Positions 1-64,000 of a stretch of DNA of 64,000 bases are shown in pieces. A model generated the notes under the pieces. The model saw only the letters and a list, made by a program, of their open reading frames with translations, ran no database searches and was not told the DNA's origin. The DNA comes from Staphylococcus sp. MI 10-1553 (GTDB lineage Bacteria; Bacillota; Bacilli; Staphylococcales; Staphylococcaceae), in NCBI RefSeq assembly GCF_010365305.1, contig NZ_CP048279.1, positions 248,001 through 312,000 of the forward strand, read 5' to 3'. Positions within the stretch are counted from its first letter, which is position 1. The number at the start of each line of letters is the position of its first letter. The position numbers and the translations under genes were made by a program.

Positions 1-36
1 CAGTAGTAGGACTTCAGACATGTTAGAAAAGTCCAT
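1..36 (-). CDS. Start of a probable K+/H+ antiporter membrane subunit (cut by window edge)
   Basis: Only the first 12 codons are inside the window. On the minus strand an ATG at 34-36 opens the frame MDFSNMSEVLLL, and an AAGGAT ribosome site lies just upstream inside the end of the preceding gene. In KhtTU-type systems the membrane antiporter follows its TrkA-C regulatory subunit directly, as here. The identity rests on that position, not on sequence. Confidence 0.35.
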   Translation of the reverse strand, partial: MDFSNMSEVLLL

Positions 37-41
37 AAGCG

Positions 42-527
42 CTATCCTTGTGGTCGACAAGCGGCTTCGAATTCTGAAACTGCATCGTTATACCCAATGA
101 CGAGTAAGATATCCCCTTCATGTATCAGTTCGCTTGAATCAGGTTTTGGAATGATGTCTGAACCACGACTAATGCCGACGATGTTCACGCCATTTGGCAC
201 ACGGTGTTCAGCTTGTTCAATATTAATGCCTTTTAATGGAGAAAGTTGGCCCACCTTAATCCAGTCCACGAGCATTTGTTTACGCAATAATGTAAAACGT
301 TCGAAAGCTTGCTTTTCCATTGTGTCATGGTTAACGTCCATGAGCTTTAATGCAATTTCGCGTGCTTCACTTTCATTTAATCCAATATTTGCGATGACAT
401 CTTCATCATCGTCAGTAATGTAAATTTCTCGTTTACCATTATAATGTAAAATCACGTGCACAATTTCGTTGTTAGCGGTAGTGAGACTGTACTTTGTCCC
501 TACGCCAGGAATGATTTGTCCTTCCAT
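42..527 (-). CDS. Cation:proton antiporter regulatory subunit (TrkA-C domain, KhtT-like)
   Basis: A 161-residue soluble protein ending in a TrkA-C (RCK-C) domain, recognisable in the segment around VNIVGISRGSDIIP and the closing EGDILLVIGYND. In the KhtT family this domain binds a nucleotide ligand and gates the partner K+/H+ antiporter at the membrane. I chose the ATG at 525-527 because AGGAGG precedes it at a good distance; an upstream ATG at 578 would add 17 residues without a clear site. The antiporter gene seems to start right after it at the window edge. Its divergent neighbours handle quinone or electrophile stress, a condition in which K+ efflux systems are often used. Confidence 0.8.
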   Translation of the reverse strand: MEGQIIPGVGTKYSLTTANNEIVHVILHYNGKREIYITDDDEDVIANIGLNESEAREIALKLMDVNHDTMEKQAFERFTLLRKQMLVDWIKVGQLSPLKGINIEQAEHRVPNGVNIVGISRGSDIIPKPDSSELIHEGDILLVIGYNDAVSEFEAACRPQG

Positions 528-582
528 GTTAAAGCCTCCTTGTTGAAAAAGGTTGTTTACTTTACTCTTTCGGGTCATTAGT

Positions 583-599
583 AGTATAATATTTATACT
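583..599. promoter_or_regulatory. Inverted repeat in the divergent khtT / Fe-S protein promoter region
   Basis: AGTATAA-TAT-TTATACT is an interrupted palindrome with two 7-bp arms, midway between the two divergent start codons at 527 and 677. The place fits an operator controlling both directions. The sequence also contains -10-like TATAAT text, so it may be a promoter that happens to be symmetric. The binding protein is unknown. Confidence 0.35.
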
Positions 600-676
600 G
601 ATATCATTAGATTATAGACGTTAATGTATTAATAGTCAAACTCATCTATTACAGTATTGAGAATGGAGTGGGGAAC

Positions 677-1120
677 ATGGCAAAGCAGTATACGGGCGAA
701 AAAATTAATGTTTATTTCGAGTCTAAACGCTGCGTGCATGCAACGGAATGTGTACGTGGTTTAGGTGAAGTGTTTGATGTGGAGAAAAGACCCTGGGTAC
801 AACCCGATAACGCATCAGTAGAGGACGTCATCAAGGTGGTTGAACGATGTCCGAGTGGTGCGTTAACATATGAACTCCCATCAAACGAACAAGAAACGCA
901 TGCTGAAACGAGAGTCGCGTATGGGGACGACGGTGAGATTTTTATTTATGGGGACTTTGACTTAGTACACAACGGTGAAGTGATGCATTTAAATCGCGCC
1001 ATCTTAACGAGTGACGAATCGAATACGGACAATCCACCATTTTATAGTAAAAGTTTCAGCGAACAAGGTGACAAAGAGCAGTATTACAAACCAATTCAAG
1101 ATGAACAATTCGAAAAATAG
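677..1120 (+). CDS. Mono-cluster Fe-S protein (YjdI / Fer4_19 type) with a degenerate second domain
   Basis: A 147-residue protein. The N-terminal half has the Fer4_19 (YjdI) pattern: KRCVHATECVRGLGEVF followed by RCPSGALTY, giving the usual cysteines for one Fe-S cluster. The C-terminal half (RAILTSDESNTDNPPFYSKS) sits where related proteins carry a CDGSH iron-sulfur motif, but the cysteine and histidine ligands are absent; this alignment is by eye. The ATG at 677 was chosen over a GTG at 668 because GGAG lies 8 bases upstream. It is followed 15 bp later by the ring-cleaving dioxygenase gene and probably shares its transcript. The function of the family is not known. Confidence 0.75.
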   Translation: MAKQYTGEKINVYFESKRCVHATECVRGLGEVFDVEKRPWVQPDNASVEDVIKVVERCPSGALTYELPSNEQETHAETRVAYGDDGEIFIYGDFDLVHNGEVMHLNRAILTSDESNTDNPPFYSKSFSEQGDKEQYYKPIQDEQFEK

Positions 1121-1135
1121 AAGGAGGCAGAGAGT

Positions 1136-2026
1136 ATGGAACCAATTAAACATATCCATCATATCTCAGCAATTGTAGGACATCCTAAAGAAAACAAAGA
1201 CTTTTATGAAAAAGTGCTTAACTTACGTTTAGTTAAAAAAACAGTGAACTTTGACGATCCAGGTACGTATCATTTATATTTCTCAAATGATAATGTAGAT
1301 CCAGGTACAATTATGACTTTCTTCCCATGGGTGAACGCTTATGACGGTCGAGTTGGTAGTGGTCAAGTGGGCCGTATCGCATTCAGAATTCCTAAAAACT
1401 CTAAAGACTACTGGATTCAACGTTTAAACGATAACAATGTTGAAACGACAGAAACAGAACTTTTTCGTCGTCCAACAATCGAGTTTGAAGATATTCATGG
1501 TCTTGACCTCGCATTAGTTGAAAGTGACGAAGAAAGTGACACAAACAAAATTCTTGGTTTCCACGGTTCTGTATTATTATCATTACGTCCTGTAGAAACT
1601 TTAAAAGAACTTGTGGATGATTTAGGTTTAACAGAACTTGAACACGATCCAGACTACTTCCACTTTGAAACAGCGGGTGAGTTGAAACATCATATCATCA
1701 TCCCTAAAACACCACTTCCAGAAGGTCGTTGGGGTGTCGGTACAGTACACCATATCGCATGGTCTGTAGATAATGATGAACAACATCTTGCATGGCAAAA
1801 ATATTTAATGTCACAAGGTTATCACGTGACAGAAGTGAAAGATCGTAACTACTTCAAAGCGATTTACACTAAAGAACGTGGTCACATTATTTTTGAAATT
1901 GCGACAATTCCTCCAGGTTTTGATCGTGACGAACCAAAAGATCAATTAGGTCAAAAAATGATGTTACCACCTCAATATGAAAGTCAAAGAGAACAATTAT
2001 TAGCGAACCTTCCTGAATTAGACTAG
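1136..2026 (+). CDS. mhqO: Ring-cleaving dioxygenase, glyoxalase/VOC family (MhqO-like)
   Basis: A 296-residue protein with two VOC (glyoxalase-fold) halves: IKHIHHISAIVG at the N terminus and VGTVHHIAWSVD near residue 205, each giving metal-ligand histidines, and a conserved HIIFEIAT glutamate near residue 250. The family opens hydroquinone or catechol rings using Fe(II) and protects against quinones. A strong AAGGAGG site precedes the start. The Fe-S protein gene lies just upstream, and a terminator follows. Assignment to MhqO or a close paralogue is by recalled family resemblance. Confidence 0.8.
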   Translation: MEPIKHIHHISAIVGHPKENKDFYEKVLNLRLVKKTVNFDDPGTYHLYFSNDNVDPGTIMTFFPWVNAYDGRVGSGQVGRIAFRIPKNSKDYWIQRLNDNNVETTETELFRRPTIEFEDIHGLDLALVESDEESDTNKILGFHGSVLLSLRPVETLKELVDDLGLTELEHDPDYFHFETAGELKHHIIIPKTPLPEGRWGVGTVHHIAWSVDNDEQHLAWQKYLMSQGYHVTEVKDRNYFKAIYTKERGHIIFEIATIPPGFDRDEPKDQLGQKMMLPPQYESQREQLLANLPELD

Positions 2027-2057
2027 TTGAAGGCGAGCAGTATATTGAAATCAATAT

Positions 2058-2104
2058 AAAAGCCAATGAAAATCAACGTACGTTATGATTTTTGTTGGCT
2101 TTTT
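2058..2104 (+). terminator. Rho-independent terminator of the dioxygenase operon
   Basis: AAAAGCCAA at 2058-2066 pairs with TTGGCTTTT at 2095-2103, with further pairing of AATCA and TGATT inside, followed by a short T-run. It lies 32 bp after the dioxygenase stop codon. Confidence 0.8.
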
Positions 2105-2250
2105 ACTATGCGCTCAAAGTCATTTACTTTCCAATCGTATAAAAATAGAATAATAAATTTTACTAAATCAAATTTTAATTTTTACACTTTTGACAAAATT
2201 CGAGGGCTGTGGGATAAATAGTATAAGGTTTTAGCGAGGAGAGAAACACC

Positions 2251-3441
2251 ATGAGTATTAAAACAGCGAGCTTGCTCTTATTCAATAGCGTCTCATCTGT
2301 AGGTTCGCGCATATTTAGTTTCGCGTGCGCATTTTACATATTACAACATACGGACAGTACAGCGAGTTTTACCCTTTATTTAACAGCAATTGTCATTTCT
2401 ACACTTGTGACGGCACCATTGCTAGGCCTCTTTGCTGGTCGCTATCATAATAAAATGATGGTCATAATTTTAAAATTGCTCAATGTGATTTTTCTATTTG
2501 TATTCACTATCGTATTTGACATGTTCTTTAACTACATCATCATTTTAGGCATTATGCTCAATATGACCGATGCGACTATCCGAATGTTCATCGATGCCAA
2601 CGTCAATCATATTATCAAAATAGACGTTGAGCGTTATACATCATTAACGTTAACAATTAAAACGGCGATTCATTTTCTAGCACCGATGATGGGTGGTATC
2701 ATGATTGCTTTCTTTAACATCGAAACTTTAGCACTGCTCAACCTTATCACAGAAGGCCTGGCGCTCCTCTTTGTCTTAAACTTGCCATTAGATAAAGAAG
2801 TGAAATTTGAAAATAAGCATATGAAGGAAAGTTTGCGAGAAGGTTATCGTTATTTAAAACAGCAGAAATCGTTGAAACATTTCTTCATCATCATGGTGGC
2901 CTTGTACTTTTTAGCCACTATCTTTTCAATTGGTATGCCGATCGCAGCAGTGCAATTCATGCAATTGTCAGCACTACAATATGGTGTAGTTGTTTCTGGC
3001 TTTACAGTCGGGATGTTAGCTGTTTCTGTATGGCTAACACTGAATCCTGAAAAGGACAATTTGAAGTCGACTTATCAACGTGCCATGTTATTACAATGCG
3101 TCACAGTGTTGATTTTAGGCATCATGGTGGCATTTCAAATGAATGCAGTGGTTGCAATGCTGTTTTTGTTCATATTGAATGGCTTGATGGGCTTATCTCA
3201 ACCATTAGCAACGATACCGACATCAACATACTTGCAAGAGGCTATTGAAGATAAGTATCAAGGGCATGTCATGACATTCAAACAGATACTACTGGACATG
3301 TCATCCCCGGTGGCATTGTTGCTTTTCGGAGTCGCGTTGAATCATCATCAGGCTGTCGTTTATTTGATTGTTGCGGTATTGATAATGGCACTCTATATCT
3401 ATTTTAGTTTCATTATGAAAAAAGGTTTTCGATTTGAATAG
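2251..3441 (+). CDS. Major facilitator superfamily transporter
   Basis: A 396-residue integral membrane protein with about 12 hydrophobic segments. The loop after the second segment reads GLFAGRYHNKMM, a form of the MFS motif A between helices 2 and 3, and a charged central loop (KEVKFENKHMKESLREGYRYLKQQKSLKHF) separates the two six-helix halves. The layout resembles drug or macrolide efflux MFS proteins, but the substrate cannot be read from sequence. A GCGAGGAGAG site precedes the ATG. It stands alone between the dioxygenase terminator and an AT-rich stretch. Confidence 0.75.
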   Translation: MSIKTASLLLFNSVSSVGSRIFSFACAFYILQHTDSTASFTLYLTAIVISTLVTAPLLGLFAGRYHNKMMVIILKLLNVIFLFVFTIVFDMFFNYIIILGIMLNMTDATIRMFIDANVNHIIKIDVERYTSLTLTIKTAIHFLAPMMGGIMIAFFNIETLALLNLITEGLALLFVLNLPLDKEVKFENKHMKESLREGYRYLKQQKSLKHFFIIMVALYFLATIFSIGMPIAAVQFMQLSALQYGVVVSGFTVGMLAVSVWLTLNPEKDNLKSTYQRAMLLQCVTVLILGIMVAFQMNAVVAMLFLFILNGLMGLSQPLATIPTSTYLQEAIEDKYQGHVMTFKQILLDMSSPVALLLFGVALNHHQAVVYLIVAVLIMALYIYFSFIMKKGFRFE

Positions 3442-3740
3442 AAGCGGAACAAGTTGATACATTTACTATGTCTATATTTGGGATTGCTGAACCGTGCTGT
3501 GCTTCTCCTTACTTTTTTAATAATAATCTGTTAACTTAATGGCTAACAAAACAAAAATTGGTAGCTATATGTTAAGATACAATTAACAATTTGCTATCAT
3601 TAATAAACGGTAGGTGTTCAATATTGAAAAAAAGCAAAAAAACGAAAAATTTTTTGACACAGAAAATAAATTTAACTTTTTTTGTCTATTCCTGATTTCT
3701 TTGTAACTATATTAAAAATTATAAAAAGCTTCTTTATATG
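3442..3740. other. AT-rich intergenic stretch without a convincing gene
   Basis: Three hundred bases of very AT-rich DNA follow the MFS gene. The sequence AGAAGC near 3441 and GCTTCT near 3503 could pair as a weak terminator. I see no open frame with a ribosome site and no operator. Confidence 0.4.
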
Positions 3741-3774
3741 AAAAATCAGATCTGAAGTTACAGATCTGATTTTT
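3741..3774 (-). terminator. Terminator of the small-peptide unit
   Basis: AAAAATCAGATCTG and CAGATCTGATTTTT form a perfect 14-bp stem with a 6-base loop. On the minus strand it ends in a T-run directly after the second small peptide frame, so the peptide unit has its own transcript end. Confidence 0.8.
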
Positions 3775-3782
3775 ATAATAAT

Positions 3783-3860
3783 TTATTTTCGGCGTGTACT
3801 TCCAGATAACGGAAGAACCCATCCAATTAAAAAGCGTAATAAAGGACCCATCCCATTCAT
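3783..3860 (-). CDS. Candidate small cationic peptide 2 (25 residues)
   Basis: A 25-codon frame beginning MNGMGPLLRFLIGWVLP and ending in STRRK. It has a hydrophobic core and net charge about +4. A purine-rich GAGGAAGGA stretch precedes it; because that is very close to the first ATG, the in-frame ATG three codons later may be the true start. It lies 18 bp after peptide 1 and just before a strong terminator. Small, cationic, Trp-containing and leaderless features suggest a membrane-active peptide (bacteriocin-like or toxin-like), but I recognise no family. It overlaps a longer minus-strand frame (3712-4095) that lacks protein-like composition. Confidence 0.4.
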   Translation of the reverse strand: MNGMGPLLRFLIGWVLPLSGSTRRK

Positions 3861-3878
3861 TCCTTCCTCTTCTAATTA

Positions 3879-3944
3879 TTATCTTCTCCAAGAACGAGTT
3901 ACAAATTGAACACCAGCCCAAAGCCACTTTGCAAGACCAATCAT
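3879..3944 (-). CDS. Candidate small cationic peptide 1 (21 residues)
   Basis: A 21-codon frame beginning MIGLAKWLWAGVQFV and ending in SWRR. It has three tryptophans, four basic residues and no acidic residue, and could form an amphipathic helix. AAGGAGG lies about 10 bases upstream of the ATG, one of the best ribosome sites in the region, which is the main reason for calling it real. It is first in a two-peptide unit closed by the terminator at 3741-3774. No signal peptide is present. Function is unknown; a leaderless bacteriocin or lytic peptide is a guess. Confidence 0.45.
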   Translation of the reverse strand: MIGLAKWLWAGVQFVTRSWRR

Positions 3945-4080
3945 ACAAGTTTCCCCTCCTTACAATATTATAATTAACATGGTTTTCCAAAATATAAAAC
4001 ACTTTAATACATTGAAACAAAATTATCATATAAAGATAGTTATTGAGTATAAAATTACAATAGTGCTTATTAAAAAAATA

Positions 4081-4119
4081 AAAAGTCGAAACCAAATTTA
4101 ATATATGATTTCGACTTTT
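4081..4119 (-). terminator. Terminator downstream of the GH101 gene
   Basis: AAAAGTCGAAA at 4081-4091 pairs with TTTCGACTTTT at 4109-4119. On the minus strand the stem is followed by a long T-rich tract, so it can end the GH101 transcript and separate it from the peptide unit. Confidence 0.7.
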
Positions 4120-4212
4120 AATCTGAAATTAGAGAATATAATTGGAATTACTCAAAATGTTACATCTACAACTCAATATTAAGAAAACAATTTTACGTTT
4201 CCTGAGTGATGT

Positions 4213-4266
4213 AACTCACCAATGCTTCAAAAAGATGACGCATTATAATATGGGCATTGGTGAGTT
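4213..4266. repeat. Inverted repeat, 13-bp arms
   Basis: AACTCACCAATGC at 4213-4225 and GCATTGGTGAGTT at 4254-4266 are perfect inverted copies with a 28-base spacer, 47 bp beyond the GH101 stop codon. The arms resemble the larger CAACTCACTAACGC palindrome at 43125-43184, so both may belong to one dispersed hairpin family. No T-run follows on either strand. Confidence 0.6.
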
Positions 4267-4312
4267 GGAGGTTAAGCATCCTTTCCTACATAATCAAATT
4301 GTGTCGTGCATT

Positions 4313-7300
4313 CTATTTCTCTTTACGTTGGCGTCTGAATCCGAATGCTGTTAAGACTGCGCCAACCATCATCGCCATTAAAGCCCCACGTGTATTTTGA
4401 GTCATATCCCCAGTTTTTGGTAATTCAGTCAAATGGTCATCTGGTAATGATTGTGCTGCGACATTTTCAACTTGTACGGGTGCTTGTTCTGTTGGTGCAT
4501 TGTCCATACCGTGTTGCATTGGTGCTGCCGTTGGATGCATAGGTGGCAACACTTGGTTCGTTGGTGTTGTAGTGATAGGATTTGACGCGCCTTCATCCCC
4601 CGTCGTTGCTTCAGGTAGTGTAACAGTTGGCGCATCTGTTCCATTTGTTGTCATGACGCCTTTGACTTCTGTATTGTCTGTCGTTGCACTGACATTCACA
4701 TCAGTGGTATCGCTATTATTGTCTGGTGCATTGCTTGGATTGGCGTTACTGTCATCTGTTCCATTCATTGGTGCGCTATCACCGTTTTCTTGAGTGGTAT
4801 CAGGCTTTGGTGCTTCAACTTCACGGATAGAAAGGTTGTCTAGAATGAAATCTTTCGTCCCTTCGAAGTTGATTTGATTGCCTTCTTTCACACCTCTTGG
4901 ATCATTTGGTGTTTTCGTTGAGTAAATACCAATCCAAGTTTGACCGTTTTCATCACCTGTCACTTTAAATGTCACGCGTTTTGCTTTGCCGCCATCGACT
5001 GTGTTTTTCAATGGTGTCTGCTCAAAGTTACGATTTTTTGAAATGTCTCCGCTTCCTGTGGCAAAGGCATACGTATCGTCAGAACCCGCTTCATAATCAA
5101 ATGACACTTCATATGTTTTTCCAGGCTCGAAGTAGAAGTTTTGCGGAACCGTTTGGATAACCATTTTATCTTTACCTGTTTGACCGTTTACCTTAAGCGA
5201 CCATTTGCCATCAATGACATCATCGACACGTTTATTGTTCCAACCGCGTTGTGTATACGGTGCATTTTTTTCAGATAAGTGAACACGATTATCTTCAACG
5301 CCTTCAACTTCTGACACGACGAATGGGAATAACCCTTGTGGTACATTTTCAAAGTCTTGGTTAAATGTGCCGTTTTGAAGGAGATTCGCGTTACTTTCTA
5401 ACACACGAATATCATCGAAATAAGTGGCACCTTCACCTGGGTCACGTTGAATCGTAAAATCTGCTTTGCCGTCTTCCGGTGCAACGAAGTACACGTACAT
5501 GTTTTGGAAGTAACTACCGCCATTTTTAAACGTCGCAGCATTGTTATTATGTGCATCTGCTTTCACATAGTTTTTCGCGATCGATTGACCCGTTTCGTTA
5601 CTTGCGAGCGTTTCACCATGATGTGTCACTGCAATGTGCGCCGCTGCGTTACTACGGTTATCGACGCCAACATAGACAGCGTAACGTTGACCCGGTACTA
5701 AACCTGTCAATTGTTGCGTTAATTTCGTTGTTTTTGTTGGACTATCGATTTTTAGCATTTCATTCGATGTTGTAGACTTTTCGATGCTCACTTTATCTTG
5801 ATTGCCCTCGATTGTCCAAGGTGTGAGTTGTTGTGAGTTAAAGCCGGCATCTTTCACGTGCATGTCTTCGCTCCAGTTCACATCTGTGTTGTCTGGTTGT
5901 GCGACTTTATAAATGACATATGGTGTGTCTGCTTTGATGTTATCGAGTGTCACTTGATGGTCCTTCACTGCTACTGTACGTGGTGACTTACGACCTGTTT
6001 CGGTTAATTCGTAAAGCACGACTTGGTCTGTATCCCATGATTCAGGTAGTGTCCAAGTAGTTGAACCGCCATTTTTATTCCAGTGATACAATTTTTCGTT
6101 ATCGCCAGTTAATGGTTGGCCGTTTGAATCCCAATCCCATGGCAATAAATAGGAATCACCATCGAGTACAGTGCGACCGTTCAACTCCATTGTACGTGAG
6201 CGGTAATTATCAATGTCGTTTTGATAGTCGTTAGATTTGCGTTTAACAGTGACTTTATCACCGGCCTCATTTTGTAAATCAACTTGCATTTCTGGTGTCC
6301 AGTCAATCGTTTGACCATTGGCAGTCATTTTAACAGGGTCACCATCGACGATACGCATCACTTTATAATGCTGTAAAAACTTCGTCGGTAAGTCGACGTT
6401 GAAAATGTTTTTAATATAAGCCGAATAATCGTTTCGACCTTGCCAACCTTCAAAGTCTTTCATATCATAGCCGCCAAGAAGTGGGAAGTCGGCTGCACCT
6501 GAATATTTTGGATAGTGACCCACCCATGAATCTTTTTGATGGTTACGCAAAAAGCGTGCCACTTCTGAATTAATCCCTTTATTTTGATACGTACCATAAG
6601 TTAAATCCGCTGCCCAGTGTTGGAATGTTGAGTCATATTCCATACCGTGACCCCATTCAACGCCGACGCGCCAACCTAAGTCATTGATTTCTTTCGCTAA
6701 TTGGTGTGATGGCCAAGCACTGTTATCACCAGATTGTCCGTTACCCCATACATCGACGTAAATAAAGTCGAGATCATCACCGACAATTCGTTTAAGTGCT
6801 TCGAAACGTGCTTTACGTCCGTGTGTTAAGTCATAGTCGGCATCGATGTTAAAGCCTTGATCGAGCCAGTTCCAACCATACATATAAGTGCCATCTTCAT
6901 TTTTTCTTAAAAGGTCAGGATCAAACGCTTTAGATTCTGGATATGTTTCAGAAGCGTTAATGTGGAGACCGAAACGTGCCCCATAATTTGCGCCTTTTTG
7001 AAGTAACGTTTTAAAGTCTTTAACGCCCCCCATACGTTGACCGATATTGTCATAATCTAAATGGCTAGAGTCGTGTCCTTCACTGTTATAGCCTTTTAAT
7101 AAAATCGATTGTCCTAAACCATCTGTGTTGAGATAGAATTTTTTCACACCATCTAACGTTTTTAAAAATGGATTTTGCGCTTGAGAACCAAAGTTCATCG
7201 CGATACGGTACCCAACAAGGTCAGGTACTTCTTCTGCACCATATGGATTGTTCATAATGCTACGGTAAGCAATCGCACCATCTTGCCAGTTGATTTCGCC

Positions 7301-8878
7301 ATCTTTGTTTTCATCTTCCGCAATCGCTATTTTCACATGTGGTAATAGTCCTTGATCTTTCGCATCTGGATGTTCAGCGTCTTTTTGGATAAACCAAGGC
7401 ATTGAACCTAAACCGACAGCCACACCGTTATCTGTTTCTGTAGACTGGGCATTGACACGTAAAAAGTCTTGATCACCACCAAAGCCGATTTGTGCGTTAC
7501 TCCATAACCCTGCGCTGTAGTCATCATTTGATACGAAACCATACATCATAAAGTCATTAAAATTATTTTTGAAATTCTCATCAATGTTATACGACTTATC
7601 GCCACTTTGCATCGTATTTGTAGACATTTTCGTTGTTTGTAGTTTGGCATTTTTTTGTTGATTATTCACTGATACGAGCGATTGACTCACAAAGCCAAAG
7701 TTGCGAATGACGTTTTGTGGATCTGTGTTGTTGTTCGTGTAATCTGTCATTTGTAAATCGACGGTCTGACCTTCAACTGATAAACGGAATTTGAAATTGG
7801 CATCAATCGAACGTGAATCATTTTGTGCTGTTAAGTCATATTCAGCCGTATGATCATCAATTTTGTTGTATTTGACCGTTGGCGTAATCACTTCACCGTT
7901 GACGATGATTTGACGTGCATCAGTCACTTGCGCATCGACTTTTTTACCATTTTTCAACGTGTAATATTTAACAGCAGGAAAACTTTTATCAATCGTTGCT
8001 GTCATCTCTTTTGACGTCAACGTATCGACGGCATCATCTTGTTGCGTGGCTGCTGCACGAGTCATCGTTTTGTTCGGATCAGCTGTCTTGGCGTTGTCAC
8101 GTGGTGGTGTCGCAACAGTTGCTTTGTCAGCTGTGTTGGCATCTTCAGGTTGGTCTTGTGCAGGAGATGACGGCTGTGCGTTACTGTCGACACTTTTTAT
8201 TGTGACATCAGTCGTTGCTTTGTCAGCTTGTTGTGCGTAAGGTGTCGGTGCCGTTGACTTATTCGTGTGTTGTTCTTGTTTTGTTGAAGCAGCACCCACA
8301 TTTTTAGGTTGCACTTCAGTTGATGCGTTTTGTTGTGGTGTTGCATCCTCAACTGTTGCTTGTTGTTGCACTTCTTGAGATGCTTCTGACTGAGGAGGTT
8401 GTTGCGCTTGTGGTGTATTGTCAGCAGTCGGTGCTGTCTGAGTATCTTCTTTCTTTGCTACAGTTGCAGATTCTGGATGCGTTGTATCATCATTGGCTTT
8501 TGGCGCGTCTGTAACAGGAGGTGCGGTTGTTGAATCTGCTGTTTGAGTTTGATTGATATCTGATGTGTCTTTGGGTGCTGTTTGGTCCGCTTTAGGTTGC
8601 GTTTGTTCTTGAGGTGATGTCGTTTGATCTGTTTGTTGTGTTGTCTCTTTAGTTGTCGTTGAAGCATTCGTGTCTGCGTTAGGTTGTGTGACGTCGGTTG
8701 GCGAAGTATGAGAAGAAGTTGTTTCTGCTTGATTTGTCTCTGTTTTTGCAGGTGTATTGTTTTCAGTTGCAGATGCAGTTGCGTCATGTGTTATAAATAA
8801 TGTCACGCCTAATAATACTGATGAAGTTCCAATTGCATATTTCCGGATACCATAGTGTTGTTTCTGTTGATTAAACAT
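4313..8878 (-). CDS. Cell-wall-anchored endo-alpha-N-acetylgalactosaminidase (GH101)
   Basis: A 1521-residue surface enzyme of family GH101, which removes the core-1 disaccharide Gal-beta-1,3-GalNAc from Ser/Thr of mucin-type glycoproteins. It begins with a YSIRK-like signal (HYGIRKYAIGTSSVLLG). A T/Q/P-rich stalk follows to about residue 290, then the galactose-mutarotase-like and barrel domains, C-terminal carbohydrate-binding modules, a second disordered linker, and LPKTG at residue 1486 with a hydrophobic helix and basic tail for sortase. The catalytic pair is visible: Asp709 in YVDVWGN (nucleophile) and Glu741 in GVEWGHG (acid/base), 32 residues apart as in the pneumococcal enzyme. I chose the ATG at 8878 because GAGGAG lies 11 bases upstream; a GTG at 8890 sits right against that site. 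It diverges from the import and catabolism operon. Confidence 0.93.
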   Translation of the reverse strand: MFNQQKQHYGIRKYAIGTSSVLLGVTLFITHDATASATENNTPAKTETNQAETTSSHTSPTDVTQPNADTNASTTTKETTQQTDQTTSPQEQTQPKADQTAPKDTSDINQTQTADSTTAPPVTDAPKANDDTTHPESATVAKKEDTQTAPTADNTPQAQQPPQSEASQEVQQQATVEDATPQQNASTEVQPKNVGAASTKQEQHTNKSTAPTPYAQQADKATTDVTIKSVDSNAQPSSPAQDQPEDANTADKATVATPPRDNAKTADPNKTMTRAAATQQDDAVDTLTSKEMTATIDKSFPAVKYYTLKNGKKVDAQVTDARQIIVNGEVITPTVKYNKIDDHTAEYDLTAQNDSRSIDANFKFRLSVEGQTVDLQMTDYTNNNTDPQNVIRNFGFVSQSLVSVNNQQKNAKLQTTKMSTNTMQSGDKSYNIDENFKNNFNDFMMYGFVSNDDYSAGLWSNAQIGFGGDQDFLRVNAQSTETDNGVAVGLGSMPWFIQKDAEHPDAKDQGLLPHVKIAIAEDENKDGEINWQDGAIAYRSIMNNPYGAEEVPDLVGYRIAMNFGSQAQNPFLKTLDGVKKFYLNTDGLGQSILLKGYNSEGHDSSHLDYDNIGQRMGGVKDFKTLLQKGANYGARFGLHINASETYPESKAFDPDLLRKNEDGTYMYGWNWLDQGFNIDADYDLTHGRKARFEALKRIVGDDLDFIYVDVWGNGQSGDNSAWPSHQLAKEINDLGWRVGVEWGHGMEYDSTFQHWAADLTYGTYQNKGINSEVARFLRNHQKDSWVGHYPKYSGAADFPLLGGYDMKDFEGWQGRNDYSAYIKNIFNVDLPTKFLQHYKVMRIVDGDPVKMTANGQTIDWTPEMQVDLQNEAGDKVTVKRKSNDYQNDIDNYRSRTMELNGRTVLDGDSYLLPWDWDSNGQPLTGDNEKLYHWNKNGGSTTWTLPESWDTDQVVLYELTETGRKSPRTVAVKDHQVTLDNIKADTPYVIYKVAQPDNTDVNWSEDMHVKDAGFNSQQLTPWTIEGNQDKVSIEKSTTSNEMLKIDSPTKTTKLTQQLTGLVPGQRYAVYVGVDNRSNAAAHIAVTHHGETLASNETGQSIAKNYVKADAHNNNAATFKNGGSYFQNMYVYFVAPEDGKADFTIQRDPGEGATYFDDIRVLESNANLLQNGTFNQDFENVPQGLFPFVVSEVEGVEDNRVHLSEKNAPYTQRGWNNKRVDDVIDGKWSLKVNGQTGKDKMVIQTVPQNFYFEPGKTYEVSFDYEAGSDDTYAFATGSGDISKNRNFEQTPLKNTVDGGKAKRVTFKVTGDENGQTWIGIYSTKTPNDPRGVKEGNQINFEGTKDFILDNLSIREVEAPKPDTTQENGDSAPMNGTDDSNANPSNAPDNNSDTTDVNVSATTDNTEVKGVMTTNGTDAPTVTLPEATTGDEGASNPITTTPTNQVLPPMHPTAAPMQHGMDNAPTEQAPVQVENVAAQSLPDDHLTELPKTGDMTQNTRGALMAMMVGAVLTAFGFRRQRKEK

Positions 8879-8935
8879 TTGTCTATGCACTCCTCAAAAG
8901 ATTAATTGAATAGAATATATAATTTTTATACTTTT

Positions 8936-8951
8936 TTGTAAACCCTTACAA
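8936..8951. promoter_or_regulatory. cre-like site at the GH101 promoter
   Basis: TTGTAAACCCTTACAA is a palindrome matching the CcpA-binding consensus WTGNAANCGNWNNCAW except for one central base. It lies 58 bp upstream of the GH101 start, beside TATAAA-like -10 text on the minus strand, so CcpA bound there would block the promoter. This would subject mucin-glycan release to carbon catabolite repression. Confidence 0.45.
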
Positions 8952-9104
8952 CTCCGCTGTTATGGTATTTTTGTCAGGTTGTAGGATGGGAAATAATACC
9001 ACTTTTTTAACGCAATTCAGCTCTTTTGGAATGACAAAAAATGTATACAGCGACATTGTTTGTTGCGATTGTTCAATAATGCGCAAACTAAAAAAATATT
9101 AGAG

Positions 9105-9116
9105 TGGTTATAACCA
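9105..9116. promoter_or_regulatory. Palindromic operator 1 (probable GntR site)
   Basis: TGGTTATAACCA is a perfect 12-bp palindrome, repeated exactly at 9287-9298. GntR/UTRA regulators usually bind such short palindromes next to their own gene. This copy lies about 200 bp from either flanking promoter, so looping between the two sites or control of the GH101 side is possible. Confidence 0.65.
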
Positions 9117-9251
9117 GAAAAATGATAGAAAAAATTTTTTTGAGCAATGATTTTGATAGGGTTTTCTAAAAGTGCAACAATAGGGTTGCAATTTGCTATA
9201 GAGAATATTGTAAACGCTTTATTTAAAAAGGCGAAAATTAATATTAAAGCC

Positions 9252-9280
9252 TTTACAAAAATAGTAAGAGTCTTTATAAT
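9252..9280 (+). promoter_or_regulatory. Sigma-A promoter of the gntR-agaS-PTS-nagA operon
   Basis: TTTACA at 9252-9257 and TATAAT at 9275-9280 are separated by exactly 17 bp, giving an expected transcript start near 9287, inside operator 2. A weaker cre-like sequence (TTGTAAACGCTTTATT, 9208-9223) lies just upstream. Confidence 0.7.
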
Positions 9281-9286
9281 TTAAGG

Positions 9287-9298
9287 TGGTTATAACCA
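9287..9298. promoter_or_regulatory. Palindromic operator 2 (probable GntR site)
   Basis: The second exact copy of TGGTTATAACCA overlaps the predicted transcript start and lies just before the gntR ribosome site, the classic place for repression by blocking initiation. The ligand is probably a phosphorylated amino sugar such as GalNAc-6-P or GalN-6-P, inferred from the operon content. Confidence 0.7.
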
Positions 9299-9317
9299 GT
9301 AGGCGGTGAACAATGTC

Positions 9318-10028
9318 ATGTCTGAAAAATTACTATTGTACTATCAAGTGTACAAAGGCATTCATAGTCGTATTAAGGCTGGTGAGTATAAAGAAGGCGA
9401 TAAAATACCATCAGAACGTAAGCTGTGTGAGCAGTTTGGTGTAAGTCGAATTACTGTGCGTGAAGCTTTAGATCGCTTAGAAAAAGATCATGTCATTAAA
9501 CGCGAACACGGCAAAGGATCCTTTGTGCTTGGTAGTCAATATACACAGTTTTTGAACGAACTTTATAGTTTTAAAGATGAAATAGAAAAGAATGGTGATG
9601 AGGCGAGTACAAAAATGTTAAGCATTAAACTCATTCCATCTACCACGTTTTTGCAAGAAAAAATGAATTTGAAACCCTATCAATATGTTTATGAATTAAA
9701 GCGCTTACGACTTTCGAATGATGTTCCGCTCATATACGAGGTGAGTTATTTGCCAATGCGTTTTTGCGAAGGGCTCGAGCAATTTGATTTTAATCGTGTC
9801 TCTCTCTATGAAACGCTCAATCGTCATTACGGTTTGCAAATAACGAATGCTTGTGAGAATTTGACGGCGAGTAAGTTGAGTAAAGAACATGCGAAATTGT
9901 TGAATGGTGTAGTTGATGACAGTTGTATGTTTATTGAACGCTTTAGTTATGTAGATGAAGATTTGATTGAGTTTACACAAAGTATTGCAAGTGGACATAA
10001 ATATAAATACACCGTGCAATTGATGTAA
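9318..10028 (+). CDS. GntR/UTRA family regulator of the O-glycan locus
   Basis: A 236-residue repressor. The N-terminal winged helix-turn-helix is clear (YKEGDKIPSERKLCEQFGVS, then ITVREALDRLEKDHVI, residues about 25-65), and the C-terminal part has the UTRA sugar-phosphate sensor fold. I chose the ATG at 9318 because AGGCGG lies at normal distance; the GTG at 9306 overlaps that site. It is first in the operon and probably represses both its own operon and the divergent GH101 gene through the two identical palindromes. It resembles NagR/YvoA-type regulators. Confidence 0.88.
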   Translation: MSEKLLLYYQVYKGIHSRIKAGEYKEGDKIPSERKLCEQFGVSRITVREALDRLEKDHVIKREHGKGSFVLGSQYTQFLNELYSFKDEIEKNGDEASTKMLSIKLIPSTTFLQEKMNLKPYQYVYELKRLRLSNDVPLIYEVSYLPMRFCEGLEQFDFNRVSLYETLNRHYGLQITNACENLTASKLSKEHAKLLNGVVDDSCMFIERFSYVDEDLIEFTQSIASGHKYKYTVQLM

Positions 10029-10056
10029 TCATAAAAATGATATGGGAGGTAGTATT

Positions 10057-11172
10057 GTGTTACATGAAACAGATACTTATCGCGAAATAAAGCAACAACC
10101 ACAAACTTTGAAAAAAACGTTTGATATTGTTCAAGGACAACAAGAGGCATTCAACCAATTTGTGAATCAAATCGAACAAGAACATGCAGGGAAAAAATTA
10201 AAAGTGCTTTTCACAGGCGCAGGATCAAGTGCCTATGTCGGTGATGTCGCACGTATGGCACGCAACACGTCTGTGATGCCAAACTTTGAATTTGAATCTG
10301 TACCGACAACGCATTTTGTGACAGACCCACAACTTTATATCGATGAACAAACGGCCTATCTTGTTGTGTCATTTGCGCGTTCAGGTAACAGTCCAGAAAC
10401 GAAAGCGACAGTCGAATTTGTGAATGAACTTTCTCAAAGTGTGTATCACTTATTCATTACAAATAATAAAGACGGTTTCTTAGGGACATACGAAGCGGAT
10501 AAAGACAATGTGTTCAAAGTGATCTTGCCTGAAGAAACAAACGACAAGTCACTCGCAATGACATCAAGCTTTTCATCAATGTTATTTGCAAGTTACTTAC
10601 TCTTTGGTGGTAAAGTGAGTCCACAATTTTTCGAGATTGCAGAATCAAACTTTGAGTGGCTCGAACAACAAGCTCAAGCTGTGAATGCAATGACATTTTC
10701 AAAAGTGTTCTACGTAGCGACAGGCTTGATTGGTGAGTTAACAAAAGAAGTGAGCTTAAAACTGAACGAATTAACTGCAGGACAAACAGAAATCGCGCGT
10801 GAAACAACGTTAGGTTTCAGACACGGTCCTAAAGCAGGCTTAGGCAAAGATGCCATATTTATTATGATGCGTAGTAATGGTGCATATCACCGTCAATACG
10901 AAGATGACTTGATTAAAGAAGTTGGCCAAGTGAAAGATCGTTACAAAATGTACATTTTAGACGGTCAAAGTGAAGCAGGTGAGCATACTGTCCAATTGCC
11001 ACAATCTGAATCATTATCAGATATAGAACTTGCATTGCAATATTTGATGTTTGGGCAGTTACTCGCTGCACAACGTTCTGATGCATTAGGTTTAAATCCG
11101 GATAACCCAAGTCCAGACGGCTTTATTAACCGTGTTGTTAAAGGGGTAACGATTTATCCAGTTAAAGGGTGA
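10057..11172 (+). CDS. agaS: AgaS-type SIS-domain sugar deaminase/isomerase
   Basis: A 371-residue protein with two SIS domains, shown by LFTGAGSSAYVGD near residue 50 and VSFARSGNSPETK near residue 105, and a conserved GFRHGPKAGLG in the second half. AgaS enzymes convert galactosamine-6-phosphate to tagatose-6-phosphate with release of ammonia, the step needed here between the deacetylase and the kinase. The GTG at 10057 follows GGGAGG by six bases and is preferred over the ATG at 10042, which overlaps the site. It is second in the operon, with the tagatose-6-phosphate kinase gene 6 bp downstream. Confidence 0.88.
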   Translation: MLHETDTYREIKQQPQTLKKTFDIVQGQQEAFNQFVNQIEQEHAGKKLKVLFTGAGSSAYVGDVARMARNTSVMPNFEFESVPTTHFVTDPQLYIDEQTAYLVVSFARSGNSPETKATVEFVNELSQSVYHLFITNNKDGFLGTYEADKDNVFKVILPEETNDKSLAMTSSFSSMLFASYLLFGGKVSPQFFEIAESNFEWLEQQAQAVNAMTFSKVFYVATGLIGELTKEVSLKLNELTAGQTEIARETTLGFRHGPKAGLGKDAIFIMMRSNGAYHRQYEDDLIKEVGQVKDRYKMYILDGQSEAGEHTVQLPQSESLSDIELALQYLMFGQLLAAQRSDALGLNPDNPSPDGFINRVVKGVTIYPVKG

Positions 11173-11178
11173 TGAATA

Positions 11179-12117
11179 ATGATTGCAACACATACGTTTA
11201 ATCCATCTGTAGACATCACGTACGAAATTGACCCGCTCGTGGTCGGTGAAGTCCATCGTGTCAAACAGAAAATTGAAAATCCAGGTGGTAAAGGGATTAA
11301 TGTGACGAAAGTGCTCAATCAATTAGGCGCGACGCACTGTGCTTTTGGCTATCTCGGAGGTGCCAATGGTCAGTGGATGGCTGACACGTTGAAAGGGATG
11401 GGCATTACAAGTGCGTTTACGTTAATCAAAGGACAGACAAGGCAAAGTTTAGCGTTGAATGATGGCCAAGCCCAAACAGAAGTACTTGAGCAAGGTCCAA
11501 CGATTTCAGAAAGCGAACAACAAGCTTATTTTGAAAACGTCACACAACATGCTGCAGATGCGAAAGTGATGACGATTAGCGGAAGTTCACCGCAGTTCGA
11601 AACGCATTCGAAGTTTGACCATATGGCACGCATTTTAAAAGCGTTCCCACATACGTATAATATTGTCGATACACATGCGGGCGAGTTAAAAGCGTTGTTA
11701 GAAGCTCAGTTGCCGATTCACTGTATTAAACCGAACCAATCTGAATTTGAAATGTTAGTCGGTGAAACACAGTTAACGATTGATGATTGTGCACGTTTGT
11801 TACAAACACATGCGTATTTTAAAAATTGCGATGTCTTTTTAACGCTAGGTGGAGACGGTGCGCTTGTGAAGTGGAAGCAAGACATTTATCGTGCGACATT
11901 GCCACATAAGGACATTGTCAATCCAGTCGGTTCGGGTGATTCAACTGTGGCAGGCATTGCTTACGGTGTGGATCAAGATTTAGCGCCTGAAGCGTTAATT
12001 CGTCAAGCTTTAGCATGTGGGACATCGAATGCTTTACAAGAAAAAACAGGCTTTATTGATGTCAATCAAGTCGCTGAAATTAAAAATGAAATAGAAGTGG
12101 AGAGATTTGAATGGTAA
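11179..12117 (+). CDS. lacC: Tagatose-6-phosphate kinase / 1-phosphofructokinase family (PfkB)
   Basis: A 312-residue sugar kinase of the PfkB family. NPGGKGINVTKVLNQLG near residue 35 forms the sugar-binding signature, and NPVGSGDSTVAGIAYG near residue 250 carries the anion hole and catalytic Asp. The LacC/FruK subgroup phosphorylates tagatose-6-P (or fructose-1-P) to the bisphosphate. Its place between AgaS and a LacD aldolase, with a 7-bp overlap onto the latter, argues for tagatose-6-P. Whether the strain has another lacC in a lactose operon cannot be seen here. Confidence 0.85.
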   Translation: MIATHTFNPSVDITYEIDPLVVGEVHRVKQKIENPGGKGINVTKVLNQLGATHCAFGYLGGANGQWMADTLKGMGITSAFTLIKGQTRQSLALNDGQAQTEVLEQGPTISESEQQAYFENVTQHAADAKVMTISGSSPQFETHSKFDHMARILKAFPHTYNIVDTHAGELKALLEAQLPIHCIKPNQSEFEMLVGETQLTIDDCARLLQTHAYFKNCDVFLTLGGDGALVKWKQDIYRATLPHKDIVNPVGSGDSTVAGIAYGVDQDLAPEALIRQALACGTSNALQEKTGFIDVNQVAEIKNEIEVERFEW

Positions 12118-13052
12118 AAGATTTAAGTCGTTTAGTAGATGAAAATGGAATTTATGCAGCAGTGGCAGTAGACCAACGTGGCGCATTAAGAAAATTGCTA
12201 GGTGACACAGGCACACCTGAAAACTTGTCATTATTTAAAAAATTGGTGGCAGAAGTGTTAACGTCACACGGTTCTAGCTTTTTAGTAGACCCTGAATATG
12301 GTTTAGATGCTGCAAAAGCGAAAGATGCAAAAGCAGGCTTAATCTTATCTTATGAACAAACAGGTTATGATAAGTCTCGTCCTGGACGTTTACCACGTTT
12401 AATTGAAGATCAAAGCGTACGTCGTCTTGTTGAAGCGGGTGCAGACGCAGTGAAGTTCTTGCTATACTATGATGTAGATGAATCAGACGAAATCAACCAA
12501 AAGAAACAGGCGTTGATCGAACGTGTAGGAACAGAGTGTCAAGCTGAAAACGTCCCATTTTTACTTGAAATCTTAACTTACGATGACAGCATTGGTGACG
12601 AAAAAGGTGAAGCATTTGCAAAAGTTCGTCCACACAAAGTTAACGAAGCAATGCGTGTATTTAGTGAACCACGTTTTCAAGTAGACACATTGAAAGTGGA
12701 AATTCCAGTAAACATGAACTTTGTTGAAGGATTTGGAGACAAAGCAGTGATGACACAAGCAGAAGCGGCAGAAGCGTTTAAAGCGCAAGATGCAGCAACA
12801 AACATCCCTTATATTTACTTAAGTGGTGGCGTATCTGCACAATTATTTATGGATTCACTCCAATTTGCAGCTGACAATGGTGCACATTTCAACGGTATTT
12901 TATGTGGTCGTGCAACATGGAAAGGTGCAACTACAGCACTTGTAGACGCAGGTGAACAAGAAGCAAAAGCATGGTTGGAAAGTGAAGGTCTTGATAACTT
13001 GAAAGCGCTTAATGAAGTGAATGTAAAAACAGCAACACCAATTCAATCTTAA
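12111..13052 (+). CDS. lacD: Tagatose-1,6-bisphosphate aldolase (LacD family)
   Basis: A 313-residue class I aldolase that splits tagatose-1,6-bisphosphate into dihydroxyacetone phosphate and glyceraldehyde-3-phosphate. The LacD pattern is clear from VAVDQRGALRKLLGD near residue 20 onward. DTLKVEIPVN holds Lys195, the likely Schiff-base lysine. The start codon overlaps the end of the kinase gene. This step joins galactose-configured sugars to glycolysis. Confidence 0.88.
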   Translation: MVKDLSRLVDENGIYAAVAVDQRGALRKLLGDTGTPENLSLFKKLVAEVLTSHGSSFLVDPEYGLDAAKAKDAKAGLILSYEQTGYDKSRPGRLPRLIEDQSVRRLVEAGADAVKFLLYYDVDESDEINQKKQALIERVGTECQAENVPFLLEILTYDDSIGDEKGEAFAKVRPHKVNEAMRVFSEPRFQVDTLKVEIPVNMNFVEGFGDKAVMTQAEAAEAFKAQDAATNIPYIYLSGGVSAQLFMDSLQFAADNGAHFNGILCGRATWKGATTALVDAGEQEAKAWLESEGLDNLKALNEVNVKTATPIQS

Positions 13053-13064
13053 TGAGGTGATTAT

Positions 13065-14837
13065 GTGAGTCGTTTCAAAATAAGCGATACATTTTTATTA
13101 GATGACAAACCAATCAAGATATTGTCCGGTGCCATCCATTACTTTAGAATACCAAAGGATGACTGGGAAGATTCATTATACAATTTGAAAGCACTCGGAT
13201 TTAATACAGTGGAAACTTATGTCCCTTGGAACTTTCATGAAACGATTGAAAATGCATACGACTTCAAAGGACATAAAGATTTAAAACATTTTATTGAACT
13301 TGCAGCAACGCTTGGACTTTACGTCATCGTACGACCATCTCCGTATATTTGTGCGGAGTGGGAGTTCGGTGGATTTCCAGCGTGGTTACTTAATGACCGT
13401 ACAATGCGTATCCGTTCGAGAGATGAGAAATATTTAGAAAAAGTGAAAAAATATTATCATGAACTGTTTAAAATCTTAACGCCATTACAAATTGATCAAG
13501 GCGGCCCGATTATCATGATGCAAGTCGAAAATGAATACGGTTCATTCGGTCAAGATCACGCGTATTTACGTGCACTTGCTAACATGATGCGTGAAGAAGG
13601 TGTCACTGTACCTTTCTTCACATCAGACGGTGCTTGGGATCAATGTTTAAGAGCGGGTAGTCTCATTGAGGATGATATTTTACCGACAGGCAATTTTGGT
13701 TCTCGTACAGTTCAAAATTTTGAAAACTTAAAGACGTTCCAACAAGAATTCAGTAAAAAGTGGCCGTTAATGTGTATGGAATTTTGGGATGGCTGGTTTA
13801 ATCGCTGGGGTGAACCTGTGATTAAACGAGACAGTGATGATTTGTCTGAAGAAGTGCGCGATGCAGTGAAATTAGGCTCACTTAATTTATATATGTTCCA
13901 TGGCGGGACAAACTTTGGTTTTTGGAACGGTTGCTCTGCACGTGGTACGAAAGATTTACCACAAGTCACATCTTATGACTATCATGCGCCGTTAGATGAA
14001 GCAGGTAATCCAACAGAAAAATACTTCGCTTTACAAGAGATGCTCAAAGAAGAAATTCCTGACATTGAGCAACATAAACCAAGAACGAAAACATTTATGT
14101 CAATGAAAGATATTCCATTGGCAGACAAAGTGAATTTATTCGAAGTACTTGAAGACATTTCGACAAAAACGACAAGCTTCTACCCACAAACGATGGAAGA
14201 AGCGGGTTCTGGCTATGGTTATATGGTGTATCGTACACGTATCCATAAAGCGACAGAACAAGAAAAATTACGCATTGTAGACGCAAGAGACCGTGTCCAC
14301 TGTTTTGTAGACCAACAGCATGTCTACACAGCGTATCAAGAAGAAATTGGAGGTCAATTTGAAGTCACATTAACTTCTGACCAACCACAAATCGATGTGC
14401 TCGTTGAAAATATGGGGCGTGTCAACTACGGCTACAAATTATTAGCACCGACACAACGTAAAGGTTTAGGTCAAGGACTCATGCAAGATCTTCATTTCGT
14501 ACAAGAGTGGGAACAATTTGATATCGACTTCGACCGTTTAACGGCAGATCATTTTAAACGCGAATGGTCTGAACAACAACCTGCTTTTTACAAATACACA
14601 TTTGACTTAGCAGAGCCGAACAATACGCACATTGATGTAAGCGATTTCGGCAAAGGTGTTGTACTCGTCAACGGATTCAACATCGGTCGTTATTGGGAAA
14701 TTGGACCGTCACAGTCGCTCTACATTCCTAAAGCATTTTTGAAACAAGGACAAAATGAAATTATCGCGTTTGACTCAGAAGGAAAACATTCAGAAAGTAT
14801 CCAACTGATTGAAACACCAAAATTTTCTGAAGTATAA
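13065..14837 (+). CDS. bgaC: Cytoplasmic GH35 beta-galactosidase (BgaC-like, beta-1,3 preference)
   Basis: A 590-residue enzyme without a signal peptide. The GH35 barrel starts at once (GAIHYFRIPKDDWEDSLYNL). Glu157 in QVENEYGSFG is the acid/base and Glu239 in MEFWDGWFNRW is the nucleophile. The C-terminal part has the beta-sandwich domains of the family. Pneumococcal BgaC of this type cleaves terminal Gal-beta-1,3-linked residues and lies in a similar operon with an EII-mannose-family PTS. Here it would split imported galacto-N-biose inside the cell. It starts with GTG after GAGGTGA. The beta-1,3 specificity is inferred from context. Confidence 0.88.
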   Translation: MSRFKISDTFLLDDKPIKILSGAIHYFRIPKDDWEDSLYNLKALGFNTVETYVPWNFHETIENAYDFKGHKDLKHFIELAATLGLYVIVRPSPYICAEWEFGGFPAWLLNDRTMRIRSRDEKYLEKVKKYYHELFKILTPLQIDQGGPIIMMQVENEYGSFGQDHAYLRALANMMREEGVTVPFFTSDGAWDQCLRAGSLIEDDILPTGNFGSRTVQNFENLKTFQQEFSKKWPLMCMEFWDGWFNRWGEPVIKRDSDDLSEEVRDAVKLGSLNLYMFHGGTNFGFWNGCSARGTKDLPQVTSYDYHAPLDEAGNPTEKYFALQEMLKEEIPDIEQHKPRTKTFMSMKDIPLADKVNLFEVLEDISTKTTSFYPQTMEEAGSGYGYMVYRTRIHKATEQEKLRIVDARDRVHCFVDQQHVYTAYQEEIGGQFEVTLTSDQPQIDVLVENMGRVNYGYKLLAPTQRKGLGQGLMQDLHFVQEWEQFDIDFDRLTADHFKREWSEQQPAFYKYTFDLAEPNNTHIDVSDFGKGVVLVNGFNIGRYWEIGPSQSLYIPKAFLKQGQNEIIAFDSEGKHSESIQLIETPKFSEV

Positions 14838-14851
14838 GGAGAGGATTTATA

Positions 14852-15331
14852 ATGGCAATTATTGGAAGCAGAATCGATGGTAGATTAATTCACGGACAAG
14901 TGGCAAACTTATGGGCAACAAAATTAAACATTGGACGTTTTATCGTTATTGATAATGAAGTCGCTCAAAGCGATATCGACAAACAAGCATTAAAACTTGC
15001 GACACCAGCAGGGATTAAATTAAGTGTATTACCAGTTGAAAAAGCAGCTAACAACATCAACAATGGTAAATATGATTCACAACGTGTGATGGTGATCGCA
15101 AAACGTCCTGATCGCTTTGTTGAACTTGTGAACAATGGCGTAAAAATTGAAGAATTGAACGTAGGGAACATGTCACAAACAAATGAAACACGTTCAGTAA
15201 CAAACTCAATCAACATTACTGACGAAGATGTAGACAACTTCAAATTTTTACAAGAAAAAGGTGTCAATATCATTTCACAAATGGTACCAAACGATAAATC
15301 AGTTGACTTTATGTCATTAATCAAAAAATAG
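14852..15331 (+). CDS. PTS system IIB component, mannose/sorbose family
   Basis: A 159-residue cytoplasmic phosphotransfer protein. GSRIDGRLIHGQVANLW contains the phosphorylated histidine, His14. It receives phosphate from the IIA protein and passes it to the incoming sugar. It begins the four-gene PTS block IIB-IIC-IID-IIA, located between bgaC and the deacetylase gene. The substrate is predicted to be galacto-N-biose and/or GalNAc because of the surrounding enzymes. Confidence 0.9.
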   Translation: MAIIGSRIDGRLIHGQVANLWATKLNIGRFIVIDNEVAQSDIDKQALKLATPAGIKLSVLPVEKAANNINNGKYDSQRVMVIAKRPDRFVELVNNGVKIEELNVGNMSQTNETRSVTNSINITDEDVDNFKFLQEKGVNIISQMVPNDKSVDFMSLIKK

Positions 15332-15352
15332 AACTATCAGGAGGCGTTTCTA

Positions 15353-16252
15353 TTGGACATTTTATGGTGGCAAGTATTGCTCTTAACGCTGTACGCAGGT
15401 TATCAAATTTTAGATGATTTGCAATTTAATATTTTTGGACATCCTGTATTTGCAGGGATTATTTCAGGTTTAATCATGGGCGATATTACTACCGGTTTAA
15501 TTATCGGTGGGGGTATGCAGTTAACAATTCTAGGGGTAGGTACATTCGGTGGTGCATCAAGAATCGATGCGAACTCAGGTACGGTATTAGCGGTTGCATT
15601 CTCAGTAGCACTCGGAATGAACCCACAACAAGCCCTTGCGACACTTGCTGTACCTGTAGCGAGCTTAATGATTCAAACAGATATTTTAGCGCGTTTCACA
15701 AACACATTCTTTGCACATCGTATTGATAAAAAAATTGAACAAATGGATTACAAAGGTATTGAACGTAACTACTTATACGGTGCAATTCCATGGGCGTTAT
15801 CTCGTGCGATCCCAGTATTTTTAGCACTTGTATTCGGTGGTAGCGTTGTAGGTAAAATCGTTGACTACTTAAACGGTGACTTAAAATGGTTAGGTGACGG
15901 TTTAACAGTTGCAGGTGCGGTATTACCAGCAGTCGGTTTCGCTATTTTATTACGTTACTTACCTTTGAAAAAACATTATCCTTACTTTATTTTAGGTTTT
16001 ATCATTACAGCATTAATGGTAACAGTCTTTAACGGTTTATCAGGTTTAGGTACATCAGTTGCAGGTTTAGACAAAAACTTTACAATGTCATTCTCATCAT
16101 TACCAATGTTAGCGATTGCAGCGATTGGTTTTGCTTTAGCGGCAATGGAGTATAGTCGAAGTTCACAATCTAAAACAATAGCTGCAAATCATGGCGGAAA
16201 CCAAGCAACAGATGCGGACGATGAAGGAGAGATTGACGATGACGAATTATAA
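15353..16252 (+). CDS. PTS system IIC component, mannose/sorbose family
   Basis: A 299-residue membrane channel protein with about eight hydrophobic segments. It has family features in LQFNIFGHPVFAGIISGLIM and in GGGMQLTILGVGTFGG. The start is TTG with a GGAGG site ahead. The tail is hydrophilic and acidic (DADDEGEIDDDEL), and its last 14 bases overlap the IID gene, so translation of the two is coupled. It forms the transport pore with IID. Confidence 0.9.
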   Translation: MDILWWQVLLLTLYAGYQILDDLQFNIFGHPVFAGIISGLIMGDITTGLIIGGGMQLTILGVGTFGGASRIDANSGTVLAVAFSVALGMNPQQALATLAVPVASLMIQTDILARFTNTFFAHRIDKKIEQMDYKGIERNYLYGAIPWALSRAIPVFLALVFGGSVVGKIVDYLNGDLKWLGDGLTVAGAVLPAVGFAILLRYLPLKKHYPYFILGFIITALMVTVFNGLSGLGTSVAGLDKNFTMSFSSLPMLAIAAIGFALAAMEYSRSSQSKTIAANHGGNQATDADDEGEIDDDEL

Positions 16253-17123
16253 TCAAACGGAAACACAAATTTCTCAAAACGCTGATGCAAATTCAAAGTT
16301 AACAGGAACAATGCCTCAAACACCTTATAAACTGACTGATAAAGACTTTAGACAAATCAACATACGTAGCTTATTGTTCTTCCAATGGGGTTGGAACTAC
16401 GAGCGTATGCAAGGGTCTGGTTATTTATTCACGATCCTTCCACAATTACGTAAAATTTATGGTGACGATTCACCTGAATTACAAGAAATGATGCGAACAC
16501 ACGCGCAATTCTTCAATACAAGTAACTTCTTTAACACGATTATTACGGGTATTGATATTGCGATGGAAGAAAAAGAACGCTATGCATCAAAAGAATCTGT
16601 CAAAGGGATGAAAGTCGGCTTAATGGGACCATTTGCGGCTGTAGGGGATGCGATTTTCGGTTCATTAGTCCCTACAATTTTCGGTGCCATTGCAGCAAAC
16701 ATGGCGCAAGACGGTAACCCATTCGGTGCATTACTTTGGTTTGTCGCAATGCTTGCTATTATCGTATTCAGATGGAAACAATTGAAATTCGCATACAAAG
16801 AAGGGATTTCACTTGTGACAACGATGCAACACCGCTTAGAATCATTAACGAATGCAGCAACATTGCTCGGGGTATTCATGGTCGGTGCACTCGTCGCAAC
16901 GATGATTCGTGTTCAATTTGCTTGGAAACCAAAAATTGGTGATTTAACAGTCAACATTCAAAACAATGCCGACATGATTTTACCAAGATTATTACCTTTG
17001 ATTATTGTATTTGCGATTTACTGGTTATTAGGACGTAAAAAAATGAACTCAACACGTGCAATCTTTATTGTGATTATTGTTTCAATTATTTTGTCAGCGT
17101 TGGGTGTTATTTCAAAAATTTAA
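16239..17123 (+). CDS. PTS system IID component, mannose/sorbose family
   Basis: A 294-residue membrane protein. The family pattern is visible in LFFQWGWNYERMQGSGYLF, in KVGLMGPFAAVGDAIFGSL and in a strongly hydrophobic C terminus. The ATG at 16239 overlaps the IIC stop region and follows AAGGAGA; an earlier in-frame ATG at 16191 lies inside IIC and is less likely. The IID subunit is unique to the mannose family and partners IIC in sugar translocation. Confidence 0.9.
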   Translation: MTNYNQTETQISQNADANSKLTGTMPQTPYKLTDKDFRQINIRSLLFFQWGWNYERMQGSGYLFTILPQLRKIYGDDSPELQEMMRTHAQFFNTSNFFNTIITGIDIAMEEKERYASKESVKGMKVGLMGPFAAVGDAIFGSLVPTIFGAIAANMAQDGNPFGALLWFVAMLAIIVFRWKQLKFAYKEGISLVTTMQHRLESLTNAATLLGVFMVGALVATMIRVQFAWKPKIGDLTVNIQNNADMILPRLLPLIIVFAIYWLLGRKKMNSTRAIFIVIIVSIILSALGVISKI

Positions 17124-17144
17124 TTCGATGGGAGCATTTGGACT

Positions 17145-17543
17145 ATGGAAAAGTTAATCCTTGTGAGTCACGGCGCTTTTTGTGAAGGGCTTAAAGACAG
17201 TGTAGAAATGATTCTTGGGCCTCAAGATTACATTCATACTGCAGCATTGACACCAGAAATGGGGCCTGAAGATTTTGAAAAAGCATTAGACACACTCATT
17301 GATGAAGGCGATCAAGTGACAGTTTTTGCAGATTTATTAGGCGGTACACCAGCGAATACCGTTTCTAAAAAAATTATGAATGGGGCAGACTTAAACCTTT
17401 ATGTAGGGATGAGCTTACCAATGGTGATTAGCTATATTAATGGTAAAATGATTGGTGAACAACCTGACTATGTGCAAAAAGCGCAAGAAGGTATCATTTA
17501 CGTCAACGCGCTGTTAAATCAAGACGATGACGAGGATGAATAA
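17145..17543 (+). CDS. PTS system IIA component, mannose/sorbose family
   Basis: A 132-residue cytoplasmic protein. LILVSHGAFCEGLKDSVEM carries the phosphorylated His9, which accepts phosphate from HPr. FADLLGGTPANTVS near residue 65 is the second conserved segment. A short acidic tail (DDDEDE) closes it. It is a stand-alone IIA, unlike E. coli ManX where IIA and IIB are fused. Confidence 0.9.
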   Translation: MEKLILVSHGAFCEGLKDSVEMILGPQDYIHTAALTPEMGPEDFEKALDTLIDEGDQVTVFADLLGGTPANTVSKKIMNGADLNLYVGMSLPMVISYINGKMIGEQPDYVQKAQEGIIYVNALLNQDDDEDE

Positions 17544-17574
17544 AACAATCAAATTATAGTAAAGAAGGTATACT

Positions 17575-18732
17575 ATGACATATGCAATTACAAATGGCGT
17601 CATTTATACAGAAGACGGTGTGATCTCAGACGGCTACCTTATTGTGGAAGACGGCAAAATTAAAGCGATTGAAACGGGTGCGTATACTGGAGACTTAGAA
17701 GTTGTAGATGCAAAAGGGCGTCACATCTTACCAGGTTTCATTGACGTGCATATTCACGGTGGTTATGGTGAAGATGCGATGGATGGTTCATACGATGGCT
17801 TGAAATATTTAGCTGAACATCTACTGACAGAAGGCACAACAACATTTTTAGCAACAACGATGACACAATCTCAAGAAGCGATTGAAAAAGCACTGCGCAA
17901 TATTAGTGTTTATCATCAGCAACAAGATGTGACGAATGCTGCTGAAGTGGGTGGTGTGCATTTAGAAGGGCCGTTCATTTCTGAGCATAAAATCGGAGCA
18001 CAAAATCCAGCATTTATTCAAAGACCGACTGTTGAATTGTTGCGTCATTTCCAAGAGACTGCGACAGGACTCATTAAAATCGTGACGATTGCACCTGAAG
18101 TTGAAGGCGCAAGTGAAGTCATTCAAACGTTAAAAGATGAATTTATCTTTTCAATGGGACATACTGAAGTCGACTTTGATCAAGCGAACACAGCAGCAGC
18201 AGAAGGTGTCAAACACGTTACACACTTGTACAATGCGGGTGTCGGTTTCCATCATAGAAATCCAGGCATGTTTGGTGCGGCATGGACAAACGAACAATTA
18301 AGTACAGAAGTCATTGTCGACGGGGTACATTCACACCCTCAATCAGTCGCAATTGCATACCAACATAAAGGTCCAGAAAAAATGTATTTAATTACGGATG
18401 CGATGCGTGCAAAAGGAATGCCAGAAGGTGACTATGAACTAGGTGGTCAGAAAGTGATTGTGAAAGATCATGAGGCACATTTGGAAACAGGCTCTTTAGC
18501 AGGAAGCATTTTGAAAATGAATGACGGTTTACGCAATTTGATTCAATTTACGGGCGAGCGTTTAGAAACGTTATGGCCTATTACAAGCTTGAATCAGGCG
18601 AAAGCGTTGAAGATTGATGATCGCAAGGGAAGTATTGCGGTAGGTAAGGATGCCGATCTTGTGATTGTAGATGATGAAATTCAAGTATATCAAACGATTA
18701 AAATGGGGCGTGTGCATGACATGATGCACTAA
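17575..18732 (+). CDS. nagA: N-acetylgalactosamine/glucosamine-6-phosphate deacetylase
   Basis: A 385-residue amidohydrolase-fold deacetylase. The HxH metal pair is His59 and His61 in DVHIHGGYGED. HLEGPF, GHTEVDFDQA, THLYNAG and LITDAM follow in family order, the last giving the catalytic Asp. In this operon it would deacetylate GalNAc-6-P to GalN-6-P, feeding AgaS, so it acts as AgaA even though it reads as NagA-like. A general NagA role for GlcNAc-6-P is possible if the genome has no other copy. It is the last gene, followed by a terminator. Confidence 0.88.
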   Translation: MTYAITNGVIYTEDGVISDGYLIVEDGKIKAIETGAYTGDLEVVDAKGRHILPGFIDVHIHGGYGEDAMDGSYDGLKYLAEHLLTEGTTTFLATTMTQSQEAIEKALRNISVYHQQQDVTNAAEVGGVHLEGPFISEHKIGAQNPAFIQRPTVELLRHFQETATGLIKIVTIAPEVEGASEVIQTLKDEFIFSMGHTEVDFDQANTAAAEGVKHVTHLYNAGVGFHHRNPGMFGAAWTNEQLSTEVIVDGVHSHPQSVAIAYQHKGPEKMYLITDAMRAKGMPEGDYELGGQKVIVKDHEAHLETGSLAGSILKMNDGLRNLIQFTGERLETLWPITSLNQAKALKIDDRKGSIAVGKDADLVIVDDEIQVYQTIKMGRVHDMMH

Positions 18733-18745
18733 AGACGCTTAATGA

Positions 18746-18790
18746 GGGCGATAGCAATTGGGTATGAATCCAGTTGTTATCGTCTTTTTT
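18746..18790 (+). terminator. Terminator of the O-glycan catabolic operon
   Basis: GGCGATAGCAATTGG and CCAGTTGTTATCGTC form a long stem around a short loop, followed by TTTTTT. It lies 14 bp after the nagA stop codon and closes the ten-gene operon. Confidence 0.85.
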
Positions 18791-18902
18791 ATTTTTGGTT
18801 TTGGGGAAGAACGGATGGCTCGATAGGTGTACATATCAGATTGGGAATATTGTTTGAGTGAAATAATTCCAAAAAATCATATTTCGTGTTATACTTAATG
18901 TA

Positions 18903-19019
18903 AATGAAAAGGCAATGTGCACGAACACATTGCCAGTAAGCCCGTTATCAAGACGGTGACATTGGTGAAAATAACCATTCCACGTTTAGTCAAAAGTTAG
19001 AGGAATGGTTATTTTTTTT
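18903..19019 (+). ncRNA. Antisense antitoxin RNA of a type I system (SprF-like)
   Basis: A TATACT -10 box at 18890-18895 precedes a 5' hairpin (CAATGTG-CACGAA-CACATTG), a conserved block AAGCCCGTTATCAAGACGG and a terminator stem (AATAACCATTCC with GGAATGGTTATT plus a T-run). The 3' end overlaps the 3' end of the toxin gene on the other strand, as in staphylococcal SprG/SprF pairs. The same architecture recurs at 19255-19359 and, on the minus strand, at 50762-50876. The exact 5' end is an estimate. Confidence 0.7.
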
Positions 19020-19089
19020 GATTATTCAGTGTAACTACGACTAAACCGATGATTGATATCACAATCATGAGCATTTCGTAATCAGACAT
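19009..19089 (-). CDS. Type I toxin peptide (26 residues, single membrane helix)
   Basis: The frame begins MSDYEMLMIVISIIGLVVV and ends in NNQKK: one hydrophobic helix with a lysine tail, typical of SprG/holin-like staphylococcal type I toxins. AAAGGAG lies 8 bases upstream of the ATG. An extended -10 (TGCTATAAT on the minus strand, at 19189-19197) can drive it. Its 3' end overlaps the antisense RNA terminator, so the RNA can silence it. It acts on the membrane when not repressed. Confidence 0.75.
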   Translation of the reverse strand: MSDYEMLMIVISIIGLVVVTLNNQKK

Positions 19090-19095
19090 GCTGCT

Positions 19096-19134
19096 TTACT
19101 CCTTTCTAGGAGCAACAACTATAATCATAGGCAT
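19096..19134 (-). CDS. Leader peptide upstream of the type I toxin (12 codons)
   Basis: A 12-codon frame, MPMIIVVAPRKE, with AAGGGGTG directly upstream, ends six bases before the toxin ATG and runs through the toxin ribosome site. The second toxin locus has the same arrangement with a leader also beginning MPM (50618-50668). Shared position, start and ribosome site at two loci suggest that leader translation controls toxin translation. No product has been shown. Confidence 0.45.
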   Translation of the reverse strand: MPMIIVVAPRKE

Positions 19135-19254
19135 CACCCCTTTTTCAAGAGATTAGCCACCATCTTATCCAACTTGCTTACAAGAGATATTATAGCACAT
19201 AAAATTTATTACGCTATTTATTATGTAATGAAATTTAGTGTTATAATGAAAATA

Positions 19255-19359
19255 CAATGTGCACGAACACATTGCCAGTAAGCCCGTTATCAAGACGGTG
19301 ACTTTTGGGGAAATAACCATTCCTTCCTGGTCGAAAGTTGGGAATGGTTATTTTTTTTT
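19255..19359 (+). ncRNA. Second antisense RNA copy of the type I system
   Basis: TATAAT at 19242-19247 is followed by the same 5' hairpin, the same AAGCCCGTTATCAAGACGG block and a terminator stem (AATAACCATTCC with GGAATGGTTATT). It is a diverged tandem duplicate of the RNA at 18903-19019. The toxin frame opposite it is broken, so this RNA may now act only on the first toxin, or be an orphan. Confidence 0.6.
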
Positions 19360-19500
19360 GATTATTCAGTGTAACTACGACTAAACCGATGATTGATATC
19401 ACAAACCGGTGAAAATAACCACCCTACCTTTGTTAAAAGCAATACAGCTAAAATAAGCATAAGTAAAATGGCTATCACATAAAGTATTATGTTAACCTCC
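19350..19500 (-). pseudogene. Chimeric, decayed second toxin gene
   Basis: From 19359 to 19402 the DNA repeats the 3' end of the first toxin gene almost base for base, but upstream it joins a different hydrophobic coding stretch (reading AILLMLILAVLLLTKVGW) in another frame. GGAGG at 19496-19500 is intact, yet the codons at normal distance are ATA rather than ATG. It looks like a recombination product of two toxin genes that no longer encodes a normal peptide. Confidence 0.5.
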
Positions 19501-19633
19501 TTAAATTAAGATGACATCAAAAAGTGTTGCATATTGAGCATAGCAAGCACTACAAAATGTTATATGTATTACAAAACAAAGCGCACTGAATGGTTCGTCC
19601 CATCCAATGCGCTTCTCTTCACAAGCATATCCA

Positions 19634-20149
19634 TTAACCTTCGATAGTAAACTCGCCATGGAATTCGAATTTAACATCTTTACCAAGCATAACGCCACCT
19701 GTTTCTAAAGCTTGGTTAAAGTTCATACCATATTTTTCACGGTCGATTGAACCTGTTACTGTGAAACCAGTCACTTGACCACCGCTAAGTGGGTTGTCGC
19801 TCACACCGTGTTGTTCAAAGTCAAATGTTTCTTCGTTTGTTTGACCAGCAATGGTTAAATCACCAGTAATTTTGTTTTCTGTAATTGTTTTACTTCTGAA
19901 AGTAATTTGTTGATGAGACTCTATATTAAAGAAGTCTGCTGTTTTTAAGTGATTGTCACGATCTGGATTTTTTGTATCGATTGAATCTACATTAATTGTT
20001 GTGACTGTTTCTAATGAACTTAAGTCATCAAGGTCACCTTTCACATCAACTGTATAGTCGTTAAAAGTTCCTTTAATTCTTGAAACCATTAAGTGTCTAA
20101 TTGAAAATTCTAATGAACTGTGTACTGGATCGAATTTAAGGTTAGTCAT
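19634..20149 (-). CDS. YceI-family lipid-binding-fold protein
   Basis: A 171-residue protein of the YceI family, an eight-stranded lipocalin-like barrel that binds isoprenoid lipids in characterised members. Recognisable segments are FDPVHSSLEFSIRHLMVSRI at the N terminus and SIDREKYGMNFNQALETGG near the C terminus. It has no signal peptide, as usual for Gram-positive members. GGAGGG precedes the ATG. It is a single-gene unit and its exact role is not established. Confidence 0.85.
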   Translation of the reverse strand: MTNLKFDPVHSSLEFSIRHLMVSRIKGTFNDYTVDVKGDLDDLSSLETVTTINVDSIDTKNPDRDNHLKTADFFNIESHQQITFRSKTITENKITGDLTIAGQTNEETFDFEQHGVSDNPLSGGQVTGFTVTGSIDREKYGMNFNQALETGGVMLGKDVKFEFHGEFTIEG

Positions 20150-20435
20150 AGAAATACCCTCCGTAGCAAATAGTTTGATTTTATTCGTGATATAAAAAAT
20201 ATACCATAAAGATAAATGTTTGTAAAGTTAAATAGTTTTTAACTGCTTATCATAATGTTGCAATTATTAATAATGAAGACTAAATATATGTTTCCAAATA
20301 GTTGTACGGACATTATGGAAGAATGAAAGAAACGCGTCAAAGAAAAGGACTTGAGTTGATACGGAAATTTTTTCACATAGATAGATAACATGGAGGAGAC
20401 TGTTCACTTTTTCGGAATAAAAGTAAAAAAAGTTA

Positions 20436-20464
20436 TTGTGAAGTGCACAATCACATTGTATAAT
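20436..20464 (+). promoter_or_regulatory. Sigma-A promoter of ptsG
   Basis: TTGTGA at 20436-20441 and TATAAT at 20459-20464 are 17 bp apart. The transcript would start near 20471 and run through the antiterminator described next. The rest of the 440-bp gap from yceI shows nothing else. Confidence 0.7.
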
Positions 20465-20484
20465 GAAAGCGGTTAACTGAATAG

Positions 20485-20559
20485 CGTGTTACTGGTAAAA
20501 CAGGCATGAGCAAAATGTAAGCTATTAAAAAATAGTTTTGTTTGCGCATGCCTTTTTTT
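20485..20559 (+). promoter_or_regulatory. GlcT-type RNA antiterminator (RAT) and overlapping terminator in the ptsG leader
   Basis: GTGTTACTGGTAAAACAGGC followed by ATGAGCAAAA matches the ribonucleic antiterminator of Bacillus/Staphylococcus ptsG leaders. It overlaps the left arm of a terminator in which GGCATGAGCAAAA pairs with TTTGCGCATGCC, followed by TTTTTTT. In known systems GlcT binds the RAT when glucose is present and stops terminator formation, so ptsG is transcribed. The glcT gene is not in this window. Confidence 0.8.
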
Positions 20560-20591
20560 ATATATTATTGATTGATAAGGGGTGTTTTAAA

Positions 20592-22652
20592 GTGTTTAAG
20601 CTCTTTTTTGGACAATTACAAAGAGTTGGGAAGGCGTTAATGCTTCCTGTTGCCATTTTACCGGCTGCGGGGATTTTACTTGCACTAGGGAATGCCATGC
20701 ACAATGATCAGTTAGTATCGTTGGCGCCATGGTTGAAGCATGAAGTATTTGTCATTCTTTCCACAATTATGGAATCAGCAGGTCAAGTGGTATTTGATAA
20801 CTTACCATTACTTTTTGCAGTAGGGACAGCGTTAGGTTTAGCAGGTGGCGATGGTGTTGCAGCATTAGCAGCATTGGTCGGTTACTTAATTATGAATGCA
20901 ACGATAGGTAAAGTAATGCATATCGGAATCGATCAAATCTTTTCTTTTGCTGATGGTGCAAAAACATTAAGTCAAGCGAATAAATTGCCACAACATGCCT
21001 TAATTTTAGGTATTCCAACATTACAGACAGGTGTGTTTGGCGGTATCATTATGGGTGCGTTAGCGGCATGGTGTTACAACAAATTTTATAATATTACGTT
21101 GCCACAGTTTTTAGGTTTCTTTGCGGGTAAACGTTTTGTACCGATTGTGACATCATTAGTTGCGATTGTAACAGGGGTTGTGTTGGCGTTCGTTTGGCCA
21201 CCGATTCAAGAAGGGCTTAACGAATTATCGAACTTCTTATTAAACAAAAACCTTGTATTAACGACATTTATTTTTGGAATTATTGAGCGTTCATTGATTC
21301 CGTTTGGTTTACATCATATTTTCTATGCGCCGTTCTGGTTTGAATTTGGTTCGTATGTGAATCAAGCGGGTGAATTGGTTCGAGGTGACCAACGTATTTG
21401 GATGGCACAAATGAAAGATGGCGTTGCATTTACAGCCGGTGCTTTCACAACTGGTAAATATCCATTCATGATGTTTGGTTTACCAGCTGCAGCATATGCG
21501 ATTTATCGACAAGCACGTCCAGAGCGTAAAAAGATTGTCGGTGGTTTGATGTTATCCGCAGCATTAACATCATTCTTAACAGGGATTACAGAACCATTAG
21601 AGTTCTCATTCTTATTTGTTGCGCCAATTTTATATGCAGTACACGTATTATTAGCAGGTACGTCATTCTTAGTGATGCACTTATTAGACGTTAAAATCGG
21701 GATGACATTCTCAGGTGGTTTTATTGACTATATTTTATACGGTTTGCTGAATTGGGATCGTACGCATGCTTTATACGTCATTCCAGTGGGTATCGTTTAT
21801 GCGATCATTTACTACTTCTTATTTACTTTTGTGATCAAGCATATGAATTTAAAAACACCTGGTCGTGAAGATGAAGTTGCAGAGGCAAGAGATACGTCAG
21901 TTGAGCGTTTACCATTTGATGTACTTGATGCGATGGGTGGCAAAGACAACGTGAAACATTTAGACGCATGTATTACGCGTCTCCGTGTGGAAGTACATGA
22001 TAAAGCGAAAGTCGATGTGAATGCACTGAAAGAATTAGGTGCCGCGGGTGTGCTTGAAGTTGGTAACAACATGCAAGCCATTTTTGGACCGAAATCGGAT
22101 CAAATTAAGCATGATATGACACTCATTATGAAAGGTGAAATGACGAGTCCGAGCCAAACGACGGTCTCTGAGGAGGATGAAGCCGTGCATATTGATGGCT
22201 CGAGAAGTGTGACAATTGTTGCACCGTGTGATGGAGAAGTGATTCCGTTATCAGAAGTGCCCGATCAAGTCTTTTCAGGTGGTATGATGGGTGACGGTGT
22301 TGGCCTTATCCCACGTCAGTCTGAAATTGTCGCGCCATTCCATGGTAAAGTGAAAGCCTTATTCCCAACGAAACATGCAATCGGGTTAGAATCAACAGAC
22401 GGGGTAGAATTGCTGATTCATATCGGTATTGATACAGTGAAATTAAATGGAGAAGGCTTTGAAAGTTTCGTTAAAGTCGGTGATGAAGTTGCTGAAGGTC
22501 AATTGTTGATGAAAGTGGATTTAGAGTATCTGCAACAACATGCGCCAAGTATTGTGACGCCGATGATTGTGACAAACTTAGGAGAGCGTAAAATTGAAGT
22601 AGAAGATGTTAAGGAAGTTGAGAAAGGTCAAAGGGTGTTCACTGTTTTATAA
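20592..22652 (+). CDS. ptsG: PTS glucose-specific EIICBA permease
   Basis: A 686-residue fusion permease in the order IIC-IIB-IIA. The IIC membrane domain covers roughly residues 1-420 ([20 protein letters not shown] at the start, [14 protein letters not shown] later). The IIB domain carries the phospho-cysteine in [13 protein letters not shown], and the IIA domain has HAIGLES and [17 protein letters not shown] with the phospho-histidine. The GTG at 20592 follows AAGGGG and matches the family start. An upstream TTG would fall inside the leader terminator. The length and order match staphylococcal PtsG, which imports and phosphorylates glucose. Confidence 0.92.
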
Positions 22653-22668
22653 CGGATAGAGTGAACGA

Positions 22669-22715
22669 AGGTGCTGTATCGGTGTTTGTTTAAATGCTGA
22701 TATGGCATCTTTTTT
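22669..22715 (+). terminator. Terminator of ptsG
   Basis: GGTGCTGTATCGG near 22670 pairs with CTGATATGGCATC near 22697, followed by TTTTTT, shortly after the ptsG stop codon. Confidence 0.75.
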
Positions 22716-22918
22716 ATGCATTTTGAATACATATGTTGTAAGTCGAAAATACTTAGATTGCTTTAACCATTTCTCTTTTTTCAAGGAATTTCCCCAACTA
22801 AATTTGTCCGAATCTTACCTCAAACTAATCAGCTTGCTTTCAATACGTAACGTCATTCCTTTTTCCATTTACAGCGAAATCAACCGCTTTTAGCCCCCCA
22901 AAAAAACTTATAAATACG

Positions 22919-22949
22919 TAACCTGGTGTGGTCGGCTAGGTTATTTTTT
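22919..22949 (+). terminator. Terminator-like hairpin
   Basis: TAACCT at 22919-22924 and AGGTTA at 22938-22943 are followed by TTTTTT. The stem is short, and no gene ends just upstream, so it may be a second stop for ptsG read-through or a chance hairpin. Confidence 0.35.
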
Positions 22950-22964
22950 CAAGTTATGACATAT

Positions 22965-22982
22965 TTGTGATTTATTTCACAA
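22965..22982. promoter_or_regulatory. Rex operator upstream of the dehydrogenase operon
   Basis: TTGTGATTTATTTCACAA matches the Rex consensus TTGTGAAWWWWTTCACAA at 17 of 18 positions. It sits just upstream of a promoter-like pair (TTGTTT at 22988-22993, TATGCT at 23011-23016, 17-bp spacer). Rex represses fermentative and anaerobic genes when NADH is low, so the operon should be switched on by a high NADH/NAD+ ratio. Confidence 0.75.
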
Positions 22983-23062
22983 AATCATTGTTTCGCCATT
23001 AAGTTTGAGGTATGCTTGAATCGAAAAATGAAACACGTTCCATTTTGAAAGGGTGAAATGGT

Positions 23063-23995
23063 ATGAGCAAAGTGAGTATTATTGGTGCGGGTGCGGTAGG
23101 TTCGACTGCTGCGTATTTGTTATCTGAAACGCCATGGGTAAGAGAGATTGTGTTGGTGGATGTGGATCAGAATCGAGCTCAAGGTCAAGCGTTAGATATG
23201 ATGCATGGTGCCGGTGTATCACAAGCGAAACGTGTCATTGCAGGAGATTATGAGGCAACAAAAGGTTCGGATGTCATTATTATTACGATGGGTGTACCAG
23301 AAAAGGTAGGGGAGTCTCGCCTTATTCCATTGCAGAAAAATGCGGATATTTTAAAAGAAATTGTGCCGAAAATGACAGGGTATAGTCCGAATGCCAAAAT
23401 CGTAACAGTAAGTAATCCGGTCGATATATTAGCGTATACGACTTATCAAATGAGTCGAAAGGCACCTTCAGATGTGATAGGTTTAGGGACATTGCTCGAT
23501 ACGTCGCGTCTGAAATATTTGTTGAGTGAATACTTTAACGTCAGTCCAAAAAGTATTGAAGCGACTGTTGTAGGGGAACATGGTGATTCGCAAGTCGTGC
23601 TTTGGCGTCATGTCCGTATCGGTGGTCTGTCGTTAGAAGCATTTGCCGCATCTCAAAATATGACGTTACCAGATGACTTTAAAGAAACGATGGCACAACG
23701 TGTGAAAGATACTGCCTTTGATGTATGGAAAATGAAAGGACCGAATTGTTATTGTGTAGCGAATGCGATTCAATGTTTGGTAGAAGCACTATTGAGCCCA
23801 GAACGACGCGTATTGCCGGTGTCGAACTTATATACGACATCGACAGGTTTGACGGTTTATATTAGTCTGCCAAGTATTGTGAGTGAACAAGGGGTTGAAC
23901 AAATGCTGCCTGAATTACTGGATGCAGAAGAGGAAGCACAATTGAATGCTTCGTGCGCAGTGATGGATGACTATATTCAACAATTGACTTTGTAA
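23063..23995 (+). CDS. Lactate/malate dehydrogenase family, unusual specificity loop
   Basis: A 310-residue NAD-dependent 2-hydroxyacid dehydrogenase. GAGAVGSTAAYLL is the nucleotide-binding loop, the conserved catalytic Arg lies in KVGESRL, the substrate Arg in LLDTSRLKY, and the catalytic His in VVGEHGDSQ. In lactate dehydrogenases the position before KPGETR is Gln and in malate dehydrogenases Arg; here the loop reads GVPEKVGESR, with Glu at that place. The true substrate may therefore be neither pyruvate nor oxaloacetate. It heads an operon with a YjiH permease and an IclR regulator and has a Rex box upstream. Database labels would probably say L-lactate dehydrogenase. Confidence 0.85.
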   Translation: MSKVSIIGAGAVGSTAAYLLSETPWVREIVLVDVDQNRAQGQALDMMHGAGVSQAKRVIAGDYEATKGSDVIIITMGVPEKVGESRLIPLQKNADILKEIVPKMTGYSPNAKIVTVSNPVDILAYTTYQMSRKAPSDVIGLGTLLDTSRLKYLLSEYFNVSPKSIEATVVGEHGDSQVVLWRHVRIGGLSLEAFAASQNMTLPDDFKETMAQRVKDTAFDVWKMKGPNCYCVANAIQCLVEALLSPERRVLPVSNLYTTSTGLTVYISLPSIVSEQGVEQMLPELLDAEEEAQLNASCAVMDDYIQQLTL

Positions 23996-24026
23996 TGAAG
24001 TAAAGACCAATGACAAGGAAGTTTTG

Positions 24027-25388
24027 ATGATGAAAAATAATTTACAACAACCGACAACTGGCAAAGTAGATATGAAAAACTTGATGAAATTTATTGTTGC
24101 GACACTTTTAGGGATTATTATTGTGCTCATTCCATTTTCTTTTGCGAACGGTGTTGATACGATTTTATTTCACGTTATAAAGACTTTTGTTTCAACGTTT
24201 CAAGAACCCATCACTCGGTTGATTGCGCTTGTCTTTTGTGTTAGTGCAATGATGGCTGTGATTGACCAAATTTGGAAACCGGATTGGATTCGTAACAATA
24301 CGATGTTGAAACCACTTTTTTCGACAACGCCATTTTATACGATAAATCGGATACTCGGTACGTTGATTACTTTGATGTGTTTATTTCAAGTCGGGCCATT
24401 GTTTTTAACTTCGGAAGAGACAGGGATGACGATGGTGAATTTAGCCGTTCAATTATCTGTCATTGTTCCGATTATGTTACTATTCCAAACATTAATTTTA
24501 GAATTTGGTGCGATGGAGTTTATCGGTGAGCTTATTGGATTTTTAATTAAGCCAGTGTTTAAAATCTCTGAAATTTGTGCAGTCAGTGCGATAAGTGCGT
24601 GGGTCGGACCAGGGAATGCAGCGATACTGGCTTCGAAGGAATTATTTGAAAAAGGGTACTACACAGTGAAAGAGACAGCGATACTCGGAAGTCAGTTTTC
24701 AACATCAAGTATTGGTTGGGTCGTGTTAGTGTGTAGTGTGCTCGGTGTCGTTGATGATTTCGGTATGATTTTCTTAGGAATTACAGTGATGGGTATGATT
24801 GTCGCATTTATCAGTGTGCGTATTCCACCCATTTCGCGTTATCCGGATGTGTATGTCGACGGGACCCCATTAAAAGAAGTGCAAACGTCAGCACAACAGT
24901 CTAAACTTAAAACGGCGACAACACAAGCGACTGAACGTGCAGCAAAAGTGACAGCACAAAATTTTATCAGTAAAAAAGACAATATGATGTTCTATGTTGT
25001 TTGGTTAATGCCAATCATCGTTTGTTGGGGAACATTAGCACTTGCTATTTCCGTTTATACGCCTTTACTTGCTTGGGTTTCTTACCCAGTTCAATGGATT
25101 TTACAATTCGCAGGTATACCGGAAGCGGCTGTCACAGCGAGTGCGATCATGTCAGGCTTTGCGGATAATTATTTACCTGTCATTTTAGGAGCGAATTTAA
25201 CAGAGTCAACAAGTAAAGTGTTGATTGCGATGATGAGTATTTTACAGTTGATCTTTTTATCCGAGATTGCAACGTTGCTCACATCAGCGAATGCGGTTCA
25301 AAAGTTTTCGCACATTGTCATTATTTTCTTACAACGAACTTTCATCGCATTACCGTTTGTTATAGTTTTTGTGAAACTTTTCTTTTAA
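24027..25388 (+). CDS. YjiH-type permease with nucleoside-recognition (Gate) domain
   Basis: A 453-residue membrane protein with about ten helices. The segment AVSAISAWVGPGNAAILASK followed by ETAILGSQFSTSSIGW is typical of the YjiH/Gate group. A hydrophilic loop near residues 275-315 splits two membrane halves. No substrate is established for this group. It lies 31 bp after the dehydrogenase gene, with the regulator starting directly after its stop codon, so it probably imports or exports the dehydrogenase substrate or product. The start is the ATG at 24027 or the adjacent one at 24030. Confidence 0.75.
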   Translation: MMKNNLQQPTTGKVDMKNLMKFIVATLLGIIIVLIPFSFANGVDTILFHVIKTFVSTFQEPITRLIALVFCVSAMMAVIDQIWKPDWIRNNTMLKPLFSTTPFYTINRILGTLITLMCLFQVGPLFLTSEETGMTMVNLAVQLSVIVPIMLLFQTLILEFGAMEFIGELIGFLIKPVFKISEICAVSAISAWVGPGNAAILASKELFEKGYYTVKETAILGSQFSTSSIGWVVLVCSVLGVVDDFGMIFLGITVMGMIVAFISVRIPPISRYPDVYVDGTPLKEVQTSAQQSKLKTATTQATERAAKVTAQNFISKKDNMMFYVVWLMPIIVCWGTLALAISVYTPLLAWVSYPVQWILQFAGIPEAAVTASAIMSGFADNYLPVILGANLTESTSKVLIAMMSILQLIFLSEIATLLTSANAVQKFSHIVIIFLQRTFIALPFVIVFVKLFF

Positions 25389-26229
25389 ATGAAATCACAG
25401 AAACGGTGGGGGATTGATGTGGCCGAATATACGCCTATTAAAACTGTCATTCAAGCATTTGAAATTTTAGATATATTGTCTCAACATCAAAAAATGGGAA
25501 TCAGTGAGATGGCGAGACTGACGACGTTACCGAAAAGTACGATTTATCGCAGTTTAAGAACTTTAGTGGATTTGAATGTCGTTGCGCAAGATAAAGATGA
25601 AAATTATCACCTCGGTTTTGAACCTCTCATGACTAAAGTCACGAGTATTCTCGGCTTTTGATAAAATGTTGAAATATCAAAACCATATGAAGCAAACGGA
25701 CTCATTGATTCATCACCTCAAACCGTTTATGCGTCGGTTGGTGGAAAAAACCGGAGAAGCTATTAATTTGGGAATATTGGTCAATCAAGAAGTGTGTATT
25801 TTGCATACGGAACATGGTGAACAGTATACATTACAAGCTCAACTCGGTCCAACATCGATGTTACATTGTTCATGTATGGGGAAATGGTTTTTAAATATGT
25901 TTTCAGATGAGGCGTTAGAAGCTTATTTTAAGACGGCTACATCACGTACCATCCATACGATGACAGAGGTTGGAGCTTTTAAGCATTGTATGGCGACGCG
26001 TCCACACCAAGATATTGTGGTCGATCGTGAAGAATATGAATACGGATTGATGTGTATAGCGACACCGATTATAGATGAATCAGGCGTTATTCAGGTTTCG
26101 ATGAGTATTTCAGGTCCAGTCAGTCGATTAGAACATAAAGGGTTGAATTTGATGCAAGAGGCGCTACTTCAAGAAGCAACAAGAACGAGTGATTACTTGC
26201 AAGATATCGGTTATTGGATATCGGGATGA
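25389..26229 (+). pseudogene. IclR-family regulator, disrupted by a frameshift
   Basis: The N-terminal helix-turn-helix (MGISEMARLTTLPKSTIYRS) lies in one frame ending with a TGA near 25660, and the C-terminal effector domain (RRLVEKTGEAINLGILV to the end) continues in another frame. Read together they give a normal IclR length of about 270 residues, so a one-base change near 25630-25660 split the gene. It may be genuine decay or a sequencing error. The intact protein would regulate the dehydrogenase/YjiH operon it ends. A GTG at 25419 is an alternative start. Confidence 0.75.
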
Positions 26230-26297
26230 GCGGCTTGAATTTACAATAATGAGATCCGTTCAGCGTGAGACTTGTTTTACGACATTTTAATATTGAA

Positions 26298-26329
26298 GGG
26301 CTAGGACTTTACATGGTCCTAGCTTTTTT
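26298..26329 (+). terminator. Terminator after the iclR gene
   Basis: GCTAGGAC at 26300-26307 and GTCCTAGC at 26316-26323 form a perfect stem followed by TTTTTT. Confidence 0.85.
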
Positions 26330-26455
26330 GATATGCGTAACGAACTTTTAAGGGAATGTTAGATTTAAAACACATTGAATATTTTCTGATTTGACTAATG
26401 TACTTGTCAAAATGACTAATAGCATATATATTGAATGAAGTAAGGAGTTGAAGGC

Positions 26456-26659
26456 ATGAAAAATAGGTTGAAGGAGCTGCGGGCACGTGACGGCTACAAC
26501 CAGACACAACTCGCGAAAAAGGCAGGTATTTCACGTCAAACGGTCTCATTAATCGAACGCAACGGGTTTACACCTTCGATACTGACGGCGATTAAAATTG
26601 CACGTATATTTGGAGAACCGGTAGAGAATGTCTTTATCATAGAGGAGGGAGATTTATGA
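26456..26659 (+). CDS. Small XRE-family helix-turn-helix regulator
   Basis: A 67-residue DNA-binding protein that is little more than one Cro/CI helix-turn-helix: NQTQLAKKAGISRQTVSLIE (residues about 16-35). Its stop overlaps the start of the next gene, a membrane protein of the DUF3169 type. Such HTH/membrane-protein pairs are common in Firmicutes, and the regulator probably controls its own operon. A TAAGGAG site precedes the ATG. Confidence 0.85.
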   Translation: MKNRLKELRARDGYNQTQLAKKAGISRQTVSLIERNGFTPSILTAIKIARIFGEPVENVFIIEEGDL

Positions 26660-27381
26660 AAGTATGGCGTTATTTATCGTTTGTACTTCTCGGCGGTGTC
26701 GTCGGTGTTTTCGTTTCATTATTGATAAGTGGAATAGACTTTCAACATATCATCCAGCACATCGATTTTATGAATCAACAATTTATGATGATTTCATGTG
26801 TCATCGTCACGCTATGTATCGTTGGGCTGACATTATGGCAATATCAAACACAGAAGGCAGCATTAAAACTGAAGTCTTGCGTAGATCATCAGACAGAAAT
26901 TGAGGAAACCGATACACTGGAAAACCAAGCGAATATGAAGTTTTTAAAAGTCAGTATCATTGTTTACGTACAATATTTCATTAGTTTTATTTACTTTTTC
27001 ATCCTTGCGTTAGGGAATAAAGGGGATACGGCATTAATAACAGCAGTGATTCCGTTTCTTTTTACAGTTATCCCAGCAATAATGGTAGGTTTTTTCCAAG
27101 GAAAGTTTGATCGTCGCTTTCCAAAATTAGGAGAGGCAAAATATACGGAAAAATCTTTTGAAATCATGGATGAAGGGGAACGCCATATTACTGTGGTGTC
27201 ACTCTACAAGGTGTATCATATGAATTTATCATTAATTATCATTGGTATTGTATTGCTTTCGTTCTTTTCTTTAGTGACAGGTATCAATCAGTTTTTAGGT
27301 ATTTTGTTTATGATTGTATTGTTTGCTTACAATGCGTTTGGTTATTTATGGAAAGTGAGTCGCTTTTATCGAGAGGGATGA
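26656..27381 (+). CDS. DUF3169-type membrane protein
   Basis: A 241-residue protein with six predicted membrane helices in three pairs (residues about 5-28 and 43-60, 98-115 and 125-145, 190-230). It ends in a short basic tail. The segment GKFDRRFPKLGEAKYTEKSF in the middle is hydrophilic and conserved as far as I recall in DUF3169. The start overlaps the xre stop by 4 bp. Function is unknown. Confidence 0.7.
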   Translation: MKVWRYLSFVLLGGVVGVFVSLLISGIDFQHIIQHIDFMNQQFMMISCVIVTLCIVGLTLWQYQTQKAALKLKSCVDHQTEIEETDTLENQANMKFLKVSIIVYVQYFISFIYFFILALGNKGDTALITAVIPFLFTVIPAIMVGFFQGKFDRRFPKLGEAKYTEKSFEIMDEGERHITVVSLYKVYHMNLSLIIIGIVLLSFFSLVTGINQFLGILFMIVLFAYNAFGYLWKVSRFYREG

Positions 27382-27433
27382 GGGGAGTGTGCGGGATGTC
27401 TAACCGAACACTACCGGCATAGTTTTAAAAATG

Positions 27434-27478
27434 AAAAGAGTAAAGACGTCACATGAAGTGCATGTCCTTACTCTTTTT
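27434..27478. terminator. Bidirectional terminator between the DUF3169 and alcohol dehydrogenase genes
   Basis: AAAAGAGTAA at 27434-27443 and TTACTCTTTT at 27468-27477 pair perfectly with A- and T-rich flanks on both sides, serving both convergent genes. Confidence 0.8.
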
Positions 27479-27515
27479 ATTTTGAATGGTCATTTAAATC
27501 GATACGAATGTCAGT

Positions 27516-28559
27516 CTATTTGTCGTTAGAAATAATAACTTTTAATGTTCCTTCTTTAGCGGCATTACCAAACACTTCATAGGCTTCTAACATTTCATCC
27601 ATTTTAAAGTGGTGTGTAATAAGCTTTTCAGGTTGAACTTTACCAGACTCTACAGTTTTTAATAATAATGGTGTAGAGTATCCACTCACAAGACCTGTTG
27701 AAATAGAGATATTTTTAATCCATAATTCTTCAAGGTGTAAATCAACTTTTGTACCGTGAACACCAATGTTAGCAATACGGGCACCAGGGCTAATAATTTT
27801 TTGACATAATTCGAATGTTGCTGGGATACCGACTGCTTCCATTGCGACATCGACCCCACGTCCACCTGTTAATTCATGAATGCGCTCTAGGACATTTTCG
27901 CTGCCACTGTTAATAGAAGCTGTTGCACCTAAATCTTTAGCGGCTTGTAAACGATTGTCATCAAGGTCAATCATAATAATCTCAGCAGGTGAGTAGAATT
28001 GTGCAGTGAGTACAGCCGCTAAACCGATTGGACCAGCGCCTACAATCGCAACAGTGTCGCCAGGGTTAACGTTCGCGCTTAATGTACCAATTTCAAAACT
28101 TGTTGGTAAAATATCGCTCAACATTACAAGCGCTTCGTCATTCGCACCTTCTGGCACACGGTGTAAACTGTTGTCTGCATGTGGAATACGCACATACTCA
28201 GCTTGCGTACCATCAATCAAGTGACCTAAAATCCAACCACCATCTTCACAGTGCGCATAAAGTTGTTTTTTACAGTAGTAACATGATCCACAAGCTGTTA
28301 CTGCTGAAATAATGACTTTATCTCCTTTTTTAAATTGCGTAACTGAATCGCCCACTTCTTCAACAATCCCTACACCTTCATGGCCTAAAATACGACCATC
28401 AGTAACAGCAGGGACGTCTCCTTTTAAAATGTGTAAGTCAGTTCCGCAAATCGTCGTCTTGACTACTTTGACAATAACATCTGTTGGTTTTTGCAATTGT
28501 GGCTTTTCAACTTCGATCCATTCTTTTTTTCCAGGACCACGATAAACAAGTGCTTTCAT
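27516..28559 (-). CDS. Zinc-dependent medium-chain alcohol dehydrogenase
   Basis: A 347-residue MDR-family oxidoreductase. TTICGTDLHIL gives the catalytic zinc cysteine, GHEGVGIVEEVG the zinc histidine, and CGSCYYCKKQLYAHC the four cysteines of the structural zinc. VAIVGAGPIGLAAVLTAQ is the NAD(P) site. It resembles secondary-alcohol or butanediol-type dehydrogenases of staphylococci, but the substrate is not certain. GGGGGAGGA precedes the ATG. It appears to be a single-gene unit. Confidence 0.85.
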   Translation of the reverse strand: MKALVYRGPGKKEWIEVEKPQLQKPTDVIVKVVKTTICGTDLHILKGDVPAVTDGRILGHEGVGIVEEVGDSVTQFKKGDKVIISAVTACGSCYYCKKQLYAHCEDGGWILGHLIDGTQAEYVRIPHADNSLHRVPEGANDEALVMLSDILPTSFEIGTLSANVNPGDTVAIVGAGPIGLAAVLTAQFYSPAEIIMIDLDDNRLQAAKDLGATASINSGSENVLERIHELTGGRGVDVAMEAVGIPATFELCQKIISPGARIANIGVHGTKVDLHLEELWIKNISISTGLVSGYSTPLLLKTVESGKVQPEKLITHHFKMDEMLEAYEVFGNAAKEGTLKVIISNDK

Positions 28560-28811
28560 TTTAACATTCCTCCCCCAATATTTGTCTTTATTTTCTCACT
28601 ATTCTATAAATCACGTCAACAATAGTTAAAAACATTATATTAAATTTACAAGAATTTATAACTATATTATAAACCTATAAAATGATTATTCAACGTATTT
28701 TGAGGATGATATTCATCAGATTCACAGTAATGCCACAGAACGTTCATCAGTCTGAAACACTTAGGCTTGGTGGGGGAATATCATGATTAGTAATCCTTAA
28801 ACCAAACATCA

Positions 28812-28852
28812 AAAAAGAGTGCGAAGACCTCCATAGTCCGAGCACTCTTTTT
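28812..28852 (-). terminator. Terminator of the lactate permease gene
   Basis: AAAAAGAGTGC at 28812-28822 and GCACTCTTTTT at 28842-28852 are perfect inverted repeats. They lie 7 bp past the lctP stop on its transcribed strand. The remaining 250 bp up to the alcohol dehydrogenase gene show no other feature. Confidence 0.85.
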
Positions 28853-28858
28853 GATATG

Positions 28859-30463
28859 TTATAAGAAAAATGTTGCGAATACAAATGCACTGATACCTAC
28901 AAGTGCACAGTATAACAATGCAGGTCCGAGTGTTTTACGAATGACACTGCCTTCTTTGCCTGCCATATTTACGACAGCACAGACTGCAACGACGTTATGC
29001 ACACAGATCATGTTTCCTGCTGCACCACCGATGACTTGAGCTGCTAAGACAGTATACAGGTCAGCACCAATCGCATCTGCAATGTTCGCTTGGACAGGTG
29101 CGAATGTTAATGTTGAAACGGTTGCACTTCCTGTAATGAATGAGCCAAGTGCGCCTAAAAACGGTGCGACGAATAGCCACATATCACCAAATGTATGCGC
29201 CATACCGTTTGCGATAAATTCAGGCATGCTGAGTAAATCTTTACTGTTGAGGCCTGAGTTACTGAAGACGTGTACCATCGCTAACGTTGCAATGAGGGTG
29301 AAACCTGTCACACTTATTGTTTTGGCAGAATCTTTACATGCTTTTGAAAAGTGACGGAATGGTTTACGTTGGATGATAATCGCAAAAATGGCTGCGATGA
29401 ATAAAATCGTTCCTGGTGAATAAAGTAATTGCCAACTTGATGAAATCGTGTTATATCCTAAAATTTGATTCCAAGATAAGTCGAGTACAGTTGTTGTAAA
29501 TGTTTTTACTGGTGCCACAATACGTGTTAATAACAAGAGTACGACAACAATTAAGTAAGGTGACCATGCAGCCAGTAAACTCATTTCGTGTCGCTGTGAT
29601 AAGTCTGAGGCTTTGTAGTCATCTGTTAGAGCCTCTGTCCATTCATTTTTAGGGACGAGCCAGCCTTTACGCGCAGTTACAACCGCAACGATTAATGTCG
29701 TTAATGAACTTAAAATGGAGACGAACTCCGGACCAGTAAGTGAAGCATAGATCCATGCAGCAACCGCATAGACGACGCCAATCAGTAATGTCCATGGCAA
29801 GATTTCTAATACGGCTTTCAATTTATTAGATTTCCCGAAGAAAATGATCATTGTTGTCACGATAATCAGTGGAATGAACACACCACTGAATAAATCAATG
29901 AATGTAATGTGAATAGCAGTTTCGGAAAATAGTTGTTCATTGGCCCTTTTTAACGTACTTAAGCCGACAATGACAGGTGTTCCGACTGCTCCGAATGAGA
30001 CGGAAATACTGTCGGCAATTAACGCAGTAGTGACACTCACAAGCGGTCTAAACCCGAGTGCGACCATTAAAGGTGCAGTAACCATGGCAGGTGTTCCAAA
30101 ACCAGATGCACCCTCGATTAAAGAACCAAATAAAAATGCGACGATAATGACTTGGATACGCATGTCACTGGATACACTTTGGAAACTTGCGTTGATACGT
30201 GCAACGGCATTCGTTTCACGTAATGTATTTAAGAGTGTTAATGCGCCAAATAAAATTAAAATAATTGTTAGTGTTTTATGTGCACCTTGTAATAAAGATG
30301 CACCGATCACACCTGCTTCAATGCCCCACACTGAAAAGCCGAGTAATGTTACGACGATTGCACTGATAGTCATCCCAACGAGCGCGGACATCCTTAACAA
30401 AACAAGACAAATAAATGGTGTGATGACTGCACTTAATGCAACAAGCATCATTAAAGTATTCAT
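28859..30463 (-). CDS. lctP: L-lactate permease (LctP family)
   Basis: A 534-residue membrane transporter with about 13 helices. Typical LctP segments are GSLIEGASGFGTPAMVTAPL, SFGAVGTPVIVGLSTLK and GSFITGSATVSTLTFAPVQ. It carries lactate (and glycolate in some members) with protons. The ATG at 30463 follows AGGGGG; an upstream GTG/ATG extension would add 12 unlikely residues. A cre-like box lies upstream, which suggests CcpA control. Confidence 0.9.
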   Translation of the reverse strand: MNTLMMLVALSAVITPFICLVLLRMSALVGMTISAIVVTLLGFSVWGIEAGVIGASLLQGAHKTLTIILILFGALTLLNTLRETNAVARINASFQSVSSDMRIQVIIVAFLFGSLIEGASGFGTPAMVTAPLMVALGFRPLVSVTTALIADSISVSFGAVGTPVIVGLSTLKRANEQLFSETAIHITFIDLFSGVFIPLIIVTTMIIFFGKSNKLKAVLEILPWTLLIGVVYAVAAWIYASLTGPEFVSILSSLTTLIVAVVTARKGWLVPKNEWTEALTDDYKASDLSQRHEMSLLAAWSPYLIVVVLLLLTRIVAPVKTFTTTVLDLSWNQILGYNTISSSWQLLYSPGTILFIAAIFAIIIQRKPFRHFSKACKDSAKTISVTGFTLIATLAMVHVFSNSGLNSKDLLSMPEFIANGMAHTFGDMWLFVAPFLGALGSFITGSATVSTLTFAPVQANIADAIGADLYTVLAAQVIGGAAGNMICVHNVVAVCAVVNMAGKEGSVIRKTLGPALLYCALVGISAFVFATFFL

Positions 30464-30528
30464 TTCTTGACCCCCTAAAAACTTTCTCTTTATAGACATC
30501 TAATGACTAGATGACTGTACCGATTGAA

Positions 30529-30544
30529 TTGTAAGCGTTTTTAC
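30529..30544. promoter_or_regulatory. cre-like site upstream of lctP
   Basis: TTGTAAGCGTTTTTAC matches the CcpA consensus WTGNAANCGNWNNCAW with one mismatch. It lies 66 bp upstream of the lctP start, in promoter range. Confidence 0.55.
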
Positions 30545-30839
30545 TATAAATTGCAATCAAATTTTTCACGTATCTTTTTTGTTTGTCACATTTCTATCAA
30601 ATTTTACTATTTCACATAAATTTTTAATTCGTTTTTTCACAAAAAGGAACAAAAGATAGTGGTCTTATTAAAGGTTAAAACACTGGCTGTGTCATGAATA
30701 TATATGTGGAAATCAATGTAACACTGCACATATGAAAGTCATTTATTTTTAGAGACTAATAATAATAGAATGTAACTTTTTTGAGAAAAGATACGCCACA
30801 TCATAGTATGGGTTGGCGTGTGAGAGGCATGAATCTCTA

Positions 30840-30869
30840 ATGTAAACTTAAAATAAAATATGTTTACAA
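30840..30869. promoter_or_regulatory. BirA operator of the biotin operon
   Basis: ATGTAAAC and GTTTACAA are inverted half-sites separated by 14 bases, matching the Gram-positive BirA operator form (TGTAAAC-N14-16-GTTTACA). The bioD start lies 60 bp downstream. Biotinoyl-5'-AMP-loaded BirA is known to repress biotin synthesis by binding such sites. The rest of the 465-bp divergent gap carries only the lctP cre-like site. Confidence 0.75.
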
Positions 30870-30928
30870 TAAACTTTGAAAGCAGTAACATATGAACAGT
30901 ACGTAACTACAAGAATGAGGTGACAGCG

Positions 30929-31606
30929 ATGAAACTGTTTATAACGAGTACGAATACAGATATCGGAAAAACGTATGTGACGACCCATCTGTATCATTAC
31001 CTGACACGCCACGGGTTAAAGGTGCACATTATTAAGCCATTTCAAACGGAAGTGTTACCTGATGGCAAGTATCCAGATTTAGAACGTTATCAACAAATGT
31101 GTGATTTGCCCTATGCTGACACATCTTTTTATACGTTTGCAGCACCGGTTTCTCCACATTTAGCCTTTAAGTTAGAGCTGCACCAACATCTAGACCGTAT
31201 GGCGATTAAAGCATGGGTTGAAGCATGGCACGCGCGATGTGATGTACTGCTCATTGAAGGGGCGGGTGGCATTGCAGTACCCATTTATGAAGACGAAGAT
31301 ACATTTTATATGACAGCCGATTTGATTCGTGACGTCGCGGATGGTGTCATCAGCGTTTTACCGTCACAGTTAGGGGCAATCAGTGACGCACTCGTTCATC
31401 ATCATTATTTGACGACCATGCATCTTCCGCAAGCCATATTTGTGATGAATCGATACACTGATACGCCCATTGAGCAAGATAATCATCAGACGATTGAAAC
31501 ATTGACGGGGCGCCGTGTCGAAATCTTTCCAGAAGAGGGGACCGACAAGGACTTTTCAGCGACGTTTTTCGATCAAATTAAAGGAGTGGTAACGCATGAA
31601 GCATGA
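30929..31606 (+). CDS. bioD: Dethiobiotin synthetase
   Basis: A 225-residue ATP-dependent carboxylase that closes the ureido ring of dethiobiotin from 7,8-diaminopelargonate. FITSTNTDIGKTYVTTHL is the P-loop region, IKPFQTEV follows, and IEGAGGIAVPIYED near residue 110 is the second nucleotide-binding segment. The ATG at 30929 follows GAGGTGA; the GTG at 30920 is part of that site. The final codons overlap bioA by 11 bp, so the two are translated together. Confidence 0.9.
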   Translation: MKLFITSTNTDIGKTYVTTHLYHYLTRHGLKVHIIKPFQTEVLPDGKYPDLERYQQMCDLPYADTSFYTFAAPVSPHLAFKLELHQHLDRMAIKAWVEAWHARCDVLLIEGAGGIAVPIYEDEDTFYMTADLIRDVADGVISVLPSQLGAISDALVHHHYLTTMHLPQAIFVMNRYTDTPIEQDNHQTIETLTGRRVEIFPEEGTDKDFSATFFDQIKGVVTHEA

Positions 31607-32951
31607 AACTTTAGTACAAAAGGATCGTGACTATGTTTGGCATCCTTTTACACAAATGGGGATGTACAATCAACAAGATCCAATCATTATTGAGAAAGGC
31701 AAGGGGAGCTATTTGTACGATACGAAAGGGCGGAAGTATTTAGATGGCTATGCGTCGTTATGGGTGAATGTCCACGGTCACCAAAATCGACAGCTCAACC
31801 GTGCGATACAGCGCCAACTGAATGCGATTGCTCATTCAACGTTACTCGGTTCATCTAACGTGCCTTCCATTTTACTCGCTGAACAATTAGTGACGATGAC
31901 ACCCGAACGTCTCCAAAAGGTGTTTTATTCCGATACAGGAAGTGCCGCAGTGGAAATTGCGATTAAGATGGCCTATCAATATTGGAAAAATTTGGACGCG
32001 GAAAAATATGCTAAGAAAAATAAGTTTTTGACGTTACACCAAGCGTATCATGGCGACACAATCGGCTCGGTCAGTGTTGGTGGGATTGATACGTTTCACC
32101 GCATTTTCAAAGATTTAATTTTCGAGAATATTCAAGTGCCATGTCCGTCTTTTTACCATAGTGACTATGCGTCTGAAGCGGCAATGATGGACGACATTTT
32201 AAAACAAATTGAGTCTATTTTACAAGCGCGTGCAGACGAAATTGTAGGCTTTGTAATTGAACCGCTCATACAAGGTGCGACAGGTCTTTTTGTGCATCCA
32301 GCAGGGTTTTTGAAAGCGATCGAACAGCTGTGTAGAAAGTACAATATTTTACTCATTGTGGATGAAGTCGCGGTCGGTTTTGGTCGAACTGGGAAAATGT
32401 TTGCATGTGAGCATGAAGATGTCCAACCTGACTTGATGTGTCTAGGCAAAGCGATGACAGGCGGTTATGTCCCGCTTGCGGCAACGTTAACGTCTCAAGC
32501 CGTATACGATGCCTTTTTGAGTGATACACATGCGAAACAGACCTTTTTCCACGGCCATACATATACGGGCAATCAAGTCGTTTGTGCTGTCGCGCTTGAA
32601 AATATTCGCCTATTTCAAACACGTCATCTCATCAATCATATTAAAAAAACGTCGACCACTTTACGTACATCATTAGAAAATTTGCTTAAACATCCACATG
32701 TTGGTGATGTTCGTGGTAGAGGATTGATGTATGCTGTTGAGCTCGTGGAAAGTCGTTCGGATAAGAAGCCGCTTGAAATTGCGCAAGTTGAAGCGATGAT
32801 TGCGAAATGTAAAGAAGAAGGGCTGATGATTAGAAATTTAGAAAATATTATCACCTTTGTACCTGTGTTAAGTATGTCGAATCGTGAAGTGAAACAGATG
32901 GTCCGCATATTTAAAAAGGCGTTGCAGCATGTCTTAAAGGGGCGTCAATGA
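31596..32951 (+). CDS. bioA: Adenosylmethionine-8-amino-7-oxononanoate aminotransferase
   Basis: A 451-residue class III PLP aminotransferase that makes 7,8-diaminopelargonate using S-adenosylmethionine as amino donor. VWHPFTQMGMY at the start is characteristic of BioA. VDEVAVGFGRTGKMFACEH holds the PLP Asp, and CLGKAMTGGYVPLAATL the PLP lysine. It is the second gene in the operon and overlaps bioF by 4 bp. Confidence 0.92.
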   Translation: MKHETLVQKDRDYVWHPFTQMGMYNQQDPIIIEKGKGSYLYDTKGRKYLDGYASLWVNVHGHQNRQLNRAIQRQLNAIAHSTLLGSSNVPSILLAEQLVTMTPERLQKVFYSDTGSAAVEIAIKMAYQYWKNLDAEKYAKKNKFLTLHQAYHGDTIGSVSVGGIDTFHRIFKDLIFENIQVPCPSFYHSDYASEAAMMDDILKQIESILQARADEIVGFVIEPLIQGATGLFVHPAGFLKAIEQLCRKYNILLIVDEVAVGFGRTGKMFACEHEDVQPDLMCLGKAMTGGYVPLAATLTSQAVYDAFLSDTHAKQTFFHGHTYTGNQVVCAVALENIRLFQTRHLINHIKKTSTTLRTSLENLLKHPHVGDVRGRGLMYAVELVESRSDKKPLEIAQVEAMIAKCKEEGLMIRNLENIITFVPVLSMSNREVKQMVRIFKKALQHVLKGRQ

Positions 32952-34075
32952 TGGATTTACAGCGTAAGTTAGAGACCATTCAAGCAAAAGGGCAGTTGCG
33001 TCAATTGCGTGAAGTGGAAGCGGTCGATGGTAAGTGGATGACAATGCAAGGGCGTCAGTTTTTGAATTTTACGTCGAATGACTATTTAGGATTAGGACAA
33101 ATGACGCATGCTGAGGTTGTGTCAGAACAGGCACAAAAACATCTCGCAAGTTCACGGTTAGTGAGTGGTAATTCAGCTTTATATACGAAGATCGAAAGGT
33201 TGCTAAGCACACACTTTCATTTTGAAGATGCATTGGTCACGACGAGTGGCTATGATGCGAACTTAGCGGTGATGCAAGCCTTTCAAGGTGAAGGGGTAAT
33301 CGTGTTTTCTGATGCGGCGAACCATGCCAGTATCATTGATGGAATACGATTGAGTCGGCTTAAGAAAGTCATTTATCCGCACAATGATATCACAGCGCTA
33401 GAAAAAGTATTGTTTCAATATCCTGAAATGATGACCAAAGTTGTCGTGACAGACAGTGTCTTTTCTACTTATGGCGACTTTGCGAATCTTGATGCACTCG
33501 TTCAGTTAAAAGCGAAAATACCGAATATGTGGCTCATTGTGGATGATGCACACGCTTTTGGACTTCACTTGCATACGTATTATTCGAACATTGATATTTT
33601 AACGACCAGTTTATCCAAAGGTGTAGGTGCACATGGTGGCGCAATTTTATGTTCATCACTTTTTAAACAAGTGTTAATTAATGTCGCGCGACCAGTCATC
33701 TATTCTAATGCATTACCACAACTTCAGTTAGCCCAGTTATACGAAAATTTGAAAATAATGTTGGCACAACCTGAAAAGGCACAAGTATTGCATCAATTAA
33801 GTGACACATTCAACCAGTTGTATCATCGTGACTTTGGCGTACCATACGAAGGACCCTCAACGACCCCGATTAAGTGGCTCTCTTTTGATGATGCTCATGA
33901 AATCGAACGCGTCTATCAAGCGTTGTTGGCACAAGGAATATGGGTGAGCTATTTCAGATATCCGACTGTCGCTCGGCCGATATTGCGCGTCTCACTTTCT
34001 TTATTTCACGAGGTCCATGATTTGGAATATTTATTCGAACAATTATCGTGTGCGCGTCGCAAGGAGGTGCGATAA
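32948..34075 (+). CDS. bioF: 8-amino-7-oxononanoate synthase
   Basis: A 375-residue alpha-oxoamine synthase that condenses pimeloyl-CoA with alanine. FTSNDYLGLG, SRLVSGNSALYTKIERLL, IVDDAHAFG and TTSLSKGVGAHGG (PLP lysine) appear in the right order. Either of two adjacent ATG codons could be the start. The stop codon shares a base with the bioW start. Confidence 0.92.
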   Translation: MMDLQRKLETIQAKGQLRQLREVEAVDGKWMTMQGRQFLNFTSNDYLGLGQMTHAEVVSEQAQKHLASSRLVSGNSALYTKIERLLSTHFHFEDALVTTSGYDANLAVMQAFQGEGVIVFSDAANHASIIDGIRLSRLKKVIYPHNDITALEKVLFQYPEMMTKVVVTDSVFSTYGDFANLDALVQLKAKIPNMWLIVDDAHAFGLHLHTYYSNIDILTTSLSKGVGAHGGAILCSSLFKQVLINVARPVIYSNALPQLQLAQLYENLKIMLAQPEKAQVLHQLSDTFNQLYHRDFGVPYEGPSTTPIKWLSFDDAHEIERVYQALLAQGIWVSYFRYPTVARPILRVSLSLFHEVHDLEYLFEQLSCARRKEVR

Positions 34076-34767
34076 TGTACAGTGTTAAAATGAGGGCGAA
34101 TCAGGACGGTGTTCATATTAGTGGTGCTGAAACGATTTGTGAAGCACAAAAGATTCCGGCAGTCCTTCAAACATTTTTCGATAAAGGGTTTCAGCATGAA
34201 AATGGTGATGTCGACTTTTTGAATTTAAAAATTGAAAAAATTGCAAACCCATTGTATCCGCTTGAGGCTTTACCGATTATCGAAAATACACCGCATACAT
34301 TAGAGGTGTTGTGTGGGATGCATGGGATTACGAAAGAGGCGCTTGATAAAGGGATGGGCTATATTTTTGATGACACGCAGTATAGAGGTGCGATCATCGT
34401 CTCTGCTCAAACAGGAGAACGTTTAGATCAAACAGGCGCAAAAGGTGTTCGCGTGACCCACTTTTGTTTTGAAGATCATGCGCATACGCCACTCGTCAGC
34501 TCACGTATTCAAGATGCTTTGACGATAGCGACATGTATCACAGCATTCGCACAAGTGAAAGGGGAATTGTGTGTATCGGATGATTTACATTACACGACAG
34601 GCTATTTTGCCTCTGCACAACGCGGTTACCATCGCGTACGCCATCTTAAACCAATCGGAACACGTGATGGCGGGCGTGTCATTTTTGTGGATGAGATGCT
34701 ACCGATTGACGACTATATCGTATTTTTACAACAGCAACCGAAACAAGTCATTCGCCATGAACAATAG
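34075..34767 (+). CDS. bioW: 6-carboxyhexanoate-CoA ligase (pimeloyl-CoA synthetase)
   Basis: A 230-residue protein of the BioW family, which activates pimelate to pimeloyl-CoA. Recognisable stretches are MRANQDGVHISGAE at the start, RGAIIVSAQTGERLD in the middle, and GGRVIFVDEML near the end. AAGGAGG precedes the ATG, which overlaps the bioF stop by one base. Use of BioW means the pathway begins from free pimelate rather than the BioC/BioH route. bioB is not in this cluster. Confidence 0.9.
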   Translation: MYSVKMRANQDGVHISGAETICEAQKIPAVLQTFFDKGFQHENGDVDFLNLKIEKIANPLYPLEALPIIENTPHTLEVLCGMHGITKEALDKGMGYIFDDTQYRGAIIVSAQTGERLDQTGAKGVRVTHFCFEDHAHTPLVSSRIQDALTIATCITAFAQVKGELCVSDDLHYTTGYFASAQRGYHRVRHLKPIGTRDGGRVIFVDEMLPIDDYIVFLQQQPKQVIRHEQ

Positions 34768-34775
34768 CAATCAGT

Positions 34776-34818
34776 GGTCACTTTTCTTTTAAAAAAAGGA
34801 GGTGACCCCTGTTTTTTT
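34776..34818 (+). terminator. Terminator of the biotin operon
   Basis: GGTCAC at 34776-34781 and GTGACC at 34802-34807, with CTTTT/AAAAG pairing inside, are followed by TTTTTTT. It lies 9 bp after the bioW stop codon. Confidence 0.7.
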
Positions 34819-34901
34819 GGACGCAACACGAAGCGACTCATCCGCTTGAGCCTTACACAATGAACAGATAAGGAAGGACGCAAGACTAAGACACAAAAAA
34901 C

Positions 34902-34951
34902 CAGGGCGTACTTGTGACACAATGCAGTTGAACTGCCACAAGTGAGCCCTG
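34902..34951 (-). terminator. Terminator of the doxX gene
   Basis: CAGGGC-GT-ACTTGTG and CACAAGT-GA-GCCCTG form a long stem with one small internal mismatch. On the minus strand it ends in GGTTTTTTG, so it stops transcription from doxX. Confidence 0.8.
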
Positions 34952-34976
34952 ATTAATTTATAGTCAAAATAATAGT

Positions 34977-35501
34977 TTAAACGCTTTTATCTTTAGCTTC
35001 TGGGTGATAGTTAAAGATGCTGAAAAACTTTTTGCTTAATAGTGAGTTTAAGAAACGGTCTACACCGAAGAAACCACTATTGTATCCGCCGACAAAGATG
35101 AAGAATCCGATTAAAATGTAAAGTGGATTCACTGAAACTGTGCCTGCGAATAAGAATAAGAAGTTAAGCACTAAGCCGATCAATGCGCCGACTGGAGTGA
35201 AAAGACCTAAAATCAATAATATGCCTGCGATGATTTCAAAAGCAGGGATGATAACATTGATTGTAGGTGTCATTGGAATTACGACGTGCTCTAAAAATGA
35301 CGTGAATAAAGGATATTGTACGCTGCCGTCTGTTGACATCACAGGTTGTTGAACAGCATGTTGTAAAAATCCGCCTGCATTAAACCCTTTTGGACTTGTT
35401 ACTTTAGCAATACCTGACATGAGCCAGCCATAACCGAGATAAACACGTAACACCAATAAAATAACACTAGCAATGGTACTTTGCTGGAACCATCTAACCA
35501 T
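34977..35501 (-). CDS. DoxX-family membrane protein
   Basis: A 174-residue protein with four membrane helices. LLVLRVYLGYGWLMSGIAKV at the start and FEIIAGILLILGLFTPVGAL in the middle are typical of DoxX. Members of the family take part in thiosulfate:quinone reduction or oxidative-stress complexes, but many are uncharacterised. AGGAGG lies about 12 bases before the ATG. It stands alone between its terminator and a gene-free stretch. Confidence 0.8.
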   Translation of the reverse strand: MVRWFQQSTIASVILLVLRVYLGYGWLMSGIAKVTSPKGFNAGGFLQHAVQQPVMSTDGSVQYPLFTSFLEHVVIPMTPTINVIIPAFEIIAGILLILGLFTPVGALIGLVLNFLFLFAGTVSVNPLYILIGFFIFVGGYNSGFFGVDRFLNSLLSKKFFSIFNYHPEAKDKSV

Positions 35502-35868
35502 AAAAACATGCGCCTCCTAATTAAACTGCATCATAAACTGAATCGTCTATTAGTATAATTTATATATCTACAAAGGTATTATATATAAGGATGAGAAATG
35601 ACACAATACAAATGTGATAACATTCACAAAATAGACAAAAATACTGTCATGACAGCCTTTAAAGACATTTTGAAAATGTTGAAAATCTTCAAAATTTGAA
35701 GCGCTTACATGCAAGCAGAATAAGGGTTTAGTCAAAATGAGTATGCGACTGGTAAAGGTATTTTAAATTTTATTTATTTAGAAGTACAAAATAAATAAAA
35801 GACAAAAGTTTAAGCATATCAAATTAAACAGAAAATGAAGTGGTTGTTTTGGAGCGTATTTTGGTTGC
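35502..35868. other. Gene-free stretch between doxX and the first IS element, with a Rex-like site
   Basis: No frame with a ribosome site is visible. ATGTGATAACATTCACAA at 35612-35629 matches the Rex consensus at 15 of 18 positions and lies 111 bp upstream of doxX. It could place doxX under redox control, but the match is weaker than the one at 22965. Confidence 0.35.
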
Positions 35869-36026
35869 GTGAACTACTCACCACTTAGCTAAAACATAAA
35901 GGTTCTTAACGCTTGAAGTGGGAGCTTCTTGGGAATAGAGCGTACTTGTAAGTGTATTTCTTTACTAACAGAGGTTTCTCTTATTGACCAAGCTATCCCC
36001 GTAGACCCTACGGTTATCGGTCTTTT
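35869..36026 (-). ncRNA. Probable omega RNA region of IS copy 1
   Basis: In IS605 elements the guide RNA of TnpB covers the end of tnpB and the right end, and its guide is the flanking DNA just outside. Here 158 non-coding bases lie between the tnpB stop and the right border. They include hairpin-forming text such as CCGTAGACCCTACGG (near 35999-36013). The guide would be read from about 35868 downward. This is predicted from family knowledge. Confidence 0.5.
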
Positions 36027-37169
36027 CTAAGCTAATGTTTGCATTCGTAGCCCTTCGGTCAAAATATTGATGCTCGCGTTTATATCTCGGTCATGGTGAG
36101 CATGGCAAATAGGACAAGACCATTCTCGAATTTTGAGATTTTTCTTGCCATCATTATGTCCGCAGTCTGAACAGACTTGACTTGATGGAAACCATTTATC
36201 AATCTTGACTATTTCACGTCCATACCAGTCAGCTTTGTATTGTAGCTTAATCACAAAGCTAGACCATGACACATCAGAAATGCTTTTAGCCAGTTTATGA
36301 TTTCGCAACATACCTTTTGTGTTTAAGTCTTCAATACAGATAATATCGTGATTTTTGATAATCTCTGTACTCAACTTGTTTAGAAAGTCAGTGCGTTGAT
36401 TCATTACCTTTTCATGTAGTCGTGCAACTTTCTGTTTTTGTTTCTGGTAGTTTTTGGCTTCAAAGAGATTGATACCCTTCTTTTTGGCTAACAGGGCACG
36501 TCTCGACAACTTACGTTGTTCACGTTTTAGTTTCTGTGCCATTTTCGAAGTGAACTTATTATTATCAATCTTTTGACCGTCAGAAAAAATGGCAAAATGA
36601 GTGATTCCAAGGTCAATTCCAATTGCAGAATTAGTTTTAGGAAACTCGACAACTTCTTCTTTGCACAATAAAGAAACATAGTATTTACCGCTTGAACGGC
36701 GTGATATTGTAGCTGATTTGATAATACCTTTAGGTTGTCTATGAAGCTTTATTTTAACTGATGACTTCAACTTAGGAACTTTGATGAATTTATTATCAAT
36801 CAAGGATATTGTGCCATTTTGATTATTAGTGGTATAGCTTTGAACGGGATTCTTCTTACTTTTGAACCGAGGAAATCCAACAGATTTATCTCTAAAGAAA
36901 TTCTTATATGCCTTGTCTAAATTGAGTTGTGCATTAGCCAAGGCAAGGCTATCTACTTCCTTCAAAAATGGAAATTCATTCTTATATTTAGCTGGTGTCG
37001 GGAACTTCATTTTTTTAGAAGAAACATTCTTAGTTTCTTCATAAGCTTTCATTCGATCATCAAGCATTAGATTGTAGACCTTACGGACACAACCGAAAGA
37101 CTTAGCGAAGAAAATTTTTTGTTCTTCAGTTGGATAGATTCTAAATTTATATGCTTTGAGTCGTTCCAT
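36027..37169 (-). CDS. tnpB: TnpB RNA-guided nuclease of IS copy 1
   Basis: A 380-residue TnpB with intact RuvC residues: Asp186 in [11 protein letters not shown], Glu280 in [10 protein letters not shown] and Asp362 in [15 protein letters not shown]...CPIC zinc ribbon lies at residues about 333-355. The N terminus has the usual [14 protein letters not shown]. It differs from copy 2 at one residue I could find (Arg318 here, His there). AGAGGTG precedes the ATG. Characterised TnpB proteins cut the empty donor site under guidance of an RNA from the element end, which helps the element persist. Confidence 0.9.
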
Positions 37170-37301
37170 AAGCTACGCACCTCTCTATTTATGATTATAA
37201 CCCTCATACCGAACGGCATTCATCACCCACCTATAGAGGATGGGAGACTTCTGCCTGAATTAAGTTAAATGGGAGTGTATGATGCATATCGGTATTTAAA
37301 C

Positions 37302-37341
37302 TAAAAAAGACCCTTTCCGTGGATATCACAGAAAGGATCTT
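37302..37341 (-). terminator. Terminator of the azoreductase gene
   Basis: AAGACCCTTTC at 37307-37317 and GAAAGGATCTT at 37331-37341 pair with one mismatch. On the minus strand a run of T follows. It lies 18 bp past the gene. Confidence 0.7.
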
Positions 37342-37358
37342 GAATATCAAAGCCGATA

Positions 37359-37985
37359 TTAGAAGTTACGTCCAAGTTCTTCAGCTTGACGAAGTGAGTG
37401 TGCTTTGATTTCTTCGCTACGTTCTGGAGCAGCATGATGACCTTCAACAATGATTGTTTCGTATGAAGGTACTCCGAAGAATGCCATCATTGTTTTGATG
37501 TAACGGTCACCGTGTTCTAAGTCAGCGCCAGGACCTTCAGAGTAGAAGCCACCACGAGCTTGGATGTGTAAAGCTTTTTTGTCAGTTAATAAACCAACTG
37601 GGCCTTCTGAAGTGTATTTGAATGTTTTACCTGCTACTGCAACAGCATCGATATATGCTTTAAGCACAGGTGGGAATGATAAGTTCCACATTGGTGAAAC
37701 GAATACATATTTATCTGCGTTAATGAATTCTTCAACGATTTCGCCTAAACGATTTACTTTCTTTTGCTCAGCGTCTGTTAAAGTTTCACCGTTTTGTAAT
37801 TTACCCCAACCAGAGAATACATCAGCGTCGATTTGTGGAATATCTTCTTTGAATAAGTCGATGTGTACCACTTCATCTTCTGGGTGAGCTTGTTCGTAAG
37901 TTTCTTTAAAAGTTTTACCTGCAGCCATTGAAGCTGAAAGTAATTCATCTAGAGGGTGTGCTGTAATATAAAGTAATTTAGCCAT
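37359..37985 (-). CDS. azoR: FMN-dependent NADH-azoreductase
   Basis: A 208-residue flavodoxin-fold quinone reductase. [20 protein letters not shown] opens the FMN-binding fold, [20 protein letters not shown] is the conserved FMN segment, and [15 protein letters not shown] the third. The family reduces azo dyes and, physiologically, quinones by two electrons. GGAAGGAAAT precedes the ATG. It stands alone and could be part of the same quinone-stress response as the dioxygenase at the start of the window. Confidence 0.88.
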
Positions 37986-38261
37986 AATTAATATTTCCTT
38001 CCTTTTTTCAAGAATCGATAGTCTTATTATAACAGGTATAAAAAATATATCAACAAAAAAATCTCGAATTCGTATTTTTTTGAATCACACGATAAAGTTG
38101 TATGTTTACACTGTCAAAAGTGCATGATAACAGGATCTCTACAACGATAGTGAAAGATTAATTATAGAACTCAAATTATTAAAAAAGCATCGAAATGGTG
38201 TGACATGGTTGGTATGATAAGTTCACCTCATTAACAACAACAATTATAAAGGAGCGCATAC

Positions 38262-38929
38262 ATGACAACTTTATCCACTTCAGGGAGGTCGATACAATAT
38301 CGAGACTTTGTCATCGCCCCTGTATTTATTTTAGTGCAGTACCTTTTTGCGATATTAGCAGAAGAAGTATTTCCGAATCTATTGAAAAGGATTTTTGATG
38401 ACACATTACAACAATCGGGTCGTACCATTCTGTTTAATATAATGATGTTTTTAGCTCAAATGATCGTCATCATATTATCGCTGCGATTCAAGCGCAGTTA
38501 AAAGGCGTGCGTGAACATGGGTGGCGTATCGTCATCATTTATTGCGTGCTCACTGGTTTTATCCTTATTTATCAACGTTTCGCTCTACTGATGGCGATAT
38601 GGGATGATCGATTCATTACGCTACCATTAAGCTTTGTAACGATTGGTATTTTAACACTAATTGTTGAAGAATTGTTATTTCGTCATCTTATTATTGGCGA
38701 ACTTAGAAAGATATGGGGCTTTCGATGGATGGCAGTCGTTTCTATTATCGTTTTCGGCGTTTCCCACTTTCTTCATTTTACTTCGATATGGACATTTTTA
38801 CCTTTTATTGCGGGAGGGATTGCGATGACATATGTCTATATGGCTTCACGACGCAACATTTTAGTCGCAATGACCTTGCACATTATCATTAACTCGATAT
38901 CTCAAATATTAGGCATGTTAGGGATTTGA
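38262..38929 (+). pseudogene. CPBP-family intramembrane protease, split by a frameshift
   Basis: The first part (to the TAA at 38499-38501) has two hydrophobic helices. The second part continues in another frame and holds all protease motifs: EELLFRHLIIGEL (EExxxR), FGVSHFLHF and HIIINSIS. Reading the second frame upward gives AAIQAQLKGVREHGWR without a break across the first stop, so a one-base change near 38480 split one gene of about 220 codons. CPBP (Abi) proteins are membrane glutamic-type proteases. The break may be natural or a sequencing error. Confidence 0.75.
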
Positions 38930-39010
38930 TGCGAGCGCAAGTTTTTCATTTATCTCATTGCTCGACTATAATGAAAGACATAATAGATAAAGTATAGGGA
39001 GGTCACTCAT

Positions 39011-39649
39011 ATGAAAGTAGGTATTATTGGTGCGACAGGTAAGGCAGGGCGTTTAATTACTGAAGAAGCGGTGAACAGAGGATTGGACGTCACAGCTATT
39101 GTGCGTAATGCATCTAAACTGTCAAATAAAAATGTTAAAGTCATCGAAAAAGATATTTTTGATTTAACAACAGAAGATTTGAGCGCATTTGATGTGGTTG
39201 TGAATGCATTTGGAACGCCGATTGGTCAAACACAACCGCATATTGACGCAGGGCGTGTACTCATTCGTGCATTATCCGGTACCGACACACGTTTAATCGT
39301 CCTCGGTGGTGCAGGCAGTCTCTATATGGATGAAGAAAGAACGAAAAACAGTTTTGATGTAGGTCGCGTTCCTGATTTTGCGTATGAAATTGCGGTCGGA
39401 CAAGCGAAAAACTTAGAAGACTTACAAGCAACAACAGATTTAAATTGGACATTTGTGAGCCCTTCCGCATTTTTTGATGCAGACGGTCCACGTACAGGCA
39501 ACTATCGTATCGGCGGCGATGTGATGTTGTTTAATACGGATGGAGAAAGTTACGTGAGCTATCCAGATATGGCGTTAGCAATAGTAGATGAAGTTGAACG
39601 TGGCGATTATCTTAAACAACAAATGACAGTCGTAAGTGAAAAAAATTAA
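39011..39649 (+). CDS. NAD(P)H-binding atypical SDR (YwnB-like)
   Basis: A 212-residue single-domain Rossmann protein. VGIIGATGKAGRLITEEAVN is the GxxGxxG cofactor loop. IVLGGAGSLYMDEERTKNSF and WTFVSPSAFFDADGPRTGNY are seen in the NAD(P)-binding/NmrA-like reductases related to YwnB. No classic SDR YxxxK pair is visible. The likely role is a flavin, quinone or stress-related reductase, but no substrate is known. GGGAGG precedes the ATG. Confidence 0.8.
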   Translation: MKVGIIGATGKAGRLITEEAVNRGLDVTAIVRNASKLSNKNVKVIEKDIFDLTTEDLSAFDVVVNAFGTPIGQTQPHIDAGRVLIRALSGTDTRLIVLGGAGSLYMDEERTKNSFDVGRVPDFAYEIAVGQAKNLEDLQATTDLNWTFVSPSAFFDADGPRTGNYRIGGDVMLFNTDGESYVSYPDMALAIVDEVERGDYLKQQMTVVSEKN

Positions 39650-39662
39650 TGAATGAATAAAA

Positions 39663-39870
39663 AGTGTGGGAATGGGACATCATTATTCTTTCAGCTTTGC
39701 TATGAAAAACAAAAACATTACATTGAATTATAAAATCAATTTGGACCCCTAAGAACGCGAAGCCATGAAGGCAATCCAAAACACAAATCGTAGGGAGAGG
39801 ACAAGTTTAACAAGAATATTGCATCAATAGCATCAAAAAATTTTTATGTCCCCTCCCCACACTTTTTTGT
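39663..39870. repeat. Dispersed intergenic repeat, copy 1 (between convergent genes)
   Basis: GTGTGGGAATGGGACAT near 39664 can pair with ATGTCCCCTCCCCACAC near 39846, closing a roughly 200-base structure followed by TTTTTT. Inside lies GAACGCGAAGCCATGA followed by GGCAATC, found again near 43198. Both copies end with the same ATTGCATCAATAGCATCAAA block and both lie between convergent genes, so they may work as two-way terminators. It resembles the abundant hairpin repeats of staphylococcal intergenic regions. Confidence 0.65.
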
Positions 39871-39894
39871 GGAAATGTTTCTTCGATCTTAAGT

Positions 39895-41106
39895 TTATTC
39901 TACATGTGTTTGTGATTCATGTCGTGTATTGGCCCAGTAATGATAAAACTGGAGGAACATAATGATAGTCATTGTGACAATCACGACTAAAATGTAAGGT
40001 ACATAGCTGTATTCACCTTGTAAGCCGACGAGAGGTGTTGAAATTCCACCGATGAAATATTGTAATAAGCCGACTAAACTTGAAGCACTTCCGATTCCTT
40101 TTTTCTGACCTTCAACAGCAATCGCAAAAGCTAATGTAGCGATACCAGCGACTGGAGCCATAATGAATAAAAAAGAAGGTAATAAAATCCATAGAGACCA
40201 ATGATTGATTAACGCGAAAATAGCTAAAATCGCACCGGCTAATTGTATAAATGAAAATGTACGGAAAAGGACGTGTTGATTGATGTATTTAACGAGGCGT
40301 CCTGTTAATTGTGCAGTGACGATGAGCCCTAAGCCTGTTAACGCGAAAATGTAGCTATATTGCTGTGCAGTCAAGCCGTATAAGTTTTGCATAATAAACG
40401 GAGACGCTGCCATATAGCTGAAGAACATTGCAAAAGTGAATCCTTGAATTAAAATTGGAAGCATAAATGAACGGCGTGTGAGTAACATTTTAAAGTCTTC
40501 AGCAATCGCTTTGACACGTGCTGGACGGCGTGAGGATTGCGGTAATGTTTCACCAATTTTAAAGAATACACCGACTAACATGAGTAGTGACAAGAGGGTT
40601 AAAATCCAGAAAAGTACGCGGTAGTTCGCTAAACTTAAAATAAAACCACCAAACATCGGTGCTAAGACTGGTGCGGCACCATTAACGAGCATCAACAACG
40701 CTAAAAATTGTGTTAACGCTCTTCCTTTATATAAGTCTGTTGCAATCGCTCTTGATAAAACAATCCCTGCACCACCAGAAACCCCTTGAATAAAGCGAAA
40801 GACAATCATCACGATGACATTTGGTGCGAGTGCAATCACAATAGAAGCGATGATGTAAGAAATAAGGCTGACGATTAATGGTTTTTTACGACCTGTTGAA
40901 TCTGACATTGTTCCAGCAACAATATTTCCGACTGCAAGCCCCACCATAAAGAGTGTGAGTGTCAGTTGTGTTAACGCAGTCGTTGTACCGAAGTGATTTT
41001 TAACTTCGGGTAAAGCAGGTAAATACATATCAATAGAAAGCGGTCCGAATGCAGCGAGCCCGGCCATAATAATAATAAACAATGGAGACGTACGTTTGTT
41101 TTCCAT
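39895..41106 (-). CDS. Bcr/CflA-family drug efflux MFS transporter
   Basis: A 403-residue, 12-helix transporter. FGPLSIDMYLPALPEVKNHF in helix 1 is the signature of the Bcr/CflA group, and GTMSDSTGRKKPLIVSLISY gives motif A. ILSRAIATDLYKGRALTQ and GAAPVLAPMFGGFIL follow as in family members. Such proteins export bicyclomycin, chloramphenicol-type or other compounds. It lies last in a minus-strand cluster after a TetR regulator and an isochorismatase-fold enzyme and is probably controlled by that regulator. AAAGGGA precedes the ATG. Confidence 0.88.
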   Translation of the reverse strand: MENKRTSPLFIIIMAGLAAFGPLSIDMYLPALPEVKNHFGTTTALTQLTLTLFMVGLAVGNIVAGTMSDSTGRKKPLIVSLISYIIASIVIALAPNVIVMIVFRFIQGVSGGAGIVLSRAIATDLYKGRALTQFLALLMLVNGAAPVLAPMFGGFILSLANYRVLFWILTLLSLLMLVGVFFKIGETLPQSSRRPARVKAIAEDFKMLLTRRSFMLPILIQGFTFAMFFSYMAASPFIMQNLYGLTAQQYSYIFALTGLGLIVTAQLTGRLVKYINQHVLFRTFSFIQLAGAILAIFALINHWSLWILLPSFLFIMAPVAGIATLAFAIAVEGQKKGIGSASSLVGLLQYFIGGISTPLVGLQGEYSYVPYILVVIVTMTIIMFLQFYHYWANTRHESQTHVE

Positions 41107-41206
41107 AACTAAATCCCTTTCTTTATATTAGACTCAATACGAAATGGTAAAAAACACGGAAATCATCCATTTGACTTCCGTGCAACCCCTTAAATCAGCG
41201 TCCCTC

Positions 41207-41776
41207 TTATTTTTCAGATTGAAGTCGTGCTATCATTTCTGCTGTTGTTAAAACTTGTCCCATTAGCGGGAAAGTATGCTCAATTGAAAAGTTGTGTAAT
41301 GATGCCTCAGGTGCTGACATCATATCAGAGAGGAAATATTGATTGTAGGCATGTTGGTACGCATCACGTGCAGTCGTATCGACACCGACATGCGTTGAAA
41401 TACCACCGAGAATGATATTTTTAATGCCACGACGACGAAGTTGCAAGTCGAGATCTGTCCCGAAAAAGCCACTAAAGCCACGTTTATTCACAATGTAATC
41501 ATGAGGTTCTGCACCGAGTTCATCTGCAAGTTCCGCAAAGTCAGGAGCAGGTTCGCCGCCAGGTAATGGGCGCATCGCATTCGGTTTTAGCGCATCTTGT
41601 CCATCATGAAAATTAACGCGTACAAAAGCGATGAAACCATTATTTTCTTTAAATAACTTCACCATTTGGCTCGCGTTATCTAATACAGTCGAGACACTGT
41701 GGGGTGCGGTCTCTCCCATGTTGGCAATGCCTTTTTGTAAATCAACGAGTACTAATGCTGTATTTTCAAAATTCAT
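41207..41776 (-). CDS. Isochorismatase-fold hydrolase lacking the cysteine
   Basis: A 189-residue protein of the isochorismatase superfamily. ALVLVDLQKGIANM gives the Asp, and IVNKRGFSGFFGTDLD the Lys. In amidase-type members the third residue is Cys in a GxxTxxCV context; here it reads GISTHVGVDTTARDA with Gly at that place. Isochorismatases such as EntB and PhzD also carry Gly there, so this is probably not a cysteine hydrolase. The ATG at 41776 follows GGAAGG. It shares the cluster with TetR and an efflux pump, so the substrate could be linked to the exported compound. Confidence 0.82.
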   Translation of the reverse strand: MNFENTALVLVDLQKGIANMGETAPHSVSTVLDNASQMVKLFKENNGFIAFVRVNFHDGQDALKPNAMRPLPGGEPAPDFAELADELGAEPHDYIVNKRGFSGFFGTDLDLQLRRRGIKNIILGGISTHVGVDTTARDAYQHAYNQYFLSDMMSAPEASLHNFSIEHTFPLMGQVLTTAEMIARLQSEK

Positions 41777-41807
41777 ATTATAACTTCCTTCCATTAATTA
41801 ACTTAAT

Positions 41808-42371
41808 TTATGATTGAACACCACGAACAAAAATTTTTAAAATCCGATCGACAAACTGTTCGGACGGAATACCTTTGACATAATGTTGATATTCAAACAC
41901 ATCAGCTGAAAATGAATTGATGAGCATATCGCTAAGAAAATCTGGATCTTTCACAATGTTGAGCTGTGTGACACATGCCATCACTTCTTCTTTTAGCTTC
42001 ACGTAAAAAGGGGTTTGCATCATGACCCGTTTTTGTTTGTCTGTGCGTTCAATTTCTTTTAATAAGTTGACATTGTCTTCCATCAACTTAATCAGTGATA
42101 AAAAAATGAAGCGGAGTTGTTCATGTGGATCGTCTATCTTTTGTTTATGGCGATCGATGCGTGCAAACATTTGCGTCACTTCATGTGCGAGCAAAGTTGA
42201 ACAAATATCGGACTTGTTGGAGAAATGACGATACAGTGTTCCTGTCCCAATTTGAGCTGTTTCCGCAATTTTTTTCATACTTACCTTTTCGACAGTGGCA
42301 TCATTAAACAATGTTTGTGCTGTCGTAAGAATGTGTTGTTCGTTTCTAAGAGCATCACTACGCTTTGACAC
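41808..42371 (-). CDS. TetR-family repressor
   Basis: A 187-residue regulator. MKKIAETAQIGTGTLYRHFS (residues about 31-50) is the helix-turn-helix with the usual LYRHFSNK signature. The C-terminal domain is variable and presumably binds a drug-like ligand. It starts with GTG and is first in a minus-strand cluster with the isochorismatase-fold enzyme (31 bp on) and the Bcr/CflA pump, which it most likely represses. Confidence 0.85.
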   Translation of the reverse strand: MSKRSDALRNEQHILTTAQTLFNDATVEKVSMKKIAETAQIGTGTLYRHFSNKSDICSTLLAHEVTQMFARIDRHKQKIDDPHEQLRFIFLSLIKLMEDNVNLLKEIERTDKQKRVMMQTPFYVKLKEEVMACVTQLNIVKDPDFLSDMLINSFSADVFEYQHYVKGIPSEQFVDRILKIFVRGVQS

Positions 42372-42610
42372 AATTTCCAGCTTCTTTCTTTTATAATGAT
42401 AATACCATTATAAGTGAGATGGGTGTCCGTTTCAAGAAATAAACTCACAAGCATATGATGTGTGCAAATCTTTATTGCGATGTGATTAAAATTGAAGATG
42501 ACTTGTTTCTACCTATATAATAAAGTGAAATGAATAAACATGGTGACGCAAACTTTGAAGTGTCATTTCCAAGGTGAGAGTTCTTGTTGATAGAGAAAGA
42601 AGGCGATGAT

Positions 42611-43054
42611 ATGGATGGAATCGATGTACAAATATTAAAACTGTTGAAAACAAATGCGCGCATGAGAGTGAAAACTATTTCTTCTATTGTCATGTTATCC
42701 GAACCGAGTGTGAAAAATCGAATTTCAAAAATGATTGAGTCTGGCGTGATTGATGGCTTTCACGTAGATGTCAATTATGAAAAGTTAGGTTATATGATTG
42801 GGTTTTTTATGAAAATTACAGAGATTAAAATCGCAATTTCAGAGTTTGAAAAGCGCATTCAACAATTTTCGGATTTTCAAGAGTATTATGCGGTGACAGG
42901 GACTGAAAAGTTTATTATTAAAGGGCATACGAAAGATATTGCGAGTTTGAATGCGGTGATAATGAAGATGGAGCATATTGCAGAATTTAATACATCGATT
43001 GTCTTGCATAAAATGAAGGTGGATGATTTGGAGCATCCTTTGATAGATGAATGA
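42611..43054 (+). CDS. Lrp/AsnC-family regulator
   Basis: A 147-residue regulator with an N-terminal helix-turn-helix (DVQILKLLKTNARMRVKTIS, then LSEPSVKNRISKMIESGVI) and a C-terminal RAM ligand-binding domain. The ATG at 42611 follows GAAGG at 9 bases; an earlier TTG at 42584 is less likely. It is convergent with the aromatic amino acid decarboxylase gene 260 bp away, and Lrp-type proteins commonly sense amino acids, so it may control that gene. That link is inference. Confidence 0.85.
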   Translation: MDGIDVQILKLLKTNARMRVKTISSIVMLSEPSVKNRISKMIESGVIDGFHVDVNYEKLGYMIGFFMKITEIKIAISEFEKRIQQFSDFQEYYAVTGTEKFIIKGHTKDIASLNAVIMKMEHIAEFNTSIVLHKMKVDDLEHPLIDE

Positions 43055-43093
43055 GACATGTTGCTTTTTTGAACTTTTAGCCTTAATAGATTG

Positions 43094-43310
43094 CGCTCTT
43101 GGGCTCGCTTTCCGAGGCGCCTCACTTCAACTCACTAACGCCTCAACAAATATAACAGTTTAATCAAGCGTTAGTGAGTTGAAGGGCCAGCCCCTAGGAA
43201 CGCGAAGCCATGAGGGCAATCAAAAACATAAATCTTAGGAATAGGGCGAGTTTAACAAAAATATTGCATCAATAGCATCAAAAATTTTTATGTCCTATCC
43301 CCGACACTTC
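43094..43310. repeat. Dispersed repeat, copy 2, with a 17-bp perfect inverted repeat
   Basis: CTTCAACTCACTAACGC at 43125-43141 and its exact inverse at 43168-43184 enclose a 26-base loop. Upstream lies CTCGCTTTCCGAGGCGCCTC, found again near 45486. Downstream lies the block shared with 39744-39860 (AACGCGAAGCCATGAGGGCA, then ATTGCATCAATAGCATCAAA). The whole sits between two convergent genes. It is a composite of two repeat families. Confidence 0.7.
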
Positions 43311-43313
43311 ATT

Positions 43314-44729
43314 TTATGTGGATGCTTCGTGGACATACGTATTCAAACGTTGTAAAGTCCCATCGATATCTGCGTGTGTTGTCTCTGGATGAATGGTGCA
43401 AAAGCGAATGACACGACGATGATTTAATTCTGTCGTATACGCTACAGCATAGCCGGATTGCGCAATACGTGAAGCGGCGTATTGCATCACTTTATCATTT
43501 TCTTCCGGTGACTTTTGAGGGTCTTCATAACGAAAGTTCACAATGGAAAGTTGCGGCGCTGTGACAATTTTCCAATCAGTCATTTGTTGAATTTGATGTT
43601 CGGCATAGCGTGCCATTTCTTGTCCGTGTTCAATGCGACGGCTTATTTCATCTTCACCTAGCACTTGTAATGTCACCCATAATTTCAATCCTCGAGGTGG
43701 GCGCGTCAATTCAATACCTAATTTTTCTGGATCGATATTTTCATTTGTTGAAGTAATATCATCTAAATATTCAGCCTCGACACCATAAGTAGAAAGAAGA
43801 TGGTTTTTATTTTTAACGATCACCATGGCACAACTATACGTTTGAAATAACAGTTTATGGGCATCCCACGTGACACTATCCACCTTATCGATATCTTTTA
43901 ACAATTGTTGACCTTCTTCAGTGAAAATATGTGATAAACCATAAGCGCCATCTGCATGAACCCACAGTCGATGTTGCTGTGCGATACGTGTAATGTGATT
44001 TAAGTCATCAATTGCACCTGTATTCGTAGTACCCGTCGTCGCAACAATTATAATAGGGTGATAGCCTTGCGCAATGTCGAATTCGATTTGATGTTCTAAA
44101 GCGGTCACGTCCATCGCATATAAATCATCAGTTGGAATGTAGCGAAGTTGTGATTTTGCAAAACCCGCGATATGCAAAGCTTTTGCGACAGAAAAGTGTG
44201 CTTGAGCTGTTAAATAGACGGTCGCTTTAGACATTTGAGAGATTGGAATCATCGCATCTCTTCCAGCAGTAATCGCAGTCAATGTCGCCATCGAACCGCC
44301 TGACACAAACACACCGCCTGATAGTATGGGGTCGAATCCTATTTTTTCACTTAAATAACGAATGAGACAATGCTCAATCGCAATAGGAAGCGGGGCATTC
44401 GCAAAATTCGATGCATGAATATTATGGGCACTCGTTAAAAGATCAGTCAGCCAAGACAGTTCGGACGCTGGACCAGGAATAAATGAAAAGGCACGTGGAT
44501 GGTTTGCGCGATAATTATAAGTTAAAATTTCGTTGTGTAGTAAATCCATCACTTCATCTACAGCTTTGCCTTCTTTAGGAATCGACATATGTTGGTATTT
44601 GGCAATCATGTATGCTGTGGGTTGAAGTGTCGCGGGTAAATCTTTCATCTCTCTATTTAATAAATGTGCCACTTCATCATAGACGACATGGTTGAATTGA
44701 GTATGTGCATTTTTTATATCTATGTTCAT
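43314..44729 (-). CDS. sadA: Aromatic amino acid decarboxylase (SadA-type, group II PLP)
   Basis: A 471-residue PLP decarboxylase of group II. FVSGGSMATLTAITAGRD binds the cofactor phosphate, WVHADGAYG gives the PLP Asp, and VTWDAHKLLFQ holds Lys292, the Schiff-base lysine. Length and sequence fit SadA, the staphylococcal enzyme described from S. pseudintermedius that makes trace amines (tryptamine, phenethylamine, tyramine) from aromatic amino acids. Secreted trace amines are reported to aid adherence and uptake by host cells. GGAGG precedes the ATG. A more general group II decarboxylase remains possible, since I cannot compare sequences here. Confidence 0.75.
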   Translation of the reverse strand: MNIDIKNAHTQFNHVVYDEVAHLLNREMKDLPATLQPTAYMIAKYQHMSIPKEGKAVDEVMDLLHNEILTYNYRANHPRAFSFIPGPASELSWLTDLLTSAHNIHASNFANAPLPIAIEHCLIRYLSEKIGFDPILSGGVFVSGGSMATLTAITAGRDAMIPISQMSKATVYLTAQAHFSVAKALHIAGFAKSQLRYIPTDDLYAMDVTALEHQIEFDIAQGYHPIIIVATTGTTNTGAIDDLNHITRIAQQHRLWVHADGAYGLSHIFTEEGQQLLKDIDKVDSVTWDAHKLLFQTYSCAMVIVKNKNHLLSTYGVEAEYLDDITSTNENIDPEKLGIELTRPPRGLKLWVTLQVLGEDEISRRIEHGQEMARYAEHQIQQMTDWKIVTAPQLSIVNFRYEDPQKSPEENDKVMQYAASRIAQSGYAVAYTTELNHRRVIRFCTIHPETTHADIDGTLQRLNTYVHEAST

Positions 44730-44997
44730 ATGATGACCTCCACAATATGCTTTTTGATTAATATTGTTATTGTAACGAAACGAAAAGCCATCAGTCTAAG
44801 GAAAAGTCAGGCTGAATATGAAAAAGTTAGTGAGTAACAATGACCGAAGTTAAGACCTTATTTTATAAAATGAGGATGACCATACACGTTATAAAATGAA
44901 TTTAGAAACCAGAAACAAAAATAGCCATCACCTTCATGGTAGCGATAAGGTGATGGCGTTATCTATTAAGCGTTAGAAAGCGTATAAATGTTTAGCG

Positions 44998-46174
<1,177 letters not shown>

Positions 46175-46612
46175 TTAGTCGATAGGAATATCAGAGTTTG
46201 TAGAACGACCTGGTGTGCGTTTACCTAATGTGACATTTAACATGCCGTTTTGATAAGACGCTTTAATATTGCTTTCGTCTACGTTATTGAAAGTAAATTG
46301 TCGTTGCATGTTGCTGAAGTGACGCTCTTGTCGAATGATGCGTCCTTCTTCGTCTTCTTTACGATCTTCTACGGTGTTTTGTGCAGTGATTGTTAAGACG
46401 TTGTTTTCAAATTTTAATTGAATGTTTTCTTTATCCATACCTGGTAATTCAGCTTCAACAATATAAGCATCGTCCAGTTCTTTAATATCTGTTCTAATTT
46501 GAGAAGTTGTGAATGCGTCGTCTAACATATGACGTCCGAAATCTTTGAAGAAATCACTAGGTTCCATATTGAAAAATGAATGATTGAAAGGTCTCATATC
46601 AAAAGCCATCAT
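46175..46612 (-). CDS. Small heat-shock protein (Hsp20/alpha-crystallin)
   Basis: A 145-residue chaperone. The alpha-crystallin domain covers about residues 40-130, with YIVEAELPGMDKENIQLKFE at its start and FTFNNVDESNIKASYQNGML and NVTLGKRTPG at its end. It holds unfolding proteins during heat stress. A second ATG directly follows the first. The promoter carries a CtsR-type box, so it probably belongs to the CtsR stress regulon. Confidence 0.9.
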   Translation of the reverse strand: MMAFDMRPFNHSFFNMEPSDFFKDFGRHMLDDAFTTSQIRTDIKELDDAYIVEAELPGMDKENIQLKFENNVLTITAQNTVEDRKEDEEGRIIRQERHFSNMQRQFTFNNVDESNIKASYQNGMLNVTLGKRTPGRSTNSDIPID

Positions 46613-46716
46613 GCATCTCTCCTTTATTACGTTAGTATTTGAATGTTACTAGCGCTTATAAGATTTTGGCAATCACTTTGACGTTCTGACACCAAAGTGG
46701 ATTGCTTTATGATTAA

Positions 46717-46746
46717 AGTATACACCAATAGTCAAAGATAGTCAAG
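46717..46746 (-). promoter_or_regulatory. hsp20 promoter with overlapping CtsR box
   Basis: On the minus strand TTGACT (46745-46740) and TATACT (46722-46717) are spaced by exactly 17 bp. On the plus strand AGTCAAA-GAT-AGTCAAG (46730-46746) matches the CtsR heptad repeat (A/G)GTCAAA-NAN-(A/G)GTCAAA with one mismatch, and a third GGTCAAA follows at 46746-46752. CtsR bound there would cover the -35 box and spacer. Confidence 0.75.
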
Positions 46747-46935
46747 GTCAAAGCGAAACTTGCACTTTTTAATCATGTATTCAATTTAATACAAAAAGAA
46801 GAATGATAACGGGTAAAAGATAAACGAGGTGTCGAAAAAGAAGAGTAGAATATATTTTGATTATTCGTATTGAATTACACTTGTGGTGTGAAATGCTATG
46901 ATGAAAGTGTCTTTTATGATGAAGGAGGGGTCATT

Positions 46936-47466
46936 ATGAATGTAAGATATCCCATTGGAGGATTAGAAATACCAGAAACTATAACACGTGCACACATCGA
47001 TTCTTGGCTAGAAGAGATTGCGCAATATGTACAGGATTTAAGAAAAACGGTGACGAATTTGAACCAGGGTGATTTGCAAGAGACCTATCGTGAGGGCAGT
47101 TTTACGGTACAACAACTTGTCCATCATATTGCGGACTCACAGATGAATATGTTTCAACGGCTAAAATTGGCTTTAACGGATACGCACCCTCAAGTGCCGA
47201 ACTTTGTGCAAGATGAATGGGTGAAATTGGCAGATTCAGATTTACCTATTGAAGTATCGATTCAAATGCTAGAGGCGATTAATCAACGTGTGGTGGCTAT
47301 TGGTCAACATTTAACGGAAGCAGAACTGACAAGAGACTTTGTGTTAGAAGACAGTGGTGCAACGACGGTAGGTGAAACCATTGCGAAGTTATCTTGGCAT
47401 GAACGTCATCATCTTGCACATATTCAAATTGCTTTAGGACAGTTCGATATAGGTCACTCAAATTAA
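46936..47466 (+). CDS. DinB-fold, YfiT/BstA-like bacillithiol transferase
   Basis: A 176-residue four-helix protein of the DinB/YfiT group. The metal histidines are seen in QQLVHHIADSQMN near residue 65 and WHERHHLAHIQIAL near residue 160. The group includes bacillithiol S-transferases that conjugate electrophiles and antibiotics. MNVRYPIGGLEIPE at the start is typical. The ATG at 46936 follows GAAGGAGG; the frame is open further up without a site. Confidence 0.82.
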   Translation: MNVRYPIGGLEIPETITRAHIDSWLEEIAQYVQDLRKTVTNLNQGDLQETYREGSFTVQQLVHHIADSQMNMFQRLKLALTDTHPQVPNFVQDEWVKLADSDLPIEVSIQMLEAINQRVVAIGQHLTEAELTRDFVLEDSGATTVGETIAKLSWHERHHLAHIQIALGQFDIGHSN

Positions 47467-47649
47467 AGTTTTAAAACAATGAAGAAGGACACAGTTGAAA
47501 ATAGAACAAGGCGAATTGATATTCCAATAATGATACATTAAAATGAGACAAAAAATTGCAACATCATTTTCGATGCTATGATAACGGTGTTTATGGCTAA
47601 CTTAGCATATCGTACACATTATTTTTTTCAAATTTTTTTGAGAATCACT

Positions 47650-47696
47650 TTGTAATTAGTTTAAACTAATGGTATACTAAATTAAAATAATTCTAA
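47650..47696 (+). promoter_or_regulatory. katA promoter with PerR-like box
   Basis: TTGTAA (47650-47655) and TATACT (47673-47678) are 17 bp apart. TTAAAATAATTCTAA at 47682-47696 matches the PerR/Fur-type consensus TTATAATTATTATAA at 12 of 15 positions and covers the expected transcript start. Catalase genes of staphylococci are usually controlled by PerR. Confidence 0.6.
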
Positions 47697-47713
47697 TCTA
47701 GAGGTGTGAATAT

Positions 47714-49204
47714 ATGAACAGAGATGAATCAAAATTAACGGGCTTATTTGGCCATCCTGTCAGTGACCGTGAAAACTCGATGACTGCGGGTCCACGTGGT
47801 CCATTATTGATGCAAGACTGGTACTTTTTAGAACAAATGGCACACTTTGATCGTGAAGTGATTCCTGAGCGTCGTATGCACGCAAAAGGTTCAGGTGCAT
47901 TTGGTACTTTTACAGTAACGAATGATATCACGCAATATACAAACGCGAAAATCTTTTCAGAAGTAGGTAAACAAACTGAAATGTTCGCACGTTTCTCTAC
48001 AGTAGCCGGTGAACGTGGTGCTGCAGATGCAGAGCGTGACATTCGTGGTTTTGCATTGAAATTCTACACTGAAGATGGGAACTGGGATCTTGTAGGTAAC
48101 AACACACCTGTATTCTTCTTCCGTGATCCAAAATTATTTGCAAGTTTAAACCACGCTGTTAAACGTGACCCACGCACAAATATGAGAAGTGCGCAAAATA
48201 ACTGGGATTTCTGGACGTCATTACCTGAAGCATTACATCAAGTGACAATTTTAATGACAGACCGCGGTATTCCAAAAGGTTATAGACATATGCACGGCTT
48301 CGGTTCACATACTTATGGCATGATTAATGCTAATAATGAACGTGTTTGGGTGAAATTCCACTTCAGAACACAACAAGGTATTGAAAACTTACAACCTGAT
48401 GAAGCTGCAGCAATTATTGCAAATGACCGTGAATCTTCACAACGCGACTTGTACAATGCGATTGAAGAAGGCAACTTCCCGAAATGGAAAATGTACATCC
48501 AAGTGATGACTGAAGAACAAGCGAAAAACCATAAAGATAACCCATTTGACTTAACTAAAGTATGGTACAAAGGGGATTATCCTTTAATTGAAGTAGGGGA
48601 ATTCGAATTAAACCGTAACCCTGAAAACTACTTCATGGATGTTGAACAAGCGGCATTCGCACCTACAAACATTATTCCTGGTTTAGATTTCTCACCAGAC
48701 AAAATGTTACAAGGTCGTTTATTCGCTTATGGTGATGCACAACGCTATCGTTTAGGTGTGAACCACTGGCAAATTCCAGTTAACCAACCCAAAGGTGTAG
48801 GTGTTGAAAACATTTGTCCATTCAGCCGTGACGGTGCAATGCGTTTCTTAGATGGTAACCAAGGTGGTCAAACACACTACTATCCAAACAGTTACGGTGC
48901 ACATGAAAGTCAACCTGAATACAAACGTCCGCCATTAGAATTAGAAGGTGGCGCGTATGAATATGATTTCAGAGAAGATGATAGCAACTACTTCGAACAA
49001 CCTGGTAAATTGTTCCGTCTTCAATCACCAGAACAACAAGCACGTATGTTTATTACAACTGCGAATGAAATGGAAGGGACAACGGATGAAGTTAAACGTC
49101 GTCACATTAAACATTGTTATCAAGCAGATGTAAACTACGGTACAGGTGTTGCGAAAGCATTAGGTATGGAAGATCAATTAGAAAGCATTATTGCTGAAAT
49201 CTAA
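47714..49204 (+). CDS. katA: Catalase (heme, small-subunit clade)
   Basis: A 496-residue monofunctional heme catalase. The N-terminal region has [20 protein letters not shown] with the catalytic His and [20 protein letters not shown]. The heme-ligand Tyr lies in [13 protein letters not shown] near residue 340, and Asn in [13 protein letters not shown]. It breaks down hydrogen peroxide in the cytoplasm. It is a single-gene unit with an AGAGGTG site and a PerR-like box upstream. Length and sequence fit staphylococcal KatA. Confidence 0.95.
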
Positions 49205-49424
49205 TGTCGATCCATTAATCAATAATTAAATAATCAAGCTGTGATAACCCTTGCAGCTCCCGTTTAACACACGGTATCATTTAAGGCGGTTGATTTGATA
49301 GCGCACTTACTGCATTTTGAAGACAATCGCCTTTGATGCGTCGTATATGATCAACACTGCACTGTCTCATACACTGTAGATGATATGCGCGATTGCTAAA
49401 TTTAAAATTCGAGAGGTTTTTGAA

Positions 49425-49748
49425 ATGATATTAGATAGAATCAACCCAGACGACCTATTTCCAACAGAACATATTGAAACGTCTGTATTAGGTATCATGC
49501 CTTATCAAATGAAAGACGTGACAAAACGTTTTGAAGCAGCATATGTTGCGACAAATGAACGTCTGATTTTAAATGTGGATATGGACGGACAATTTTATTA
49601 CCGTAATATCCAATTTAGTGAAATTAAAGCAATTAAAACGACAGATAACGCGTTGGAAATCACATTTGACTACGGCGTGTTCACATTAGAAGAGAGTGAC
49701 GCTGACAAAGTTAAAACGATGTCGGAGTATTTACATTCTAAAATCTAA
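49425..49748 (+). CDS. YokE-like PH-domain protein
   Basis: A 107-residue soluble protein. The sequence alternates beta strands (YVATNERLILNVDMDGQFYY, then FSEIKAIKTTDNALEITFDYG) and ends with a helix, as expected of bacterial PH domains. No catalytic residues are apparent. The ATG at 49425 follows GAGAGG; a longer frame from 49380 lacks a site. The function of bacterial PH-domain proteins of this size is unknown. Confidence 0.6.
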   Translation: MILDRINPDDLFPTEHIETSVLGIMPYQMKDVTKRFEAAYVATNERLILNVDMDGQFYYRNIQFSEIKAIKTTDNALEITFDYGVFTLEESDADKVKTMSEYLHSKI

Positions 49749-49869
49749 ATGTGAAGAACACATGAACATTTCGCTGTCCGTGTTTGAGTACATCCTATAT
49801 CGGTTAAAATATATATGTATGATTCAGTAAAAATATAAACGAATAGAAGCAAGAAAGGTGAGATTATAA

Positions 49870-50316
49870 ATGGCTCAAGGCAGAGAACAAGTCGTTGAAG
49901 ACTTAAACTTACAATTATCAAACTTCACAGTATTATGGACTAAAATTCACAACTATCATTGGTACGTTAAAGGTCACAATTTCTTCGCGTTACATGAAAA
50001 ATTTGAAGAACTTTATAACAAAGTGGCTGTCTATGTAGATGAAATTGCTGAGCGTGCACTTGCATTAGAAGGTAAGCCAGTAGGTACAATGAAAGAAGTT
50101 TTAGAAGTTTCAAGCATTGAAGAAGCTGAGAAAAATATTTCAGCTGAGCAAATGGTTGCACAATTAGCTGCAGACTTCGAAACAGTGGTTAAAGAATTAA
50201 AACAAGCGCAAGGTAACGCAGAAGAAGCTGGCGATGATCGTTCAGCAGATATGTTTATCGAAATTGCGACAGAATTAGAACATAACATTTGGATGTTGAA
50301 AGCTTATATTGGTTAA
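49870..50316 (+). CDS. dps: Dps/MrgA ferritin-like DNA-protection protein
   Basis: A 148-residue four-helix Dps. The ferroxidase residues are visible in KIHNYHWYVKGHNFFALHEKFEELY, with DEIAERALALEGKPVGTM following as usual. It forms a 12-mer that oxidises and stores iron and shields DNA from peroxide; S. aureus MrgA is the close relative. AGAAAGGTGAG precedes the ATG. I saw no clear PerR box upstream, although such genes are normally in that regulon. A strong terminator follows. Confidence 0.92.
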   Translation: MAQGREQVVEDLNLQLSNFTVLWTKIHNYHWYVKGHNFFALHEKFEELYNKVAVYVDEIAERALALEGKPVGTMKEVLEVSSIEEAEKNISAEQMVAQLAADFETVVKELKQAQGNAEEAGDDRSADMFIEIATELEHNIWMLKAYIG

Positions 50317-50331
50317 TTGGTTTTATGATTT

Positions 50332-50389
50332 GAGGCTCGAGTCGTCATGAGATAGTGTGACTATTTCAATGATGATTCGAGTCTTTTTT
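50332..50389 (+). terminator. Terminator of dps
   Basis: GGCTCGAGTCGTCATGAGAT pairs almost fully with ATTTCAATGATGATTCGAGT, a stem of over 20 pairs with few mismatches, followed by TTTTTT. Confidence 0.88.
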
Positions 50390-50617
50390 GTTTTATACTC
50401 AAATCTTTATTTTATTTTGAATTTGGAAATGAAAGGTTGAAAAATTGAAGAGATGTGCCGTCAGAAAGCTGAGAACTAAGTCTAGATGCTTCCATTTTAT
50501 AAAAAATAAAATAAAAGTCACATTAAATATAATTGTAGACAAAATTTAAGATGGACTATAAAATGATGGTGTGAGAAAGTGAGATGGATGGTGGCTATCT
50601 TAGTATAAAGTGAGGTG

Positions 50618-50668
50618 ATGCCTATGCGCGCATCAACGAAATCTTTAGAAAGGAGAGGCCTTGAATGA
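50618..50668 (+). CDS. Leader peptide upstream of the second type I toxin (16 codons)
   Basis: The frame MPMRASTKSLERRGLE follows GTGAGGTG directly and ends in TGA overlapping the toxin ATG (ATGA). It runs through the toxin ribosome site. The toxin at 19.0 kb has a leader at the same place also starting MPM. Translational coupling of toxin to leader is likely, though no role has been shown. Confidence 0.5.
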   Translation: MPMRASTKSLERRGLE

Positions 50669-50772
50669 TAAATGTGATAGACGTGCTTATGCTGATCTTC
50701 GCTTTCGGTAATTTTATCGTAGCGCTCATCAGTTTAGTCGTTTTTATTGCTATCAATGTTCAAAAAAAATAA
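50665..50772 (+). CDS. Type I toxin peptide (35 residues, holin-like)
   Basis: The frame starts MINVIDVLMLIFAFGNFIVA, continues with LISLVVFIAI and ends in QKK. It is a single membrane helix with a lysine end, of the kind annotated as putative holin-like toxin in staphylococci. AAAGGAGAGG lies upstream. The end of the gene and its mRNA terminator overlap the antisense RNA on the minus strand, so it should be silenced by that RNA. Confidence 0.75.
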   Translation: MINVIDVLMLIFAFGNFIVALISLVVFIAINVQKK

Positions 50773-50876
50773 CCATTCCTAACTTTGACCGAGTTAAATG
50801 GTTATTTTTTACATTTAATGAAGTCACCGTCTTTTTAACGGTCTCACTGAGGCAATGCACATGGTGTGCGTTGCCT
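50762..50876 (-). ncRNA. Antisense antitoxin RNA of the second type I locus
   Basis: On the minus strand a 5' hairpin (GGCAACGCAC with GTGCATTGCC) is followed by GACCGTTAAAAAGACGGTGAC and a terminator stem (AATAACCATT with AATGGTTATT plus a T-run). This is the same three-part design as the RNAs at 18.9 and 19.3 kb. An AT-rich -10-like stretch lies upstream near 50883-50890. The 3' end overlaps the toxin stop codon. Confidence 0.65.
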
Positions 50877-50993
50877 TTTATATTTATAAATTAGCACATG
50901 AGTCGCTTTTTGTCTAATAAAATATCAAGTCATTTGATTAGGGATATATTAGGCTAAGCATCGAAAAAGAGAAGATTGAGTCAGTACCTTCCG

Positions 50994-51083
50994 ATGAATA
51001 GCCTCGGTAACCCTGTCGTAGCGCTCATCAGTTTAGTCGTTTTTATTGCTATCAATGTCAAAAAAAAAAATAACCATTCCTAA
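50994..51083 (+). pseudogene. Decayed second copy of the holin-like toxin
   Basis: The DNA from about 51014 repeats the toxin 3' half nearly exactly (VALISLVVFIAINV), but the N-terminal half is lost and replaced by other sequence. A longer A-run (11 instead of 8) shifts the frame past the normal stop, adding NNHS. The opposite-strand RNA copy has also lost its 5' hairpin. It appears to be a truncated tandem duplicate. Confidence 0.6.
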
Positions 51084-51296
51084 CTTTGCCCGAGTTAAAT
51101 GGTTATTTTTTACATTTAATGAAGTTACCGTCTTTTTAACGGTTTTTTCTATATTATAAATTAGCACATGTCTCCCTGTTTGTCTATTTTATATTATACG
51201 GATTTCTTTTGTCGAAAACGATTAATACTTTACATTTGATGTATAAAGTTTATAATTTTTAGAAAATAAAGAAATATGACAAAGGGGTAGATTTTA

Positions 51297-51530
51297 ATGT
51301 ATCAAAGCAAAGGGTCATTGGTGTTAATACGGTGTCTAGATTCACTAGCACCTATAAAGATATTTGACGTAGATGTATTGGAAAAGAAGGGGTTTTGGGG
51401 GACGAGGTTGTGGAGCTTAACAATATCCTCAAAATGTATGATTAATAAACTTAAGACAACACTCGCGCGAAGGGTTATGCCGATAATGACGGTGGTTTCG
51501 GTAATGCATCACCATGCACAAAAAGGATAA
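51297..51530 (+). other. Possible gene remnant upstream of the sodium:solute symporter
   Basis: A frame of 77 codons opens at 51297 after an AAAGGGG-like site, but the protein has no family features I know. Around 51470 a different frame reads AKGYADNDGGFGNASP, which looks more protein-like. The stretch may be the fossil of a small gene with frameshifts, or non-coding DNA. Confidence 0.2.
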
Positions 51531-51559
51531 ACAACAAAATACAAAGCGAGTTGATTAAA

Positions 51560-52936
51560 ATGAGAACAATAGACTTTTTAGTATTTATCGTTTACTTCGC
51601 AGCACTCATTTCAGTAGGTATCATCGGTGTACTAAAAGCAAAATCATCTGAAAAATATATGGTGGCTGACCGTAATCTAGGACTATTGATGTTGTTTGGG
51701 TGCTTAACAGCTGTATTTTTAGGTGGTTCTTCTACTATTGGGACTTCACAGTTAGGCTATGAAATGGGGCTTTCAGGTTTCTGGTTTGTATTTTCACTGG
51801 GTGTTGGTATTACGATATTTGGCTTGTTTTTGCTTGATCGTATTATGGATTTACAAGTGATCACGATTAGTGAACTGTTATATCGGTTGTTTGGTCATCG
51901 TGTGAGAGTGATGGGTGCAGTCGTTACAGCAATGTATACCCTTATGATTTGTGTGACACAAGTGATTGCGATGGGTGCGGTCGTGTCTCAAATTTTTCAT
52001 TGGCCTATGATGACAGCCATTCTTGTTGGTGGGAGTATTGTCTTTGTATATACGATTCTAGGAGGCATGTGGACGCTCTCGATTACTGACGTCATTCAAT
52101 TTTTAGTGATGACCATAGGCATGTTTTGTATTATGTTGCCGATGAGTTTACATAGCGTTGGTGGATTGACGATGTTATTTGAACAAATGCCAACGTCACA
52201 TTTAAGCTTTTTCAATATCGGTTTTGGGGAAATTGTGAATTACTTTGTGACGTATACATTAGGCGTCATGGTCGGACAAGATATTTGGCAACGTTTCTTT
52301 ACAGGGAAGACGAAGCGTATCTCAAAAACGTCAGGAGTGCTGGTAGGTTTATATAGCGCGCTCTATTCTATTGTGATGGTCATTGTCGGCATGTGTGCGT
52401 ATGTATTATTTCCAAATATCCAAAATACGCAAAATGTTTTCGCACATATGGCTTTTGAAATATTACCGAACGGCTTGCTAGGGATTGTGTTTGCAGCTTT
52501 AATTGCGGCGATTATGTCTACAGCTTCAGGGACATTACTCGCATCAGCAACAATCATTTCAAATGACTTGTTGAAGCCTTATGTTTTCAAAAATATGGAA
52601 GATCATCAATTTTTAGGGCTGACACGATTGACTACGTTCATTCTTGCAGTCATTGCCATTGTCATTTCGATTTGGGTGAAAGAAGTTCTCATTGCGATAG
52701 ATATTGCCTATGCGATTTTGACAGGAGGTATTTTTATGCCGGTCGTTTTAGGATTATTCATGAAGCGCATTACACCGCAAGCGGCATTTTACGCAATCAT
52801 CGCAAGTGTGATGGTCATTTTTATCGGTATCGGTATTGCAGGACCACAATCTACTGCGACAATATTTTACGCTATACTTGTTAATGCTATAATATTAATC
52901 ATCATGTCTCAATTTCAGCGTAAAAAAGAAGCATAA
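51560..52936 (+). CDS. Sodium:solute symporter family permease
   Basis: A 458-residue SSS-family transporter with about 13 helices. RNLGLLMLFGCLTAVFLGGS and GTSQLGYEMGLSGFWFVFSL in the first third and VFAALIAAIMSTASGTLLAS near residue 320 are the conserved SSS stretches; the last holds sodium-site serines. The substrate is unknown. The ribosome site is weak; a TTG at 51551 is an alternative start. The aminotransferase gene follows after 75 bp, so the two may handle one amino or organic acid. Confidence 0.82.
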   Translation: MRTIDFLVFIVYFAALISVGIIGVLKAKSSEKYMVADRNLGLLMLFGCLTAVFLGGSSTIGTSQLGYEMGLSGFWFVFSLGVGITIFGLFLLDRIMDLQVITISELLYRLFGHRVRVMGAVVTAMYTLMICVTQVIAMGAVVSQIFHWPMMTAILVGGSIVFVYTILGGMWTLSITDVIQFLVMTIGMFCIMLPMSLHSVGGLTMLFEQMPTSHLSFFNIGFGEIVNYFVTYTLGVMVGQDIWQRFFTGKTKRISKTSGVLVGLYSALYSIVMVIVGMCAYVLFPNIQNTQNVFAHMAFEILPNGLLGIVFAALIAAIMSTASGTLLASATIISNDLLKPYVFKNMEDHQFLGLTRLTTFILAVIAIVISIWVKEVLIAIDIAYAILTGGIFMPVVLGLFMKRITPQAAFYAIIASVMVIFIGIGIAGPQSTATIFYAILVNAIILIIMSQFQRKKEA

Positions 52937-53011
52937 AATGTGGCATTTATGTCATCTATATTACACCATACAGCATCCAAGATTGATGATGACAAAGGGG
53001 GTATCTATGAA

Positions 53012-54169
53012 ATGGAATTATTAAACAAATATATTAAAGACATTGAAGTACCTGGAACACGTCAGTTTGCGAATAAAGTTGATCAATACCCGAACTGTTT
53101 AGATTTAACGCTCGGGCAGTCTGACTTCCCAGTTGCTTCATATGTGCAAGACGCAATGATTCAGGCGATTCAAGAGGGACGATTGAAATATACACACAAT
53201 AAAGGATTATTGGAGTTACGTACAGCGATTTCAGAATATACAGCCGAACGATTCGGCGTGACATATGATCCTGAAACAGAAATTGTCGTGACTAATGGGG
53301 CTTCAGAAGGGATCGATGACATTTTAAGAACGATTTTAAATCCAGGAGAAGAAGTCATCTTGCCGGGACCAACATATTTAGGATATGAGCCGATTGTAAA
53401 ACTCCAAGGTGCAGAAGTGAAATGGATAGATACATCACATACAGGTTTTGTACCGACTGCTGATGCGATTAAGGGGGCCATCACACCTCAAACGAAAGCG
53501 ATTATGTTCAATTATCCGACCAATCCAACCGGTACGACATTGTCATATGAAAATATTGCGGAAATTGTAGCAGTATTGAAAGAGACGGATATTTTCATTA
53601 TTACGGATGAAATTTATAGTGAAAATGTGTTTGAAGGACGTCATCGTTCTTTTATGGAGTTTCCTGAGATTCGCAAGCAACTGTTTGTCGTGAATGGTTT
53701 ATCGAAATCACATGCGATGACAGGTGCACGTGTCGGTTATGTGCTCTCGACACCTGAATGGATTGAAGAAGTGACGACCGTACATTTATATAATTCAATT
53801 TGTGTGGCGACACCAAGTCAATACGGTGCGATTCGTGCATTAAAAGAAGGGGCTGCAGATATTGAAAAGATGAATGCCGCTTATCGTGAACGTCGTGATT
53901 ATATATATCAACGTTTAACAGCTATGGGATTACCGGTCATGTTGCCACAAGGGACATTTTACATTTTTCCTGATGTGTCGGCGTACGATCAAGATTCGTT
54001 TCGTTTTTGCAATCAATTGTTAGAACGTGAACAGTTGGCCATCGTACCAGGCAAGTCATTTTCTGATTTTGCGGAAGGATACGTGCGTTTATCCTTTGCA
54101 TGTGACATGCCAACAATAGAAGAAGCGTGTAACCGATTGGAACGTTTCTTATCCTATTATCAAGCATAA
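53012..54169 (+). CDS. Class I/II aminotransferase (PatA-like)
   Basis: A 385-residue fold-type I PLP aminotransferase. TNGASEGIDDILRTILNPGE, then FNYPTNPTGTTLSYE, then IITDEIYSENVFEG (PLP Asp and Tyr) and VNGLSKSHAMTGARVGY (PLP Lys) appear in order, with the substrate Arg in YVRLSFAC near the end. It fits the PatA group (N-acetyl-LL-diaminopimelate or aromatic aminotransferases); the exact substrate is not certain. The ATG at 53012 follows AAAGGGGG. Copy 2 of the IS element is inserted 7 bp after its stop codon. Confidence 0.85.
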   Translation: MELLNKYIKDIEVPGTRQFANKVDQYPNCLDLTLGQSDFPVASYVQDAMIQAIQEGRLKYTHNKGLLELRTAISEYTAERFGVTYDPETEIVVTNGASEGIDDILRTILNPGEEVILPGPTYLGYEPIVKLQGAEVKWIDTSHTGFVPTADAIKGAITPQTKAIMFNYPTNPTGTTLSYENIAEIVAVLKETDIFIITDEIYSENVFEGRHRSFMEFPEIRKQLFVVNGLSKSHAMTGARVGYVLSTPEWIEEVTTVHLYNSICVATPSQYGAIRALKEGAADIEKMNAAYRERRDYIYQRLTAMGLPVMLPQGTFYIFPDVSAYDQDSFRFCNQLLEREQLAIVPGKSFSDFAEGYVRLSFACDMPTIEEACNRLERFLSYYQA

Positions 54170-54175
54170 TAATCA

Positions 54176-54333
54176 GTGAACTACTCACCACTTAGCTAAA
54201 ACATAAAGGTTCTTAACGCTTGAAGTGGGAGCTTCTTGGGAATAGAGCGTACTTGTAAGTGTATTTCTTTACTAACAGAGGTTTCTCTTATTGACCAAGC
54301 TATCCCCGTAGACCCTACGGTTATCGGTCTTTT
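54176..54333 (-). ncRNA. Probable omega RNA region of IS copy 2
   Basis: The 158 bases from the tnpB stop to the right border match those of copy 1, as far as I compared them. Only the flanking guide differs: here it would be read from about 54175 downward, into the end of the aminotransferase gene. Predicted from TnpB family knowledge. Confidence 0.5.
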
Positions 54334-55476
54334 CTAAGCTAATGTTTGCATTCGTAGCCCTTCGGTCAAAATATTGATGCTCGCGTTTATATCTCGGTCA
54401 TGGTGAGCATGGCAAATAGGACAAGACCATTCTCGAATTTTGAGATTTTTCTTGCCATCATTATGTCCGCAGTCTGAACAGACTTGACTTGATGGAAACC
54501 ATTTATCAATCTTGACTATTTCATGTCCATACCAGTCAGCTTTGTATTGTAGCTTAATCACAAAGCTAGACCATGACACATCAGAAATGCTTTTAGCCAG
54601 TTTATGATTTCGCAACATACCTTTTGTGTTTAAGTCTTCAATACAGATAATATCGTGATTTTTGATAATCTCTGTACTCAACTTGTTTAGAAAGTCAGTG
54701 CGTTGATTCATTACCTTTTCATGTAGTCGTGCAACTTTCTGTTTTTGTTTCTGGTAGTTTTTGGCTTCAAAGAGATTGATACCCTTCTTTTTGGCTAACA
54801 GGGCACGTCTCGACAACTTACGTTGTTCACGTTTTAGTTTCTGTGCCATTTTCGAAGTGAACTTATTATTATCAATCTTTTGACCGTCAGAAAAAATGGC
54901 AAAATGAGTGATTCCAAGGTCAATTCCAATTGCAGAATTAGTTTTAGGAAACTCGACAACTTCTTCTTTGCACAATAAAGAAACATAGTATTTACCGCTT
55001 GAACGGCGTGATATTGTAGCTGATTTGATAATACCTTTAGGTTGTCTATGAAGCTTTATTTTAACTGATGACTTCAACTTAGGAACTTTGATGAATTTAT
55101 TATCAATCAAGGATATTGTGCCATTTTGATTATTAGTGGTATAGCTTTGAACGGGATTCTTCTTACTTTTGAACCGAGGAAATCCAACAGATTTATCTCT
55201 AAAGAAATTCTTATATGCCTTGTCTAAATTGAGTTGTGCATTAGCCAAGGCAAGGCTATCTACTTCCTTCAAAAATGGAAATTCATTCTTATATTTAGCT
55301 GGTGTCGGGAACTTCATTTTTTTAGAAGAAACATTCTTAGTTTCTTCATAAGCTTTCATTCGATCATCAAGCATTAGATTGTAGACCTTACGGACACAAC
55401 CGAAAGACTTAGCGAAGAAAATTTTTTGTTCTTCAGTTGGATAGATTCTAAATTTATATGCTTTGAGTCGTTCCAT
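54334..55476 (-). CDS. tnpB: TnpB RNA-guided nuclease of IS copy 2
   Basis: A 380-residue TnpB, the same as that of copy 1 except His318 in place of Arg in [11 protein letters not shown]. The RuvC residues Asp186, Glu280 and Asp362 and the zinc ribbon are intact. Residue 318 lies between the second and third catalytic residues, so the change might matter, but nothing shows this. An AGAGGTG site precedes the start, in the gap after tnpA. Confidence 0.9.
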
Positions 55477-55491
55477 AAGCTACGCACCTCT

Positions 55492-55896
55492 CTATTTATG
55501 ATTATAACCTTGATTCTGAATATATTTTTTTATAACGTCAATTGGTGCGCCACCAGTTGTCAAAAGGCAAAAACTTCTAGACCAAAACATTTCTTTCCAA
55601 AGAAACTGTCTTACTTTTGGAAAGTCGCGTTTTATCAAACGCGAACTGGCACTTTTATAGGCATTGATAAATTTTGTCAATTCTGTTTTTGGTTGTGCTT
55701 TGAACATAATATGAACATGGTCTTTATCCTGATTCCACTCAACTAGAGTAATATGATAAGACGCTGCAATTCGTACAAAAGTTGTTTTAGCAAATTCAGA
55801 AATTTTATCATCAATCACATGTCTACGGTATTTAGTAACCAACACAAGATGATAATAGAGAAGAAACACCGAATGATTATTAGTATCTAATTTCAT
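55492..55896 (-). CDS. tnpA: TnpA Y1 transposase (HUH single-strand transposase)
   Basis: A 134-residue Y1 transposase. His60 and His62 in KDHVHIMFK form the HUH metal site, and Tyr125 in VIKKYIQNQG is the nucleophile. The length is normal for IS200/IS605 TnpA, which moves single-stranded circles through hairpin ends. It looks fully intact. The N-terminal YYHLVLVTKYRRHV is typical. Confidence 0.92.
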   Translation of the reverse strand: MKLDTNNHSVFLLYYHLVLVTKYRRHVIDDKISEFAKTTFVRIAASYHITLVEWNQDKDHVHIMFKAQPKTELTKFINAYKSASSRLIKRDFPKVRQFLWKEMFWSRSFCLLTTGGAPIDVIKKYIQNQGYNHK

Positions 55897-56090
55897 GTTA
55901 TATCAACTCACTTCTTATATAGACTGATTATAACATAGAACAAAATAAAAAGGCGATGAGCCTTGCGTGTCGGTTTTCGAGTTACCAACGGTAACCCTCA
56001 TACCGAACGGCATTCATCACCCACCTATAGAGGATGGGAGACTTCTGCCTGAATTAAGTTAAAAGGCAAGAAGACGAACGAAGTGATAGG

Positions 56091-56560
56091 ATGAATAAGC
56101 GAACGACACGTCAATAAATCGAAGCGGGAGACATTTCAGTAGGTATCGAATTAGGTTCGACGCGCATTAAAACAGTCGCCATTGATTCGATGACACGCAC
56201 GATTGCAACTGGGCATTATGAATGGGAACAACAACTGACTGACGGATATTGGTCCTATGATTTAGATGAAGTTTGGCAAGGGATTCGAGAGAGTTTTCGT
56301 TTGATGAACCGGGAAATAAAAGTGACGTATGGGGTGGAATTCACGCACATTGCAAGTTTAGGGATTAGTGGGATGATGCACGGTTATTTAGCATTTGATG
56401 CACAAGAAAGACTGCTTGTCCCTTTTCGGACGTGGCGTAATAATACAGCACGTGAAGCCGGAGAACAGTTACGAGAAGCATTTCAGTTAAATATTCCTGA
56501 GCGTTGGAGTATTGTGCATTATTATGAAAGTGTATCAAGACAAGAAGAAACTCGTTTCAA
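56091..56560 (+). pseudogene. FGGY-family carbohydrate kinase, N-terminal fragment
   Basis: From an ATG at 56091 the frame reads MNKRTTRQ, a TAA stop, then IEAGDISVGIELGSTRIKTV, the phosphate-loop start of FGGY kinases, and continues with SLGISGMMHGYLAFDAQERL and PFRTWRNNTAREAG. The homology stops near 56560 and only about a third of a normal FGGY kinase (500 or more residues) is present. A nonsense codon at the front and loss of the rest mark it as dead. IS copy 2 lies 27 bp upstream and a foreign-looking segment replaces the 3' part. Confidence 0.75.
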
Positions 56561-56630
56561 AAACCCCCTCAAAAAAGATGCTCTTTTCTCTTTTCAATAT
56601 ATATATTATTATGGCTGGACTGCGCCTTGC

Positions 56631-56894
56631 CTAATAAATACTTTTTCTGTGTCCAATAGACAAAGCAAGTATTATCAGTTCACTATCTTGTATATCACAG
56701 ATAATTCGATAATCACCCACTCTATACCGCCATTCTCTGCTTCGGTTTGCCGTAAGTCCTTTGCCCTTTATTCTTGGGTTTTCACAGTTTTCCAAATTGT
56801 TCGCTATCCAAGTCAAAATCAGCTTTTGTCTGCCTTTGTCAAGCTTGCTTAATTGTTTTAATACCTTATCACTATACTGTAACGTGTACATCAT
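56631..56894 (-). CDS. RelE-family toxin
   Basis: An 87-residue basic protein of the RelE/ParE superfamily. YSDKVLKQLSKLDKGRQKLI is the N-terminal helix pair, and GLTANRSREWRYRVGDYRII followed by LALSIGHRKSIY is the catalytic sheet with the expected basic residues. Proteins of this group cut mRNA on the ribosome. The start overlaps the antitoxin stop by 4 bp (ATGA), as is usual for these pairs. Confidence 0.88.
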   Translation of the reverse strand: MMYTLQYSDKVLKQLSKLDKGRQKLILTWIANNLENCENPRIKGKGLTANRSREWRYRVGDYRIICDIQDSELIILALSIGHRKSIY

Positions 56895-57112
56895 TCAATA
56901 CCTAACAGTCTACATACCTCTGCGTGAGAATAGATGACTGGGTTCTTGTTGTATTCTTCTAAAGACTCACGATATACGGCAAGGTCATATTCACCTTCGA
57001 TTTTTTCAAAAACAGCATTTCTAAACAGTTCGGACAGCGTCATATTGTTTGTTTTTGCATAAGACTTAAATAATTGCTCATCTTGAGTGTTTAATCTTAC
57101 TGAAATAGCCAT
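56891..57112 (-). CDS. RelB/DinJ-type ribbon-helix-helix antitoxin
   Basis: A 73-residue protein. MAISVRLNTQDEQLFKSYAK and MTLSELFRNAVFEKIEGEYD form a ribbon-helix-helix DNA-binding domain, and the C-terminal part (ESLEEYNKNPVIYSHAEVCR) would wrap the toxin. The ATG at 57112 follows AAGGAGC. It comes first in the operon and probably represses it. The pair lies in the segment that replaced the end of the FGGY kinase gene. Confidence 0.85.
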   Translation of the reverse strand: MAISVRLNTQDEQLFKSYAKTNNMTLSELFRNAVFEKIEGEYDLAVYRESLEEYNKNPVIYSHAEVCRLLGIE

Positions 57113-57191
57113 AGTAATCGCTCCTTTCTTTGTGTAATACATTGTAATACATTTTTATAAAAACTTCAATCCTTCTTTTCAATGCCCTTAT

Positions 57192-57707
57192 TTGACGTTT
57201 CAATGCGTTTTAAGCGCTTATAAGCCTTTTTTATTTGAACACTCTTATACTTTAACGGTAAGTATCATTTTCAATGCGATTTTTACTTTTTTAATCACTG
57301 TGATAATGGGCTTATATATGATTCGAAAGTTGATATTGACATTTGGTGACAGTAAAAAAACATACATTTTTGGAGCGATGGGAGGCATTCTGATATTTGG
57401 TTTAATCGTATTGAGCACATTTTTAGCACATCATTTTCCATTGTATAAGATTGTTACTTTGAATCAACAGGAAAGTAATATTGTAGGCATTGTCTTGCTC
57501 ATGCTGGTTACGATGATTTGTTATATATTAAAACAAAAAATCTATGCACTCATTTTATTTTTAGTATGTCTACCTAATATGATTGCTCTAGTCATGACAC
57601 AAAATGGATCACGAACGGATTATCTCATTATTTCGTTATCGTTATTTATCGTCCTCAATATTGCTTTTATCGTCTATGCCTTCCAAACGTCCGTTTTTTT
57701 CCTCTAA
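57192..57707 (+). CDS. Hypothetical multi-spanning membrane protein, possibly truncated
   Basis: A frame of 171 codons with about five hydrophobic helices (for instance FNAIFTFLITVIMGLYMIRK and FGAMGGILIFGLIVLSTFLA). It starts with TTG and I see no good ribosome site; an internal ATG near 57306 is another option. No family recognised. It lies in the replaced segment and diverges from the antitoxin gene, so it may be a passenger gene that lost its 5' end. Confidence 0.45.
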   Translation: MTFQCVLSAYKPFLFEHSYTLTVSIIFNAIFTFLITVIMGLYMIRKLILTFGDSKKTYIFGAMGGILIFGLIVLSTFLAHHFPLYKIVTLNQQESNIVGIVLLMLVTMICYILKQKIYALILFLVCLPNMIALVMTQNGSRTDYLIISLSLFIVLNIAFIVYAFQTSVFFL

Positions 57708-57765
57708 AACGTGTTATACGGCTTCTATGACGTTTCTACGACGTTCTAGCACGTAATATCTTAAC

Positions 57766-57965
57766 TCATCTTTCTACTAGCTCAGTTTTCATAGTTTGAA
57801 GTTCTACTTCCTGCAGCTCATTTCCCTTTTGCAACTTTTTTATTAACGCTTCATTTGAGATTACAATGTTTTTGTATCGTTTTAAAGAACGCTTTCGTAT
57901 ATATTGCGTAACTGTTAAATTTTCTTTATCAAAAGCCGAAAATACTCGCGACTTTATGTATGAAT
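57766..57965 (-). pseudogene. Orphan C-terminal fragment (unknown protein)
   Basis: A minus-strand frame (SRVFSAFDKENLTVTQYIRK through LQKGNELQEVELQTMKTELV) has a charged, helical, protein-like composition and a normal stop. Toward its N terminus it runs into DNA that belongs to the FlaR-like fragment on the other strand, so its beginning has been lost at a junction near 57960-57972. I do not recognise the parent protein. Confidence 0.35.
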
Positions 57966-57971
57966 ATTGGT

Positions 57972-58271
57972 ACAGCACTTCAAATTCCAACGTATCATTT
58001 AGATCGCTATGCATGGGAAGATGGAGAACTTGTACCGGCAGAAGTGTTGCAACGTCATGTCACTGAAATTGTGAAGACTGAGACATGGTTAATGGATGGC
58101 ACGTATAAAGAGGCGTTAGACGAAGGGTTAGCACGCGTAGACTTATTGATTTGGCTTAGCGACTCACGTTGGCGATGTATATTATGGGTGATACGCCGCT
58201 ATGTGATGGGCAAAGTTCGCTCTCAAGCTGGAGACAATCCAGACATCATCAGTCATGAGAGGTTGAAATGA
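57972..58271 (+). pseudogene. FlaR-like P-loop kinase, lacking its N terminus
   Basis: ALQIPTYHLDRYAWEDGELV, then ETWLMDGTYKEALDEGLARV and DLLIWLSDSRWRC, match topology-modulation (FlaR-like) nucleotide kinases. The P-loop (GxxGxGKT), normally in the first 15 residues, is absent because the homology begins at a junction near 57972. Without it the protein cannot bind ATP. The lost front was probably replaced by the same event that removed the end of the FGGY kinase. Confidence 0.65.
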
Positions 58272-58374
58272 TGACGTCAATACTTAATTTCAAGTGTTGG
58301 CGTTTTTCTTTTGTGCTTTTTTGATAATGATGACAAGCGCATCGTCAAGTTGTTCATATTGCAATTGCGATTAA

Positions 58375-60866
<2,492 letters not shown>

Positions 60867-60891
60867 ACATATATTTGATTAACGACATATT

Positions 60892-60930
60892 ATAGGGGCT
60901 AGGAGACCATGGAGTTTTCCTAGCCCCTAT
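60892..60930 (+). terminator. Strong hairpin after the flavoprotein/permease pair
   Basis: ATAGGGGCTAGGA and TCCTAGCCCCTAT form a 13-bp perfect stem around a 13-base loop. No T-run follows on the plus strand, so it may act as an inefficient terminator or mRNA stabiliser. Confidence 0.55.
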
Positions 60931-61021
60931 TCCTACGATTTGTCATTTTTCAATATTGAAATCAGGCTTAAACAGTAAAAATTTAGGGAAGATATAACCA
61001 ACACACCCCCTGGAGGTGCCT

Positions 61022-62071
61022 ATGTTTTTAGCATGGAATGAAATCAAACGTAATCAACTCAAATTCAGTCTCATCATCGGGGTACTCCTCCTCATCAGCT
61101 ACCTATTATTTTTACTATCTGGACTGGCGAGAGGGCTCATCAATATGAACACGGAAGGCATCAATCGTTGGGATGTAGATGCGATTGTGTTAAACAAAGA
61201 TGCCAATCAAACGGTTCAACAATCAAGCTTTGACACAGTGCTTGTAAAGGATAATTTTGATAAACAAGCCACATTGAAACAGACAGCGGTCATTGTCTCC
61301 AACGGCAAAATTGAAGAAAACGCATTGCTGTATGGTACGCAAAAGGATGCATTTATTGTCCCTAAATTGACAGATGGACGGGCGTTTACTGCAGGTAATG
61401 AAGTCATCGCGGATGGCACATTGAAAGAAAAAGGGTTCAAGCTTGGGGATACGTTATCACTCTCTCAATCAGATGAATCACTCAAAATAGTAGGGTTTAC
61501 TGAATCGGCGAAATACAATGCTTCTCCTGTACTCTTTGGTAATAATCAAACGATTGAAAAGGTGAATCCGCTGTTAACTCAGGACAAAACCAACGCCGTC
61601 GTTGTGAAAGATAGTGATTGGCAAAATCAAAAACTAGACAAGTCACTTGAAGCGATTGATATTGATACGTTCATTGAAAATCTGCCAGGCTATCAAGCGC
61701 AAAACTTAACGTTAAACTTTATGATTGGCTTTTTATTTATCATTTCGGCTACGGTCATCGGTGTATTTTTATATGTCATCACATTACAAAAGACGCATCT
61801 GTTTGGTGTATTGAAAGCACAAGGATTTACAAATGGAGATTTAGTGAAAATCGTATTATCTCAAACGTTTGTATTAGCGCTCATTGGTACAGTCAGTGGC
61901 TTAATTTTAACACTCATGACAGGCGCATTTTTACCTTCTGCTGTACCGATTAAGTTTGATATATTGACACTTATCATTTTTGGCATTGTCCTCATTTTAG
62001 TGTCATTATTGGGCAGTCTATTTTCAATTGTCACAATACGTAAAATTGATCCACTTAAGGCAATCGGTTAG
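61022..62071 (+). CDS. ABC transporter permease, FtsX/MacB-like
   Basis: A 349-residue protein with one N-terminal helix (IIGVLLLISYLLFLLSGLAR), a large outside domain and three C-terminal helices with the FtsX-like pattern (GVFLYVITLQKTHLFGVLKA, then LSQTFVLALIGTVSGLI, ending TIRKIDPLKAIG). This layout belongs to permeases of the HrtB/DevC type that expel heme, peptides or drugs. The ATG at 61022 follows TGGAGGTG. It is paired with the ATPase gene 12 bp downstream. Confidence 0.85.
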   Translation: MFLAWNEIKRNQLKFSLIIGVLLLISYLLFLLSGLARGLINMNTEGINRWDVDAIVLNKDANQTVQQSSFDTVLVKDNFDKQATLKQTAVIVSNGKIEENALLYGTQKDAFIVPKLTDGRAFTAGNEVIADGTLKEKGFKLGDTLSLSQSDESLKIVGFTESAKYNASPVLFGNNQTIEKVNPLLTQDKTNAVVVKDSDWQNQKLDKSLEAIDIDTFIENLPGYQAQNLTLNFMIGFLFIISATVIGVFLYVITLQKTHLFGVLKAQGFTNGDLVKIVLSQTFVLALIGTVSGLILTLMTGAFLPSAVPIKFDILTLIIFGIVLILVSLLGSLFSIVTIRKIDPLKAIG

Positions 62072-62083
62072 GAGGTATGAAGC

Positions 62084-62752
62084 ATGTTGAAATTTCAAAA
62101 TGTCACGAAATCATTTCAAGATGGTCAGCAAGTCATTGAAGCGGTAAAGCCAACAACATTACAGTTTGAACAAGGGGAACTCATCGCAATTGTAGGGCCA
62201 TCTGGTTCAGGGAAAAGTACATTTTTAACGATGGCAGGTGCACTCCAAACACCGACATCAGGCGACATTACGATTGGTGCACAACAAATCACAAATCTAA
62301 GTCAAAAAGCATTGGCACGTGTCCGTATGCAACAAATTGGCTTTATATTACAAACGTCAAATTTAGTGCCATTTTTAACAGTTAAACAACAATTTCAGCT
62401 CTTAAAAAAGCGAAAAAGGGATGTTTTGGCACAACAAGACTTTGATGCATTAATCCAACAATTAGGGTTAGACAGTATCATGAATCAATTACCAAGTGAA
62501 ATATCAGGCGGGCAAAAGCAACGTGTCGCGATAGCCAAAGCGATTTACACGAAGCCGGACATCATTTTAGCAGATGAACCGACCGCTGCATTAGATACGG
62601 AAAACGCGATGGCCGTGATGGAAATTTTGAAAAACCAATCTAAACGTCGCAACAAAATGTGTATGATTGTGACACATGATGAACGACTCACTGCATATTG
62701 TGACAAAGTATTCGAAATGAAAGATGGCGTGCTTACTGAAAAAGCAAAATAA
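62084..62752 (+). CDS. ABC transporter ATP-binding protein
   Basis: A 222-residue ATPase of the LolD/MacB type. GPSGSGKST is the Walker A loop, SGGQKQRVAIAKAI the signature, ILADEPTAALD the Walker B, and VTHDER the H-loop. It powers the permease encoded just before it. TAGGAGG precedes the ATG. Confidence 0.92.
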   Translation: MLKFQNVTKSFQDGQQVIEAVKPTTLQFEQGELIAIVGPSGSGKSTFLTMAGALQTPTSGDITIGAQQITNLSQKALARVRMQQIGFILQTSNLVPFLTVKQQFQLLKKRKRDVLAQQDFDALIQQLGLDSIMNQLPSEISGGQKQRVAIAKAIYTKPDIILADEPTAALDTENAMAVMEILKNQSKRRNKMCMIVTHDERLTAYCDKVFEMKDGVLTEKAK

Positions 62753-62786
62753 AATTTTTGAAGCATTAGATTTCCTATTTTGAGAC

Positions 62787-62806
62787 AGTTGCGATTTAAT
62801 GCAACT
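62787..62806. promoter_or_regulatory. Inverted repeat in the hypR promoter (possible operator)
   Basis: AGTTGC (62787-62792) and GCAACT (62801-62806) are inverted copies with an 8-base spacer. They lie next to a TATAAT box (62806-62811), and a second symmetric element, CTATAAT-N7-ATTATAG, overlaps that box. Rrf2 regulators usually repress their own operon, so one of these palindromes may be the operator. Confidence 0.45.
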
Positions 62807-62835
62807 ATAATCATTACAATTATAGAGGTGCAATG

Positions 62836-63258
62836 ATGAACCTTGAATTTAATATTGCCGTGCACGTACTCGCATTTTTAAATCAACATCACGGAGAAGT
62901 ATTTAATAGCCAAGCACTTGCAGGAAATGTCTGTGTCAATCCTGTGCAATTAAGACGTGTGATGTCAAAGTTGCAACAAGAAGTTTATGTTAAAGTGGTG
63001 CGTGGTCAAAAAGGGGGCTATCTCACTACGGAAGATGGACCAGCGATTAAGTTAGAAGCACTTTTTCGTTTGTTCAATCGCCCTGAGAACTATGGTTGCT
63101 TATTTACAGGACATCCTTCAATTCACTGTGAAATCTCACAAAAAATCGAACAAGTTATGTATGGCCACTATTTAACTGAACAAGAAATCATTGCAAACTA
63201 TTACCAACATCAAACGATAGGTGATATTTTGAACCAAATTAGAGAGGTGAAAGCATAA
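62836..63258 (+). CDS. hypR: Rrf2-family redox regulator (HypR-like)
   Basis: A 140-residue winged-helix regulator of the Rrf2 family. NPVQLRRVMSKLQQEVYVKV is the recognition region, and VVRGQKGGYLT the wing. Cys33, Cys88 and Cys98 are present; S. aureus HypR, which senses hypochlorite by thiol oxidation, also relies on Cys33. It is followed at once by a MerA-like flavin disulfide reductase gene, the same pairing as in the S. aureus hypR-merA operon. The second of two ATG codons fits the AGAGGTG spacing better. Confidence 0.82.
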   Translation: MNLEFNIAVHVLAFLNQHHGEVFNSQALAGNVCVNPVQLRRVMSKLQQEVYVKVVRGQKGGYLTTEDGPAIKLEALFRLFNRPENYGCLFTGHPSIHCEISQKIEQVMYGHYLTEQEIIANYYQHQTIGDILNQIREVKA

Positions 63259-64000
63259 ATGGAAAAATACGATTTAATTGTTGTCGGATTTGGTAAAGCA
63301 GGGAAAACGTTGGCGAAATTTGCAGCCCAACAAGGTAAGAAAGTAGCAGTGATTGAAAAATCTGCTGAAATGTATGGGGGCACATGTATCAACATCGGTT
63401 GTATTCCATCAAAAGTATTAGTTCACGATGGGATTGAAGCGGCATCATTTAACGACGCAATGCAACGTAAACGCGATGTGGTCAGTGCATTAAACCACAA
63501 AAACTATCACAATCTTGCGGATGAAGACACAGTAGACGTCATTAATATGACAGCATCATTCAAATCTGCATATGAAATCGTCTTATTGAATGCACAAGGT
63601 GAAACAGTCAAAACGATTGAAGGTACAAATATTGTCATTAATACAGGTGCGAAGTCGGTCATTCCAAACATTAAAGGTGTCGATACATCGCAACGTGTCT
63701 ATGATTCAAAAGCGATTATGGATTTAACGCAACAACCGAAACGTTTAGTGATTGTCGGTGGCGGCTATATCGCGCTTGAATTTGCATCAATTTTTGCGAA
63801 TTTCGGTACAGAAGTCACTGTATTAGAACGCGCGGATCAAATCTTAAAAAAAGAAGATGAAGCGATTGCGAAACAAGTGACAGAAGATCTAACACAAAAA
63901 GGCATTCAATTCGTTTATCATGCTGAAACTGAAGCGATTCAAGATGAAGCAGATGTGACAAAAGTGGTGACAAGTCAAGGGACATTTGAAGCGGATGCTG
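63259..64000 (+). CDS. merA: MerA-like flavin disulfide reductase (3' end outside window)
   Basis: The first 247 residues of a pyridine nucleotide-disulfide oxidoreductase. VVGFGKAGKTLAKFAAQQG is the FAD loop, GGTCINIGCIPSK the redox-active pair (Cys43 and Cys48), and VIVGGGYIALEFASIFANFG the NADPH loop. In S. aureus the HypR-controlled MerA protects against HOCl and allicin. The name recalls mercuric reductase but no mercury-specific C-terminal cysteines can be judged here, as the gene runs beyond the window. Confidence 0.88.
   Translation, partial: MEKYDLIVVGFGKAGKTLAKFAAQQGKKVAVIEKSAEMYGGTCINIGCIPSKVLVHDGIEAASFNDAMQRKRDVVSALNHKNYHNLADEDTVDVINMTASFKSAYEIVLLNAQGETVKTIEGTNIVINTGAKSVIPNIKGVDTSQRVYDSKAIMDLTQQPKRLVIVGGGYIALEFASIFANFGTEVTVLERADQILKKEDEAIAKQVTEDLTQKGIQFVYHAETEAIQDEADVTKVVTSQGTFEADA

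What the first reader, a model, noticed from the sequence alone, without database searches (positions are those of the whole stretch)
4313..18732. Complete mucin core-1 O-glycan harvesting pathway in a Staphylococcus
Every step is encoded side by side: a wall-anchored GH101 enzyme to release Gal-beta-1,3-GalNAc, a mannose-family PTS for uptake, a cytoplasmic GH35 galactosidase, a GalNAc-6-P deacetylase, AgaS, a tagatose-6-P kinase and a LacD aldolase. The pneumococcal counterpart is spread over several loci and lacks a dedicated LacC/LacD pair in the operon, as far as I recall. This suggests a self-contained colonisation trait for mucin surfaces. What remains open is whether the disaccharide or the two sugars are imported, and what phosphorylates galactose set free inside the cell.
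Basis: partly seen in the sequence, partly recalled or inferred. Interest (0 to 1): 0.8.

Follow-up and report, generated by a model that had tools for sequence, protein, structure and literature searches.

The report
Mucin-sugar operon with surface O-glycanase
A Staphylococcus carries, side by side, the genes to cut the sugar Gal-GalNAc off mucin-like proteins, import it and burn it; close cousins are known in enterococci and lactobacilli, but here the same locus also seems to supply enzymes that the cell's milk-sugar pathway has lost.

Summary
A divergent wall-anchored GH101 gene faces ten genes: AgaR, AgaS, LacC, LacD, GH35, PTS IIB/IIC/IID/IIA, NagA. Between them lie two TGGTTATAACCA palindromes, the only exact copies in the 2.9-Mb genome, matching an operator that S. 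suis AgaR2 is reported to bind. It is a staphylococcal variant of known aga/gnb operons; some enterococci have GH101 of another lineage beside theirs. GH35 is in 17 of 84 Staphylococcus genomes, GH101 in 8, always at this locus. The second operator is in all 8, and in 2 of the 9 loci without GH101.

"Self-contained, dedicated" is only partly right. Leloir genes and two sialidases lie elsewhere. NagA is the genome's only one over cut-off and LacC its only clear one: the lac operon is lacABDFEG, without lacC. In five other genomes of the genus the lac operon lacks lacC and lacD. In the four of these whose aga locus was fetched, LacC and LacD sit behind agaR; three of the four have no GH35, and no PTS or nagA at that locus. 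So the locus probably also supplies the lower tagatose-6-phosphate pathway for lactose. Enzyme specificities and regulation are inferred, not tested.

The parts
4313..8878 (-). GH101 endo-alpha-N-acetylgalactosaminidase, YSIRK-type signal, LPKTG sorting motif
   Evidence: PF12905 398.6 bits and four further GH101-associated Pfam domains; IYVDVWG (Asp713) and EWGHG (Glu745) kept; GWNWLDQ and YAVYVGVDNR motifs of the classic O-glycanase type
8914..8942 (-). predicted GH101 promoter (TTTACA-17-TATATT), overlapped by the palindrome TGTAAACCCTTACA (cre-like, weak)
   Evidence: palindrome exact in 4 of the 5 intergenic regions aligned
9105..9116 (.). distal AgaR operator TGGTTATAACCA
9252..9280 (+). 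predicted agaR promoter TTTACA-17-TATAAT
   Evidence: 11 of 12 matches, best in the region scanned
9287..9298 (.). proximal AgaR operator TGGTTATAACCA at the predicted transcription start
   Evidence: exact in 17 of 17 Staphylococcus loci
9306..10028 (+). AgaR, GntR/HutC-type (UTRA) regulator, presumed repressor
10042..11172 (+). AgaS, galactosamine-6-P deaminase/isomerase family
   Evidence: TIGR02815 325 bits, below cut-off 529; 3odp, 3i0z, 3c3j
11179..12117 (+). LacC-like tagatose-6-P kinase; only clear LacC of the genome
   Evidence: best solved relatives are tagatose-6-P kinases 2awd, 2jg1
12111..13052 (+). LacD-type tagatose-1,6-bisphosphate aldolase
   Evidence: TIGR01232 411, below cut-off 432; NF009498 400 over 184
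13065..14837 (+). GH35 beta-1,3-galactosidase (BgaC/GnbG type), no signal peptide seen by eye
   Evidence: (BgaC 4e8c E=1.6e-231)
14852..15331 (+). PTS-Man IIB
15353..16252 (+). PTS-Man IIC
16233..17123 (+). PTS-Man IID
17145..17543 (+). PTS-Man IIA
17575..18732 (+). NagA-type N-acetylhexosamine-6-P deacetylase; only NagA of the genome over cut-off
   Evidence: (TIGR00221 380.5 vs cut-off 225.65)
18744..18787 (+). predicted intrinsic terminator of the operon (20-pair stem)

Best explanation
Wall-anchored GH101 releases Gal-beta-1,3-GalNAc from desialylated core-1 O-glycans. The mannose-type PTS brings in the disaccharide (and probably free GalNAc) with phosphate on GalNAc. Cytoplasmic GH35 splits it into galactose and GalNAc-6-P. 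NagA and AgaS give tagatose-6-P; LacC and LacD give triose phosphates. Galactose goes to GalK, GalT and GalE, encoded elsewhere. AgaR represses the operon from a palindrome at its own start; a second palindrome goes with GH101. The locus is a GalNAc/core-1 operon of the known aga/gnb kind to which GH101 was added in staphylococci, and its LacC (and NagA) also serve the rest of the cell: the lac operon has lost lacC. Shown: genes, order, operators, distribution, absence of lacC from the lac operon. Inferred: enzyme specificities, site of phosphorylation, repression, service to lactose use.
For: Gene content and order. GH101 in 8 of 84 genomes, all 8 among the 17 GH35 carriers and at this locus. 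Operator: exactly two in the genome, reversed control 0; same core as the EF1809 site bound by S. suis AgaR2 in EMSA (PMC4694137 section 22). Distal operator in 8 of 8 GH101 loci and 2 of 9 others; S. intermedius lacks GH101 between flanks collinear with the window yet keeps the distal operator. galK over cut-off in 15 of 17 GH35 carriers, all 8 GH101 carriers among them; G019, G022 and G037 have the operon and galK but no LacA-family hit, so Gal-6-P has no LacAB route there. Window genome: galT, galE-type and galK genes in a row. Sialidase PF13088 in 5 of 84 genomes, all 5 GH101 carriers. LacC: all 53 genomes with a lac-type lacA have a LacC homologue of 205 bits or more (with stops in 2); the only 3 others with one are aga carriers without lacA. 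Of the 9 GH35 carriers with both aga-lacC and lacA, the lac operon lacks lacC in 8, the own genome included, and holds it in two pieces in 1 (G007); the 3 S. simulans-type genomes without aga-lacC have full-length lacC in the lac operon.
Against: No expression, binding or enzyme data for this species. The distal operator is about 160 bp from the predicted GH101 promoter, so control of GH101 by AgaR is circumstantial, and two loci have it without GH101. L. casei GnbG is reported to give N-acetylhexosamine plus Gal-6-P (passage of PMC10629584), the opposite phosphorylation, and the window genome has lacAB. G001 and G015 have the operon but no galK. Three of 8 GH101 carriers have no PF13088 sialidase. 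Kinase and AgaS are below NCBIfam cut-offs. FruK or Pfk could stand in for LacC on lactose. Counts are not corrected for shared ancestry.
Confidence: 0.75

Rival explanations
1. Lactobacillus casei model: the PTS puts phosphate on galactose; GH35 releases Gal-6-P and GalNAc; Gal-6-P enters via LacAB, LacC and LacD, and GalNAc needs another phosphorylation.
For: Stated for L. casei GnbG (passage of PMC10629584); GnbG called a phospho-beta-galactosidase (passages of PMC5940811, and PMC6109692, which adds low activity on unphosphorylated forms); lacA and lacB present in the window genome; G001 and G015 have lacA but no galK.
Against: G019, G022 and G037 have the full operon, galK, and no LacA-family hit. 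NagA and AgaS need GalNAc-6-P, which this route does not give directly. GH35 keeps BgaC sequence around both catalytic glutamates, and BgaC is described as cutting terminal Gal-beta-1,3-GlcNAc of oligosaccharides (passage).
Confidence: 0.2
2. GH35 acts at the cell surface, as was claimed for pneumococcal BgaC, and the PTS imports GalNAc and galactose separately.
For: Pneumococcal BgaC is described as surface-exposed and its PTS was assigned to galactose (passages of PMC5018945 and PMC3302838).
Against: No signal peptide or anchor is visible at the GH35 ends (sequence; no predictor run), while GH101 has both. The pneumococcal PTS mutant showed no phenotype. L. casei PTS-Gnb takes up the disaccharides.
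Confidence: 0.1
3. The locus is mainly a central amino-sugar and tagatose-6-P hub; GNB and mucin are minor substrates and GH101 is an optional extra.
For: GH101 missing in 9 of 17 loci; sole NagA over cut-off in the window genome; sole clear LacC in the window genome; in G003, G042 and G075 only agaR-agaS-lacC-lacD is found at the locus, with agaS reduced to a broken part in G042.
Against: GH35 (62-96% identity) and the four PTS genes (54-99%) are kept in all 16 other loci, though GH35 is split in G041; GH101, sialidase and the distal operator tend to go together.
Confidence: 0.2

Closest known systems
Enterococcus faecalis aga operon (EF1809 region), with GH101 OG1RF_11509 and GH35 OG1RF_11514
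   Same: GalNAc genes reported in a single operon with an AgaR2 site of the same 12-base core, tagatose-6-P kinase gene included (PMC4694137); GH101 and GH35 locus tags five apart (passage of PMC13098192)
   Different: E. faecalis DNA itself was not compared here; in the four other enterococci whose fetched loci hold GH101 it is 36-38% identical, on the same strand and downstream
Lacticaseibacillus casei gnbREFGBCDA operon
   Same: Regulator, deaminase/isomerase, deacetylase, GH35, PTS-Man; growth on GNB, LNB and GalNAc (passages)
   Different: No GH101 in it; a cell-wall GH20 (BnaG) lies upstream instead; no lacC or lacD in the gene string given; reported product Gal-6-P
Streptococcus pneumoniae aga operon (bgaC-gadVWEF-agaS-galM)
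   Same: GH35 56-57% identical in S. mitis-group loci; same PTS type; GntR repressor
   Different: No nagA, lacC or lacD in the operon; a different, AT-rich 20-base operator; GH101 unlinked in the sampled genomes taken as Streptococcus
Streptococcus suis aga regulon (AgaR1, AgaR2)
   Same: AgaR2 binds TGGTTATAACCA-type sites, at bgaC, agaS and agaA promoters (PMC4694137 section 22)
   Different: Genes at several loci; two regulators

Membership tests
AgaR2-type GalNAc (aga/gnb) operon | GntR/UTRA regulator with TGGTTATAACCA-type palindrome | tested here: met
   published site seen
AgaR2-type GalNAc (aga/gnb) operon | PTS-Man IIABCD, GH35, AgaS and deacetylase in one run | tested here: met
AgaR2-type GalNAc (aga/gnb) operon | Regulator binds the palindromes and is released by a GalNAc-derived effector | not testable with these tools
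   needs EMSA
GH101 endo-alpha-N-acetylgalactosaminidase | GH101 catalytic domain with nucleophile Asp and acid/base Glu | tested here: met
   Asp713 and Glu745, 32 residues apart, as in SpGH101 (its residue numbers 764 and 796 are recalled)
GH101 endo-alpha-N-acetylgalactosaminidase | classic core-1 type rather than sialyl-tolerant POGase | tested here: met
   motifs GWNWLDQ and YAVYVGVDNR against the motif list in passages of PMC11861894; sequence only, not an activity test
GH101 endo-alpha-N-acetylgalactosaminidase | NCBIfam SpGH101 exception model NF040533 (cut-off 2900) | tested here: not met
   1428.7 bits: same family, not an SpGH101 by that model
GH35 beta-1,3-galactosidase (BgaC) | catalytic Glu pair and W240/W243/Y455-type +1 site | tested here: met
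   alignment; roles of W240, W243 and Y455 recalled
LacC tagatose-6-P kinase (TIGR01231) | score above equivalog cut-off 409.55 | tested here: not met
   211.9 bits; passes TIGR03168 hexose kinase subfamily; so 'works like LacC', not filed as a LacC equivalog
LacD (TIGR01232) | score above equivalog cut-off 432.2 | tested here: not met
   411 bits; passes subfamily NF009498
AgaS family (TIGR02815) | score above cut-off 529.2 | tested here: not met
   325.3 bits; homologous over its length
NagA (TIGR00221) | score above cut-off 225.65 | tested here: met
   380.5 bits

The most novel reading that the evidence does not exclude
In a group of staphylococci two sugar pathways share one lower half encoded at the GalNAc locus: the lac operon has shed lacC (and in some lineages lacD), so lactose use depends in trans on LacC/LacD behind AgaR. 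AgaR would then have to answer to a signal common to both routes, such as tagatose-6-P. In lineages without the GalNAc transporter genes at this locus, agaR-(agaS)-lacC-lacD persists because lactose use needs it.
Probability: 0.5. Interest if true: 0.5.

Novelty: new variant of a known kind. Interest (0 to 1): 0.42.

Why it matters
It gives animal-associated staphylococci a testable route to feed on core-1 O-glycans, which I did not find described in the papers searched. GH101 seems to have been joined to this operon separately in staphylococci and in enterococci (different GH101 lineages), which argues that surface release and GalNAc import form a working unit. The outsourced lacC would show two catabolic operons sharing enzymes across loci, and would explain why part of a GalNAc operon is kept in species without its transporter genes.

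Tried and rejected
Considered and dropped: (1) recent foreign import of the whole locus: GC is 0.36-0.42, like the rest of the window, and GH101 and operon trees run broadly in parallel within staphylococci. (2) POGase-type, sialyl-tolerant GH101: motifs argue against it. (3) A wider AgaR regulon: no third exact palindrome in the genome (inexact sites were not searched genome-wide). (4) DNA looping between the two operators: spacing runs from 152 to 205 bp (from the offsets) without clear helical phasing, and the loop would enclose the agaR promoter, not GH101's; left open. (5) A promoter for GH101 overlapping the distal operator: none listed. (6) Naming the divergent ORF in S. auricularis: no Pfam or NCBIfam hit.

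Papers. GH101 with Staphylococcus pseudintermedius: 0 papers; endo-alpha-N-acetylgalactosaminidase with it: 0; a wider search with mucin, O-glycan and delphini listed 10, none with a staphylococcal GH101 in the title or abstract start shown; lacC missing in staphylococci: 8 listed, none on point by title and abstract start; S. pseudintermedius with N-acetylgalactosamine and galactosidase: 2 listed, neither on point. Only listings were seen there. Bidart et al. 2014 on the gnb operon was not seen; it is cited through later papers.

Limits of the scripts. In one search only 5 of 8 GH101 loci entered the intergenic alignment, because no YSIRK match was found in L107, L108 and L109. In one search the S. 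agnetis locus L006 has only about 240 bases upstream of agaR. L157 and L188 were fetched and not analysed.
Full report
What is there. The window is bases 248001-312000 of a single-contig genome of 2,896,994 bases. The nearest named relative is Staphylococcus pseudintermedius (GH35 96%, GH101 conserved part 94%), then S. cornubiensis and S. intermedius (GH35 95%), so it belongs with the S. intermedius group; no call names the species itself. A wall-anchored GH101 gene runs leftward from 8878 to 4313. Facing it is a run of ten genes with gaps of at most 31 bases: agaR, agaS, lacC, lacD, GH35, IIB, IIC, IID, IIA, nagA, ending at a strong predicted terminator at 18744-18787. Pfam and NCBIfam assign each part. 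GH101 has five GH101-associated Pfam domains plus a YSIRK signal, and the catalytic region is homologous to the solved enzymes 3ecq/5a55-5a5a and 2zxq.

Not chance. The GH35 protein was found in 17 of 84 Staphylococcus genomes and PF12905 in 8 of 84. tblastn of the window proteins on the fetched loci shows agaR-agaS-(lacC)-(lacD)-GH35-IIB-IIC-IID-IIA in all 17, nagA next in 16 (not in G049), lacC missing in 5 (G001, G015 and the three S. simulans-type genomes) and lacD missing in 3 (the S. simulans type). G041 has its GH35 in two pieces. GH101 is upstream and divergent in all 8 that have it.

Control region. TGGTTATAACCA occurs perfectly at 9105-9116 and 9287-9298. In the whole genome these are the only two exact sites, and the reversed control has none. 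With two mismatches allowed the window gives 7 matches against 3.7 expected, so only the exact sites count. Zhang et al. 2015 (PMC4694137; outline and sections 19, 20 and 22 read) report by EMSA that S. suis AgaR2 binds TTGTGGTTATAACCAGTT in front of E. faecalis EF1809, the same core. The proximal site sits at the predicted start of the agaR transcript (-10 ends at 9280) and is exact in 17 of 17 Staphylococcus loci. The distal site (at most 1 mismatch) is in 8 of 8 GH101 loci and in 2 of 9 others, S. intermedius and S. auricularis. In S. intermedius the sequence is collinear with the window up to 3779 and resumes at 9234, with the GH101 stretch absent. On the operon tree S. intermedius lies with four GH101 carriers in a group of full support, though its exact sister has only 48%, so this is best read as loss of GH101 with its operator left behind. 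In S. auricularis an unidentified divergent ORF is there. GH101 does not mark one clean group on the operon tree: G011, G015 and S. agnetis, near the carrier G030, lack both GH101 and the distal site, so several losses or more than one gain are needed. The distal site is about 160 bp from the predicted GH101 promoter, so how AgaR would control GH101 is not shown.

Pathway. GH101 carries the classic O-glycanase motifs GWNWLDQ and YAVYVGVDNR (motif list from passages of PMC11861894), not the POGase ones, so it should need desialylated core 1. The window genome has two proteins with sialidase N-terminal and BNR domains, at about 72.5-74.6 kb and 1.02 Mb. Sialidase (PF13088) is found in 5 of 84 genomes, all five among the 8 GH101 carriers; three carriers have none (Fisher p 1.8e-6, ancestry not corrected). 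GH35 is homologous to BgaC 4e8c and to 8h25 over its full length, with the catalytic motifs and the residues aligned to W240, W243 and Y455 of BgaC kept (the role of these three is recalled). A PTS of this kind transports GNB, LNB and GalNAc in L. casei (passages of PMC5940811).

Galactose. The window genome has galK over cut-off beside galT and a galE-type epimerase. galK is over cut-off in 15 of 17 GH35 carriers against 32 of 67 others (Fisher p 0.0026, ancestry not corrected). G019, G022 and G037 have the operon and galK but no LacA-family hit, so there the LacAB route for Gal-6-P is closed. This favours phosphate on GalNAc and free galactose. Against it stands the L. casei literature: a review passage says GnbG gives N-acetylhexosamine and Gal-6-P (PMC10629584), and another calls the enzyme weak on unphosphorylated forms (PMC6109692). 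G001 and G015, without GH101, have lacA but no galK.

Shared enzymes. Two parts are not dedicated. NagA: TIGR00221 finds one hit over cut-off in the window genome, the one in this operon. By the same table the aga copy is the only one over cut-off in 10 of the 17 operon genomes, 6 have a second, and G049 has one elsewhere. LacC: the window genome's only clear LacC is the one here (211 bits). The next listed hit, 168 bits at 2387495, lies in the score range of a hit seen in most of the genomes and is probably FruK (inference); a third, weaker match is not listed. Its lac operon is lacR-lacA-lacB-lacD-lacF-lacE-lacG, with 80 bases between lacB and lacD and no lacC. Across the genus, 53 of 84 genomes have a lac-type lacA (42 over cut-off, 11 at 127-138 bits); all 53 have a LacC homologue of at least 205 bits, and the only 3 further genomes with one are G019, G022 and G037, which have the aga operon and no lacA (counted). 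In two of the 53 (G054, G056) that LacC holds stops. Of the 12 GH35 carriers with aga-lacC, 9 have lacA; their lac operons, all fetched, lack lacC in 8 (own, G011, G016, G030, G041, G049, G052, G058) and hold it in two pieces in 1 (G007). The three S. simulans-type genomes, without aga-lacC, have full-length lacC in the lac operon. G001 and G015, also without aga-lacC, lack it there and have their best LacC hit elsewhere; G036, without this GH35, is like them. So the pattern is that lacC may move, not that it always moves to the aga locus. In G003, G042, G049, G075 and G076 the lac operon lacks lacC and lacD alike. G049 has the aga operon with LacC and LacD. In G003, G042 and G075 the aga locus holds only agaR-agaS-lacC-lacD with an exact operator, and agaS is down to a broken C-terminal part in G042; these genomes have no GH35 match. 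The aga locus of G076 was not fetched, and lacD was not sought genome-wide. That LacC and LacD are kept where the GalNAc uptake genes are missing is hard to explain unless they serve lactose or galactose use.

Evolution. In a sample of 398 genomes of the class, 18 have a GH101 match at 1e-30. The tree puts the staphylococcal GH101 in one starred group, beside a starred group of seven f27/g32 genomes (which I take to be Streptococcus) and one other row, 50-54% identical. The GH101 genes next to the aga operon in E. moraviensis, E. ureasiticus, E. quebecensis and Enterococcus sp. 5H form another starred group at 36-38%. Long branches meet in that tree, as its output warns. In the seven f27/g32 genomes GH101 and GH35 are unlinked as far as the assemblies show. 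Linkage of GH101 with the operon therefore most likely arose at least twice. Of the 80 named loci fetched, GH101, lacC and nagA all occur together only in two, both Staphylococcus, but that sample is the best GH35 matches and does not include E. faecalis.

Verdict. A real, conserved locus with a dedicated-looking operator pair; a new variant of the aga/gnb operon. The biochemical pathway reading is sound. The 'self-contained, dedicated' part is not; the more surprising point is that this locus seems to hold enzymes that the lactose pathway has outsourced.

Noticed in passing
G000:C1 about 1018070-1023855 (L156:70-5855), outside the window: One sialidase sits in a cluster with a DapA/NanA-like end (by sequence only), a sodium:solute symporter, a YhcH protein and a Gfo/Idh oxidoreductase, a make-up that recalls 2,7-anhydro-sialic acid use (resemblance recalled, not tested).
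   Followed up: partly
G000:C1 about 2096000-2098711 (L153:1-2712), outside the window: Cas9-like protein (REC lobe, HNH) near the lac operon.
   Followed up: no
L114 (G041), aga operon: GH35 is in two pieces (two tblastn stretches) while GH101 and the rest of the operon match over their length.
   Followed up: no
L005:4709-5869, minus strand (S. auricularis): A divergent open frame of 387 codons (stop to stop) with no Pfam or NCBIfam hit takes the place of GH101 behind a distal AgaR-type operator.
   Followed up: partly
L164 (G007, S. auricularis lac operon): lacC matches in two pieces in the lac operon while the aga-type lacC matches in full, as if replacement were under way.
   Followed up: partly
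L166 (G063, S. simulans type, lac operon): lacD matches in two adjoining pieces (7466-7837 and 7842-8363), unlike in G064 and G065.
   Followed up: no
window 20538-22652: Glucose-type PTS IICBA gene (TIGR02002 over cut-off) shortly downstream of the operon.
   Followed up: no
window 9129-9141: An A/T tract (AAAAAATTTTTTT) next to the distal operator is largely conserved in the five intergenic regions aligned.
   Followed up: no
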